A DNA stretch of 64,000 nt, from the NCBI GenBank assembly GCA_019054805.1, contig JAHQIY010000051.1, forward strand, positions 62,001 to 126,000, written 5' to 3'. The notes under the pieces are model-generated. The model did no database searches and had not been told where the DNA came from. It worked only from the letters and a program-made list of their open reading frames with translations. Source of the DNA: Brachionus manjavacas. Lineage: Eukaryota > Rotifera > Eurotatoria > Ploima > Brachionidae. Every line of letters starts with the position of its first letter. Within the stretch, counting starts at the first letter, position 1. The position numbers and the translations under genes were made by a program. Of the stretch, positions 1 to 64,000 are shown piece after piece.

Positions 1-918
1 AGGTTTTGATTTTTCGAAAATTTGATTTTCTTTATTTGACTATTTCTGAAAAAATAAAACAATCAAAAGAAGAAAATCTGAATTAGAATGAAAGTTCTCT
101 TCCGAGAAAAACAAAAATAAAAAATGGAATAATAAATAATAAAATGTTTAATCTAAATAAAATTTTTAAAAAATATTTTCTTTTGTTAAAATGACATTTC
201 GACTCTGACAAATATTTTTCTGTTTCCTAGCCTGAACATTTTGTACTGACACCAAGTGTGCGTGTATGAAAAGTCTCCCTCCCATTTTTTCATCCGGACT
301 TGGGACCGGCAATGGTATGGTTACGACTCAACAATCTGCCGACAAAGTTACTATGGGACGTTCATCATAAACAGCGCCACTCATCCGAGCACTTAAAGGC
401 TGCGAACTCGGCAACTATTTAGACTAGCTTGGAACCACAAACCAAGCGTATCTATAGATGGATACAAGCATATCCAAAAAAAGATACTTTACTTTTTTCA
501 CTAAGTACTAAGGGTCTGCCAGACACGTCATCAGCTCTTGCTTGTAAGCCTCCTTGCCCCGGCCGCTAGGCATCTGCATCTTCACCGCCCCTCCTTATTT
601 TCTCATCCGGACTTGGGACCGGCCTTAGGTAGAGTTAGCAGTTTAGGTTTTGATTTTTCGAAAATTTGATTTTCTTTATTTGACTATTTCTGAAAAAATA
701 AAACAATCAAAAGAAGAAAATCTGAATTAGAATGAAAGTTCTCTTCCGAGAAAAACAAAAATAAAAAATGGAATAATAAATAATAAAATGTTTAATCTAA
801 ATAAAATTTTTAAAAAATATTTTCTTTTGTTAAAATGACATTTCGACTCTGACAAATATTTTTCTGTTTCCTAGCCTGAACATTTTGTACTGACACCAAG
901 TGTGCGTGTATGAAAAGA
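1..918. repeat. Satellite array 1, about 1.4 units of a 643-bp repeat
   Basis: Tandem repeat with period 644 bp here (the AGGTTTTGATTTTTCG anchor is at 1 and 645). Each unit has an AT-rich half and a GC-richer half. The GC-richer half carries two direct copies of CATCCGGACTTGGGACCGGC about 300 bp apart. The array leaves repeat sequence after GTGTATGAAAAG at about 918, exactly as array 2 does at 36249, so both array/unique junctions were copied together. No coding frame longer than about 60 codons is present. It is the same family as arrays 2 and 3. Confidence 0.95.
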
Positions 919-2276
919 TAAATTAAAAATTAGAAAGAAAATAATTTCTACTTAATTTTACAAAAAAAATTTTATTTTTGTTATTCAGAAAGAGTTTATG
1001 TTTACGATTATGATTATTTATTTCCTTTAGAATTTACTAAATGCCCTCTTGAATTTTATTCCTTTTTTTTCAGAAGAGTTAAAAAGACATTGAGAAGCAT
1101 GTTCTGATCAAGTCATTTATTCCATTTTTTTTCTTTCTCGATCTCTTAATTTTGGACTTAGTTCTATCTATATCAAGTTTTTCCTGTATTTCTTGTATAC
1201 TTTTTTGTTCATTTAGGAACTTTAATATTTATTTAAAATAAAGAGATAAGGCATGTCTATTAACAAGCTCAGTAATGATTTTTTCTTTATATGAATGGAT
1301 ACCTGAAAAAGTAAAAAATAAAAAAGTTTTGAAAATTTAACTAGGATTATTTTTTATTGAGAAATTTAGTTCGAATATGTCAAATTTTGTATCCACTAAT
1401 TATTAAAATTAAACGTTAAAAAAATTGATGATCACTAAATTAAGCTTATTGACATTTTTTCCAAAAAAAAACACAATTTTTATTTAGACTAATTTAAGAA
1501 TATTTAAATTTTCTAATAATAAATTAAAAAAGTAAATTGCCGATGTGAATGCTGAATTTTAATTTTCTTTTGGCAAATCGAAGTTGGAGATCAGGATCAA
1601 AAGATCAAAATATAAAATGTAATATTTATTTTAATAATAGAGAAAATTATATTTTGCTTTTTAAAATATCCCTTTGAGTGAACTTAAATAAAGCTTTTTA
1701 AAGACAAAAAATTTAAAATTTGTTTAAGTGGAAATCGTCTTTAGAAGCTATTGTTTTACAACTAATGTAATACACGTCTTTATTGGCAATTTTACATGAA
1801 GTTCGTACCATAGGCTGGTCGTTTTAAGGCCTTACAACGTATTGGGCAAGCGATGTCTTTGATTGCTTGGTTAACGCTTAGCTTTTGGATGATTTTTTTA
1901 ACTTAGGTCAAAAATAAAGGGATCGTTTTCTCAGACATTTTTTAAATAGATTTCAGTATTTCAATTTTTTGAGGAACTTTCAAGAGTTTTTTTTTTAATT
2001 GTTTATTTATTATTTAAATAGACTTTGAGTAATTAAACTCCTGTAGCTTTTTTTCGTATATTAAAGAAAGTGAAACAGGTATATAGTATTATAAAGTTGG
2101 GTTCACAATATTTAAAAACATACAGTTAGATATGGTTTTATTAAGAAAGGAAAACTTCTAGAAAATTGAAAGATTTGGCTGTTGAAGGTCACTCGCATGG
2201 AAATTCATGGACAAAAATTGATAAGGGAGACTTTTTTTCAGGATCTCTTGAGCTCTCAACAAAAACATCTTCAAAG
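919..2276. other. AT-rich stretch between satellite and LINE, no confident gene
   Basis: Low-complexity AT-rich sequence, duplicated at 36250-37601 with small indels. The only coding-like piece is a minus-strand frame at 1079-1302, listed separately. No transposon ends or RNA genes were recognised. Confidence 0.6.
1079..1302 (-). pseudogene. Possible decayed exon of unknown gene
   Basis: On the minus strand a TTTTTCAG acceptor-like site is followed by a single frame of about 75 codons. The frame is interrupted once by an in-frame TAA and then ends at a TAA at 1079-1081. The predicted peptide is lysine/arginine and glutamate rich, with pieces such as EKIITELVNRHALSLYFK and, after the stop, a basic stretch with RSRKKKNGIND. 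The same arrangement with the same internal stop occurs in block B near 36404-36630. No family is recognised. It could be a chance open frame in AT-rich DNA. Confidence 0.25.
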
Positions 2277-3167
2277 TTATTATTTATTTTATTTATTTGT
2301 TTATCTGTACCGAGCTAAAGCTCCTTCAGATTAAATAAAAAAAAAGAAAATTAAAAAATTAAAATAAAGTTTAGTAAAATATAACAAAAAATAAAAAATA
2401 AGAAAAAAATAAAGTTTAAATGATATAAGTTAAAAAGAAGATAAATACTAAAATTAAAATTAGAAAAATTTGATAGAGAGTAACAGAATACATATTTTTA
2501 AATATTTGATGATTCAGGAAAAAAGGAAGAAATAGTAAGGTGGCAATTACACAATGGAGTTGGGAACTCGATATATCTTGATTCGAAACCTTTGTTATAT
2601 ATTCTTCCGCCAGTCTAACATTTAATGGAACAGAATGGCTCAGTCCTGCTCTAACATATCTCTCACTCAACTCAAAAAGTCGATTAAAGACTGTTAGTAG
2701 TTTAAGTTTATTTATTATGCCTCATTATGTAATATGTTGGAGGGAGTATCATATCTTAGTTTTAGTATAGAACGTACTGCTGAATTTTGGATTACTTCTA
2801 ACCTTTTGATATTAGTTTCTGAAAGAGAGTTCAGATAAGGAAAAGAATTATCTAGAATAGATCCAATCAAAGATTTATAAAGGTTTCTAAAAGTGTTAAA
2901 GTTAAGTGTTAAAGCAAAATTTTTCAACCGAAATCTTCATTTTCCACTTGAAAAGCCACTGTTCTAATTCAAACAAGTACTTATTCATCTTACTTTCTAT
3001 ATTTCCATTTTTGTGACAAAAAAGTGACAAGATCATCTGCAAAGAGAAGTGAATATTCTTTATTAGATTTATTTCTTTTAGGAATATCATTTATAAATAT
3101 GCTAAATAATAAAGGACTAATAACTGATCCTTGAGGAACGCCAGCAGATATTTTGAATTCATCACTA
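2277..3167 (-). mobile_element. Older LINE, 3' part (interrupted by a younger LINE)
   Basis: Minus-strand 3' portion of a non-LTR retrotransposon related to the LINE next to it. Reading down from 3167 the translation gives the reverse transcriptase stretch GVPQGSVISPLLFS, an FADD catalytic box after a frameshift, the KWKMKIS motif, and a C-terminal region with KRLEVIQNSAVRSILKLRYD. The 3' end has a short UTR with the GAGCTAAAGCTC hairpin motif and a (TAAA)-rich tail at about 2277-2310. The 5' continuation is found at 7706-7930 and 19885-19985, so the element was split by two later insertions. Several frameshifts make it a relic. Confidence 0.85.
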
Positions 3168-3352
3168 TTATTTATTTATTTTTTATTTATTTGTTTTCTG
3201 TACCGAGCTAGAGCTCTTTCAGAATAAGTTAAAAATAAAATAAAAAATTAAAGTTAATAAAATTAGATAAAAAAAAAAGAATCAAAATAGAGTAAATAAG
3301 CTAAAAAATGAAAGTTGAAAAGACATAAATTGGAAAAGATTGTTACATGTAT
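3168..3352 (-). repeat. Extra copy of the LINE 3' UTR
   Basis: About 180 bp repeating the 3' end found at 3355-3565: the CTGTACCGAGCTAGAGCTC hairpin region, AT-rich stretch and TAAA tail. It lies between the younger LINE's 3' UTR and the target-site duplication. It is either a tandem duplication of the 3' UTR or a very short 5'-truncated insertion into the tail. The same arrangement exists in block B (38493 to about 38690), so it predates the A/B duplication. Confidence 0.7.
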
Positions 3353-3497
3353 CATTATTTATTTATTTATTTATTTATTTGTTTTCTGTACCGAGCTAAA
3401 GCTCCTTCAGAATAAATTAATAATAAAATAAAAAAATAAAATAAAAAAATAAAATAAAAATAAAATTAAAGTTAATAAAATTAGATAAAAAAAAGAA

Positions 3498-6391
3498 TCA
3501 AAATAAAGTAAATAAGCTAAAAAAATTAAAGTTGAAAAGACATAAATTGGAAAAGATTGTTTCATGTGGCACATGTTTTAATAGTTCAAGTTTCAGGAAA
3601 AAAGAAGAAAAAGTAAGGTAGCAATTACACAATGGAGTTGGATATTCAATATATCTTGATTCGAAACCTTCTTTGTATTCTTTCACCAGTCTAACAACCA
3701 ATGGAATAGAATGACTCAGTCCTGTCCCAACATATTTCTCACTCAACTCAAAAAGACGATTCGAGACTGTTAGTAATTTTAGTTTATTAAAAGCTTCATG
3801 TTGCACGATGTTGGAGGGAATATCATATTTTAACTTAAGGATAGATCTTACTGCTGTATTCTGAATTGCTTGTAGTTTTTTGTTATTATTTTCTGAAAAT
3901 GAATTTAAGCAAGGAAAAGAATAGTCTAAAATCGATCCGACTAAAGATTTATTTAAATTTTCTAGTGTGTTTTGATTGAGATCCCATTTTTTGTTTGACT
4001 ATATCTTAATAATATTTAGCCTTTTGTTGCAGCGTTCTTTAATTTCGTCTACTAGTATATTTAAGTTTAACTTAGAATCAAATTTAATACCAATAAACTT
4101 GATTTCTTTTTGGCTCACTATTCTGTTTCCATAGATTTTTAAGTTAAGATTATTACCCTCTTTTTTGTACCTAGAAAAGACTACTGAACACGACTTTTCA
4201 ACTGATATCTTCATTTTCCATTTAATAAGCCATTGTTCTAGTTCGTTAGTGTATTTATTTATCTTATTTTCAAGGTTCCCTTTCTTGTTATAAATGAAGA
4301 ATGTAACTAGATCATCTGCGAAAAGCAGAGAGTATTCATTATTTGTTTTGTTTCTTTTTGGGATGTCATTAATATATATACTAAATAAAAGAGGACTAAT
4401 TACTGAGCCTTGAGGAACACCTGCAGTTATTTGATATTCGTCGCTCAGATGGTCATTCACATTTACCTTAAATGTCCTAGTGTCTAAAAAGGATTTAATC
4501 CAGTTAGTCAAGTAATGAGGTGGATTCATTTTAATCAATTAAAAAAGTAGACCTTCATGCCAAACCCTATCAAAGGCTTTAGAAATATCAAAAAAAGGCC
4601 ACAAACTCTTTTTTTTCTATTAAATGATTCCACAATGTTTTGGATTAAAAAAAAAAAGATTATCTGATGTTCGCCGGTGTTTCCTAAATCCAGATTGCTC
4701 CTGGATAAGGAGTGAATTTTGTTCCAAATAATTGTATAATCTTGAAAATACTATGCGTTCCAGGAGCTTTCCTAAACAACTCGTTATACTTATTGGTCTA
4801 TAATTTAAAGGATCTTGTAAAGAAGAGGCTTTTTTTAATCATAGTAATGTTCGATGTTTTCCATGCTTTAGTGACTCTACCTTCTCGAAGAGATAAATTA
4901 AAAAGTTCTATAATTTCTATTAATGAATTTCTAGGTAATTTTTTTAACATTAGATTATAAATTTGGTCAGGTCCTGATGCCGCTTCATTTTTCAATCTTT
5001 TTAGAGCCATAATTAATTCATTTAAGCAAATTGGATCATTAAAAATTGACTGATCATAATTTCTAAAGAATTCAGAGTTAGAATTAAGTATTTCGAAATC
5101 TTTATCACGATCTATTAAATCAGAATTAGGACTAAATATTGAAGATAGAAGTTCTCCAAAGCATTTTCCCTTTTCTTCATTAGTTTTGAATTCCTTGTCA
5201 TTTAAAAACAAATTTGGGATTAAATTTGATCCTTTTTTTGATCTAAATTTATTTATTTTTTTCCAGAATGGTCTACTTGTCAGTGGGTTTTTTCCCATTA
5301 TCTCAATAAAATCAAACCAATTTTGATTCCAGAATTTTTTAAAGAGGCCTTTAACTCGAATGTAAGTTGATTAAATTTTCTCTTGAGATTTTGACAGCGA
5401 GTTTTTTGAAAGTTTCTTCTTACTTTCCTGCGTTCTTTTATCAGAATAACAATGTTCGGGGGAAGACTGGTTTTGTAGATTTTCTGCGAATGATAAGGAA
5501 TGCTTTTATGTGAAGTAGAAATAATTTTTTCTGTAATTTTATCATTTAGTTGATCTATTGTGAGGGAACTTTCAGTGATATTTACTATTTGAGAATTTAA
5601 AATCTCGCTGAATAATTGCCAGTTTGCTTTCTTATAGTTAAACTTTTTAGCTGGTGATTTATTTTCTAATTGATAGCCCATAGAAATCGATGCTTCGATT
5701 GGGAAATGGTCACTAGTCATGTCTTGACTATTTAGGACACAAAAGTCGGTAATTTTATCAATTAATGAAGATGAAACTAAGAAAAGATCAAGAATTTCAA
5801 AATAATTCCTATTAAAAATATTGAAAGTAGGACGCTTATCATTGATTACTGAGAAGTCTAACTCATTGATTATTCTTTCCAACATTATGCCGTTTTCATT
5901 TTCCCCTACGCAGCCTATTTGCTTTGTTCTGGCGTTAAGATCACCACCTAAAATGAAGTTTCTACATTTTTTATTAACAGTTTTAAAAAACTCAAAGTTC
6001 AGAAGCATATTGGGTGGGTTATAAAGACTGAATATAAACAATTCATTATTCTTTCCTAAAATCATTTTTATACAGAGGAGTTCGGAATTGAATTCCTCAT
6101 AAGAGAAATCTTGTATAAATTCAATTCCTTTATTAATTAAAATTGCTACTCCTCCTCCATACTTGTTGCGTGGTTTTGTTATGAATTGATAATTGTGAAA
6201 ATCAAGATAAATATTTGCCTCACTTAAATCTATCTTTAGTTCATTGAATAAAACAATGTCGGGACATTATTGAGCTTGGCCAAGAGATTAACCCTACTAG
6301 GTAAATGAAGACAATTCCAGTGTGTAATTACTAACCTTGTTTTATTAAGAGGTTTTGTTCTTAAAGTTGATTTATTTATCTTCTTGTTCAT
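3498..6391 (-). pseudogene. LINE ORF2: endonuclease-reverse transcriptase, broken
   Basis: ORF2 of the younger LINE. It would nick target DNA and reverse-transcribe the element RNA at the nick. From the N-terminus: an endonuclease/exonuclease/phosphatase domain with GGDLNA (near 5940) and SDHFPIE (near 5700); the linker segment ending GPDQIYN; the RT fingers and palm with GVPQGSVISPLLFS (near 4410) and LLFADDL (near 4315); KWKMKIS; then a C-terminal region with LTVSNRLFELSEKYVG. No RNase H domain is seen. The frame is broken near 6270, near 5298, near 4800, in the T-rich stretch around 4540-4650, and again downstream of 3999. Intact pieces span 5298-6065, 4798-5298, 3999-4538 and 3498-3806. 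The start is the ATG overlapping the ORF1 stop. Confidence 0.88.
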
Positions 6392-7596
6392 TCTAAATTT
6401 TCTTCAATGCTGTTTTGACTGGCAGTTTGCTGACCAATTTCGTTAGATGATTGATCTACTTGAATTGAACATTCAGTTGTTGAACTGTTTGATTCAGACT
6501 CGAAGGTACTGTCGTTTTGATTTTCTAAGACAACTAATGGTTTCTTTGATTCATTTTCGGTGAGCTCTTTTTCATTTGGATCAGATTCGGGAAATCTCTT
6601 GGTTTGATTTCTGGTTTGGAAAAAAATCTCAGTCTCATTCTGATCAATTGAGCGTACATTGACAGGTGATTGGCATATTGGTAGAAAATCGTTAAAACGA
6701 CTTACCAAAGCTTCTTCTAAAACTGGAGTTTTAAGGTCTTTTGGGCTAATTTGGGATATTACGTCATTGAAATTTGTTGGCTGATTTCTAGGTGTTTTTG
6801 GCATCACATTTTCATCATTATCTTTTTGGTCAGCTTCAAATAATGATTGCGTTTCTTCTTGGTCAATGTAAAGATCATTGTAGTCAATCTTTTTCCTTTC
6901 AAGCGACTTAAGCTTTTCGGCAATGGAGCATTTTTTTGTCAAATGTCCTTTCTGATGACAATTTTCGCATAGTGTTTCTTTGACAGGGCATTTAGCAATG
7001 TTGTGTCCTTCATCATCACAAAAATAGCATTTCTGCTTTTGTCCAACAATTGACACAAGACACTTTAAACCATACATTATTGTGGGGCCTGACAAGCTTC
7101 CAATAATATTCTCAACTTCTTTTGGAAATGATATTCTCACCCTCCTGACACCATTTTTCCTCTCGGGTCTATCTTTATATTTTTCTTCGGTTAAGTGTTC
7201 AATATTTAGTCCATCAATTCGAACAGCATTAAAGAAGGTTTCAAGTCTATGATTCACGAAATCAGAGGGCAAGAAGTGAAATCGAAAAGTACAATACCTT
7301 CTGAGATCCGGGACTTTATTTGCATCTTCAAGTCTGAATATGGTTCCATTGATATTGATGTCACGATCGAAAATTTTGGCAACATTAAAAGCAGCATTAA
7401 ACTCTATTATCCAAGCTTTGTTTGAAGAGAAATTGTAGATACTTGTGATCGCATCATTTTCCACTTGGTTGAGGACGACATCAAGTGCACTAAATAAGAC
7501 TTTATGGCTAATCGGTTTGTCTAACCTCTTCAAGTTTAGCTTGACCGAATTTTTAAATATCCACCGTCGGTTTTGGTTTGTTTTGTTGAGCGACAT
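6388..7596 (-). CDS. LINE ORF1 protein, gag-like with two zinc knuckles
   Basis: An intact frame of 402 codons from the first ATG. ORF1 proteins of this LINE group bind element RNA and act as nucleic-acid chaperones in the ribonucleoprotein. Two CCHC knuckles are visible, each C-x2-C-x4-H-x4-C, at residues 190-203 (CYFCDDEGHNIAKC) and 210-223 (CENCHQKGHLTKKC). The N-terminal 180 residues may hold an RNA-binding fold. The C-terminal third is acidic and Asn/Ser/Gln rich. The open frame can be extended 3 codons upstream, but only to a GTG. The copy in block B has lost one knuckle cysteine. Confidence 0.88.
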   Translation of the reverse strand: MSLNKTNQNRRWIFKNSVKLNLKRLDKPISHKVLFSALDVVLNQVENDAITSIYNFSSNKAWIIEFNAAFNVAKIFDRDININGTIFRLEDANKVPDLRRYCTFRFHFLPSDFVNHRLETFFNAVRIDGLNIEHLTEEKYKDRPERKNGVRRVRISFPKEVENIIGSLSGPTIMYGLKCLVSIVGQKQKCYFCDDEGHNIAKCPVKETLCENCHQKGHLTKKCSIAEKLKSLERKKIDYNDLYIDQEETQSLFEADQKDNDENVMPKTPRNQPTNFNDVISQISPKDLKTPVLEEALVSRFNDFLPICQSPVNVRSIDQNETEIFFQTRNQTKRFPESDPNEKELTENESKKPLVVLENQNDSTFESESNSSTTECSIQVDQSSNEIGQQTASQNSIEENLE

Positions 7597-7705
7597 TGCC
7601 AACACACAACTTTCAACGGTTTTTAAATCACGTGATGACGCTATTAATTAAATTTTCGTTTTTCAAATTTGCTAAGCCAAACGACAAATTTTCAAATTTT
7701 ATATC

Positions 7706-7930
7706 TCACTAATGTAATCATTTATTTTTACTTTAAATGTTCTACAGTTAAGAAATGATTTAATCTAATAAATTAAGATGGCAGGTATATTTATCTTTAT
7801 CAGCTTGTAAATTATACCTTCATGCCAAACTTTGTCGAAAGCTTTAGAAATGTCAAAAAATAAGCAACATACTTTCTTCTTTCTATTAAAAGATTCGACA
7901 ACTTTTTGGATAAGGAAAACTAAATTATAT
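7706..7930 (-). mobile_element. Older LINE, middle RT fragment, copy A
   Basis: Minus-strand reverse transcriptase of the older LINE, with CCLFFDISKAFDKVWHEGI (the first catalytic Asp block), followed after an in-frame stop by a stretch matching IKSFL.C.TFKVKINDYISE. It ends at the TCACTA target duplication of the younger LINE (7706-7711). On the other side it stops at AATTATAT (7923-7930), the target duplication of the 12-kb DNA transposon. In block B the same LINE runs uninterrupted to about 43350. Confidence 0.88.
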
Positions 7931-7974
7931 GGCAAAGTAAAAATTTTGCTCAAATTTCAATTTTCAAAATTTTC
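7931..7974 (+). repeat. Left terminal inverted repeat of the 12-kb transposon
   Basis: 44 bp starting GGCAAAGTAAAAATTTTGCT. It is the reverse complement of 19841-19884 with one mismatch at position 31. Confidence 0.95.
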
Positions 7975-8139
7975 AGATAAAAAAAATAAAAACATGTATT
8001 TTAACAGATTTGCATTGTTGCATTTGTATTAATAAATTAAATGCTAATTAACATATTTTATAAAATTTTTAATTTTACTGTAAAAAGAATAAATTAACTT
8101 TACTTTTTAATTACTTTTTAATTTTTTAAACAATTCTAA

Positions 8140-8225
8140 TGGAAGAGATTTTAATGACATCGATAATCTAAATCGAGAGAATTTAGTCGAAAACGACTCA
8201 AGTAATTTAAGAGAAAATACTTAGT
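8140..8225 (+). pseudogene. Decayed tail of a second transposase copy
   Basis: This stretch matches the last transposase exon around 16170-16255, sharing ATCGATAATCT and AATCGAGAGAATTTAGTC, with substitutions and indels. It lies just inside the left end of the element. It implies that the element once carried two copies of the transposase/coiled-coil unit, with only the 3' tail of the first transposase kept. No open frame remains. Confidence 0.75.
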
Positions 8226-8865
8226 ATAAAAAATCCAAATTTTGGTCTGCAAGTCTTATATAAGATTTTGATATTATCTTTATCGTATCATTTTTTTTTT
8301 CTTTTTTATCAATTATTTTTTAAAGGTTAGATTAATATTTTATAATAAACAAAAAATAAAAATAATAAATGACTGAACATAACTTAATTAATATTTCAAA
8401 TTAATAATACAAAAATTGATAAAAAAATTGAATCATTTATTTGCAATAATTTTTAAAAATTGATATTCAATATAGAAATTTTCGATTGGCCTTTAAACTC
8501 ATTATTTGATGAATATTTCAGTTAATATTTTCATTTTTGCAGATGATAAAAAATCTCCATAATATTTTTCATTTAAATTACTTTATTATTTAATAATATA
8601 TCAAAGGGAAAAGAAAATATTTTTTAATTTCCATAATAAATAAATGTGACAAACAAAATAGACAAATTGAACAAATATAAGTGTTAAATTTTTATTTTTT
8701 AATAAAAATATAATGAAAAATTAGTTAATTGATAATTCGTGAATTTTTTTATTCGAATTGAACATTGAACATTTATTAATAAATTAATTTATTTAAGAAT
8801 AAATAATTTTATTAATAAAGAGCTATATGAGAAAAAAGAACAATAAAAACAAAACTAAAATAATT
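8226..8865. other. AT-rich interior of the transposon, no gene
   Basis: Low-complexity AT-rich DNA between the decayed transposase tail and the stop codon of the coiled-coil gene. It probably corresponds to the spacer at 16288-16980, though only short shared words were recognised by eye. Confidence 0.5.
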
Positions 8866-11824
8866 TTAAAATTTATCTAGATATTTTTCAAAAATGTTTC
8901 CGTAAAGTTTATTATAACGACGTATAATATTGAAATGCATCACTGTTTGGTGATTTCTCATGTACTTGAATTCCTGAAAGTCCTTTCCACAAACATTGCA
9001 TATCTTTGAATGGGAATCTAAACTCTGCTTGTCCATGAATAACAAGTGTTTCAGATTACTAATTTGTTCTCTTGACAAAGAGAAAAGGTCAAAAGGAACT
9101 TCTATGTTTGAAAATGATGATTTTGATATTTCAACGATATTTTTGGAAACATCGTAATCCATTGAAGAATTGGAATTAACAAAAGGGTTCAATAATTTTT
9201 GACCTTGGCAGCTAAACTTCCTAGTTAAAACTTCCTGAGTTTTGATTAATTCTATAATTCGACTTTTCTCCATTTCAATCTCAGCCTTAAATTAAATAAA
9301 ATAAATTAAAAAAAAATATAACAAACCTTAAGTTTCTCGTTATCCAAATTAATAAAACTATATTTCTTAAAAAGATTTTGCCCTTCTTCAAAAATACTGT
9401 CATAAGATTTTTGAAGACCACCAAGTTCAATTCTAGTCGAGTCCAACTGAGTCTGGATGCTAATATTTGACTGTTTTAGGTAGTCAATCTACTTTTGCTT
9501 TTGGGACACAAGCTTGTGATTCTGGCTAGATATAGATTCAATTTTAGAATTTAAAAAATCTTCATAAGATTTTTGCAGACCACCAAGTTTAATTTGAGTC
9601 GAGTCCAATTCAGTCTGGATACTTTGATTTGACTGTATTAGGGAGTCAATCTCCTTTTGCTTTTGGGCCACAAGCTTGTCATTCTGGCTGGATAAAGATT
9701 CAATTTTTGAATTTAAATAATCTTCATAAGATTTTGCAGACCACCAAGTTTAATTTGAGTCGAGTCCAATTCAGTCTGGATACTTTGATTTGACTGTATT
9801 AGGGAGTCAATCTCCTTTTGCTTTTGGGCCACAAGCTTGTCATTCTGGCTGGATAAAGATTCAATTTTTGAATTTAAAAAATCTTCATAAGATTTTTGCA
9901 GACCACCAAGTTTAATTTGAGTCGAGTCCAATTCAGTCTGGATACTTTGATTTGACTGTATTAGGGAGTCAATCTCCTTTTGCTTTTGGGCCACAAGCTT
10001 GTCATTCTGGCTGGATAAAGATTCAATTTTTGAATTTAAAAAATCTTCATAAGATTTTTGCAGACCACCAAGTTTAATTTGAGTCGAGTCCAATTCAGTC
10101 TGGATACTTTGATTTGACTGTATTAGGGAGTCAATCTCCTTTTGCTTTTGGGCCACAAGCTTGTCATTCTGGCTGGATAAAGATTCAATTTTTGAATTTA
10201 AAAAATCTTCATAAGATTTTTGCAGACCACCAAGTTTAATTTGAGTCGAGTCCAACTCAGTCTGGATACTTAGATATGACTGTTTTAGGGAGTCAATCTC
10301 CTTTTGCTTTTGGGCCACAAGCTTGTCATTCTGGCTAGATAAAGATTCAATTTTTGAATTTAAATAATCTTCATAAGATTTTTGCAGACCACCAAGTTTA
10401 ATTTGAGTCGAGTCCAATTCAGTCTGGATACTTTGATTTGACTGTATTAGGGAGTCAATCTCCTTTTGCTTTTGGGCCACAAGCTTGTCATTCTGGCTGG
10501 ATAAAGATTCAATTTTTGAATTTAAAAATCTTCATAAGATTTTTGCAGACCACCAAGTTTAATTTGAGTCGAGTCCAATTCAGTCTGGATACTTTGATTT
10601 GACTGTATTAGGGAGTCAATCTCCTTTTGCTTTTGGGCCACAAGCTTGTCATTCTGGCTGGATAAAGATTCAATTTTTGAATTTAAATAATCTTCATAAG
10701 ATTTTTGCAGACCACCAAGTTTAATTTGAGTCGAGTCCAACATAGTCTGGATGCTTAGGTTTTCTTCTTTCATTAATTTATAAGCATTTTCTTTCACATC
10801 TAACTCTTTATGCATTTTTTCAAATTCGCTTATCTTTTCTGTAACTAAGATTTTTTTTTCTTCCGTTAATATCTCAATTATGTCATTTTTATATTTTAGT
10901 TCAATTATTTTATCATCACAAATTGTTTTTAAATTTTCTTGATGATCTCTTTCTTGTTTTATTAATTTCATTTTTCCCGCTTCCTCACTTTCTAAAAGTT
11001 CTCCAATTTCTTTTTTCATATCTAGAATGCATTCGTTTCTTTTTTTTAACTCATTTCTATGACAATTATGACTCTCTTCAATGCATCTAAAAAAATTATT
11101 TTAAAAAAATATTTCTTAATTTTACAAAATTAAACTTTTCTTTTTCCTGTATTATATCCTTTAGTGTCTGATAGCTTTCACTGAAAATCTTAATCGTATC
11201 ATTAATACAATTTTGATTTTTTTGACTTTCAATTATATTATCATCGAATTTATTTTTGCTTTTTTTATGCCAAGTTTGATGACTTTTGAGACCTCTTTGT
11301 GATTGGAAGCTTTTATTACATTCATCACATGCGTAAGGCAAAATATTTTTTTTTGGTTTTTCGTTAGGTTTTCTATTTATTTTTTCAAATTTTTGGTCAT
11401 TTTCCACACTCATTAAACAATCCTGTTCCTTAATTTCTTCCAAGAAACTTTTTTCCCAGCTACTTTTTTTAAATGAAAAAAATTTGATATTTTCCTCATG
11501 ATCCCATTCATTTTCATTTATCTTGTGACAAGTCTCTGACCGTGTAATTTCATCATCATCTACTTGGTACTCTTCAAGATTACCATCGGATAAACTTGGC
11601 ATGATTCTATCCAAAATGCCTGTCTCTTTTCTGTCGGCTAATTTGTCATTTGTGTTTGACTTTTGTATTTTTGACTTTAGAGAGAGAGACACTTTCTTTG
11701 AGCCTAAATCAACTATATCATTCAAACCTGATTTGATTATATTAAATAAATTTCTTTGCTCGGGTAATTCAGCAGAAGAGCTTGAGCTCAACACTGGTCT
11801 TTTTTGACTTTTCGTAGTATTCAT
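8866..11824 (-). pseudogene. Coiled-coil protein with a C2H2 finger at each end (transposon cargo), slightly broken
   Basis: Three exons on the minus strand: 11824-11136, 11086-9327 and 9285-8866, with introns of 49 and 41 bp and compatible phases. Exon 1 starts at ATG (MNTTKSQKRP) and holds a C2H2 finger, CDECNKSFQSQRGLKSH then H four residues on. Exon 2 is a long coiled coil: a unique segment (KKEIGELLESEEAGK) followed by about nine 54-residue repeats with the core KQKEIDSL and LDSTQIKLGGLQKSYEDF. Exon 3 ends with a second finger (CNVCGKDFQEFKYMRNH). The frame is broken by 1-nt losses near 10525 and 9730 and by a TAG near 9489. It is divergent from the transposase with about 300 bp between the starts. 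Function is unknown: the fingers suggest DNA binding, perhaps to element ends, and the coil suggests oligomerisation. Confidence 0.8.
9390..10780 (-). repeat. 162-bp in-frame coding repeats, about nine units
   Basis: Tandem units of 162 bp (54 codons) inside the coiled-coil gene. Each contains AAGCTTGTCATTCTGGCT and CACCAAGTTTAATTTGAGTC on the plus strand. The units from about 9560 to 10700 are nearly identical, showing recent amplification or homogenisation. Outer units are more diverged. Two 1-bp losses break the frame. Confidence 0.92.
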
Positions 11825-12129
11825 TGTTGTTTTTGTGTATATAATAAAAAAATTAAAAAATTTTGAAATTAAAAGTCAAAAATAAGGGAAAGGTAAAGTT
11901 TAACAGAAAGAATTTTTGGGAAAATCAATGCTTAAGAGAAAGAATTTTAGGGAAAAGCAATGTTTAAGAGAAAGAATTTTAGGGAAAAGCAATGTTTAAG
12001 AGAAAGAATTTTAGGGAAAGGCAATGTTTAAAAGAAAAAGAACTTTAAGGTTATTTATTTTTCTTAGCATATCAAGGAAAATAAATACCCAAATAGCAAA
12101 AAACAGTTAAACTTTTTAAAACTTTAACT
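11825..12129. promoter_or_regulatory. Divergent promoter region with four 32-bp tandem repeats
   Basis: The 305 bp between the start codons of the coiled-coil gene (minus) and the transposase (plus) hold four tandem units of 32 bp starting at 11907, 11939, 11971 and 12003. The consensus contains AGGGAAAAGCAATGTTTAAG. The middle two are almost identical. Position between divergent genes suggests a shared promoter or a subterminal-type transposase binding array. No TATA box can be assigned with confidence in this AT-rich DNA. Confidence 0.6.
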
Positions 12130-15100
12130 ATGTCTATACCTCGATTCGATTTTGCAGTTAGAATGTCTTTTGATGAATGGACTGAGCACGTTACAATGAT
12201 CAAGTCAAATAATGAGAGAAAGAGGCTCCTTGTTGATTTTCATGATAATCTCTCTTATAAGCTTCAGAATGTATATGGAAATAAGACTTGGTTAAAAAAC
12301 AAATACAATTGGTTCAATGAAAAAATATATTGGTCAGGCCGCTATGACTGTCTCTATAATAAATGTCTGTCTAAGTTCTATTGCTATATTGAAAATGAAC
12401 CAATTCAAAATGAAGATATATTAATAATTGTTCAACAAAATGGTGATTGTCTACATGAAAGGATAATAAAAAAAAGGAGATGTACACGAGAAGAAAAAAC
12501 TGTTTTAGGTCTAGAAATATTGGGTAAAGGTTTATCAAATGTCTTGGATGACAATATTGTTAGCAATTTTGAAAAATGTTGTGAAGAGGATTTTTTTAAT
12601 GGTAATTTTAATTTTTAAAAATTTTTCACAAAAGTGAAACCTTTGTAACCCGGCTATTAAGAAACCCTAAATTTTTTGTTTTTTGTAAGGAAAGGGGGGA
12701 GGGATGCTTAAAGAAAACAATCTTGAACCCAGGGGTCCAAAAATAACATACTCCATAAAAAATTGTAGTTCTTTCAGACTCTGGTATTCAATGATAGAAT
12801 TAAAGAGCTTTTTAAAGTTGTATATATTCTGAAAGAGCATAAAATTTTCTACACTCTGTTCATTTTTTTGTTCAACAAAAAAAATTGAGTCAATTTTATT
12901 TATTAAAAAAAGCCAAAAACAACGCATATTTTTACTTGAAATGTATGTAGTCCCATTTATTACTTAAGTCCAAAAATTTTTTATAAAAATTAATCTCTAA
13001 AGTATATAATTTCATTTAAGTTTTGAATATAATTATTATGTTGATAAAAATTTCAATTACAGTAAAATTTGTTTTTTAACGTCACACTTCAAGACCAAGA
13101 ATTGGGTTTTGGTTTGTTGAAAAAAATTTTCAAGACTTAAGATAGCGAAGATGAAAATCTATGCAACTGGAAGCCAACTTAATGATGAAATTTTCAGTTT
13201 TGATTTTTTAGTAAGTCGAAAAAACTTTTAATTTAAGGTACCAAAACCAAATTCTTGGGCTTTAAGTGCGACGTTATAAAACAAATATTTACGGTACTTT
13301 TTAAATATTTTGGAATCAAATAAAATTTTTTTAAGCAAAAATTACAAATAAAAATGTAATGAAGACTTTAAAAAGTGGACTCAAAAATGAATTCAGAGTG
13401 AGCAATGATTATTCAATAGACTCAAGAGCTGGATTATGGCTTTGTAAGAAAATTTGTATTCCAACAAAGAACATGGACGGATTTATACAAGAAATTTCTG
13501 AATATCCTTTTGGTTTAATGTTAATGAATGAAATTCAGGTACTTTTAAAAATATGATGTAAATTATAACTACAAATATTTAAAGATAAAAATTTGGTTAA
13601 AAATTCAGGAAATAAATTCTGTTTGGTATCTTGATGCTACAGGATCTGTAATTAAAAATATTCCTGACCAAAAGGATCCATTTTTATTTTCTCTAGTGAT
13701 GCACGATCCCCTGAAGAAAACAATTATTCCAATTTTCGATTTTATTTCGACTTCGCACAATTCAATTACAATTTCAAAATATTTGTTTAATTTTAAAAAA
13801 TATTTGGAAATAATAGTTCCTACTGAATCATTTAGATATCCAGCTGTGATAGTCGTAGATTTCTCATGGGCCTTTATCAATTCGATTCTAGAGACTTTCA
13901 ACAAATGTACAAATCAGCAATATTTAGATAGGTCATTTGACTTAATTGTTTTGAAAAAAAAAAAATGTGATGCTTTTTTGAATTGCTTAATGGCCACAAA
14001 AGTTTATCTTTGTTCCACACATTTTTTGAAGCTAATTATTTCTAAAGTAGACAAATTAAAAGTCAAAATTGATTTAAAGCGAACGTTTATTCTTGCATTT
14101 ACATTGCTACAAAATTCAAAAGAGTTAGTCGAGTTTGAGCGGAATCTAAAAAATATATTTTATATTTTTAACCAAAAAGTTTGATAAATTGATTTTTTTT
14201 AATTAATTTGACTTTTTAAAAAAATTTTATTTTTCTTATCTAGTTTGAGAGTTCTCTAGTCAACGAATCATTGGTATATGTTCGAATAAGGGATTTTGAC
14301 AGTGGTGAGCTTGAGAAAATAGTTAATGAAAACAAAAACGATGAGATGAAAAATATGAAATATACTTTGTTGAAAGAAAATTACAATGAAATAGCAAAAA
14401 CCATAAAATACTCATCAAAATATAAAAATTATTTTGAAAAATATTTAAAAGGTTTAAATACTCAAATCGAGGGAGGTAATGAACAAACTATGTTGAATTC
14501 TAATTACTTCTACAGTCCAGAACTTTTTAAAATCATTGAGAAATATCTTTATTTAGTTCCACTATGGTCAGGGCTGCTTATTTATGATCAAAATTTGAAA
14601 AAATGTAGATTAAGTAATAATCCTGTTGAGAACTGGTTTGGTCATTTAAAAAATAATATGCTCAATAGGGAGAAAGTAATGCCTAGTAAATTTGTTGGTA
14701 TCTTATACAAGAAAATATTATCAAAATACCTATTGTACTATAATGAAAATCAACTGACCATTGTAAATCCTGTCAAAACTAAATTTAGTTTTGAAGAAGA
14801 AAAGTGGCGCAAAAACGAAATAAAAAAAGACAAAAAGGCTTTTATTTTCAAAGTATAAAAAATCTTGGATTTGGAAATGAATCAAAAACAATTCAAGGTA
14901 TTAAAAGAAAATTTAATTATAACCTTTTAAAATAAAAATATTAGATTATGATATTCTTGATGAAAACAAAATAAAGTCTTTAAACAAAAGGTGAGTTTTT
15001 AAATATTTTATTTTTAATTTTATATTAAAAGATTTAAAATTTACATTTGTAGATGTTTTTAAAAATAGTGTAAAATGGATTTTCATCGACCTTACTAATT

Positions 15101-16287
15101 AAAAACATTACTTTTTTAAATTCTATATTAAAATGATACATTAAATCATGTCAATTGAATTTACATTGACCTAATTAGTAATATATCATTTAAGAAAACT
15201 TTATAAAGGAGACTTACTAAAATAGTTAACTTAATAAATTTTTAATTTTTTTTAGTCACTGTAATTTAAAAATTGTAAAAAATGTTATTCCAAAAAATGG
15301 TTCATTTTTCAAAAATGGAAATATTATTACTGAAATCAAAAATACATGCACAATTGATTATTTCATTTTGTTTTCATATATTGTGTCGAAAAAGAAAATA
15401 AATATTCATGAAATCCGTAATTCCAAAACGATAGAAAATTTTTACTTAAAATTTTTGAGAGAAATTGAAACACTTATCGACAAAAATAATTGGGATATTG
15501 GGCGTCTGACATGGCTAAATATTATTTTATCCATTGAAAAAAAGAAAATTTCTGAAAATTTTTATAGTTACAATTGTTTTAATTCTGAATATGCTTCATT
15601 TCTGAGCAGATATTCGTTTATACAATCATTTACAAGTTTTACAAGATGCCCTGATTTAAATTGTTTAACCAATAAAAATCCCTTACAAACTTTTTCTGCC
15701 TTTAGCTTAAAGTATACAATTTTTTTTAATTATATTTATCTAATAATTTAAAATTTAGAAAAAAAGAAAAGCAAATATTTATTGATTCCAGATATTTTGA
15801 CAATAAACTCAAAATTTTATGTGATTCAAGAACATTTGTTGATATGAATGGTGTTGTAGAAGAAAAGTATACAGCGTTTCTTTTAAAAAATTAAATTAAT
15901 TAATTCTAATAAAAATATTAAGAGAACTATGCAGAGAAATTTTAGAAATTTCTAATCCAAATTTTTTAAGCAATTGTTTTCCACTCTTGCTAATAGTTAA
16001 CAATCATATTAAAGAAGCAAATCCGAAAGATATTCCAATTTTTTTCAATATAGAGAACGAAACGTAAATAAATAAAAGTAAAAAAAGTATTATTTATGTT
16101 CAATTTAAGGTATCAATTAATTGGGTTTACACTTCATTGCAAAGACCATTTTATCATGAAAATTTTTGATGGAAAAGATTTTTTTGATATCGATAATCTT
16201 AATCGAGAGAATTTAGTCAAAAACAATACAAGAATTCTAGGAGAAAAAACTTTTAGGATAACAAATGCTTTTTATGAAAAACTCTAA
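12130..16287 (+). pseudogene. MULE-like transposase with C-terminal peptidase-like module, one frameshift
   Basis: Nine exons with consistent phases: 12130-12601, 13336-13538, 13609-14178, 14244-14897, 14945-14990, 15256-15711, 15759-15866, 15923-16063, 16110-16287; about 942 residues. Residues 60-120 (WSGRYDCLYNKC, then GDCLH) resemble the FLYWCH/WRKY-GCM1-type zinc cluster often found in MULE transposases. The core has LDATGSV (Asp234), VVDFSWAFIN (Asp309), LCSTHF (Cys360, His363) and NPVENWFGHLKN (Glu544), matching a D-D-C..H-E layout. From about 650 comes a separate module with NTCTIDYF (Cys680), GFTLHCKDHF (His897) and an Asp-rich end, like a USP/Ulp-type cysteine peptidase. Exon 4 needs one extra base near 14825-14850 to stay in frame, so this copy is probably dead or has an assembly error. 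The superfamily is inferred from motifs only. Confidence 0.78.
13060..13294. mobile_element. 235-bp MITE in transposase intron 1
   Basis: Flanked by TA on both sides (13058-13059 and 13295-13296). The ends are inverted: CAGTAAAATTTG on the left and the inverse CCGTAAATATTTG on the right. A longer inner inverted repeat contains ACGTCACACTT and CCAAGAATTGGG with a few mismatches. TA duplication and CAGT-like ends fit a Tc1/mariner-derived MITE. It lies within the 734-bp first intron of the transposase, which explains that intron's unusual length. Confidence 0.75.
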
Positions 16288-16980
16288 TAAAATTTAAACT
16301 TTTGATTATTAATATTAAAATTTACTAAATTTTTTAAAAAAATTAATTTTCTTTCATTAAAAAACTAAAAAACTTAAAAACTGTAAAAAGTATTTAAAAT
16401 GAAAAAAAATATTTGAAATATTTATCATCAGCAAAATGAATATAATAAAAAAAAAATTAATTAAATAATGATTTTAAAAACTAATCGAAATTCATTTTTG
16501 AATATATTTTAATAAAAAATATTGCAAATAATCAATTTAATTTTTTTTATCTTTAATCATATTATTAATTTTAATTAATATAAAATTTTATTATGTTCAA
16601 CCATTTATTATTTTTTTTTTATTTTTATAATAAAATAAGTTTAACTTAAAAAAATATAAAATAAAAACCTGAAAAAAAGACACAATGAAATAATATCTGG
16701 GTATAAATAATCGTGACATTAAAATTGACCAATTTCTTAAAATAGAATCGAATTAATGAATTAAATTAAAATTATTAAAAATTAAAAATTTGAACAAATA
16801 TAAAATTAAATTAAATAATGAAAAAAAATAAAAAAAATTATATTATTGGAAAAATAATAATGCATCAGCATTGCGTAAATGCTTGAGATCATAATGACCA
16901 ATTCAATCAAAATATTTTATTTATTTTTTTAAGAAATTTTTAATAAAAAAAGAATTTTTTTCAATAATTTAAATGAAAAT
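16288..16980. other. AT-rich spacer inside the transposon
   Basis: Very AT-rich DNA with long A and T runs between the transposase stop codon and the decayed repeat array. No open frame or element end was recognised. Confidence 0.5.
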
Positions 16981-19690
16981 ACAAAGTTCAATTCTAGTCG
17001 AGTCAAACAGAGTCTGGATGCTAAGATTCGACTGTTTTAGAGAGTCAAACTCCTTTTGCTTTTGGGACACAAGCTTGTGATTCTGGCTAGATAAAGATTC
17101 AATTTTTGGCTTTTAAAAATCATCAATTGAATTTTGCAGACCACCAGGTTGAATTCGAGTCGAGTCAAACAGAGTCTGGATGCTAAGATTCGACTGTTTT
17201 AGTAGCGAGTCAATCTCCTTTTGCTTTTGGGACACAAGCTTGTGATTCTGGCTAGATATAGATTCAATTTTTGAATTTTAAAAATCATCAATTGAATTTT
17301 GCAGACCACCAGGTTGAATTCGAGTCGAGTCAAACAGAGTCTGGATGCTAAGATTCGACTGTTTTAGAGAGTCAAACTCCTTTTGCTTTTGGGACACAAG
17401 CTTGTGATTCTGGCTAGATATAGATTCAATTTTTGGATTTTAAAAATCATCAATTGAATTTTGCAGACCACCAGGTTGAATTCGAGTCGAGTCAAACAGA
17501 GTCTGGATGCTAAGATTCGACTGTTTTAGTAGCGAGTCAATCTCCTTTTGCTTTTGGGACACAAGCTTGTGATTCTGGCTAGATATAGATTCAATTTTTG
17601 AATTTTAAAAATCATCAATTGAATTTTGCAGACCACCAGGTTGAATTCGAGTCGAGTCAAACAGAGTCTGGATGCTAAGATTCGACTGTTTTAGAGAGTC
17701 AAACTCCTTTTGCTTTTGGGACACAAGCTTGTGATTCTGGCTAGATATAGATTCAATTTTTGGATTATAAAAATCATCAATTGAATTTTGCAGACCACCA
17801 GGTTGAATTCGAGTCGAGTCAAACAGAGTCTGGATGCTAAGATTCGACTGTTTTAGTAGCGAGTCAATCTCCTTTTGCTTTTGGGACACAAGCTTGTGAT
17901 TCTGGCTAGATATAGATTCAATTTTTGAATTTTAAAAATCATCAATTGAATTTTGCAGACCACCAGGTTGAATTCGAGTCGAGTCAAACAGAGTCTGGAT
18001 GCTAAGATTCGACTGTTTTAGTAGCGAGTCAAACTCTTTTTGCTTTTGGGACACAAGCTTGTGATTCTGGCTAGATATAGATTCAATTTTTGAATTTTAA
18101 AAATCATCAATTGAATTTTGCAGACCACCAGGTTGAATTCGAGTCGAGTCAAACAGAGTCTGGATGCTAAGATTCGACTGTTTTAGTAGCGAGTCAATCT
18201 CCTTTTGCTTTTGGGACACAAGCTTGTGATTCTGGCTAGATATAGATTCAATTTTTGAATTTTAAAATCATCGATTGAATTTTGCAGACCATTAGGTTGA
18301 ATTCGAGTCGAGTCAAACAGAGTCTGGATGCTAAGATTCGACTGTTTTAGTAGCGAGTCAATCTCCTTTTGCTTTTGGGACACAAGCTTGTGATTCTGGC
18401 TAGATATAGATTCAATTTTTGAATTTTAAAATCATCGATTGAATTTTGCAGACCATTAGGTTGAATTCGAGTCGAGTCAAACAGAGTCTGGATGCTAAGA
18501 TTCGACTGTTTTAGTAGCGAGTCAATCTCCTTTTGCTTTTGGGACACAAGCTTGTGATTCTGGCTAGATATAGATTCAATTTTTGAATTTTAAAATCATC
18601 GATTGAATTTTGCAGACCATTAGGTTGAATTCGAGTCGAGTCAAACAGAGTCTGGATGCTAAGATTCGACTGTTTTAGTAGCGAGTCAATCTCCTTTTGC
18701 TTTTGGGACACAAGCTTGTGATTCTGGCTAGATATAGATTCAATTTTTGAATTTTAAAAATCATCAATTGAATTTTGCAGACCACCAGGTTGAATTCGAG
18801 TCGAGTCAAACAGAGTCTGGATGCTAAGATTCGACTGTTTTAGTAGCGAGTCAATCTCCTTTTGCTTTTGGGACACAAGCTTGTGATTCTGGCTAGATAT
18901 AGATTCAATTTTTGAATTTTAAAAATCATCAATTGAATTTTGCAGACCACCAGGTTGAATTCGAGTCGAGTCAAACAGAGTCTGGATGCTAAGATTCGAC
19001 TGTTTTAGAGAGTCAAACTCCTTTTGCTTTTGGGACACAAGCTTGTGATTCTGGCTAGATATAGATTCAATTTTTGGATTATAAAAATCATCAATTGAAT
19101 TTTGCAGACCACCAGGTTGAATTCGAGTCGAGTCAAACAGAGTCTGGATGCTAAGATTCGACTGTTTTAGTAGCGAGTCAATCTCCTTTTGCTTTTGGGA
19201 CACAAGCTTGTGATTCTGGCTAGATATAGATTCAATTTTAGAATTTAAAAAATCTTCATATGATTTTTGCATTCCACCAAGTTCAATTCTAGTCGAGTAA
19301 AACTGAGTCTGGATGCTTAGATTTGACTGTTTTAGCGAGTCAATCTCCTTTTGCTTTTGGGACACAAGCTTGTGATTCTGGCTAGATATAGATTCAATTT
19401 TAGAATTTAAAAAATTTTAAGTTTTCTAATTATATTTTTAGACTTTTGGTCAATTTCCACACACTTTAAAGAATTCAGTTCTTTAATTTTTTCCAAGAAA
19501 CTTTTTCCCTGCTACTTTTTAAAACGAAAAAAAGATGATATTTTCCTCCATCTGATAAACTTCGCATAATTCTTTCCAAAATGTCTGTATTTTTTCTGTC
19601 GGATAATTTGTCATTTGTTTTTGACTTTTCTATTTTTTTTAAGCTAGGAAGATACATCATTGATATTTTTTCTGCTAAATGCACTCGATT
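16981..19690 (-). pseudogene. Decayed second copy of the coiled-coil/zinc-finger gene
   Basis: On the minus strand, 19690 to about 19430 matches the N-terminal region of the 8866-11824 gene: KSKTNDKLSDRK and ERIMRSLSDG correspond to KSNTNDKLADRK and DRIMPSLSDG there, but the zinc finger is lost. It runs into about fifteen repeat units ending near 16985. The repeat sense strand reads QKQKEIDSL...QSNLSIQTLFDSTRIQPGGLQ, clearly related to the intact gene. The period is 163-164 bp, so the frame is lost at almost every unit and stops occur throughout. The C-terminal finger is absent. It cannot encode a long protein; it is a relic that kept amplifying as DNA. Confidence 0.85.
16985..19400 (-). repeat. 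Tandem array of about fifteen 163-164-bp units (decayed coding repeats)
   Basis: AGTCTGGATGCTAAGATTCG recurs about every 164 bp from 17010 to 19150. Two variants alternate in part: units with TTTTAGTAGCGAGTC and units with TTTTAGAGAGTC. Three consecutive units between 18250 and 18650 share the same 1-bp loss and ACCATTAGG variant, showing block amplification after the frame was lost. Confidence 0.92.
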
Positions 19691-19840
19691 TAGATGTCAG
19701 AAACCAAAAAAAATTTTCCAGAAAAATTTTCGTTTTAGAAATAAAATTTATATTATAATAAATTTAAATTATCATTTCTTTATTATTTGAAATGCATAGA
19801 TGCAAATCTGTTTAAATGCATATTTTTATTTATTTCATTT

Positions 19841-19884
19841 GAAAATTTTGAAATTTGAAATTTGAGCAAAATTTTTACTTTGCC
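19841..19884 (-). repeat. Right terminal inverted repeat of the 12-kb transposon
   Basis: 44 bp ending in TTTTTACTTTGCC, the inverse of 7931-7974 with one mismatch. It is followed by AATTATAT (19885-19892), the second copy of the target duplication. Confidence 0.95.
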
Positions 19885-19985
19885 AATTATATGCGGTTCT
19901 TCGATGTTTCCTAAAACCAGATTGTTCCTGAATTAACAAAGAATTTTTTTCCAAGAAATCATAGTTCTCAAAATTTCATTAATTA
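19885..19985 (-). mobile_element. Older LINE, 5'-most RT fragment, copy A
   Basis: Continuation of the older LINE beyond the 12-kb insertion. The minus-strand translation includes NSLLIQEQSGFRKHRRTAYN, a reverse transcriptase block immediately upstream of the fragment at 7706-7930. The LINE is 5'-truncated at about 19985, where unrelated sequence begins. Confidence 0.8.
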
Positions 19986-21053
19986 TTAGCGGTGATAGTT
20001 TTATTTAAGCCTTTATGTTCTTAGCGCTTCCGTGCAAATAGAGTTTATTTAAAAAATTATAGCAAGATATGTATTAAAGAAAAAATTTCACATATTCATT
20101 ATAAGATTATTATTATTATTAATTAGATAATTTGAGGGTAACTTTCAGGCTGTGAAAAATGAACACTTCCCTTCTTTGGATAAATTTAAACAAGATATAA
20201 TAAGTTTTAAATTTTGAAGTGTTGATCGGTCCTGAAAATTAGGAGAAAATGATAAGATAGAAATTAAAAAATCACAAGTTTCAAAATTAATCAACAGGCT
20301 AGTGCCTATGTCCATTAAAGGCCGATTTAACTAAGTCCGGACTTGGACTTGTCTTGAGAATTGTTACTTTTAAGTGCTCTGAGTCAATAGATTAAATTGC
20401 TGAAACGATTTGTTTTGCTTTTAATTCACTTTTTAGGTTTTATTTCCTCTTAATAAAATAATCTTTGTTTCAAAGTTAAAAAAACTATTTTTCTGTGATT
20501 TTCCTACTAATAGGATTGTTAATAAAAATTGTAAAAAAATATTAATTTTCTGCATTAAGCAAATTTTCTTAAATTTAAGCATTTTACAGAACTAAAGATC
20601 TCTTTTATCTTCACAATCCCTGGAATTTTTTTTGAAATTTTGAAATTAAATTTAAAAATAGCCATAATAAGTTAGCAGATGCAAATAAATGATAAATCAA
20701 AATTAAAATAATCATTTTCATGAATATGCTAAAAAATTAATCAATTTATTTGAAAATTTCAATTATCTTCAAATTAAACATTTTTTATACCTTTTAAAAT
20801 TTACAGAAAAATAAAAAATTCAAATCTTAAATTTAAAATTTTGAAATATTCGCATGAAAATTCACAAAGCCACCAATTTTGGAATCTAAGAAAAAAATTA
20901 TTTTTCAATTTCGTTCCAAAAAATTAACAAAATGTAAAATACACCTCTAAAATATAAAGTTTAAAAAACGGAAGGTTAAATTGTTATATTAATATTGAGC
21001 TTTATCTATAAATCAGCTATGCTAAAAGACTGTGACTTTACCATTTTATTAAG
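19986..21053. other. AT-rich non-coding DNA upstream of the first visible ADAM10 exon
   Basis: Single-copy-looking sequence shared with 43351-44410 in block B. It is presumably the 3' end of an intron that precedes the first visible ADAM10 exon. No signal-peptide or prodomain coding exon was recognised here. Confidence 0.6.
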
Positions 21054-22007
21054 GGCTATGATCCATATAGTTATTTGGAACAATCCCGTGACGAATACAG
21101 CAAATATTATCGTGAAGCTAATGAAAAATTTTGGAAAAAAACCAAACGTCAGTCAGATGATGGACGGCTTAGATGGCCTGGTGACAGAACAATATGTAAT
21201 TTGTACCTGAGAGTAGATCCACAGCTACATACCGAAATATTCAATAATGAAGGAAACAAAGTAAACAAAAACGTGACAAGTTTAAAAAACAAATTTTAAA
21301 TTTTCATTCCAAACAAAAGGACATGGATAAAACAACTACATTTTTGCTTTTCTACTTAAACAAGCATGTAGAAGCCCTCAACACAATCTACAATAGTCTA
21401 CCATTCTACGATCAAAACAAAGAAAAATACTTAATAGGCCTTCAGTTCATGATTTATAGAACAAAAATAATAACCCAGGAGCAATGCCAAAACGGCACTG
21501 GTTTGTCACCGGAGGAGCTAAAATTGTGCGAGCCTTACTTGGATGTGTCAAATTTTTTAAACTACGTCTCACTGGACAACTTTACAGACTTTTGTTTGTC
21601 TTACACATTTACAGCCCGTGATTTTACTGACGGGACACTGGGTCTGGCTTGGGTGGCCAAATTAGCAGGCAGTGTTGGTGGTGTTTGCGAAAAACGTCAA
21701 ACATTGCAAGGTGTTGCCAAAAGTCTCAACAGTGGTATAGTGACAGTGGTTAATTATCAATCGAGAGTGCCCGAAGCTGTTTCTCAGATAACATTTGCAC
21801 ACGAAATAGGACACAATTTTGGCTCAGAACACGATCCTGACGATCCATCTTGCTCGCCCGGATCAAGCAGAGGTGGAAATTACATCATGAACAGACGTGC
21901 CACCACTGGCACTGACAAGAATAACAGAAATTTCTCGACATGCAGTCGGGATCAAATGGGAACCATTGTTCACAATCTAATTTCTGGGCCTAAATTCTGC
22001 TTCAAGC

Positions 22008-23390
22008 GTAAGATCTTAATTTTTTATAATAGATTCAATATTTTTTAAAATTAACAGTGTTCAATTTCTTTTAAAGTCATTTGACTTCACTTTAAATTTT
22101 GACATTGAAAATTGTAAATTTGAATTTTAGAACAATTTACTAAAGATAATAAGATAAAAAGTCTTAAAACTATTAAATTAAAAAAGACTTAATAATCAAA
22201 ATAATGATAAAATAATTTTCTTGACTTAAAAAAATCTATTTTTGAATTGATGATCATTTCTACTACAACTACACTATTGCTATGATAAACTTTTTTTACG
22301 AAATTTTTAGTAAATTTTAGTAAATATACATAGGACAAAATAAAGAAAAAATGGCGATTTTTAGGAATTTTTCTTTTATTTTTAGAAAATTAAAATGAAA
22401 ATTGAAAAAAAAATACGAAATTTTACGTAAATTTTTATTATAAAAAAATTGAAAAATGGTAAATTTTAGTAAAGTCAAGTTACTTATTGTCTTTGATGAA
22501 ACTTTTAAAAATTAGTTTTTTTTTTGCATAATTCCGTTTAATTAAAATATGTATTGTATAAATATTATATGTACCCCGTGAAAAGTTAAAAAAATGTTAT
22601 TGAACTACCAGTGATTTAGGCTGCCTAATTTTGTGACCGTGATGTATAACCGATTTCGCAGACCAACACTTAAATTGAAAAAAATTGAAAAAAGAAAATA
22701 AAAAATTATAAGTTTGAATTTTTTAAAAACTAATAAGATATAGTTTATGCTCAAATGAAAAATCAAGCTTTATAATTAATAATTTGTTTATGTTTTAATA
22801 GCTTTTGTTATAATTCTTAACATTTTTTACTTAAAATGAATTTTTATTTATTTTTTTATTTGTTTTTTCTCTTGTAAAGTAAAGTATTTCTTCTCTTATT
22901 GATTTTTGATATGATCTACTTGGATAATATTAGTTGAATTCATCTTTCAGATAAAAAATAATGTGATAACCAAATAGAAAAGTGAACTTGTGAGCAATTT
23001 ATTTTAAATTGTATAAAATTCTATAAAAATATGAAACTTAAAATTTGTTTATATATTTTTTTTAAATTTATGTAAACTAATATTCATTTTGAAAAAGCAT
23101 TTAATGTTTTATTTGAACAAAATTGCTCCCAACTTCACTCTCTCATAGTCAACAATTTATTTTTTAATATTGGAATTATTATAGGTTGTAAATGGAGAAA
23201 AAACTTATTATCAATTATTTTTTTGTATTCAGAAATATTTGTTGTTGATGGAAAAAAATACAAATCAGCGCCAAAACGATTTATTATTTAAAAATTTTTA
23301 AATTTTTATTTTTCTTTTTGTTTAAAAAAAAAAAAATACAAATTTTTCAGCCATAGTGTTTTAAAAGAAATTTTCCTCATTTTTTTATAG
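22008..23390 (+). other. ADAM10 intron, copy A
   Basis: A 1.38-kb AT-rich intron. The donor is CAAGC|GTAAGA and the acceptor TTTTTTATAG|AGTACAG. It holds the empty TA target (near 22440) of the 871-bp element that sits in the block B intron. No gene is seen. Confidence 0.8.
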
Positions 23391-24694
23391 AGTACAGTGG
23401 TTCGTTGTGTGGAAATGGCATAGTTGAAGAAGGCGAGGAATGTGATTGTGGTTATGGAACAGATTGTAAGGAAGCATGTTGCATTGACGCTAGCCAGGAA
23501 ATAAACAAATGTAAGCTGAGGCCAGGAAAAGCGTGCAGCCCGAGCCAAGGTCCATGCTGTGACAACTCTTGCAATTTCGCCTCGCAAAACACCATTTGCA
23601 TGAACAGCAACGAGTGCTTGAAAAATGTTTTTGTTCCGGTAAGAACGCTTCATGTCCCCGCGACGATCCAGTATTTTTCAAAGCGGACAAAACCGAGTGC
23701 AATTCGGGTACCCAAGTTTGCAGATCGGGAATATGCTCCGGGTCAATATGTGAAAAATACGAAATGAAGCAGTGTTTTATAGAAGGTGACCTAAAAGACA
23801 AAACCCAAGACAAGTCAATTTTATGCCATTTAGCATGCATTGGTCAAAAAACCGGACACATTTGCACTGACTCATTTGAAATAGCCGAAATGAAAAATAA
23901 AAACAATTCAAATGGATTAATTCTAAAACCAGGCTCGCCATGTGTCGGCACCCAGGGCTACTGTGACATATTCTCGAAGTGCAGAGCCGTTGACGCCGAA
24001 GGACCTTTGGTCCGGCTTAAAAACGTGCTCCTAGATCCAAAAACTTTGTCTTCTATTCGCATGTGGATAACAACCTATTGGTGGGCAGCCTCTCTCATTG
24101 TGGTCGGACTCATTGTGTTCATGATAGCTTTCATCAAAGTCTGCTCGGTGCACACACCGTCAAGTAATCCGCGCAAACCACCGGCCCTCAAGATAACCGA
24201 GACTCTGAGAAGATCAATAAAAAGGGTTGGTAAATTTTTTCTAAGCTTTTGCAGACTTGTTTTTGGATCACAAGTTCAAGTCTAAGTCAAGATTGTGAAA
24301 CTCAGTACAAAAGAACAGAACAAAATAAGAAAAAAATCTTGTTTTTGTAGGTTAAAAAATAATCATTGACTTGAAAAAAAAATTTAGTAATTGATTTCAC
24401 TTGAAAAATTCTAAAAGTATAAATGTAAGAAATTTACTTGAATTGAAAAAATAAGTAATCGATTTTACTTGAAAATGGGTAAGAGACAAAATTATCCCGT
24501 TTTTTTTTATCCCCAAAAAAATAAGAAATATGTAACGAAAAATAAAAAAAAAAATTTTAAGTATTAAAGATTAATTCCAAAATTGAAAAATAATAAAAAA
24601 AATGGATTATTTTAAAGTTTTTATAGGAATAAAAAAGTTAAATTGATTTAAAAACGTTAAAATATGTTTTAAAAAAGTGCACGTTAAAATGGTT

Positions 24695-24959
24695 GGTTTT
24701 GTGAAATTCAGTACAAATTGATAAAAAGAACAGAAAAAGATGTACTAAAATTGAATAACTTTTTCTTAAAGGTTTAAACTTATTTTTGTAAATGCATCAT
24801 AGTGCAACATTCAAAGTTGCATCAAAAATTAGCAGACTTTTACAGTTGATGCAACTTTGAATGTTGCTGCATTCACATAATTAATTTCAAACAAATAGAA
24901 AAAAAGTTATTTAATTTTTACACTTTGTTCTGTTCTTTTGAACTGAACTTCACAGAACC
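24695..24959. mobile_element. Inverted-repeat element (MITE-like) in ADAM10 intron, copy A
   Basis: About 265 bp with imperfect inverted ends (GGTTTTGTGAAATTCAGT and the inverse of AACTGAACTTCACAGAACC). In the middle is a perfect 21-bp inverted repeat at 24804-24824 and 24847-24867 with a 22-nt loop. It is present at the same place in block B. No clear target duplication was found. Confidence 0.6.
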
Positions 24960-25129
24960 AAATGGTTTAATTTTTTGTGTTTGAATTGAAAAAGATTGAA
25001 AAAGTGTGATGTTTTAGATTTTTTTTACTGTTTCAAAAAAATACAATTTTAAGTTTATATTGCAAGCATTTTTATATATTTTTATTTGGAATTTTGAAAA
25101 AAAATATTGAAAATTCTTTCTTAACTCTT

Positions 25130-25340
25130 AAACAATTCGTTTATTTATTTATGTTTATTTTTGCCAAGCAAATGCTCCTTCAGAATAAAAATACATGAAA
25201 AAACATGAAAAAAAAAGTTAAATAATATAAAATAGAATAAAATTAAAAAAAAAAGATAAATAATTCATTAGATTAAATTTTATATTCAATCGATGAAAAT
25301 AAAGTTATTTAATAGAATAAAATACGTAAGAAATAGAAAT
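25130..25340 (-). mobile_element. LINE 3' UTR fragment in ADAM10 intron, copy A
   Basis: TTTATTTATTTATG followed by GCCAAGCAAATGCTCCTTCAGAATAAA resembles the 3' tail of the LINEs at 2277 and 3355 (CTGTACCGAGCTAAAGCTCCTTCAGAATAAA in two parts). It has no coding part. It is a short dead insertion from a related family. Confidence 0.5.
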
Positions 25341-25970
25341 AGCATTTGCTCTGAAATAGTTGATTTGGTACTACCATTTCAAAAATCCCTAATACCCAAA
25401 TACGTTCTCTACTTAAATCTTTGCCTTTCAGCATAAATGATAAAAATAAAAGAAATTAAAAAATAAAAAAAATTAAAATTAATTTTTCACCCTTCAAGTG
25501 TTTGACTTTGGGGAACATAGATTCATCTATTTCGCAAAATTTACCTTTCTCCGCCAAACTTTAAATTTTCTATGTAATTATTTTTTCTATCTTATTTTTT
25601 ATCATTACATTAGCTTTTTTAAATTAGGTGAACTAACAGTTCATAAATCTTGAAAACAAGAATTGTTCCAGTAACAGGTGAACCAAAGTTACCTAAGCGA
25701 CTAGACCCGAAAGACTTTGTTTTCTTCTTAAATTCTTAAATTCTTAAATTTTTGGGTTTAGTGATAATTTCCTTTCGTTTGTTGCATTTTAACAAATACT
25801 TTATTTATGAAAAATGGAAAACAGAGCGTAGATAGTTTTTTAAACTACAAATGTTATCTTTAAGGATCATCATATCACAAACCCAAAGTCAAATTTTTTA
25901 AAAAAATATTAAGTTTTTCAAGTTTAGTTATAAAAATCTGTAATTTAACGGAAGCGGTTAAACATTGAGA

Positions 25971-26245
25971 TAGTAGTAGTAGTAGTAGTAGTTTTGACTG
26001 TAGCTGGCTAGCCAGCGAGTGTGCTGATAAGGCACACTATGACAGCTGATGTGATTGATTGCTGCTCATCCAGCAATCAATGCCTGCTTTAAAGCTGTTA
26101 ACATTAGGGGCTTCAACTAATTGATTTGGCAGTGAGTTCCATATGTTAGCGGTTCTGTTGAAAACAAGTTATCTCTATGATGGAGCCTCGAAATTTCTTT
26201 GTGATATTTGAAGCAGTGACCTCTTCCTAGGATTTTGGTGACATT
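25971..26245 (-). mobile_element. 5'-truncated LINE fragment with (TAG)n tail, copy A
   Basis: The minus-strand translation contains NIWNSLPNQLVEAPNVNSFK, the usual C-terminal end of CR1/jockey-type ORF2, preceded by RGHCFKYHKEISRLHHRDN with a frameshift between. The 3' end carries a (CTA)n tail, seen as TAGTAG repeats at 25971-25992. This is a different LINE family from the ones at 2277-7705, which end in TAAA repeats. Confidence 0.75.
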
Positions 26246-27248
26246 AAAATTGTTTAATGTTTAACTTTTAATCTTAATTTTCGGAATAAATTTTTTTGGC
26301 ATAAACAAAATCAAGATATTTTTCTTATTTAACAATTAAGCATTATTTTCTTTTTTTAAATCGTGATTTATTACTTATTTTAGAAAACGGGATAAATTGG
26401 CTGGAAATCTTGAAAATGCTAAAAGTATAAATTTAAGTAATTTACTTGAATTGAAAAAAAAAAGGAATTTTACTTAAAAATCAAATTTTATTTTGATTAA
26501 TTAAAAGTAATTAATTGATTTTACTTGACTTGACTTGTAAGTTAAAAACAATTCTGCTTTTTGCGAATTCTCTGCATCAACAAAGCCAAACTATTTTTTC
26601 AGATAGGCGTCTTAAATGAACCAAGGTTTAATCCTACGACTACAAATACAACTTTTTTCTCATAAATTGGTAAAAACTAATGCTAAACTAACTCTAAAAA
26701 AATTCAGACTAATGCTCCTTGTCAAATTGGATTTAAAAAATTAATTGCTAATTTTTTTTTTAAGATTCCACATCCACACTGGCATCATCACCAAAGCCGC
26801 AATAAGTCCTCAGAAGGTTCTAAGCCAAGTCGACAACAGGTCATAAACGAGAAGGCGTCTAAATATCAAAAAGAGGAATAACCGGACAGAAAAAACAAAG
26901 AAGCGCTGCAAGCGATAAAAGTCCCGAGCAAAAAGAGGAATAGGAGCAATGAGCCGATTCATTACTACAGTCAGAATCATCCATTGCACCCGATAAAATC
27001 TAGTCATGAGAAAAAAGTGGGTTACAAATCTAACAGATCGAAATCGGCCGAACAGGGTCAACACAGATTGGAACCCAAGAGGCTCGAAGAGACAAAGAGA
27101 CAAAATCGCGAAAAAAAAGACCAAACATAAGAGTATGTCCCCAAAAAAGCACAAGTCAGATATAATAAGCAAAATGCCGAATGGAAAGGATAAAAATCAG
27201 AAAATGAGAAACAAATCAAGTACCGAGACATCCTCAATTGATGCATAG

Positions 27249-27787
27249 ACGTTCCGTTTATACAAAAAGTCGATTATTTTAGCCAATTTGTAAATTAAAA
27301 TCGCTTTATATAAAATAATTTTTTTCATTTAATACCATTAATTTGGATAAATTTTTTAATGTAAATTCTATCAAATTTAAAAAAAAATAAAATATGATGT
27401 CGTCTCTTTAAATCTACCAAAAAATCATATTTTCTAAATTAAATAGCAAAAAAAGTAAATTTTGAATTGTATTTTTTTTTTAACAATAAAAAAAAAAAAT
27501 AGACTTTGAAAAAATATTTTCTGTAACCTGGCCTAAATATTCTTTACCTAAGAAAGTGTTCCGTTATGCGGTACATTGAGATTAGCTTCCCAGTCACAAA
27601 AAAAACGATGATTAATCGATGAAAATTGATAGATAAATCATTAATGAATTAATTAAGTTTTTATTTCAACTGATATTTAACTTAAAATTGATTTTGACGC
27701 TTGATTAAAGGCGATCATTAATTCACATGATTCTGAACAGAAAATTTAGTTTCCAATTCAATTGGCTACTTATTAAATTTAAAATAA
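27249..27787. other. 3' flank of ADAM10 copy A and end of the A/B homology
   Basis: AT-rich. Homology with block B stops at about 27645 (TTAATGAA), where block B switches into satellite array 3. The segment 27500-27570 resembles part of the satellite unit in diverged form. Confidence 0.6.
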
Positions 27788-27847
27788 CTTAATATTAACA
27801 TTAATTTTTGAAAAAAAAAACTTAATATTAACATTAATTTTTGAAAA
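27788..27847. repeat. 33-bp direct duplication
   Basis: CTTAATATTAACATTAATTT and its downstream bases occur twice, starting at 27788 and 27821, just ahead of the plus-strand LINE. Confidence 0.85.
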
Positions 27848-27967
27848 GAAAAACTTTAATTTCAAAGAAAATTAATACACCAAAATATAAGCACACGTAA
27901 GCCAAAAGTAAGGAAAAAAAAAGCACAAGTAAGCCAAAATAAATAAAAAGCACGCAGTTTTTGTCAA

Positions 27968-28724
27968 ATGGACTCAAATTTTTTGCTTGAAACAAACTGG
28001 CCAACGTTTGGACAGGGTACCGTATCTGGGCATTCAAAAACTTTGCATGAATGGTGCGGTAATATTTCGAAATTCGTCCTGGAGCTTTCAAATCATGTGA
28101 AACATCTAGAGGAAAGAGAAATTGAGAAAGACATTGAAATAAACAAATTGAAATCTGAATTGGCAGCAGCAAATAAAACAGCAAACTCATCCAACATCAG
28201 TAGTCAGTGGGTTCAAGTTGTAAAACAAGGGACAAAAAATGCAAAAAAACCAGCCGATCAGATAGCTGTAGCAAATGCAACCATCAGCGAAATGAATGAA
28301 AGAATCAAAAGAAAAAAATGTGATCATTTATGGTGTGCCAGAATCAAAGAAAGAGATTCTAACAGACAGGAGGGCAGAAGATGAAGAAAAAATCAAACAA
28401 ATTTTGACCACTATTGGAAAAGGTGATGTCAAGCCAGCGTATTCAAGACGCTTGAGATCGAAAGACCAAAGTAAACCAGGCCCAATTCTAGTAGAACTCA
28501 AAGAAGAAGCAAACAGAAATCCACTACTCCTAGCAGCCAAAAAGTTGCGAGATTCAAATAATTTCAAATCTATTTATCTTAGTCCAGATTTGACTGAAAC
28601 CGAAAGAGCTTTAGACTATGAATTGAGGAAACAAAGAAACGAAGCAAATAATGGTCTTTCACAAGACTCGCCTTTTCGATATGGCATCCGTGGAAATCAG
28701 ATCGTCAAATTCAAGAAGCAATAA
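27968..28724 (+). pseudogene. LINE ORF1: coiled coil plus RRM-like RNA-binding protein, frameshifted
   Basis: Starts MDSNFLLETNWPTFGQG. A short coiled coil follows (HVKHLEEREIEKDIEINK), then after a linker an RRM-like segment beginning NVIIYGVPESKKEIL and the typical C-terminal part with YLSPDLTETERALDYELRK. This architecture is known from CR1- and L1-type ORF1 proteins, which bind element RNA. One frameshift in the A-run near 28310 separates the halves (27968-28384 and 28296-28724). It overlaps the ORF2 start by about 44 bases. Confidence 0.85.
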
Positions 28725-30537
28725 TAGTTCATCAAAAGCGTCATCACGTGTGGATAATCTCGAATCTTTAAAATGTATGTATTTAAATGCTACTTCTTTG
28801 GACAATAAACTCGATGAATTCAGTGTTGTTATTGAAACATATAGTCCACAAATTGTGGCAGTTAGTGAGACTTGGTTTAAGAGCAACTCAAATGCAAACA
28901 TTAAAGGATACAATTTGTACAGGAAGGACAGAAGTGATGGACGCAGAGGCGGGGGTGTATGTCTCTACATTGATGAAAATATCGATTCATTTGAATTAAA
29001 TGATGCAGGTTTTAATTTAAGTAAAATAGAACAAATTTGGGTAGTTGTTAACTTTAACTGTGAAAAGTATTAAGTTGGCTGTCTTTATAGGCCAAACGAT
29101 TTTGTTGATATGAACGATTTTGATTTAGTCTTCAAACAAGCTAAAGACTATGTGGATGAAAGAGGTTTTAAGGATATTCTAATAATGGGTGATTTTAACT
29201 TTCCATCGATCATCTGGTCAAATGGCTGTGTTTCAGAAATCTTAAACGAAAATGGCATCGAACATAAATTCAGCGAGACGCTAAGCGACACTTTTTATAT
29301 CAGCATGTAAATGTTCCAACATTTCAAATGTCAAACGAAAAAGCTGTCAACACTTTGGATTTGATTTTCACGACTCAGTCTGGCAGTGTGTATGCAATCG
29401 ATACAAAATTTGTGCTTGGTAACATTAATAAAGGACATCTGGTCATCTTTTTCAATTTTGTTCTCAAAAACAAGGTTAGTAAGGAATCATATATTATTGA
29501 AAAATTTCTTTATAGTAAAGCTGACTTTGAAAAAATTTCTGATTTTTTATCAAATATTGATTGGGTGCACTTATTTGAGAATTTAAATATTCAGGAAATG
29601 TACAATGAGTTTATTTTCTATGTCAGTGAAGCTAGTAATCGATTCATTCCAGTGACAGATGGCTCTAAAAAGAAAAGTATCTCAAAACCTTGGATAAAAG
29701 ATGATCTCAAAATCTTAATTAGGAATAAGAAAAATCTTAGATACAGGAACTGTTCATGTAACTGGAAGGATATGAATCTTTTATAATGATTACAAAAGTA
29801 TCTGTAAATTAGTTTCTTCGGAAATAAAAAGAGCCAGACTAACTTATGAACAAAATTTAGTGGATAAAGCTAAGAAGAATCCAAAATTATTATACAAATA
29901 TCTAAATGATCAACAAGTAATCAGAGAATCAATCAAAGTATTAAAGAAGTCAAACAATGAATTAACGCAAGAACCGAAAGAGATATCAAATCTACTAAAT
30001 AAATGTTTTCAAGATGTTTTTGTTATTGAACAAGATGGGAGCTTCCACCTTTTGTAGCTGAACTAAATGAAAACTGTTCAGAATATGTTGACATTGAACC
30101 AAATGATATTAGTTATGAATTGGTTTATAAAAAATTACAAGACCTTAATCAAAATAAATCATGTGGTGTAGACAAGCTTCATCCGCTATTGCTTAAAAAA
30201 TGTGCAGAAGCCTTTACTGTTCCTTTAACTTTAATTTTCAGAAAGTCTTTATCTAATAGTCAGCTTCCAATACAATTCAGATCAGCAAATATTACTCCAT
30301 TGTTTAAAAAAGGTGATAAATCAACGGCCAGCAATTATCGTCCCGTGTCTTTAACTTCAATTCCGTGCAAAATAATGGAAAGCATAATAAGAACTAAAAT
30401 GGAAGACTATCTTTATAAGAACAATATTATATCTAAAGAACAGCATGGATTTGTCAGGAAAAAGTCATGTACATCTAATCTTATGGAAACTCTAGATTTC
30501 ATCTCAATGAGTCTAGACAAAAGTATTCCTGTTGATG
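28681..30537 (+). pseudogene. LINE ORF2: endonuclease and partial reverse transcriptase, broken
   Basis: Begins MASVEIRSSNSRSN inside the ORF1 end. The endonuclease domain shows YLNATSL, VAVSETWF, RRGGGVCLYI, ILIMGDFNFPSI and LDLIFTT, in the order expected of APE-type endonucleases. The RT part shows NQNKSCGVDKLHPLLLK, ITPLFKKGDKSTASNYRPVS and EQHGFVRKKSC, then ends at SIPVDV where the mariner element begins. Lesions: an in-frame TAA at 29071 (EKY then stop then VGCLYRP), and frameshifts near 29297, 29780 and 30035. It is not functional. Confidence 0.88.
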
Positions 30538-30539
30538 TA

Positions 30540-31203
30540 ACGGGTGTTCAAAAAATCTCGGTGCTTTTTTTTAATTTGAAAAAAAAATATGTTGCGGTAG
30601 ACCGATCCCCATAAAATTTTACACAGGGGTACTTTGGGCTATCTTGTATAAAAATACATGGTCAGCTTTTCAGTTAAAGCCTTCCTGAAATAGGCAGCCA
30701 CATAACCTTGAACTTCCTCAAACCCTCAAAATGTCCTCTAGCATTTCGATTTTCAAAATGTATTTTTACATATTGTCGAATAGACAATTGAATGAGGATT
30801 ACAAAGATATATAGATTATGTCTGTGCGATGTTTTGTTCAAAAGTTATGGTCAAAAAACTCTTATTATTACCTTAATTTCCGATGGGTGAAAAAAAAGCG
30901 TAATTTCACTTTATTAACAATAACTTTTGAACGCAATAAGCTATCGTCTTAAAATTTTTAACTTAAGTAAAAATAAAACTTAGTAATAAAATAAAATTTA
31001 AATCAAGTTCATCTTTATATCCCTTCGCCTTTTAGACCTATTTTTGACCAAAATGCTCATGGTCTGATTTAAACTAAAAAAAATTAAAGAATAAAGTTTA
31101 TGGTCCAATTTATATATGCTCAATTGAAAGATAAAAGAATAAGCTTTAAAATTATATATAATATTAAGTTATGGCACTTTTGGTTTTTTAATAAATTTTA
31201 CAT
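30540..31203 (+). repeat. Left inverted repeat of the mariner element
   Basis: 664 bp, the reverse complement of 32582-33244 with only scattered differences. Confidence 0.93.
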
Positions 31204-31246
31204 TAACTTTTTATTTTAAAAAATTTATTTATTTTTTTACTTTTTT

Positions 31247-32455
31247 TCATTTCAAGCAGTAAGTACCTTTCGAATTTTCGACTTGCCTAACCCGGGTTGT
31301 AAATGAATTAATAGCGCTCTCAATTTCTTCTATTGGAACTTTTCTGATCGCAGATTTTATTTCTTCTATAAAATCTGGGCGACTGATAAACTTGTTTACT
31401 CTCATTCTTTTAACAATAGCATTCCATAGGTAGTAGTCACATGGATTTAAATCAGGAGAGTTTGGCGGCCAGACACTCTTTTCCATGAACATATGGAGAT
31501 TATTTCTACAATAGGCTTGGGATATATTCGCTGTATGAGGCTTTGCACCATCTTGTTGAAAAACCCATCTTTGTGAGCCACATAAACGATTTCCTTCCTT
31601 CCTTGCCATAGGTAAAATCCGATGCTTGTAATATTCAGCATTAATAGTTTCACCTTTTTTAAGATTTTATTTAACTCTAATTCAAAAATATTTAGGTTAA
31701 ATTTACCTTCATTGACAAAATATGGTTTAGTGAGTCCATATTTTGTCATTCCTATCCAAACCATCACAGAAATAGGCTTTTTCATAACACCAAAGATCCC
31801 TTATTACATCAAAATGAAAAATAGTCAAAAAGATTTAAAAATTATTAATTAAAAACAATTTTTACCCCCTTTTCGATCAGCTTCTTCACGAGTCCAAGCA
31901 TAAACCCTCTGGTTTTGCTTGTTTAATCCACCATCAACTGTAAATATTTTCTCATCAGAAAACATAACGGGAAGATTTTTAAATTTTATCTTTTTATTCT
32001 TCCTCCAAAAACAGAAAACCGATGCCTTTTTTTTAAATGATCATTTGTCAATAATGGGATCTTGCGTAACTTATAGGGCTTAAGAACAAAAATTGGAAAT
32101 TAGGAATCAACCAAAATTTATTTTATTTAATTACTTTAAGTTCCGATTGTTTAACAATGTTGGCAACTGACCCTAAGGAAATTTTTAGTTTGTAGCTAAT
32201 TTGGCGTTGAGAATGAGTTCGAATAAGTCTTTTCACTCTTTTGACATTTAAATGAGTCGTTACAGATCTTGGACGCCCAGTTGGAATTGAATTAAATACT
32301 TTCCCAGTTTCCTTATACTCTCGTATCCATGTACGAATGGTATTTTTATGAGCTTTTCCCAATAAAATATCAAATATTTGCCTATTTGATTTTCCATTTT
32401 TATGATGCTCTATGGCTAGCTTTCTTATCGCATTTGACTTTGGTTTTCCCATCAT
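31247..32455 (-). pseudogene. Tc1/mariner-family transposase (DD37D spacing), frameshifted
   Basis: The N-terminus starts MMGKPKSNAIRKLAIEHHKN at 32455 with a helix-turn-helix region and a TGRPRS linker (32455-32123). The catalytic domain follows: FSDEKIFTVDG (first Asp, near 31950), KPISVMVWIGMTKYGL, WVFQQDGAKPHT (second Asp) and WPPNSPDLNPCDYYLWN (third Asp). There are 37 residues between the second and third Asp, which fits the DD37D (maT-like) group. Short introns seem to lie near 32060-32120 and 31800-31865. A frameshift in an A-run near 31655 and probably another near 32000 break the frame. The protein would bind the long inverted repeats and cut at TA. Confidence 0.88.
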
Positions 32456-32581
32456 AAAATTTCAATTAAATTTTGTTCAAATAATTCAAAAAATAATAAG
32501 TTTATTAGGATAATCTTTATAATTAATGTGAACAATAGAGTTAAAGCAATATTGCAATATAGACATAGAAAGACATACTCT

Positions 32582-33244
32582 ATGTAAAATTTATTAAAAA
32601 ACCAAAAGTGCCATAACTTAATATTATATATAATTTTAAAGCTTATTCTTTTATCTTTCAATTGAGCATATATAAATTGGACCATAAACTTTATTCTTTA
32701 ATTTTTTTTAGTTTAAATAAGACCATGAGCATTTTGGTCAAAAATAGGTCTAAAAGGCGAAGGGATATAAAGATGAACTTGATTTAAATTTTATTTTATT
32801 ACTAAGTTTTATTTTTACTTAAGTTAAAAATTTTAAGACGATAGCTTATTGCGTTCAAAAGTTATTGTTAATAAAGTGAAATTACGCTTTTTTTCACCCA
32901 GCGGAAATTAAGGTAATAATAAGAGTTTTTTGACCATAACTTTTGAACAAAACATCGCACAGACATAATCTATATATCTTTGTAATCCTCATTCAATTGT
33001 CTATTCGACAATATGTAAAAATACATTTTGAAAATCGAAATGCTAGAGGACATTTTGAGGGTTTGAGGAAGTTCAAGGTTATGTGGCTGCCTATTTCAGG
33101 AAGGCTTTAACTGAAAAGCTGACCATGTATTTTTATACAAGATAGCCCAAAGTACCCCTGTGTAAAATTTTATGGGGATCGGTCTACCGCAACATATTTT
33201 TTTTTCAAATTAAAAAAAAGCACCGAGATTTTTTGAACACCCGT
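32582..33244 (-). repeat. Right inverted repeat of the mariner element
   Basis: 663 bp, matching 30540-31203 in reverse complement. Confidence 0.93.
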
Positions 33245-36200
33245 TACTTTACTTTTTTCACTAAGTACTAAGGGTCTGCCAGACACGTCATCAGCTCTTG
33301 CTTGTAAGCCTCCTTGCCCCGGCCGCTAGGCATCTGCATCTTCACCGCCCCTCCTCATTTTCTCATCCGGACTTGGGACCGGCCTTAGGTAGAGTTAGCA
33401 GTTTAGGTTTTGATTTTTCGAAAATTTGATTTTCTTTATTTGACTATTTCTGAAAAAATAAAACAATCAAAAGAAGAAAATCTGAATTAGAATGAAAGTT
33501 CTCTTCCGAGAAAAACCAAAACAAAAAATGGAATAATAAATAATAAAATGTTTAATCTAAATAAAATTTTTAAAAAATATTTTCTTTTGTTAAAATGACA
33601 TTTCGACTCTGACAAATATTTTTCTGTTTCCTAGCCTGAACATTTTGTACTGACACCAAGTGTGCGTGTATGAAAAGTCTCCCTCCCATTTTTTCATCCG
33701 GACTTGGGACCGGCAATGGTATGGTTACGACTCAACAATCTGCCGACAAAGTTACTATGGGACGTTCATCATAAACAGCGCCACTCATCCGAGCACTTAA
33801 AGGCTGCGAACTCGGCAACTATTTAGACTAGCTTGGAACCACAAACCAAGCGTATCTATAGATGGATACAAGCATATCCAAAAAAGATACTTTACTTTTT
33901 TCACTAAGTACTAAGGGTCTGCCAGACACGTCATCAGCTCTTGCTTGTAAGCCTCCTTGCCCCGGCCGCTAGGCATCTGCATCTTCACCGCCCCTCCTCA
34001 TTTTCTCATCCGGACTTGGGACCGGCCTTAGGTAGAGTTAGCAGTTTAGGTTTTGATTTTTCGAAAATTTGATTTTCTTTATTTGACTATTTCTGAAAAA
34101 ATAAAACAATCAAAAGAAGAAAATCTGAATTAGAATGAAAGTTCTCTTCCGAGAAAAACCAAAACAAAAAATGGAATAATAAATAATAAAATGTTTAATC
34201 TAAATAAAATTTTTAAAAAATATTTTCTTTTGTTAAAATGACATTTCGACTCTGACAAATATTTTTCTGTTTCCTAGCCTGAACATTTTGTACTGACACC
34301 AAGTGTGCGTGTATGAAAAGTCTCCCTCCCATTTTTTCATCCGGACTTGGGACCGGCAATGGTATGGTTACGACTCAACAATCTGCCGACAAAGTTACTA
34401 TGGGACGTTCATCATAAACAGCGCCACTCATCCGAGCACTTAAAGGCTGCGAACTCGGCAACTATTTAGACTAGCTTGGAACCACAAACCAAGCGTATCT
34501 ATAGATGGATACAAGCATATCCAAAAAAGATACTTTACTTTTTTCACTAAGTACTAAGGGTCTGCCAGACACGTCATCAGCTCTTGCTTGTAAGCCTCCT
34601 TGCCCCGGCCGCTAGGCATCTGCATCTTCACCGCCCCTCCTCATTTTCTCATCCGGACTTGGGACCGGCCTTAGGTAGAGTTAGCAGTTTAGGTTTTGAT
34701 TTTTCGAAAATTTGATTTTCTTTATTTGACTATTTCTGAAAAAATAAAACAATCAAAAGAAGAAAATCTGAAAGAGAATGAAAGTTCTCTTCCGAGAAAA
34801 ACCAAAACAAAAAATGGAATAATAAATAATAAAATGTTTAATCTAAATAAAATTTTTAAAAAATATTTTCTTTTGTTAAAATGACATTTCGACTCTGACA
34901 AATATTTTTCTGTTTCCTAGCCTGAACATTTTGTACTGACACCAAGTGTGCGTGTATGAAAAGTCTCCCTCCCATTTTTTCATCCGGACTTGGGACCGGC
35001 AATGGTATGGTTACGACTCAACAATCTGCCGACAAAGTTACTATGGGACGTTCATCATAAACAGCGCCACTCATCCGAGCACTTAAAGGCTGCGAACTCG
35101 GCAACTATTTAGACTAGCTTGGAACCACAAACCAAGCGTATCTATAGATGGATACAAGCATATCCAAAAAGATACTTTACTTTTTTCACTAAGTACTAAG
35201 GGTCTGCCAGACACGTCATCAGCTCTTGCTTGTAAGCCTCCTTGCCCCGGCCGCTAGGCATCTGCATCTTCACCGCCCCTCCTCATTTTCTCATCCGGAC
35301 TTGGGACCGGCCTTAGGTAGAGTTAGCAGTTTAGGTTTTGATTTTTCGAAAATTTGATTTTCTTTATTTGACTATTTCTGAAAAAATAAAACAATCAAAA
35401 GAAGAAAATCTGAATTAGAATGAAAGTTCTCTTCCGAGAAAAACCAAAACAAAAAATGGAATAATAAATAATAAAATGTTTAATCTAAATAAAATTTTTA
35501 AAAAATATTTTCTTTTGTTAAAATGACATTTCGACTCTGACAAATATTTTTCTGTTTCCTAGCCTGAACATTTTGTACTGACACCAAGTGTGCGTGTATG
35601 AAAAGTCTCCCTCCCATTTTTTCATCCGGACTTGGGACCGGCAATGGTATGGTTACGACTCAACAATCTGCCGACAAAGTTACTATGGGACGTTCATCAT
35701 AAACAGCGCCACTCATCCGAGCACTTAAAGGCTGCGAACTCGGCAACTATTTAGACTAGCTTGGAACCACAAACCAAGCGTATCTATAGATGGATACAAG
35801 CATATCCAAAAAAGATACTTTACTTTTTTCACTAAGTACTAAGGGTCTGCCAGACACGTCATCAGCTCTTGCTTGTAAGCCTCCTTGCCCCGGCCGCTAG
35901 GCATCTGCATCTTCACCGCCCCTCCTCATTTTCTCATCCGGACTTGGGACCGGCCTTAGGTAGAGTTAGCAGTTTAGGTTTTGATTTTTCGAAAATTTGA
36001 TTTTCTTTATTTGACTATTTCTGAAAAAATAAAACAATCAAAAGAAGAAAATCTGAATTAGAATGAAAGTTCTCTTCCGAGAAAAACAAAAATAAAAAAT
36101 GGAATAATAAATAATAAAATGTTTAATCTAAATAAAATTTTTAAAAAATATTTTCTTTTGTTAAAATGACATTTCGACTCTGACAAATATTTTTCTGTTT

Positions 36201-36249
36201 CCTAGCCTGAACATTTTGTACTGACACCAAGTGTGCGTGTATGAAAAGA
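33245..36249. repeat. Satellite array 2, about 4.7 units
   Basis: Anchors at 33405, 34048, 34691, 35333 and 35976 give periods of 642-643 bp. The array starts mid-unit at the mariner TA and ends after GTGTATGAAAAG, at the same point of the unit as array 1. Units 1-4 read GAAAAACCAAAACAAAAAATGG, whereas the last unit has the ACAAAAATAAAAAATGG form also seen in array 1. Confidence 0.97.
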
Positions 36250-37601
36250 TAAAATAAAAATTAGAAAGAAAATAATTTCTACTTAATTTTACAAAAAAAT
36301 TTTTTATTTTGGTTATTCAGAAAGAGTTTATGTTTACGATTATGATTATTTATTCCCTTTAGAATTTACTAAATGCCCTCTTGAATTTTATTCCTTTTTT
36401 TCAGAAGAGTTAAAAAGACATTGAAAAGCATGTTTTGATCAAGTTATTTATTCCATTTTTTTTCTTTCTCGATCTCTTAATTTTGGACTTAGTTCTATCT
36501 ATATCAAGTTTTTCCTGTATTTCTTGTATACTTTTTTGTTCATTTAGAAACTTTAATATTTATTTAAAATAAAGAGATAAGGCATGTCTATTAACATGCT
36601 CAGTAATGATTTTTTCTTTATATGAATGGTTACCTGAAAAAGTAAAAAATAAAAAAGTTTTGAAAATTTAATTAGGATTATTTTTTATTGAGAAATTTAG
36701 TTCGAATATGTCATATTTTGTATCCACTAATTATTAAAATTAAACGTTAAAAAATTGATGATCACTAAATTAAGCTTATTGACATTTTTTCCAAAAAAAA
36801 AAACACAATTTTTAGACTAATTTAAGAATATTTAAATTTTCTAATGATAAATTAAAAAAGTAAATTGCCGATGTGAATGCTGAATTTTAATTTTCTTATG
36901 GCAAATCGAAGTTGGAGATCAGGATCAAAAGATCAAAATATAAAATGTAATATTTATTTTAATAATAGAGAAAATTATATTTTGCTTTTTAAAATATCCC
37001 TTTGAGTGAACTTAAATAAAGCTTTTTAAAGACAAAAAATTTAAAATTTGTTTAAGTGGAAATCGTCTTTAGAAGCTATTGTTTTACAACTAATGTAATA
37101 CACGTCTTTATTGGCAATTTTACATGAAGTTCGTACCATAGGCTGGTCGTTTTAAGGCCTTACAACGTATTGGGCAAGCGAAGTCTTTGATTGATTGGTT
37201 AACGCTTAGCTTTTGGATGATTTTTTTAACTTAGGTCAAAAATAAAGGAATCGTTTTCTCAGACATTTTTTAAATAGATTTCAGTATTTCAATTTTTTGA
37301 GGAACTTTCAAGAGTTTTTTTTTTAATTGTTTATTTATTATTTAAATAGACTTTGAGTAATTAAACTCCTGTAGCTTTTTTTCGTATATTAAAGAAAGTG
37401 AAACAGGTATATAGTATTATAAAGTTGGGTTCACAATATTTAAAAACATACAGTTAGATATGGTTTTATTAAGAAAGGAAAACTTCTAGAAAATTGAAAG
37501 ATTTGGCTGTTGAAGGTCACTCGCGTGGAAATTCATGGACAAAAATTGATAAGGAAGACTTTTTCAGGATCTCTTGAGCTCTCAACAAAAACATCTTCAA
37601 A
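36250..37601. other. AT-rich stretch, block B equivalent of 919-2276
   Basis: Near-identical to 919-2276, including the possible minus-strand exon remnant (about 36404-36630) with the same internal TAA. No confident gene. Confidence 0.6.
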
Positions 37602-38492
37602 GTTATTATTTATTTTATTTATTTGTATATCTGTACCGAGCTTAAAGCTCCTTCAGATTAAATAAAAAAAGAAAATTAAAAAATTAAAATAAAGTTAAGT
37701 AAAATATAACAAAAAATAAAAAATAAGAAAAAAATAAAGTTTAAATGATATAATTTAAAAAGAAGATAAATACTAAAATTAAAATTAGAAAAATTTGATA
37801 GAGAGTAACAGAATACATATTTTTAAAAATTTGATGATTCAGGAAAAAAGGAAGAAATAGTAAGGTGGCAATTACACAATGGAGTTGGGAACTCGATATA
37901 TCTTGATTCGAAACCTTTGTTATATATTCTTCCGCCAGTCTAACATTTAATGGAACAGAATGGCTCAGTCCTGCTCTAACATATCTCTCACTCAACTCAA
38001 AAAGTCGATTAAAGACTGGTAGTAGTTTAAGTTTATTTATTATGCCTCATTATGTAATATGTTGGAGGGAGTATCATATCTTAGTTTTAGTATAGAACGT
38101 ACTGCTGAATTTTGGATTACTTCTAACCTTTTGATATTAGTTTCTGAAAGAGAGTTCAGATAAGGAAAAGAATTATCTAGAATAGATCCAATCAAAGATT
38201 TATAAAGGTTTCTAAAAGTGTTAAAGTTAAGTGTTAAAGCAAAATTTTTCAACCGAAATCTTCATTTTCCACTTGAAAAACCACTGTTCTAATTCAACCA
38301 AGTACTTATTCATCTTACTTTCTATATTTCCATTTTTGTGACAAAAAAGTGACAAGATCATCTGCAAAGAGAAGTGAATATTCTTTATTAGATTTATTTC
38401 TTTTAGGAATATCATTGATAAATATGCTAAATAATAAAGGACTAATAACTGATCCTTGAGGAACGCCAGCAGATATTTTGAATTCATCACTA
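37602..38492 (-). mobile_element. Older LINE, 3' part, copy B
   Basis: Same as 2277-3167: RT pieces, KWKMKIS, the C-terminal region (QNSAVRSILKLRYD), the 3' hairpin and TAAA tail. It ends at TCACTA (38487-38492), the target duplication of the nested LINE. Confidence 0.85.
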
Positions 38493-38844
38493 TTATTTAT
38501 TTATTTTTTATTTATTTGTTTTCTGTACCGAGCTAGAGCTCCTTCAGAATAAGATAAAAATAATATAAAAAATTAAAGTTAATAAAATTAGATAAAAAAA
38601 AAAAATGAATCAAAATAGAGTAAATAAGCTAAAAAATGAAAGTTGAAAAGACATAAATTGGAAAAGATTTTTACATGTATCATTATTTATTTATTTATTT
38701 ATTTATTTGTTTTCTGTACCGAGCTAAAGCTCCTTCAGAATAAATTAAAAATAAAATAAAAAAATAAAATAAAAAAATAAAATAAAAATAAAATTAAAGT
38801 TAATAAAATTAGATAAAAAAAATAATCAAAATAAAGTAAATAAG

Positions 38845-41706
38845 CTAAAAAAAATTAAAGTTGAAAAGACATAAATTGGAAAAGATTGTTTCATGTGGCA
38901 CATGTTTAAATAGTTCAAGTTTCAGGAAAAAAGAAGAAAAAGTAAGGTAGCAATTACACAATGGAGTTGGGTATTCAATATATCTTGATTCGAAACCTTC
39001 TTTGTATTCTTTCACCAGTCTAACAACCAATGGAATAGAATGACTCAGTCCTGTCCCAACATATTTCTCACTCAACTCAAAAAGACGATTCGAGACTGTT
39101 AGTAATTTTAGTTTATTAAAAGCTTCATGTTGCACGATGTTGGAGGGAATATCATATTTTAACTTAAGGATAGATCTTACTGCTGTATTCTGAATTGCTT
39201 GTAGTTTTTTGATATTATTTTCTGAAAATGAATTTAAGCAAGGAAAAGAATAGTCTAAAATCGATCCGACTAAAGATTTATATAAATTTCCTAGTGTGTT
39301 TTGATTGAGATCCCATTTTTTGTTTGACTATATCTTAATAATATTTAGCCTTTTGTTGCAGCGTTCTTTAATTTCGTCTACTAGTATATTAAAGTTTAAC
39401 TTAGAATCAAATTTAATACCAATAAACTTGATTTCTTTTTGGCTCACTATTCTGTTTCCATAGATTTTTAAGTTAAGATTATTACCCTCTTTTTTGTACC
39501 TAGAAAAGACTACTGAACACGACTTTTCAACTGATATCTTCATTTTCCATTTAATAAGCCATTGTTCTAGTTCGTTAGTGTATTTATTTATCTTATTTTC
39601 TAGGTTCCCTTTCTTGTTATAAATGAAGAATCTAACTAGATCATCTGCGAAAAGCAGACAGTATTCATTATTTGTTTTGTTTCTTTTTGGGATGTCATTA
39701 ATATATATACTAAATAAAAGAGGACTAATTACTGAGCCTTGAGGAACACCTGCAGTTATTTGATATTCGTCGCTCAGATGGTCATTCACATTTACCTTAA
39801 ATGTCCTAGTGTCTAAAAAGGATTTAATCCAGTTAGTCAAGTAATGAGGTGGATTCATTTTAATCAATTTAAAAAGTAGACCTTCATGCCAAACCCTATC
39901 AAAGGCTTTAGAAATATCAAAAAAAGGCCACAAACTCTTTTTTTCTATTAAATGATTCCACAATTTTTTGGATTAAAAAAAGATTATCTGATGTTCGCCG
40001 GTGTTTCCTAAATCCAGATTGCTCCTGGATAAGGAGTGAATTTTGTTCCAAATAATTGTATAATCTTGAAAATACTATGCGTTCCAGGAGCTTTCCTAAA
40101 CAACTCGTTATACTTATTGGTCTATAATTTAAAGGATCTTGTAAAGAAGAGGCTTTTTTTAATCATAGTAATGTTCGATGTTTTCCATGCTTTAGTGACT
40201 CTACCTTCTCGAAGAGATAAATTAAAAGTTCTATAATTTCTATTAATGAATTTCTAGGTAATTTTTTTAACATTAGAATATAAATTTGGTCAGGTCCTGA
40301 TGCCGCTTCATTTTTCAATCTTTTTAGAGCCATAATTAATTCATTTAAGCAAATTGGATCATTAAAGTTAGACTGATCATAATTTCTAAAGAATTCAGAG
40401 TTAGAATTAAGTATTTCGAAATCTTTATCACGATCTATTAAATCAGAATTAGGACTAAATATTGAAGATAGGAGTTCTCCAAAGCATTTTCCCTTTTCTT
40501 CATTAGTTTTGAATTCCTTGTCATTTAAAAACAAATTTGGGATTAAATTTGATCCTTTTTTGATCTAAATTTATTTATTTTTTTCCAGACTGGTCTACTT
40601 GTCAGTGGGTTTTTTCCCATTATCTCAAAAAAATCAAACCAATTTTGATTCCAGAATTTTTTAAAGAGGCCTTTAACTCGAATGTAAGTTGATTAAATTT
40701 TCTCTTGAAATTTTGACAGCGAGTTTTTTGAAAGTTTCTTCTTACTTTCCTGCGTTCTTTTATCAGAATAACAATGTTCGGGGAAGACTGGTTTTGTAGA
40801 TTTTCTGCGAATGAAAAGGAATGCTTTTATGTGAAGTAGAAATAATTTTTTCTGTAATTTTATCATTTAGTTGATCTATTGTGAGGGAACTTTCAGTGAT
40901 ATTTACTATTTGAGAATTTAAAATCTCGCTGAATAATTGCCAGTTTGCTTTCTTATACTTTTTAGCTGGTGATTTATTTTCTAATTGATAGCCCATAGAA
41001 ATCGATGCTTCGATTGGGAAATGGTCACTAGTCATGTCTTGACTATTTAGGACACAAAAGTCGGTAATTTTATCAATTAATGAAGATGAAACTAAGAAAA
41101 GATCAAGAATTTCAAAATAATTCCTATTAAAAATATTGAAAGTAGGACGCTTATCATTGATTACTGAGAAGTCTAACTCATTGATTATTCTTTCCAACAT
41201 TATGCCGTTTTCATTTTCCCCTACGCAGCCTATTTGCTTTGTTCTGGCGTTAAGATCACCACCTAAAATGAAGTTTCTACATTTTTTATTAACAGTTTTA
41301 AAAAACTCAAAGTTCAGAAGCATATTGGGTGGGTTATAAAGACTGAATATAAACAATTCATTATTCTTTCCTAAAATCATTTTTATACAGAGGAGTTCGG
41401 AATTGAATTCCTCATAAGAGAAATCTTGTATAAATTCAATTCCTTTATTAATTAAAATTGCTACTCCTCCTCCATACTTGTTGCGTGGTTTTGTTATGAA
41501 TTGATAATTGTGAAAATCAAGATAAATATTTGCCTCACTTAAATCTATCTTTAGTTCATTGAGCAAAACAATGTCGGGACATTATTGAGCTTGGCCAAGA
41601 GATTAACCCTCCTAGGTAAATGAAGACAATTCCAGTGTGTAATTACTAACCTTGTTTTATTAAGAGGTTTTGTTCTTAAAGTTGATTTATTTATCTTCTT
41701 GTTCAT
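38845..41706 (-). pseudogene. LINE ORF2 endonuclease-reverse transcriptase, copy B, broken
   Basis: Same domains as in copy A. The endonuclease segment is open from about 41566 to 40763 (GGVAILINKGIEF, GGDLNART, MTSDHFPIE). The RT palm is open from 39963 to 39328, including DISKAFDRVWHEGLLF, GVPQGSVISPLLFS and LLFADDLV, all three catalytic blocks in one frame, which copy A lacks. Frameshifts remain near 41590, 40780, 40560, 40225 and 39970. Not functional as it stands. Confidence 0.86.
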
Positions 41707-41726
41707 TCTAAATTTTCTATCTAATT

Positions 41727-42917
41727 CTAAATGTTTTGACTGGCAGTTTGCTGACCAATTTCGTTAGATGATTGATCTACTTGAATTGAACATTCAGTTG
41801 TTGAACTGTTTGATTCAGACTCGAAGGTACTGTCGTTTTGATTTTCTAAGACAACTAATGGTTTCTTTGATTCATTTTCGGTGAGCTCTTTTTCATTTGG
41901 ATCAGATTCGGGAAATCTCTTGGTTTGATTTCTGGTTTGGAAAAAATTCTCAGTCTCATTCTGATCAATTGAGCGTACATTGACAGGTGACTGGCATATT
42001 GGTAGAAAATCGTTAAAACGACTTACCAAAGCTTCTTCTAAAACTGGAGTTTTAAGGTCTTTTGGGCTAATTTGGGATATTACGTCATTGAAATTTGTTG
42101 GCTGATATCTAGGTGTTTTTGGCATCACATTTTCATCATTATCTTTTTGGTCAGCTTCAAATAATGATTGCGTTTCTTCTTGGTCAATGTAAAGATCATT
42201 GTAGTCAATCTTTTTCCTTTCAAGCGACTTAAGCTTTTCGGCAATGGAGCATTTTTTTGTCAAATGTCCTTTCTGATGAAAATTTTCGCATAGTGTTTCT
42301 TTGACAGGGCATTTAGCAATGTTGTGTCCTTCATCATCACAAAAATAGCATTTCTGCTTTTGTCCAACAATTGACACAAGACACTTTAAACCATACATTA
42401 TTGTGGGGCCTGACAAGCTTCCAATAATATTCTCAACTTCTTTTGGAAATGATATTCTCACCCTCCTGACACCATTTTTCCTCTCGGGTCTATCTTTATA
42501 TTTTTCTTCGGTTAAGTGTTCAATATTTAGTCCATCAATTCGAACAGCATTAAAGAAGGTTTCAAGTCTATGATTCACGAAATCAGAGGGCAAGAAGTGA
42601 AATCGAAAAGTACAATACCTTCTGAGATCCGGGACTTTATTTGCATCTTCAAGTCTGAAAATGGTTCCATTGATATTGATGTCACGATCGAAAATTTTGG
42701 CAACATTAAAAGCAGCATTAAACTCTATTATCCAAACTTTGTTTGAAGAGAAATTGTAGATACTTGTGATCGCATCATTTTCCACTTGGTTCAGGACGAC
42801 ATCAAGTGCACTAAATAAGACTTTATGGCTAATCGGTTTGTCTAACCTCTTCAAGTTTAGCTTGACCGAATTTTTAAATATCCACCGTCGGTTTTGGTTT
42901 GTTTTGTTGAGCGACAT
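41727..42917 (-). CDS. LINE ORF1 protein, copy B, with a damaged second zinc knuckle
   Basis: An open frame of about 396 codons from the first ATG. Its first knuckle is intact (CYFCDDEGHNIAKC), but the second reads CENFHQKGHLTKKC: the second zinc-binding Cys (residue 213 from the ATG) is Phe. The C-terminus is a few residues shorter than in copy A because of a small rearrangement before the stop, so the ATGA overlap with ORF2 is lost. Role as for copy A; nucleic-acid binding by the second knuckle is probably impaired. Confidence 0.85.
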   Translation of the reverse strand: MSLNKTNQNRRWIFKNSVKLNLKRLDKPISHKVLFSALDVVLNQVENDAITSIYNFSSNKVWIIEFNAAFNVAKIFDRDININGTIFRLEDANKVPDLRRYCTFRFHFLPSDFVNHRLETFFNAVRIDGLNIEHLTEEKYKDRPERKNGVRRVRISFPKEVENIIGSLSGPTIMYGLKCLVSIVGQKQKCYFCDDEGHNIAKCPVKETLCENFHQKGHLTKKCSIAEKLKSLERKKIDYNDLYIDQEETQSLFEADQKDNDENVMPKTPRYQPTNFNDVISQISPKDLKTPVLEEALVSRFNDFLPICQSPVNVRSIDQNETENFFQTRNQTKRFPESDPNEKELTENESKKPLVVLENQNDSTFESESNSSTTECSIQVDQSSNEIGQQTASQNI

Positions 42918-43026
42918 TGCCAACACACAACTTTCAACGGTTTTTAAATCACGTGATGACGCTATTAATTAAATTTTGGTTTTTCAAATTTGCTAAGCCA
43001 AACGACAAATTTTCAAATTTTATATC

Positions 43027-43350
43027 TCACTAATGTAATCATTTATTTTTACTTTAAATGTTCTACAGTTAAGAAATGATTTAATCTAATAAATTAAGAT
43101 GGCAGGTATATTTATCTTTATCAGCTTGTAAATTATACCTTCATGCCAAACTTTGTCGAAAGCTTTAGAAATGTCAAAAAATAAGCAACAAACTTTCTTC
43201 TTTCTATTAAAAGATTCGACAACTTTTTGGATAAGGAAAACTAAATTATATGCGGTTCTTCGATGTTTCCTAAAACCAGATTGTTCCTGAATTAACAAAG
43301 AATTTTTTTCCAAGAAATCATAGTTCTCAAAATTTCATTAATTATTAGCG
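43027..43350 (-). mobile_element. Older LINE, 5' part, copy B (holds the empty site of the 12-kb transposon)
   Basis: One continuous minus-strand RT piece from NSLLIQEQSGFRKHRRTAYN through CCLFFDISKAFDKVWHEGI to KINDYISE. The single AATTATAT near 43243-43250 is the uninterrupted target of the transposon found in block A. The LINE is 5'-truncated at about 43350. Confidence 0.88.
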
Positions 43351-44410
43351 GTGATAGTTTTATTTAAGCCTTTATGTTCTTAGCGCTTCCGTGCAAATAG
43401 AGTTAATTTAAAAAATTATAGCAAGATATTTATTAAAGAAAAAATTTCACATATTCATTATAAGATTATTATTATTATTAATTAAATAATTTGAGGGTAA
43501 CTTTCAGGCTGTGAAAAATGAACACTTCCCTTCTTTGGATAAATTGAAACAAGATATAATAAGTTTTAAATTTTGAAGTGTTGATCGGTCCTGAAAATTC
43601 GGAGAAAATGATAAGATAGAAATTAAAAATCACAAGTTTCAAAATTAATCAACAGGCTAGTGCCCCTGTCCATTAAAGGCCGATTTAACTAAGTCCGGAC
43701 TTGGACTTGTCTTGAGAATTGTTACTTTTAAGTGCTCTGAGTCAATAAATTAAATTGCTGAAACGATTTGTTTTGCTTTTAATTCACTTTTTAGGTTTTA
43801 TTTCCTCTTAATAAAATAATCTTTGTTTCAAAGTTAAAAAAACTATTTTTCTGTGATTTTCCTACTAATAGGATTGTTAATAAAAATTGTAAAAAAATAT
43901 TAATTTTCTGCATTAAGCAAATTTTCTTAAATTTAAGCATTTTACAGAACTAAATGATCTCTTTTATCTTCACAATCCCTGGAATTTTTTTGAAATTTTG
44001 AAATCAAATTTAAAAATAGCCATAATAAGTTAGCAGATGCAAATAAATGATAAATCAAAATTAAAATAATCATTATCATGAATATGCTAAAAAATTAATC
44101 AATTTATTTGAAAATTTCAATTATCTTCAAATTAAACATTTTTTATACCTTTTAAAATTTACAGAAAAATAAAAAATTCAAATCTTAAATTTAAAATTTT
44201 GAAATATTCGCATGAAAATTCACAAAGCCACCAATTTTGGAATCTAAGAAAAAAATTATTTTTCAATTTCGTTCCAAAAATTAACAAAATGTAAAATACA
44301 CCTCTAAAATATAAAGTTTAAAAAACGGAAGGTTATATTGTTATATTAATATTGAGCTTTATCTATAAATCAGCTATGCTAAAAGACTGTGACTTTACCA
44401 TTTTATTAAG
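43351..44410. other. AT-rich DNA upstream of the first visible ADAM10 exon, copy B
   Basis: Equivalent to 19986-21053. No exon with a signal peptide or prodomain was recognised. Confidence 0.6.
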
Positions 44411-47400
44411 GGCTATGATCCATATAGTTATTTGGAACAATCCCGTGACGAATACAGCAAATATTATCGTGAAGCTAATGAAAAATTTTGGAAAAAAACC
44501 AAACGTCAGTCAGATGATGGACGGCTTAGATGGCCTGGTGACAGAACAATATGTAATTTGTACCTGAGAGTAGATCCACAGCTACATACCGAAATATTCA
44601 ATAATGAAGGAAACAAAGTAAACAAAAACGTGACAAGTTTAAAAACAAATTTTAAATTTTCATTCCAAACAAAGGACATGGATAAAACAACTACATTTTT
44701 GCTTTTCTACTTAAACAAGCATGTAGAAGCCCTCAACACAATCTACAATAGTCTACCATTCTACGATCAAAACAAAGAAAAATACTTAATAGGCCTTCAG
44801 TTCATGATTTATAGAACAAAAATAATAACCCAGGAGCAATGCCAAAACGGCACTGGTTTGTCACCGGAGGAGCTAAAATTGTGCGAGCCTTACTTGGATG
44901 TGTCAAGTTTTTTAAACTACGTCTCACTGGACAACTTTACAGACTTTTGTTTGTCTTACACATTTACAGCCCGTGATTTTACTGACGGGACACTGGGTCT
45001 GGCTTGGGTGGCCAAATTAGCAGGCAGTGTTGGTGGTGTTTGCGAAAAACGTCAAACATTGCAAGGTGTTGCCAAAAGTCTCAACAGTGGTATAGTGACA
45101 GTGGTTAATTATCAATCGAGAGTGCCCGAAGCTGTTTCTCAGATAACATTTGCACACGAAATAGGACACAATTTTGGCTCAGAACACGATCCTGACGATC
45201 CATCTTGCTCGCCCGGATCAAGCAGAGGTGGAAATTACATCATGAACAGACGTGCCACCACTGGCACTGACAAGAATAACAGAAATTTCTCGACATGCAG
45301 TCGGGATCAAATGGGAACCATTGTTCACAATCTAATTTCTGGGCCTAAATTCTGCTTCAAGCGTAAGATCTTAATTTTTTATAATAGATTCAATATTTTT
45401 TAAAATTAACAGTGTTCAATTTCTTTTAAAGTCATTTGACTTCACTTTAAATTTTGACATTGAAAATTGTAAATTTGAATTTTAGAACAATTTACTAAAG
45501 ATAATAAGATAAAAAGTCTTAAAACTATTAAATTAAAAAGACTTAATAATCAAAATAATGATAAAATAATTTTCTTGACTTAAAAAAATTTTCTATTTTT
45601 GTTTATTTTTAAATCTATTTTTGAATTGATGATCATTTCTACTACAACTACACTACTGCTATGTTAAACTTTTTTTACATTTTTTTAAATTTTAGTAAAT
45701 ATACAAAGGACAAAAAAAGAAAAAATGGCGATTTTTAGGAATTTTTCTTTTATTTTTAGAAAATTAAAATGAAAATTGAAAAAAATACGAAATTTTACGT
45801 AAATTTTTATTACAGTAGCGCTACGCCACATGGATTTTACGTAAATTTACGTCAAATTACGTTAATTTACGTAATTTTACGTAAAAAAAAGTAAATTTAC
45901 GTAAATTAACGTAAAGATAGAAAAGTAAAATTACGTTTATTAACGTAAAATAACGTAAATTTACGTTATTTTACGTAAAATTACCATAAAATGTAAAACG
46001 GCCAAAAAACAGTCGAAAATTCAATATTTTAGACGATTTTTTTGAAAATTTGAATTTTCTGAGTTTTTTAACTAAAATTTTCAAAAAAGTAAATTTACGT
46101 AAATTTTCGTAAAATTTCATTTTTTTACCAGGTAAAATTTGGTAAAATTTGGTAAATTTTCGTAAAATTTCGTAAAAAAAAGTAAAAAAATGTAAATTTC
46201 TCAGATTTTATTTATTTCTTTAGTTTCTAAGTTTTAATTTCTGTTTATAAAGATAATACAATGAAAAAAACACAAAAGTTTATGTCTATACTTATTTTTT
46301 TGCAGCTGCTCTATCGGTTTTCATACTGTTCGTTGCATTAAACCAGGCCGTACTAAAATCACTTTTAGACGGAACAAACTTTTTCAAATTAGCTTAAGAA
46401 AATTATTTATTTTATGAACAAACACGAGTTAAAAGTTTAATTTACCTTTGATTTCCAAAAACAATTTATCATCTTTTTTTTGATAAAATCCGATGATTTT
46501 GTTCAAATCATCCGGGAATTTTTCCTTCAACTTTTTACGAAGCTCGTTAGTAAAATCTTTTTGAGTGTCTAAAAATTAAAATTTTCTTTAAATTAAGCTT
46601 TATCTTCAATTTATTTTTACATATGTTTGAGAGTTCATTCATGACGTAAATTTACGTAAAATCCATGTGGCGTAGCGCTACTGTATAAAAAATTTGAAAA
46701 ATGGTAAATTTTAGTAAAGTCAAGTTACTTTTTGTCTTTGAAGAAACTTTTAAAAATTAGTTTTTTTTTTGCATAATTCCGTTTAATTAAAATATGTATT
46801 GTATAAATATAATATGTACCCCGTGAAAAGTTAAAAAAAAATGTTATTGAACTACCAGTGATTTAGGCTGCCTAATTTTGTGACCGTGATGTATAACCGA
46901 TTTCGCAGACCAACACTTAAATTGAAAAAAATTGAAAAAAAGAAAATAAAAAATTATAAGTTTGAATTTTTTAAAAACTAATAAGATATAGTTTATGCTC
47001 AAATGAAAAATCAAGCTTTATAATTAATAATTTGTTTATGTTTTAATAGCTTTTGTTATAATTCTTAACATTTTTTACTTAAAATGAACTTTTATTTATT
47101 TTTTTATTTGTTTTTTCTCTTGTAAAGTAAAGTATTTCTTCTCTTATTGATTTTTGATATGATCTACTTGGATAATATTAGTTGAATTCATCTTTCAGAT
47201 AAAAAATAATGTGATAACCAAATAGAAAAGTGAACTTGTGAGCAATTTATTTTAAATTGTATAAAATTCTATAAAAATATGAAACTTAAAATTTGTTTAT
47301 ATATTTTTTTAAATTTATGTAAACTAATATTCACTTTGAAAAAGCATTTAATGTTTTATTTGAACAAAATTGCTCCCAACTTCACTCTCTCATAGTCAAC

Positions 47401-50400
47401 AATTTATTTTTTAATATTGGAATTATTATAGATTGTAAATGGAGAAAAAACTTATTATCAATTATTTTTTTGTATTCAGAAATATTTGTTGTTGATGGAA
47501 AAAAAATACAAATCAGCGCCAAAACGATTTATTTTTTCAAAATTTTTAAATTTTTATTTTTTCTTTTTTGTTTAAAAAAAAAAAAATACAAATTTTTCAG
47601 CCATAGTGTTTTAAAAAGAAATTTTCCTCATTTTTTTATAGAGTACAGTGGTTCGTTATGTGGAAATGGCATAGTTGAAGAAGGCGAGGAATGTGATTGT
47701 GGTTATGGAACAGATTGTAAGGAAGCATGTTGCATTGACGCTAGCCAAGAAATAAACAAATGTAAGCTGAGGCCAGGAAAAGCGTGCAGCCCGAGCCAAG
47801 GTCCATGCTGTGACAACTCTTGCAATTTCGCCTCGCAAAACACCATTTGCATGAACAGCAACGAGTGCTTGAAAAATGTTTTTTGTTCCGGTAAGAACGC
47901 TTCATGTCCCCGCGACGATCCAGTATTTTTCAAAGCGGACAAAACCGAGTGCAATTCGGGTACCCAAGTTTGCAGATCGGGAATATGCTCCGGGTCAATA
48001 TGTGAAAAATACGAAATGAAGCAGTGTTTTATAGAAGGCGACCTAAAAGACAAAACCCAAGACAAGTCAATTTTATGCCATTTAGCATGCATTGGTCAAA
48101 AAACCGGACACATTTGCACTGACTCATTTGAAATAGCCGAAATGAAAAACAAAAACAATTCAAATGGATTAATTCTAAAACCAGGCTCGCCATGTGTCGG
48201 CACCCAGGGCTACTGTGACATATTCTCGAAGTGCAGAGCCGTTGACGCCGAAGGACCTTTGGTCCGGCTTAAAAACGTGCTCCTAGATCCAAAAACTTTG
48301 TCTTCTATTCGCATGTGGATAACAACCTATTGGTGGGCAGCCTCTCTCATTGTGGTCGGACTCATTGTGTTCATGATAGCTTTCATCAAAGTCTGCTCGG
48401 TGCACACACCGTCAAGTAATCCGCGCAAACCACCAGCCCTCAAGATAACCGAGACTCTGAGAAGACCAATAAAAAGGGTTGGTAACTTTTTTTAAGCTTT
48501 TGCAGACTTGTTTTTGGATCACAAGTTCAAGTCTAAGTCAAGATTGTGAAACTCAGTACAAAAGAACAGAACAAAATAAGAAAAAATCTTGTTTTTGTAG
48601 GTTAAAAAATAATCATTGACTTGAAAAAAAAATTTAGTAATTGATTTCACTTGAAAAATTCTAAAAGTATAAATGTAAGAAATTTACTTGAATTGAAAAA
48701 ATAAGTAATCGATTTTACTTGAAAATGGGTAAGAGACAAAATTATCCCGTTTTTTTATCCCCAAAAAAAATAAGAAATATGTAACGAAAAATTAAAAAAA
48801 AAAATTTAAGTATTAAAGATTAATTCCAAAATTGAAAAATAATAAAAAAAATGGATTATTTTAAAGTTTTTATAGGAATAAAAAAAGTTAAATTGATTTA
48901 AAAATGTTAAAATATGTTTTAAAAAAGTGCACGTAAAATTGGTTGGTTTTGTGAAATTCAGTACAAATTGATAAAAAGAACAGAAAAAAATGTACTAAAA
49001 TTGAATAACTTTTTTCTTAAAGGTTTGAACTTATTTTTGTAAATGCATCATAGTGCAACATTCAAAGTTGCATCAAAAATTAGCAGACTTTTACAGTTGA
49101 TGCAACTTTGAATGTTGCTGCATTCACATAATTAATTTCAAACAAATAGAAAAAAAGTTATTTAATTTTTTTACACTTTGTTCTGTTCTTTTGAACTGAA
49201 CTTCACAGAACCAAATTGTTTGATTTTTTGTGTTTGAATTGAAAAGATTGAAAAAGTGTGATGTTTTAGATTTTTTTACTGTTTCAAAAAAATACAATTT
49301 TAAGTTTATATTGCAAGCATTTTTATATATTTTTATTTGGAATTTTGAAAAAAAATATTGAAAATTCTTTCTTAACTCTTAAACAATTCATTTATTTATT
49401 AATTTTTATTTTTGCCAAGCAAATGCTCCTTCAGAATAAAAATACATGAAAAAACATGAAAAAAAAAAGTTAATAATATAAAATAAAATAAAATTAAAAA
49501 AAAAAGATAAATAATTCATTAGATTAAATTTTATATTCAATCGATGAAAATAAAGTTATTTAATAGAATGCCTATTTGTCGAAACTGATATAAAAATTAG
49601 TGAATAATTTTTTTTTTTTTGAAGGAGCTTTATAAATAGCATTTGCTCTGATCTAGTTGATTTGGTACTACCATTTCAAAAATCCCTAATACCCAAATAC
49701 GTTCTCTACTTAAATCTTTGCCTTTCAGCATAAATGATAAAAATTAAAGAAATTAAAAAATAAAAAAAATTAAAATTAATTTTTCACCCTTCAAGTGTTT
49801 GACTTTGGGGAACAAAGAATTGTTCCAGTAACAGGTGAACCAAAGTTTACCTAAGCGACTAGACCCGAAAGACTTTGTTTTCTTCTTAAATTCTTAAATT
49901 CTTAAATTTTTGGGTTTAGTGATAATTTCCTTTCGTTTGTTGCATTTTAACAAATACTTTATTTATGAAAAATGGAAAACAGAGCGTAGATAGTTTTTTA
50001 AACTACAAATATTATCTTTAAGGATCATCATATCACAAACCCAAAGTCAAATTTTATAAAAAACTCTAAGTTTTTCAAGTTTAGTTATAAAAATCTGTAA
50101 TATTTTATTTAACGGAAGCGGATAATCATTGAGATAGTAGTAGTAGTAGTAGTAGTTTTGACTGTAGCTGGCTAGCCAGCGAGTGTGCTGATAAGGCACA
50201 CTATGACAGCTGATGTGATTGATTGCTGCTCATCCAGCAATCAATGCCTGCTTTAAAGCTGTTAACATTAGGGGCTTCAACTAATTGATTTGGCAGTGAG
50301 TTCCATATGTTAGCGGTTATGTTGAAAAAAAAGTTATCTCTATGATGGAGCCTCGAAATTTCTTTGTGATATTTGAAGCAGTGACCTCTTCCTAGGATTT

Positions 50401-51483
50401 TGGTGACATTAAAATTGTTTAATGTTTAACTTTTAATCTTAATTTTCGGAATAAATTTTTTGGCATAAACAAAATCAAGATATTTTTCTTATTTAACAAT
50501 TAAGCATTATTTTCTTTTTTTAAATCGTGATTTATTACTTATTTTAGAAAACGGGATAAATTGGCTGGAAATCTTGAAAATGCTAAAAGTATAAATTTAA
50601 GTAATTTACTTGAATTGAAAAAAAATAAGTAATTTTACTTAAAAATCAAATTTTATTTTGATTAATTAAAAGTAATTAATTGATTTTACTTGACTTGACT
50701 TGTAAGTTAAAAACAATTCTGCTTTTTGCGAATTCTCTGCATCAACAAAGCCAAACTATTTTTTCAGATAGGCGTCTTAAATGAACCAAGGTTTAATCCT
50801 ACGACTACAAATACAACTTTTTTCTCATAAATTGGTAAAATCTAATGCTAAACTAACTCTAAAAAAATTCAGACTAATGCTCCTTGTCAAAGTGGATTTA
50901 AAAATTAATTGCTAATTTTTTTTTTTTTAAGATTCCACATCCACACTGGCATCATCACCAAAGCCGCAATAAGTCCTCAGAAGGTTCTAAGCCAAGTCGA
51001 CAACAGGTCATAAACGAGAAGGCGTCTAAATATCAAAAAGAGGAAAAACCGGACAGAAAAAACAAAGAAGCGCTGCAAGCGATAAAAGTCCCGAGCAAAA
51101 AGAGGAATAGGAGCAATGAGCCGATTCATTACTACAGTCAGAATCATCCATTGCACCCGATAAAATCTGGTCATGAGAAAAAAGTGGGTAACAAATCTAA
51201 CAGATCGAAATCGGCCGAACAGGGTCAACACAGATTGGAACCCAAGAGGCTCGAAGAGACAAAGAGACAAAATCGCGAAAAAAAGACCAAACATAAGAGT
51301 ATGTCCCCAAAAAAGCACAAGTCAGATATAATAAGCAAAATGCCGAATGGAAAGGATAAAAATCAGAAAATGAGAAACAAATCAAGTACCGAGACATCCT
51401 CAATTGATGCATATACGTTCCGTTTATACAAAAGTCGATTATTTTCGCCAATTTGTAAATTAAAATCGCTTTATATAAAATAA
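44411..51483 (+). CDS. ADAM10 (Kuzbanian/SUP-17 type) metalloprotease, 3' exons, open
   Basis: A membrane-anchored metalloprotease; family members shed ectodomains, notably Notch. Exons 44411-45362, 47642-48481 and 50932-51483. Exon 1 begins at the prodomain/protease boundary with a KKTKR furin-like site, then RDFTDGTLGLAWVA, the zinc site HEIGHNFGSEHD (45155-45190) and a downstream NYIM Met-turn. Exon 2 has the disintegrin domain (GNGIVEEGEECDCGYGTDC), the cysteine-rich region (GSICEKYEMKQC, PGSPCVGTQGYCD), a transmembrane helix (ASLIVVGLIVFMIAFIKVC) and HTPSSNPRKPP, all as in ADAM10 rather than ADAM17. Exon 3 is a long Lys/Arg-rich tail. The join of exons 2 and 3 is ambiguous between two donors. 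Signal peptide and prodomain exons are not in the window, so the gene is partial here. Confidence 0.93.
45813..46683. mobile_element. 871-bp TA-flanked inverted-repeat element carrying gene fragments
   Basis: Ends CAGTAGCGCTACGCCACATG and its inverse, with inverted repeats of about 40 bp, flanked by TA (45811-45812 and 46684-46685). Block A has the uninterrupted site (ATTTTTATTATAAAAAAATTG). The left 400 bp are filled with overlapping TTACGTAA-type words. The right part contains two minus-strand exons. There is no transposase, so it is non-autonomous. TA duplication and CAGT ends fit the Tc1/mariner group. Confidence 0.9.
46292..46568 (-). pseudogene. Two captured exons inside the 871-bp element
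   Basis: Minus-strand exon 46568-46446 lies between an AATTTTTAG acceptor and an AAAG|GTAAAT donor and reads TQKDFTNELRKKLKEKF then PDDLNKIIGFYQKKDDKLF and LEIK. It joins in phase (one base carried over) to exon 46392-46292, after a TTCTTAAG acceptor, reading ANLKKFVPSKSDFSTAWFNA and ending SMKTDRAAAKK and a TAA stop. Together they give about 74 residues with no internal stop. No protein family is recognised. They look like the 3'-terminal exons of a host or autonomous-element gene copied into a non-autonomous element. Confidence 0.6.
48945..49212. mobile_element. Inverted-repeat element (MITE-like) in ADAM10 intron, copy B
   Basis: Equivalent of 24695-24959. The central 21-bp perfect arms are conserved (near 49057-49120). 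Confidence 0.6.
49385..49660 (-). mobile_element. LINE 3' UTR fragment, copy B
   Basis: Equivalent of 25130-25340, with GCCAAGCAAATGCTCCTTCAG. An additional segment around 49570-49640 ending TTGAAGGAGCTTTATAAAT is absent from copy A. Confidence 0.45.
50135..50410 (-). mobile_element. 5'-truncated LINE fragment with (TAG)n tail, copy B
   Basis: Equivalent of 25971-26245. Here the frame is continuous through DNFFFNITANIWNSLPN and NSFKAG, without the frameshift present in copy A. Confidence 0.75.
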
Positions 51484-51818
51484 TTTTTTTTTCATTTAAT
51501 ACCATTAATTTGGATAAATTTTTTAATGTAAATTTTATCAAATTTAAAAAAATAATAAAATATGATGTCGTCTCTTTAAATCTACCAAAAAATCATATTT
51601 TCTAAATTAAATAGCAAAAAAAGTAAATTTTGAATTGTATTTTTTTTTTAACAATAAAAAATAAAAAAAGACTTTGAAAAAAAATATTTTCTGTAACCTG
51701 GCCTAAATATTCTTTACCTAAGAAAGTGTTCCGTTATGCGGTACATTGAGATTAGCTTCCCAGTCACAAAAAAAACGATGATTAATCGATGAAAACTGAT
51801 AGATAAATCATTAATGAA
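51484..51818. other. 3' flank of ADAM10 copy B up to satellite array 3
   Basis: AT-rich, matches 27249-27645. Homology with block A stops at TTAATGAA, where array 3 begins in mid-unit. Confidence 0.7.
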
Positions 51819-54800
51819 TAGCCTGAACATTTTGTACTGACACCAAGTGTGCGTGTATGAAAAGTCTCCCTCCCATTTTTTCATCCGGACTTGGGACCGG
51901 CAATGGTATGGTTACGACTCAACAATCTGCCGACAAAGTTACTATGGGACGTTCATCATAAACAGCGCCACTCATCCGAGCACTTAAAGGCTGCGAACTC
52001 GGCAACTATTTAGACTAGCTTGGAACCACAAACCAAGCGTATCTATAGATGGATACAAGCATATCCAAAAAAGATACTTTACTTTTTTCACTAAGTACTA
52101 AGGGTCTGCCAGACACGTCATCAGCTCTTGCTTGTAAGCCTCCTTGCCCCGGCCGCTAGGCATCTGCATCTTCACCGCCCCTCCTCATTTTCTCATCCGG
52201 ACTTGGGACCGGCCTTAGGTAGAGTTAGCAGTTTAGGTTTTGATTTTTCGAAAATTTGATTTTCTTTATTTGACTATTTCTGAAAAAATAAAACAATCAA
52301 AAGAAGAAAATCTGAATTAGAATGAAAGTTCTCTTCCGAGAAAAACCAAAACAAAAAATGGAATAATAAATAATAAAATGTTTAATCTAAATAAAATTTT
52401 TAAAAAATATTTTCTTTTGTTAAAATGACATTTCGACTCTGACAAATATTTTTCTGTTTCCTAGCCTGAACATTTTGTACTGACACCAAGTGTGCGTGTA
52501 TGAAAAGTCTCCCTCCCATTTTTTCATCCGGACTTGGGACCGGCAATGGTATGGTTACGACTCAACAATCTGCCGACAAAGTTACTATGGGACGTTCATC
52601 ATAAACAGCGCCACTCATCTGAGCACTTAAAGGCTGCGAACTCGGCAACTATTTAGACTAGCTTGGAACCACAAACCAAGCGTATCTATAGATGGATACA
52701 AGCATATCCAAAAAAAGATACTTTACTTTTTTCACTAAGTACTAAGGGTCTGCCAGACACGTCATCAGCTCTTGCTTGTAAACCTCCTTGCCCCGGCCGC
52801 TAGGCATCTGCATCTTCACCGCCCCTCCTCATTTTCTCATCCGGACTCGGGACCGGCCTTAGGTAGAGTTAGCAGTTTAGGTTTTGATTTTTCGAAAATT
52901 TGATTTTCTTTATTTGACTATTTCTGAAAAAATAAAACAATCAAAAGAAGAAAATCTGAATTAGAATGAAAGTTCTCTTCCGAGAAAAACAAAAATAAAA
53001 AATGGAATAATAAAAAATAAAATGTTTAATCTAAATAAAATTTTTAAAAAATATTTTCTTTTGTTAAAATGACATTTCGACTCTGACAAATATTTTTCTG
53101 TTTCCTAGCCTGAACATTTTGTACTGACACCAAGTGTGCGTGTATGAAAAGTCTCCCTCCCATTTTTTCATCCGGACTTGGGACCGGCAATGGTATGGTT
53201 ACGACTCAACAATCTGCCGACAAAGTTACTATGGGACGTTCATCATAAACAGCGCCACTCATCTGAGCACTTAAAGGCTGCGAACTCGGCAACTATTTAG
53301 ACTAGCTTGGAACCACAAACCAAGCGTATCTATAGATGGATACAAGCATATCCAAAAAAAGATACTTTACTTTTTTCACTAAGTACTAAGGGTCTGCCAG
53401 ACACGTCATCAGCTCTTGCTTGTAAGCCTCCTTGCCCCGGCCGCTAGGCATCTGCATCTTCACCGCCCCTCCTCATTTTCTCATCCGGACTTGGGACCGG
53501 CCTTAGGTAGAGTTAGCAGTTTAGGTTTTGATTTTTTCGAAAATTTGATTTTCTTTATTTGACTATTTCTGAAAAAATAAAACAATCAAAAGAAGAAAAT
53601 CTGAATTAGAATGAAAGTTCTCTTCCGAGAAAAACAAAAATAAAAAATGGAATAATAAAAAATAAAATGTTTAATCTAAATAAAATTTTTAAAAAATATT
53701 TTCTTTTGTTAAAATGACATTTCGACTCTGACAAATATTTTTCTGTTTCCTAGCCTGAACATTTTGTACTGACACCAAGTGTGCGTGTATGAAAAGTCTC
53801 CCTCCCATTTTTTCATCCGGACTTGGGACCGGCAATGGTATGGTTACGACTCAACAATCTGCCGACAAAGTTACTATGGGACGTTCATCATAAACAGCGC
53901 CACTCATCTGAGCACTTAAAGGCTGCGAACTCGGCAACTATTTAGACTAGCTTGGAACCACAAACCAAGCGTATCTATAGATGGATACAAGCATATCCAA
54001 AAAAAGATACTTTACTTTTTTCACTAAGTACTAAGGGTCTGCCAGACACGTCATCAGCTCTTGCTTGTAAGCCTCCTTGCCCCGGCCGCTAGGCATCTGC
54101 ATCTTCACCGCCCCTCCTCATTTTCTCATCCGGACTTGGGACCGGCCTTAGGTAGAGTTAGCAGTTTAGGTTTTGATTTTTCGAAAATTTGATTTTCTTT
54201 ATTTGACTATTTCTGAAAAAATAAAACAATCAAAAGAAGAAAATCTGAATTAGAATGAAAGTTCTCTTCCGAGAAAAACAAAAATAAAAAATGGAATAAT
54301 AAAAAATAAAATGTTTAATCTAAATAAAATTTTTAAAAAATATTTTCTTTTGTTAAAATGACATTTCGACTCTGACAAATATTTTTCTGTTTCCTAGCCT
54401 GAACATTTTGTACTGACACCAAGTGTGCGTGTATGAAAAGTCTCCCTCCCATTTTTTCATCCGGACTTGGGACCGGCAATGGTATGGTTACGACTCAACA
54501 ATCTGCCGACAAAGTTACTATGGGACGTTCATCATAAACAGCGCCACTCATCTGAGCACTTAAAGGCTGCGAACTCGGCAACTATTTAGACTAGCTTGGA
54601 ACCACAAACCAAGCGTATCTATAGATGGATACAAGCATATCCAAAAAAGATACTTTACTTTTTTCACTAAGTACTAAGGGTCTGCCAGACACGTCATCAG
54701 CTCTTGCTTGTAAGCCTCCTTGCCCCGGCCGCTAGGCATCTGCATCTTCACCGCCCCTCCTCATTTTCTCATCCGGACTTGGGACCGGCCTTAGGTAGAG

Positions 54801-57800
54801 TTAGCAGTTTAGGTTTTGATTTTTCGAAAATTTGATTTTCTTTATTTGACTATTTCTGAAAAAATAAAACAATCAAAAGAAGAAAATCTGAATTAGAATG
54901 AAAGTTCTCTTCCGAGAAAAACAAAAATAAAAAATGGAATAATAAATAATAAAATGTTTAATCTAAATAAAATTTTTAAAAAATATTTTCTTTTGTTAAA
55001 ATGACATTTCGACTCTGACAAATATTTTTCTGTTTCCTAGCCTGAACATTTTGTACTGACACCAAGTGTGCGTGTATGAAAAGTCTCCCTCCCATTTTTT
55101 CATCCGGACTTGGGACCGGCAATGGTATGGTTACGACTCAACAATCTGCCGACAAAGTTACTATGGGACGTTCATCATAAACAGCGCCACTCATCTGAGC
55201 ACTTAAAGGCTGCGAACTCGGCAACTATTTAGACTAGCTTGGAACCACAAACCAAGCGTATCTATAGATGGATACAAGCATATCCAAAAAAAGATACTTT
55301 ACTTTTTTCACTAAGTACTAAGGGTCTGCCAGACACGTCATCAGCTCTTGCTTGTAAGCCTCCTTGCCCCGGCCGCTAGGCATCTGCATCTTCACCGCCC
55401 CTCCTCATTTTCTCATCCGGACTTGGGACCGGCCTTAGGTAGAGTTAGCAGTTTAGGTTTTGATTTTTCGAAAATTTGATTTTCTTTATTTGACTATTTC
55501 TGAAAAAATAAAACAATCAAAAGAAGAAAATCTGAATTAGAATGAAAGTTCTCTTCCGAGAAAAACAAAAATAAAAATGGAATAATAAATAATAAAATGT
55601 TTAATCTAAATAAAATTTTTAAAAAATATTTTCTTTTGTTAAAATGACATTTCGACTCTGACAAATATTTTTCTGTTTCCTAGCCTGAACATTTTGTACT
55701 GACACCAAGTGTGCGTGTATGAAAAGTCTCCCTCCCATTTTTTCATCCGGACTTGGGACCGGCAATGGTATGGTTACGACTCAACAATCTGCCGACAAAG
55801 TTACTATGGGACGTTCATCATAAACAGCGCCACTCATCTGAGCACTTAAAGGCTGCGAACTCGGCAACTATTTAGACTAGCTTGGAACCACAAACCAAGC
55901 GTATCTATAGATGGATACAAGCATATCCAAAAAAGATACTTTACTTTTTTCACTAAGTACTAAGGGTCTGCCAGACACGTCATCAGCTCTTGCTTGTAAG
56001 CCTCCTTGCCCCGGCCGCTAGGCATCTGCATCTTCACCGCCCCTCCTCATTTTCTCATCCGGACTTGGGACCGGCCTTAGGTAGAGTTAGCAGTTTAGGT
56101 TTTGATTTTTCGAAAATTTGATTTTCTTTATTTGACTATTTCTGAAAAAATAAAACAATCAAAAGAAGAAAATCTGAATTAGAATGAAAGTTCTCTTCCG
56201 AGAAAAACAAAAATAAAAAATGGAATAATAAATAATAAAATGTTTAATCTAAATAAAATTTTTAAAATTTTCTTTTGTTAAAATGACATTTCGACTCTGA
56301 CAAATATTTTTCTGTTTCCTAGCCTGAACATTTTGTACTGACACCAAGTGTGCGTGTATGAAAAGTCTCCCTCCCATTTTTTCATCCGGACTTGGGACCG
56401 GCAATGGTATGGTTACGACTCAACAATCTGCCGACAAAGTTACTATGGGACGTTCATCATAAACAGCGCCACTCATCCGAGCACTTAAAGGCTGCGAACT
56501 CGGCAACTATTTAGACTAGCTTGGAACCACAAACCAAGCGTATCTATAGATGGATACAAGCATATCCAAAAAAGATACTTTACTTTTTTCACTAAGTACT
56601 AAGGGTCTGCCAGACACGTCATCAGCTCTTGCTTGTAAGCCTCCTTGCCCCGGCCGCTAGGCATCTGCATCTTCACCGCCCCTCCTCATTTTCTCATCCG
56701 GACTTGGGACCGGCCTTAGGTAGAGTTAGCAGTTTAGGTTTTGATTTTTCGAAAATTTGATTTTCTTTATTTGACTATTTCTGAAAAAATAAAACAATCA
56801 AAAGAAGAAAATCTGAATTAGAATGAAAGTTCTCTTCCGAGAAAAACAAAAATAAAAATGGAATAATAAAAAATAAAATGTTTAATCTAAATAAAATTTT
56901 TAAAAAATATTTTCTTTTGTTAAAATGACATTTCGACTCTGACAAATATTTTTCTGTTTCCTAGCCTGAACATTTTGTACTGACACCAAGTGTGCGTGTA
57001 TGAAAAGTCTCCACCACATTTTTTCATCCGGACTTGGGACCGGCAATGGTATGGTTACGACTCAACAATCTGCCGACAAAGTTACTATGGGACGTTCATC
57101 ATAAACAGCGCCACTCATCTGAGCACTTAAAGGCTGCGAACTCGGCAACTATTTAGACTAGCTTGGAACCACAAACCAAGCGTATCTATAGATGGATACA
57201 AGCATATCCAAAAAAGATACTTTACTTTTTTCACTAAGTACTAAGGGTCTGCCAGACACGTCATCAGCTCTTGCTTGTAAGCCTCCTTGCCCCGGCCGCT
57301 AGGCATCTGCATCTTCACCGCCCCTCCTCATTTTCTCATCCGGACTTGGGACCGGCCTTAGGTAGAGTTAGCAGTTTAGGTTTTGATTTTTCGAAAATTT
57401 GATTTTCTTTATTTGACTATTTCTGAAAAAATAAAACAATCAAAAGAAGAAAATCTGAATTAGAATGAAAGTTCTCTTCCGAGAAAAACAAAAATAAAAA
57501 ATGGAATAATAAAAAATAAAATGTTTAATCTAAATAAAATTTTTAAAAAATATTTTCTTTTGTTAAAATGACATTTCGACTCTGACAAATATTTTTCTGT
57601 TTCCTAGCCTGAACATTTTGTACTGACACCAAGTGTGCGTGTATGAAAAGTCTCCCTCCCATTTTTTCATCCGGACTTGGGACCGGCAATGGTATGGTTA
57701 CGACTCAACAATCTGCCGACAAAGTTACTATGGGACGTTCATCATAAACAGCGCCACTCATCTGAGCACTTAAAGGCTGCGAACTCGGCAACTATTTAGA

Positions 57801-60800
57801 CTAGCTTGGAACCACAAACCAAGCGTATCTATAGATGGATACAAGCATATCCAAAAAAAGATACTTTACTTTTTTCACTAAGTACTAAGGGTCTGCCAGA
57901 CACGTCATCAGCTCTTGCTTGTAAGCCTCCTTGCCCCGGCCGCTAGGCATCTGCATCTTCACCGCCCCTCCTCATTTTCTCATCCGGACTTGGGACCGGC
58001 CTTAGGTAGAGTTAGCAGTTTAGGTTTTGATTTTTCGAAAATTTGATTTTCTTTATTTGACTATTTCTGAAAAAATAAAACAATCAAAAGAAGAAAATCT
58101 GAATTAGAATGAAAGTTCTCTTCCGAGAAAAACAAAAACAAAAAATGGAATAATAAATAATAAAATGTTTAATCTAAATAAAATTTTTAAAAAATATTTT
58201 CTTTTGTTAAAATGACATTTCGACTCTGACAAATATTTTTCTGTTTCCTAGCCTGAACATTTTGTACTGACACCAAGTGTGCGTGTATGAAAAGTCTCCC
58301 TCCCATTTTTTCATCCGGACTTGGGACCGGCAATGGTATGGTTACGACTCAACAATCTGCCGACAAAGTTACTATGGGACGTTCATCATAAACAGCGCCA
58401 CTCATCTGAGCACTTAAAGGCTGCGAACTCGGCAACTATTTAGACTAGCTTGGAACCACAAACCAAGCGTATCTATAGATGGATACAAGCATATCCAAAA
58501 AAGATACTTTACTTTTTTCACTAAGTACTAAGGGTCTGCCAGACACGTCATCAGCTCTTGCTTGTAAGCCTCCTTGCCCCGGCCGCTAGGCATCTGCATC
58601 TTCACCGCCCCTCCTCATTTTCTCATCCGGACTTGGGACCGGCCTTAGGTAGAGTTAGCAGTTTAGGTTTTGATTTTTCGAAAATTTGATTTTCTTTATT
58701 TGACTATTTCTGAAAAAATAAAACAATCAAAAGAAGAAATTCTGAATTAGAATGAAAGTTCTCTTCCGAGAAAAACAAAAACAAAAAATGGAATAATAAA
58801 TAATAAAATGTTTAATCTAAATAAAATTTTTAAAAAATATTTTCTTTTGTTAAAATGACATTTCGACTCTGACAAATATTTTTCTGTTTCCTAGCCTGAA
58901 CATTTTGTACTGACACCAAGTGTGCGTGTATGAAAAGTCTCTCCCATTTTTTCATCCGGACTTGGGACCGGCAATGGTATGGTTACGACTCAACAATCTG
59001 CCGACAAAGTTACTATGGGACGTTCATCATAAACAGCGCCACTCATCTGAGCACTTAAAGGCTGCGAACTCGGCAACTATTTAGACTAGCTTGGAACCAC
59101 AAACCAAGCGTATCTATAGATGGATACAAGCATATCCAAAAAAGATACTTTACTTTTTTCACTAAGTACTAAGGGTCTGCCAGACACGTCATCAGCTCTT
59201 GCTTGTAAGCCTCCTTGCCCCGGCCGCTAGGCATCTGCATCTTCACCGCCCCTCCTCATTTTCTCATCCGGACTTGGGACCGGCCTTAGGTAGAGTTAGC
59301 AGTTTAGGTTTTGATTTTTCGAAAATTTGATTTTCTTTATTTGACTATTTCTGAAAAAATAAAACAATCAAAAGAAGAAATTCTGAATTAGAATGAAAGT
59401 TCTCTTCCGAGAAAAACAAAAACAAAAAATGGAATAATAAATAATAAAATGTTTAATCTAAATAAAATTTTTAAAAAATATTTTCTTTTGTTAAAATGAC
59501 ATTTCGACTCTGACAAATATTTTTCTGTTTCCTAGCCTGAACATTTTGTACTGACACCAAGTGTGCGTGTATGAAAAGTCTCTCCCATTTTTTCATCCGG
59601 ACTTGGGACCGGCAATGGTATGGTTACGACTCAACAATCTGCCGACAAAGTTACTATGGGACGTTCATCATAAACAGCGCCACTCATCTGAGCACTTAAA
59701 GGCTGCGAACTCGGCAACTATTTAGACTAGCTTGGAACCACAAACCAAGCGTATCTATAGATGGATACAAGCATATCCAAAAAAGATACTTTACTTTTTT
59801 CACTAAGTACTAAGGGTCTGCCAGACACGTCATCAGCTCTTGCTTGTAAGCCTCCTTGCCCCGGCCGCTAGGCATCTGCATCTTCACCGCCCCTCCTCAT
59901 TTTCTCATCCGGACTTGGGACCGGCCTTAGGTAGAGTTAGCAGTTTAGGTTTTGATTTTTCGAAAATTTGATTTTCTTTATTTGACTATTTCTGAAAAAA
60001 TAAAACAATCAAAAGAAGAAATTCTGAATTAGAATGAAAGTTCTCTTCCGAGAAAAACAAAAACAAAAAATGGAATAATAAATAATAAAATGTTTAATCT
60101 AAATAAAATTTTTAAAAAATATTTTCTTTTGTTAAAATGACATTTCGACTCTGACAAATATTTTTCTGTTTCCTAGCCTGAACATTTTGTACTGACACCA
60201 AGTGTGCGTGTATGAAAAGTCTCTCCCATTTTTTCATCCGGACTTGGGACCGGCAATGGTATGGTTACGACTCAACAATCTGCCGACAAAGTTACTATGG
60301 GACGTTCATCATAAACAGCGCCACTCATCTGAGCACTTAAAGGCTGCGAACTCGGCAACTATTTAGACTAGCTTGGAACCACAAACCAAGCGTATCTATA
60401 GATGGATACAAGCATATCCAAAAAAGATACTTTACTTTTTCACTAAGTACTAAGGGTCTGCCAGACACGTCATCAGCTCTTGCTTGTAAGCCTCCTTGCC
60501 CCGGCCGCTAGGCATCTGCATCTTCACCGCCCCTCCTCATTTTCTCATCCGGACTTGGGACCGGCCTTAGGTAGAGTTAGCAGTTTAGGTTTTGATTTTT
60601 CGAAAATTTGATTTTCTTTATTTGACTATTTCTGAAAAAAATAAAACAATCAAAAGAAGAAAATCTGAATTAGAATGAAAGTTCTCTTCCGAGAAAAACA
60701 AAAATAAAAAATGGAATAATAAATAATAAAATGTTTAATCTAAATAAAATTTTTAAAAAATATTTTCTTTTGTTAAAATGACATTTCGACTCTGACAAAT

Positions 60801-63800
60801 ATTTTTCTGTTTCCTAGCCTGAACATTTTGTACTGACACCAAGTGTGCGTGTATGAAAAGTCTCTCCCATTTTTTCATCCGGACTTGGGACCGGCAATGG
60901 TATGGTTACGACTCAACAATCTGCCGACAAAGTTACTATGGGACGTTCATCATAAACAGCGCCACTCATCCGAGCACTTAAAGGCTGCGAACTCGGCAAC
61001 TATTTAGACTAGCTTGGAACCACAAACCAAGCGTATCTATAGATGGATACAAGCATATCCAAAAAAAGATACTTTACTTTTTTCACTAAGTACTAAGGGT
61101 CTGCCAGACACGTCATCAGCTCTTGCTTGTAAGCCTCCTTGCCCCGGCCGCTAGGCATCTGCATCTTCACCGCCCCTCCTCATTTTCTCATCCGGACTTG
61201 GGACCGGCCTTAGGTAGAGTTAGCAGTTTAGGTTTTGATTTTTCGAAAATTTGATTTTCTTTATTTGACTATTTCTGAAAAAAATAAAACAATCAAAAGA
61301 AGAAATTCTGAATTAGAATGAAAGTTCTCTTCCGAGAAAAACAAAAACAAAAAATGGAATAATAAATAATAAAATGTTTAATCTAAATAAAATTTTTAAA
61401 AAATATTTTCTTTTGTTAAAATGACATTTCGACTCTGACAAATATTTTTCTGTTTCCTATCCTGAACATTTTGTACTGACACCAAGTGTGCGTGTATGAA
61501 AAGTCTCCCTCCCATTTTTTCATCCGGACTTGGGACCGGCAATGGTATGGTTACGACTCAACAATCTGCCGACAAAGTTACTATGGGACGTTCATCATAA
61601 ACAGCGCCACTCATCCGAGCACTTAAAGGCTGCGAACTCGGCAACTATTTAGACTAGCTTGGAACCACAAACCAAGCGTATCTATAGATGGATACAAGCA
61701 TATCCAAAAAAAGATACTTTACTTTTTTCACTAAGTACTAAGGGTCTGCCAGACACGTCATCAGCTCTTGCTTGTAAGCCTCCTTGCCCCGGCCGCTAGG
61801 CATCTGCATCTTCACCGCCCCTCCTCATTTTCTCATCCGGACTTGGGACCGGCCTTAGGTAGAGTTAGCAGTTTAGGTTTTGATTTTTCGAAAATTTGAT
61901 TTTCTTTATTTGACTATTTCTGAAAAAATAAAACAATCAAAAGAAGAAAATCTGAATTAGAATGAAAGTTCTCTTCCGAGAAAAACAAAAACAAAAAATG
62001 GAATAATAAATAATAAAATGTTTAATCTAAATAAAATTTTTAAAAAATATTTTCTTTTGTTAAAATGACATTTCGACTCTGACAAATATTTTTCTGTTTC
62101 CTATCCTGAACATTTTGTACTGACACCAAGTGTGCGTGTATGAAAAGTCTCCCTCCCATTTTTTCATCCGGACTTGGGACCGGCAATGGTATGGTTACGA
62201 CTCAACAATCTGCCGACAAAGTTACTATGGGACGTTCATCATAAACAGCGCCACTCATCCGAGCACTTAAAGGCTGCGAACTCGGCAACTATTTAGACTA
62301 GCTTGGAACCACAAACCAAGCGTATCTATAGATGGATACAAGCATATCCAAAAAAAGATACTTTACTTTTTTCACTAAGTACTAAGGGTCTGCCAGACAC
62401 GTCATCAGCTCTTGCTTGTAAGCCTCCTTGCCCCGGCCGCTAGGCATCTGCATCTTCACCGCCCCTCCTCATTTTCTCATCCGGACTTGGGACCGGCCTT
62501 AGGTAGAGTTAGCAGTTTAGGTTTTGTTTTTTCGAAAATTTGATTTTCTTTATTTGACTATTTCTGAAAAAATAAAACAATCAAAAGAAGAAAATCTGAA
62601 TTAGAATGAAAGTTCTCTTCCGAGAAAAACAAAAATAAAAAATGGAATAATAAATAATAAAATGTTTAATCTAAATAAAATTTTTAAAAAATATTTTCTT
62701 TTGTTAAAATGACATTTCGACTCTGACAAATATTTTTCTGTTTCCTAGCCTGAACATTTTGTACTGACACCAAGTGTGCGTGTATGAAAAGTCTCCCTCC
62801 CATTTTTTCATCCGGACTTGGGACCGGCAATGGTATGGTTACGACTCAACAATCTGCCGACAAAGTTACTATGGGACGTTCATCATAAACAGCGCCACTC
62901 ATCCGAGCACTTAAAGGCTGCGAACTCGGCAACTATTTAGACTAGCTTGGAACCACAAACCAAGCGTATCTATAGATGGATACAAGCATATCCAAAAAAG
63001 ATACTTTACTTTTTTCACTAAGTACTAAGGGTCTGCCAGACACGTCATCAGCTCTTGCTTGTAAGCCTCCTTGCCCCGGCCGCTAGGCATCTGCATCTTC
63101 ACCGCCCCTCCTCATTTTCTCATCCGGACTTGGGACCGGCCTTAGGTAGAGTTAGCAGTTTAGGTTTTGATTTTTCGAAAATTTGATTTTCTTTATTTGA
63201 CTATTTCTGAAAAAATAAAACAATCAAAAGAAGAAAATCTGAATTAGAATGAAAGTTCTCTTCCGAGAAAAACAAAAATAAAAAATGGAATAATAAATAA
63301 TAAAATGTTTAATCTAAATAAAATTTTTAAAAAATATTTTCTTTTGTTAAAATGACATTTCGACTCTGACAAATATTTTTCTGTTTCCTATCCTGAACAT
63401 TTTGTACTGACACCAAGTGTGCGTGTATGAAAAGTCTCCCTCCCATTTTTTCATCCGGACATGGGACCGGCAATGGTATGGTTACGACTCAACAATCTGC
63501 CGACAAAGTTACTATGGGACGTTCATCATAAACAGCGCCACTCATCCGAGCACTTAAAGGCTGCGAACTCGGCAACTATTTAGACTAGCTTGGAACCACA
63601 AACCAAGCGTATCTATAGATGGATACAAGCATATCCAAAAAGATACTTTACTTTTTTCACTAAGTACTAAGGGTCTGCCAGACACGTCATCAGCTCTTGC
63701 TTGTAAGCCTCCTTGCCCCGGCCGCTAGGCATCTGCATCTTCACCGCCCCTCCTCATTTTCTCATCCGGACTTGGGACCGGCCTTAGGTAGAGTTAGCAG

Positions 63801-64000
63801 TTTAGGTTTTGATTTTTCGAAAATTTGATTTTCTTTATTTGACTATTTCTGAAAAAATAAAACAATCAAAAGAAGAAAATCTGAATTAGAATGAAAGTTC
63901 TCTTCCGAGAAAAACAAAAACAAAAAATGGAATAATAAATAATAAAATGTTTAATCTAAATAAAATTTTTAAAAAATATTTTCTTTTGTTAAAATGACAT
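51819..64000. repeat. Satellite array 3, about 19 units, continues past the window
   Basis: Begins mid-unit at TAGCCTGAACATTTTGTACT. Anchors at 52235, 52879, 53523, 54168, 54811, 55455, 56097, 56736, 57378, 58022, 58665, 59306, 59947, 60587, 61230, 61875, 62519, 63162 and 63804 give periods of 639-645 bp. Units are nearly identical; variants cluster in neighbours (CTCATCTGAGC versus CTCATCCGAGC, CTCTCCC versus CTCCCTCCC, TATCCTG versus TAGCCTG). No gene is inside it. The sequence looks like a retroelement-derived satellite (see findings). Confidence 0.97.

Follow-up and report, generated by a model that had tools for sequence, protein, structure and literature searches.

The window analysed here, a stretch of 64,000 bp from a contig of Brachionus manjavacas, contains an element of 11,954 bp (positions 7931-19884), both inverted ends of which begin with GGCAAAGTAAAA. 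The terminal inverted repeats (TIRs) match perfectly over the first 30 bp and at 43 of the first 44 bases, and they extend to ~159-160 aligned positions at ~82% identity (left TIR 7931-8089, 159 bp, forward strand; right TIR 19729-19884, reverse strand, from the inverted-repeat alignment). An alternative count, which includes one base beyond each end, gives 107 nt at 88%. An 8-bp target site duplication (TSD), AATTATAT, flanks the element at 7923-7930 and 19885-19892. An earlier note on this DNA had described 44-bp inverted ends and an 8-bp duplication, exact to the base, and both descriptions hold.

The element lies in one copy, block A, of a repeated block. Positions 1-7931 of block A align to 35333-43252 of block B (98.6%) and positions 19885-22440 align to 43244-45812 (97.9%), and because the two alignments overlap by the duplicated bases, block B represents an empty site with one AATTATAT (43244-43251). 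The two blocks that the earlier note recognised are both present, but the block family is larger: among the best 40 of 1040 candidates scored, at least 11 full-length copies of the left flank (7200-7930), A included, were found in the genome. The site was read in seven of the at least 10 copies other than A (L009 and L011-L016, L016 being block B), and all seven bear a single AATTATAT without a gap, with both 50-bp flanks identical at the empty site. In the remaining three block copies, and likewise at three further places on contig C24, the match to the search query stops at the insertion point. Block A shares 99.0-99.6% identity in the flanks with the seven empty copies (alignments of ~3.7 kb in five of them, 2.6 kb in L011 and 2.2 kb in L013), and the insertion is young because the nearest empty copy is 99.6% identical. 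The earlier claims of an uninterrupted sequence in block B, to which six further empty copies can now be added, and of a precise and recent DNA transposon insertion are thus supported by the ends, the TSD, the empty sites and the flank identity. The distribution of the seven empty copies over contigs C51, C53 and C39 is in keeping with paralogous blocks; a heterozygous insertion and a paralogue look alike here. The target in block A was probably a LINE reverse-transcriptase-like frame. Repetitive, satellite-rich contigs such as these could in principle yield the difference between A and B by misassembly, or the element could have been excised precisely from B with no insertion into A. Either event is highly improbable given seven of seven other block copies with a single target copy and no footprint, the matching TSD and ends of the element, and a 1,160-bp copy of its left end (97%) elsewhere, on C16.

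The element carries two divergently transcribed genes. The transposase gene (12130-16287, forward strand) comprises four blocks (12130-12601, 13336-13538, 13585-14178 and 14244-14852) that splice with GT-AG into 627 aa, followed by C-terminal blocks at 15230-15751 and 16072-16287, before which the open frame stops near 14856. C...C...C.H residues in its N-terminal region could be zinc ligands. The catalytic core exon (13585-14178, forward strand) holds D1, D2 and CxxH in the motif alignment and the next exon holds the E, so that the D, D, CxxH, E core of MULEs is found in the window transposase. The C-terminal tail (15254-15706, forward strand), which we call NTC-type after its motif NTCTIDYF and which also has a late HxxHF-like motif, is 40% identical to the tail of a relative on C11. 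Intron 1 harbours a palindromic MITE-like insertion (13067-13290, read by eye).

The second gene, gene 2 (8866-11824, reverse strand), has an N-terminal part with a C2H2-like finger, coiled-coil-like tandem repeats and a C-terminal C2H2-like part. Its repeat array (9390-10758, reverse strand) consists of 8.4 units of 162 bp (54 aa) with a 96% match; its introns, read by eye, are short and of the GT-AG type. This agrees with the divergent coiled-coil/double zinc-finger gene described earlier, with the fingers scoring under the Pfam cut-offs and the coiled coil putative. Over much of its right third, the element holds no separate cargo but a degenerate second gene 2 (16981-19696, reverse strand), with an N-terminal remnant, a 165-bp array of 14.8 units and broken frames. 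A piece of the last transposase exon sits in the left subterminal region in direct orientation (8139-8234, forward strand), and an inverted copy (75%) of left subterminal sequence (~8270-8585) is found at 16384-16678 on the reverse strand. As assembled, the frame of gene 2 is interrupted at several points of its array, and together with the stop in the transposase frame these breaks make the window copy look partly decayed. Because its frames are broken, it may have been mobilised by the transposase of another copy.

Other copies with the same ends, which the earlier reading predicts, are present in the genome. A second complete element of 16,050 bp (C24:563990-580039, read with ~7.7 kb of its middle excluded) shares the first 11 bases of both its ends with the window element and has TIRs of 967/1006 bp (94.8%) and a 9-bp TSD, TAATGAGAA; its gene 2 adjoins one end and its transposase lies on the opposite strand, in the divergent order of the window. 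Partial copies with these ends occur on C1, where a right end was sought and not found, and on C16, and short elements with paired ends occur on C5 and C3, with TSDs matching at 7/8 and 8/9 positions by eye. Two complete members of this MULE-like lineage are thus available in one genome, one of them a recent two-gene insertion whose ends and empty sites are defined to the base. The gene pair is also retained in divergent order on C2 (two copies) and C11, and in decayed form on C1, so gene 2 is not peculiar to the window copy. The two C2 copies form a 99.5% inverted duplicate and therefore count as one event; the inverted repeats flanking this pair were rejected as element ends, since they overlap sequence of the last transposase exon.

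In the genome, 80 stretches match the transposase family, several of them pieces of one copy. Family members in alignment A1 are 37-52% identical to the window exon and conserve D, D and CxxH. In a tree of the core, the four rows with gene 2 and/or the NTC-type tail group with support 78/78, under a long-branch warning from the tree program that includes the branch of the window. The sister clades bear other tails, either OTU or Ulp1 with RING.

In a profile alignment with ordinary MULEs of the same genome, D1, D2, CxxH and the E within NxPxE are all in register, which supports the earlier description of the transposase as MULE-like. The profile-HMM scores are not significant by themselves: hhalign P values were 0.087, 0.091 and 0.055, and the score of 21.8 (P = 0.055) was exceeded in 2 of the 60 column shuffles, for which -mact was not set. 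Pfam gave chance-level matches with single transposase exons and no family up to E = 10 with the spliced 627-aa protein, and a genome search with PF10551 listed nothing inside the element among the best 150 of 394 candidates scored. The lineage is thus divergent enough that Pfam misses the window transposase; a family member on C29 (L054) shows a weak Pfam MULE match over the same core (E = 0.093). Sequence searches of PDB with alignments A1 and A2 returned one chance-level match each (E = 0.45 and 6.3), and viral contigs scanned with A1 gave 68 pattern matches and no confirmed relatives. An AlphaFold model of the core exon alone had a pLDDT of 37 and was set aside. A spliced-leader sequence ascribed to rotifers was looked for and not found at up to 1 mismatch.

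An 8-bp TSD is also compatible with hAT or P elements. The subsignificant MULE profile match, the 8-bp TSD of the window and the long D2-E spacing of 234 residues might accordingly point to another DDE superfamily with a TSD of about 8 bp and a CxxH (hAT, P or an unnamed one). We consider an origin outside MULEs improbable: the TSD is 9 bp in the C24 element and 9 bp with one mismatch in the short element on C3, the inverted ends are long, all four catalytic motifs are in register with the MULEs of the genome, and among the family proteins scanned MULE was the only transposase model matched by Pfam, even weakly. The TSDs agree with the 8-11 bp of MULEs (8 bp in the window, 9 bp in C24 and, allowing one mismatch each, ~8 and ~9 bp in the two short elements), as do the TIRs, often long in MULEs (159 bp at 82% and ~1 kb at 94.8%). 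In arthropod MULEs, D1 and D2 are 60-76 residues apart (84 in one clade) and D2 and E 120-214 (PMC13359780); the D1-D2 spacing of 74 in the window fits this range, and the D2-E spacing lies above any printed there. The window transposase is most likely a very divergent MULE, the motif register adding to profile scores that alone are not significant. Overall, the element is best explained as a large DNA transposon that moves by cut-and-paste, belongs to a divergent lineage of MULEs and carries a gene for an accessory DNA-binding partner (probability roughly 0.8).

Gene 2 could instead be a passenger, or a captured host gene, without a role in transposition. No gene 2 match was found within the 9.9 kb read around each of two members, on C3 (OTU) and C34 (Ulp1), at E up to 0.01, and gene 2 is therefore not needed by every clade; the idea that it is part of every family member is unsupported at these two loci. 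Moreover, its frames are broken in the window copy, and on C26 over 60 kb separates pieces of gene 2 from the closest transposase-family match listed there. On the other hand, gene 2 adjoins the transposase in all three clade lineages read (window and C1; C2; C11 and C24), it is ~38-44% identical between lineages with its C2H2 parts retained, and among the 5 and 7 gene 2 matches listed in this genome none resembles an intact host gene. A passenger is thus possible but doubtful. The retention of the partner beside the transposase over deep divergence makes the long-standing question of how MULE accessory proteins act open to testing. The C34 stretch also contains other unmatched acidic or coil-like ORFs downstream of the transposase.

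The inverted ends with their duplication, the empty sites, the conservation of the gene pair and the motif register are direct observations, whereas all biochemical roles, and a part for the partner in transposition, are inferred. The transposase, with its DDE core, MULE-type CxxH and protease-like tail, would bind the inverted ends, excise the element and insert it at a staggered cut in the target, which yields duplications of 8-9 bp. The gene 2 protein (C2H2, coiled coil, C2H2) would most likely be an accessory DNA-binding protein, oligomerising through its coiled coil and helping to hold the distant ends together. In a more far-reaching reading, which is less likely than not, the lineage may have swapped transposase tails among ubiquitin/SUMO-type cysteine proteases (OTU, Ulp1 with RING, and the NTC-type tail, as yet unassigned), and the NTC clade may have gained an obligate, divergent, repeat-expanding C2H2-coiled-coil partner, tail and partner forming a lineage-specific transposition complex.

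The mudrB gene of maize MuDR encodes a different type of protein from gene 2, whose product in the window combines a coiled-coil-like array with two C2H2-like parts. MuDR (mudrA/mudrB) is like the window element a MULE with a second gene, apparently needed for integration (PMC6446971, available in part, as for all comparisons citing it). The gene combination, which the earlier note did not recognise as a known one, is preceded by Spectre and Mutyl, partial precedents that make the pairing of a transposase with a C2H2 partner not new in kind. Spectre MULEs of aphids share with the window element a C2H2 ORF beside a MULE transposase, an 8-bp TSD and TIRs (Dupeyron et al. 2019, PMC6446971); the C2H2 parts of the window are below cut-off and the C24 relative has 9 bp. 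A complete Spectre has perfect 74-bp TIRs, whereas those of the window are imperfect, and the available part of the source mentions neither a protease tail nor an array of coiled-coil repeats, where the window element has a protease-like tail and a coiled-coil-like array, the likeness being one of description only (PMC6446971). The fungal Mutyl/Hop group resembles the window lineage in its second ORF, MutB, with C2H2 listed, and differs in its host and 22-bp TIR; its TSD is 9-10 bp, and MutB is antisense in the table of the source and in the same orientation in its introduction (PMC6446971). Internal minisatellites are also found in Phantom MULEs of aphids and in Rehavkus, after or inside the transposase, whereas the window array lies in gene 2 and its degenerate second copy (PMC6446971). 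What is unusual here is the size, a partner with a tandem coiled-coil-like array, and the fact that sister clades differ in their protease-like tails. C-terminal Ulp1 or OTU tails are known from Ginger1 and Mutator transposases and alternate between Ginger1 families, as described in the part of PMC2836005 available, and the present family likewise carries C-terminal ubiquitin/SUMO-type proteases. Ginger1 has a 4-bp TSD (CCGG/CCGT) and a Gypsy-integrase-like core, whereas the elements here have TSDs of 8-9 bp, a MULE-like core and no Pfam integrase match (PMC2836005). These results support a repeated joining of ubiquitin/SUMO proteases to DNA transposases.

The element spans 11,954 bp (7931-19884) and bears GGCAAAGTAAAAATTTTGCT at both termini in inverted orientation, with AATTATAT on either side as the flanking duplication. 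Its inverted ends are perfect over 30 bp, differ at one position in the first 44, and extend to ~159 bp in total at 82% identity. Block A, which holds the element, and the empty block B align on both sides of the insertion, and the two matches overlap by the duplicated bases. In the genome (114.17 Mb, 61 contigs; the window is bases 62,001-126,000 of contig C51), the left flank occurs in at least 11 full-length copies, A included. All seven copies read from the 10 other than A are empty without a footprint, and the joined flanks of A share 99.0-99.6% identity with them over alignments of ~3.7 kb in five cases and of 2.6 and 2.2 kb in the other two. The insertion is therefore recent, and its target was block A. 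By eye, the target sits within a LINE reverse-transcriptase-like frame. Block B carries an extra stretch without counterpart in A (45801-46695), with 54-bp inverted ends (96%); because A is unbroken at 22439-22440, where B has 45812-46684, B has a candidate insertion of its own.

On the plus strand, GT-AG splicing of the transposase blocks yields 627 aa with D, D, CxxH and E, interrupted by introns of 734, 46 and 65 bp, the first of which by eye harbours a MITE-like palindrome. Downstream, C-terminal blocks with the motif NTCTIDYF and, much later, HCKDHF form a putative coding continuation, and the open frame stops near 14856; one piece of the last exon is also found in the left subterminal region of the element. 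Gene 2 lies on the minus strand with its start at 11824. Its array (162 bp × 8.4) encodes 54-aa coiled-coil-like repeats, and its C2H2-like finger (E = 1.5e-4) and C-terminal C2H2-like part (best E = 0.0033) both score below the Pfam cut-off. Several frame breaks occur in the assembled array, and those at base runs may be due to assembly error. A degenerate second copy of gene 2 is present on the same strand (16981-19696), with a 165-bp × 14.8 array. From this anatomy, an RNase-H-type transposase would act on the inverted ends by cut-and-paste; the gene 2 product, given its domains and its conservation beside the transposase, would be an accessory factor that binds the ends and oligomerises.

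The TSD length, the long ends, the motif order and the D1-D2 spacing are compatible with MULE. The hhalign matches to MULE are weak (P = 0.087, with further runs at 0.091 and 0.055), although D, D, CxxH and E are all in register in the latter two, and 2 of 60 column shuffles (run without -mact) exceeded the score of 21.8. These values, together with a D2-E spacing above those printed for arthropod MULEs, would suit a transposase from another superfamily, to which we give about one chance in eight. We place the element, on the features that agree, as a probable divergent lineage within MULE.

PMC6446971 treats Mutyl and MuDR, minisatellites in Phantom, an ovarian-tumour gene in MuDR-6_HM, and Spectre, which like the window element pairs a C2H2 ORF with a transposase and has an 8-bp TSD, with a TIR of 74 bp. 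Arthropod MULEs of up to 10.0 kb, with residue spacings (PMC13359780), and DNA transposases bearing OTU, Ulp1 and C19 domains (PMC2836005) are described; PMC6431247 was consulted on large elements. Among the open papers listed (12 of 511, 10 of 168 and 12 of 16 hits), no title or abstract describes a MULE that combines a coiled-coil C2H2 partner with the tails described below, although such an element may still be in print.

Genome-wide, 44 matching places are listed, with the pairing of ends examined in a minority. A complete relative on C24 (563,990 to 580,039; 16,050 bp, ~7.7 kb of the middle unread) has TIRs of 967/1006 bp (94.8%) and TAATGAGAA as TSD on both sides; the gene 2 C-terminus is close to one end, and the transposase is on the opposite strand. 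C11 bears a transposase of the same subfamily beside a divergent gene 2 that has C2H2 and coil-like parts (39% across 71 aa in tblastn, E = 2.7e-8), and C2 has the gene pair twice, as a 99.5% inverted duplicate. By eye, a fragment of a Merlin/IS1016-like transposase, next to a 101-bp × 9 array, follows the C2 transposase core (L068:6178-7347). A decayed copy on C1 shares the left end, at 93% across 100 bp, and retains fragments of both genes, C16 has a 1,160-bp left-end fragment (97%), and short elements with paired ends occur on C5 and C3, with TSD matches of 7/8 and 8/9 (19 loci scanned).

The core exon of the transposase has 80 matching stretches, several being pieces of a single copy. Family matches bunch near one end of C2 (9.14-9.78 Mb) and on C24, C30 and C31, regions that are perhaps repeat-rich. 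D, D and CxxH are conserved in a core-exon alignment of 12 sequences, which were picked from open frames of ≥150 aa, so that decayed copies are missing from it. Tails differ among clades. One carries OTU (PF02338; L041 reaches 26.4 bits, above the 23.3 cut-off, and L071 and L038 fall short of it), and another Ulp1 together with a RING-like segment (PF02902 match slightly under the cut-off, E = 7.6e-4; L070, read at C34 only). Downstream of the C34 transposase (L070:2933-3388), the Ulp1-like piece is fused to the RING-like zinc finger and followed on the same strand by acidic/coil-like ORFs. Between the window and C11, the tails are 40% identical, with no hit beyond chance among Pfam and PDB families; judged by its motifs, the NTCTIDYF tail may be a cysteine protease. 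In a core tree of 19 rows (C1 was removed from the initial 20 for low coverage, 85 residues), the four Ulp1 rows group together (support 100/99), three of them labelled through 95-99% identity to C34 with their own tails unread. So do the five OTU rows (90/93; labels of C13 and C26b taken from sequence matches) and the gene 2/NTCTIDYF rows of the window, C2, C11 and C24 (78/78; C2 assigned by gene 2, its tail unread). Six rows bear no label, and the tree program flags long branches, the window's included.

Elsewhere in the window, ~643-bp satellite monomers on the minus strand match Rfam RAGATH-11 (RF03148) at 348-468, 33752-35800 (four copies) and 51939-63629 (19 copies), with 24 matches in total, scoring ~105 bits where the cut-off is 79; by this match, the satellite is predicted to carry a conserved structured RNA. 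The 10 papers listed by a literature search do not use the name RAGATH-11. The satellite may be a self-cleaving or retrozyme-like unit. Block A also contains a large inverted repeat (30537-33247), with arms of ~667 bp at 99.5% identity and a core of 1.35 kb.
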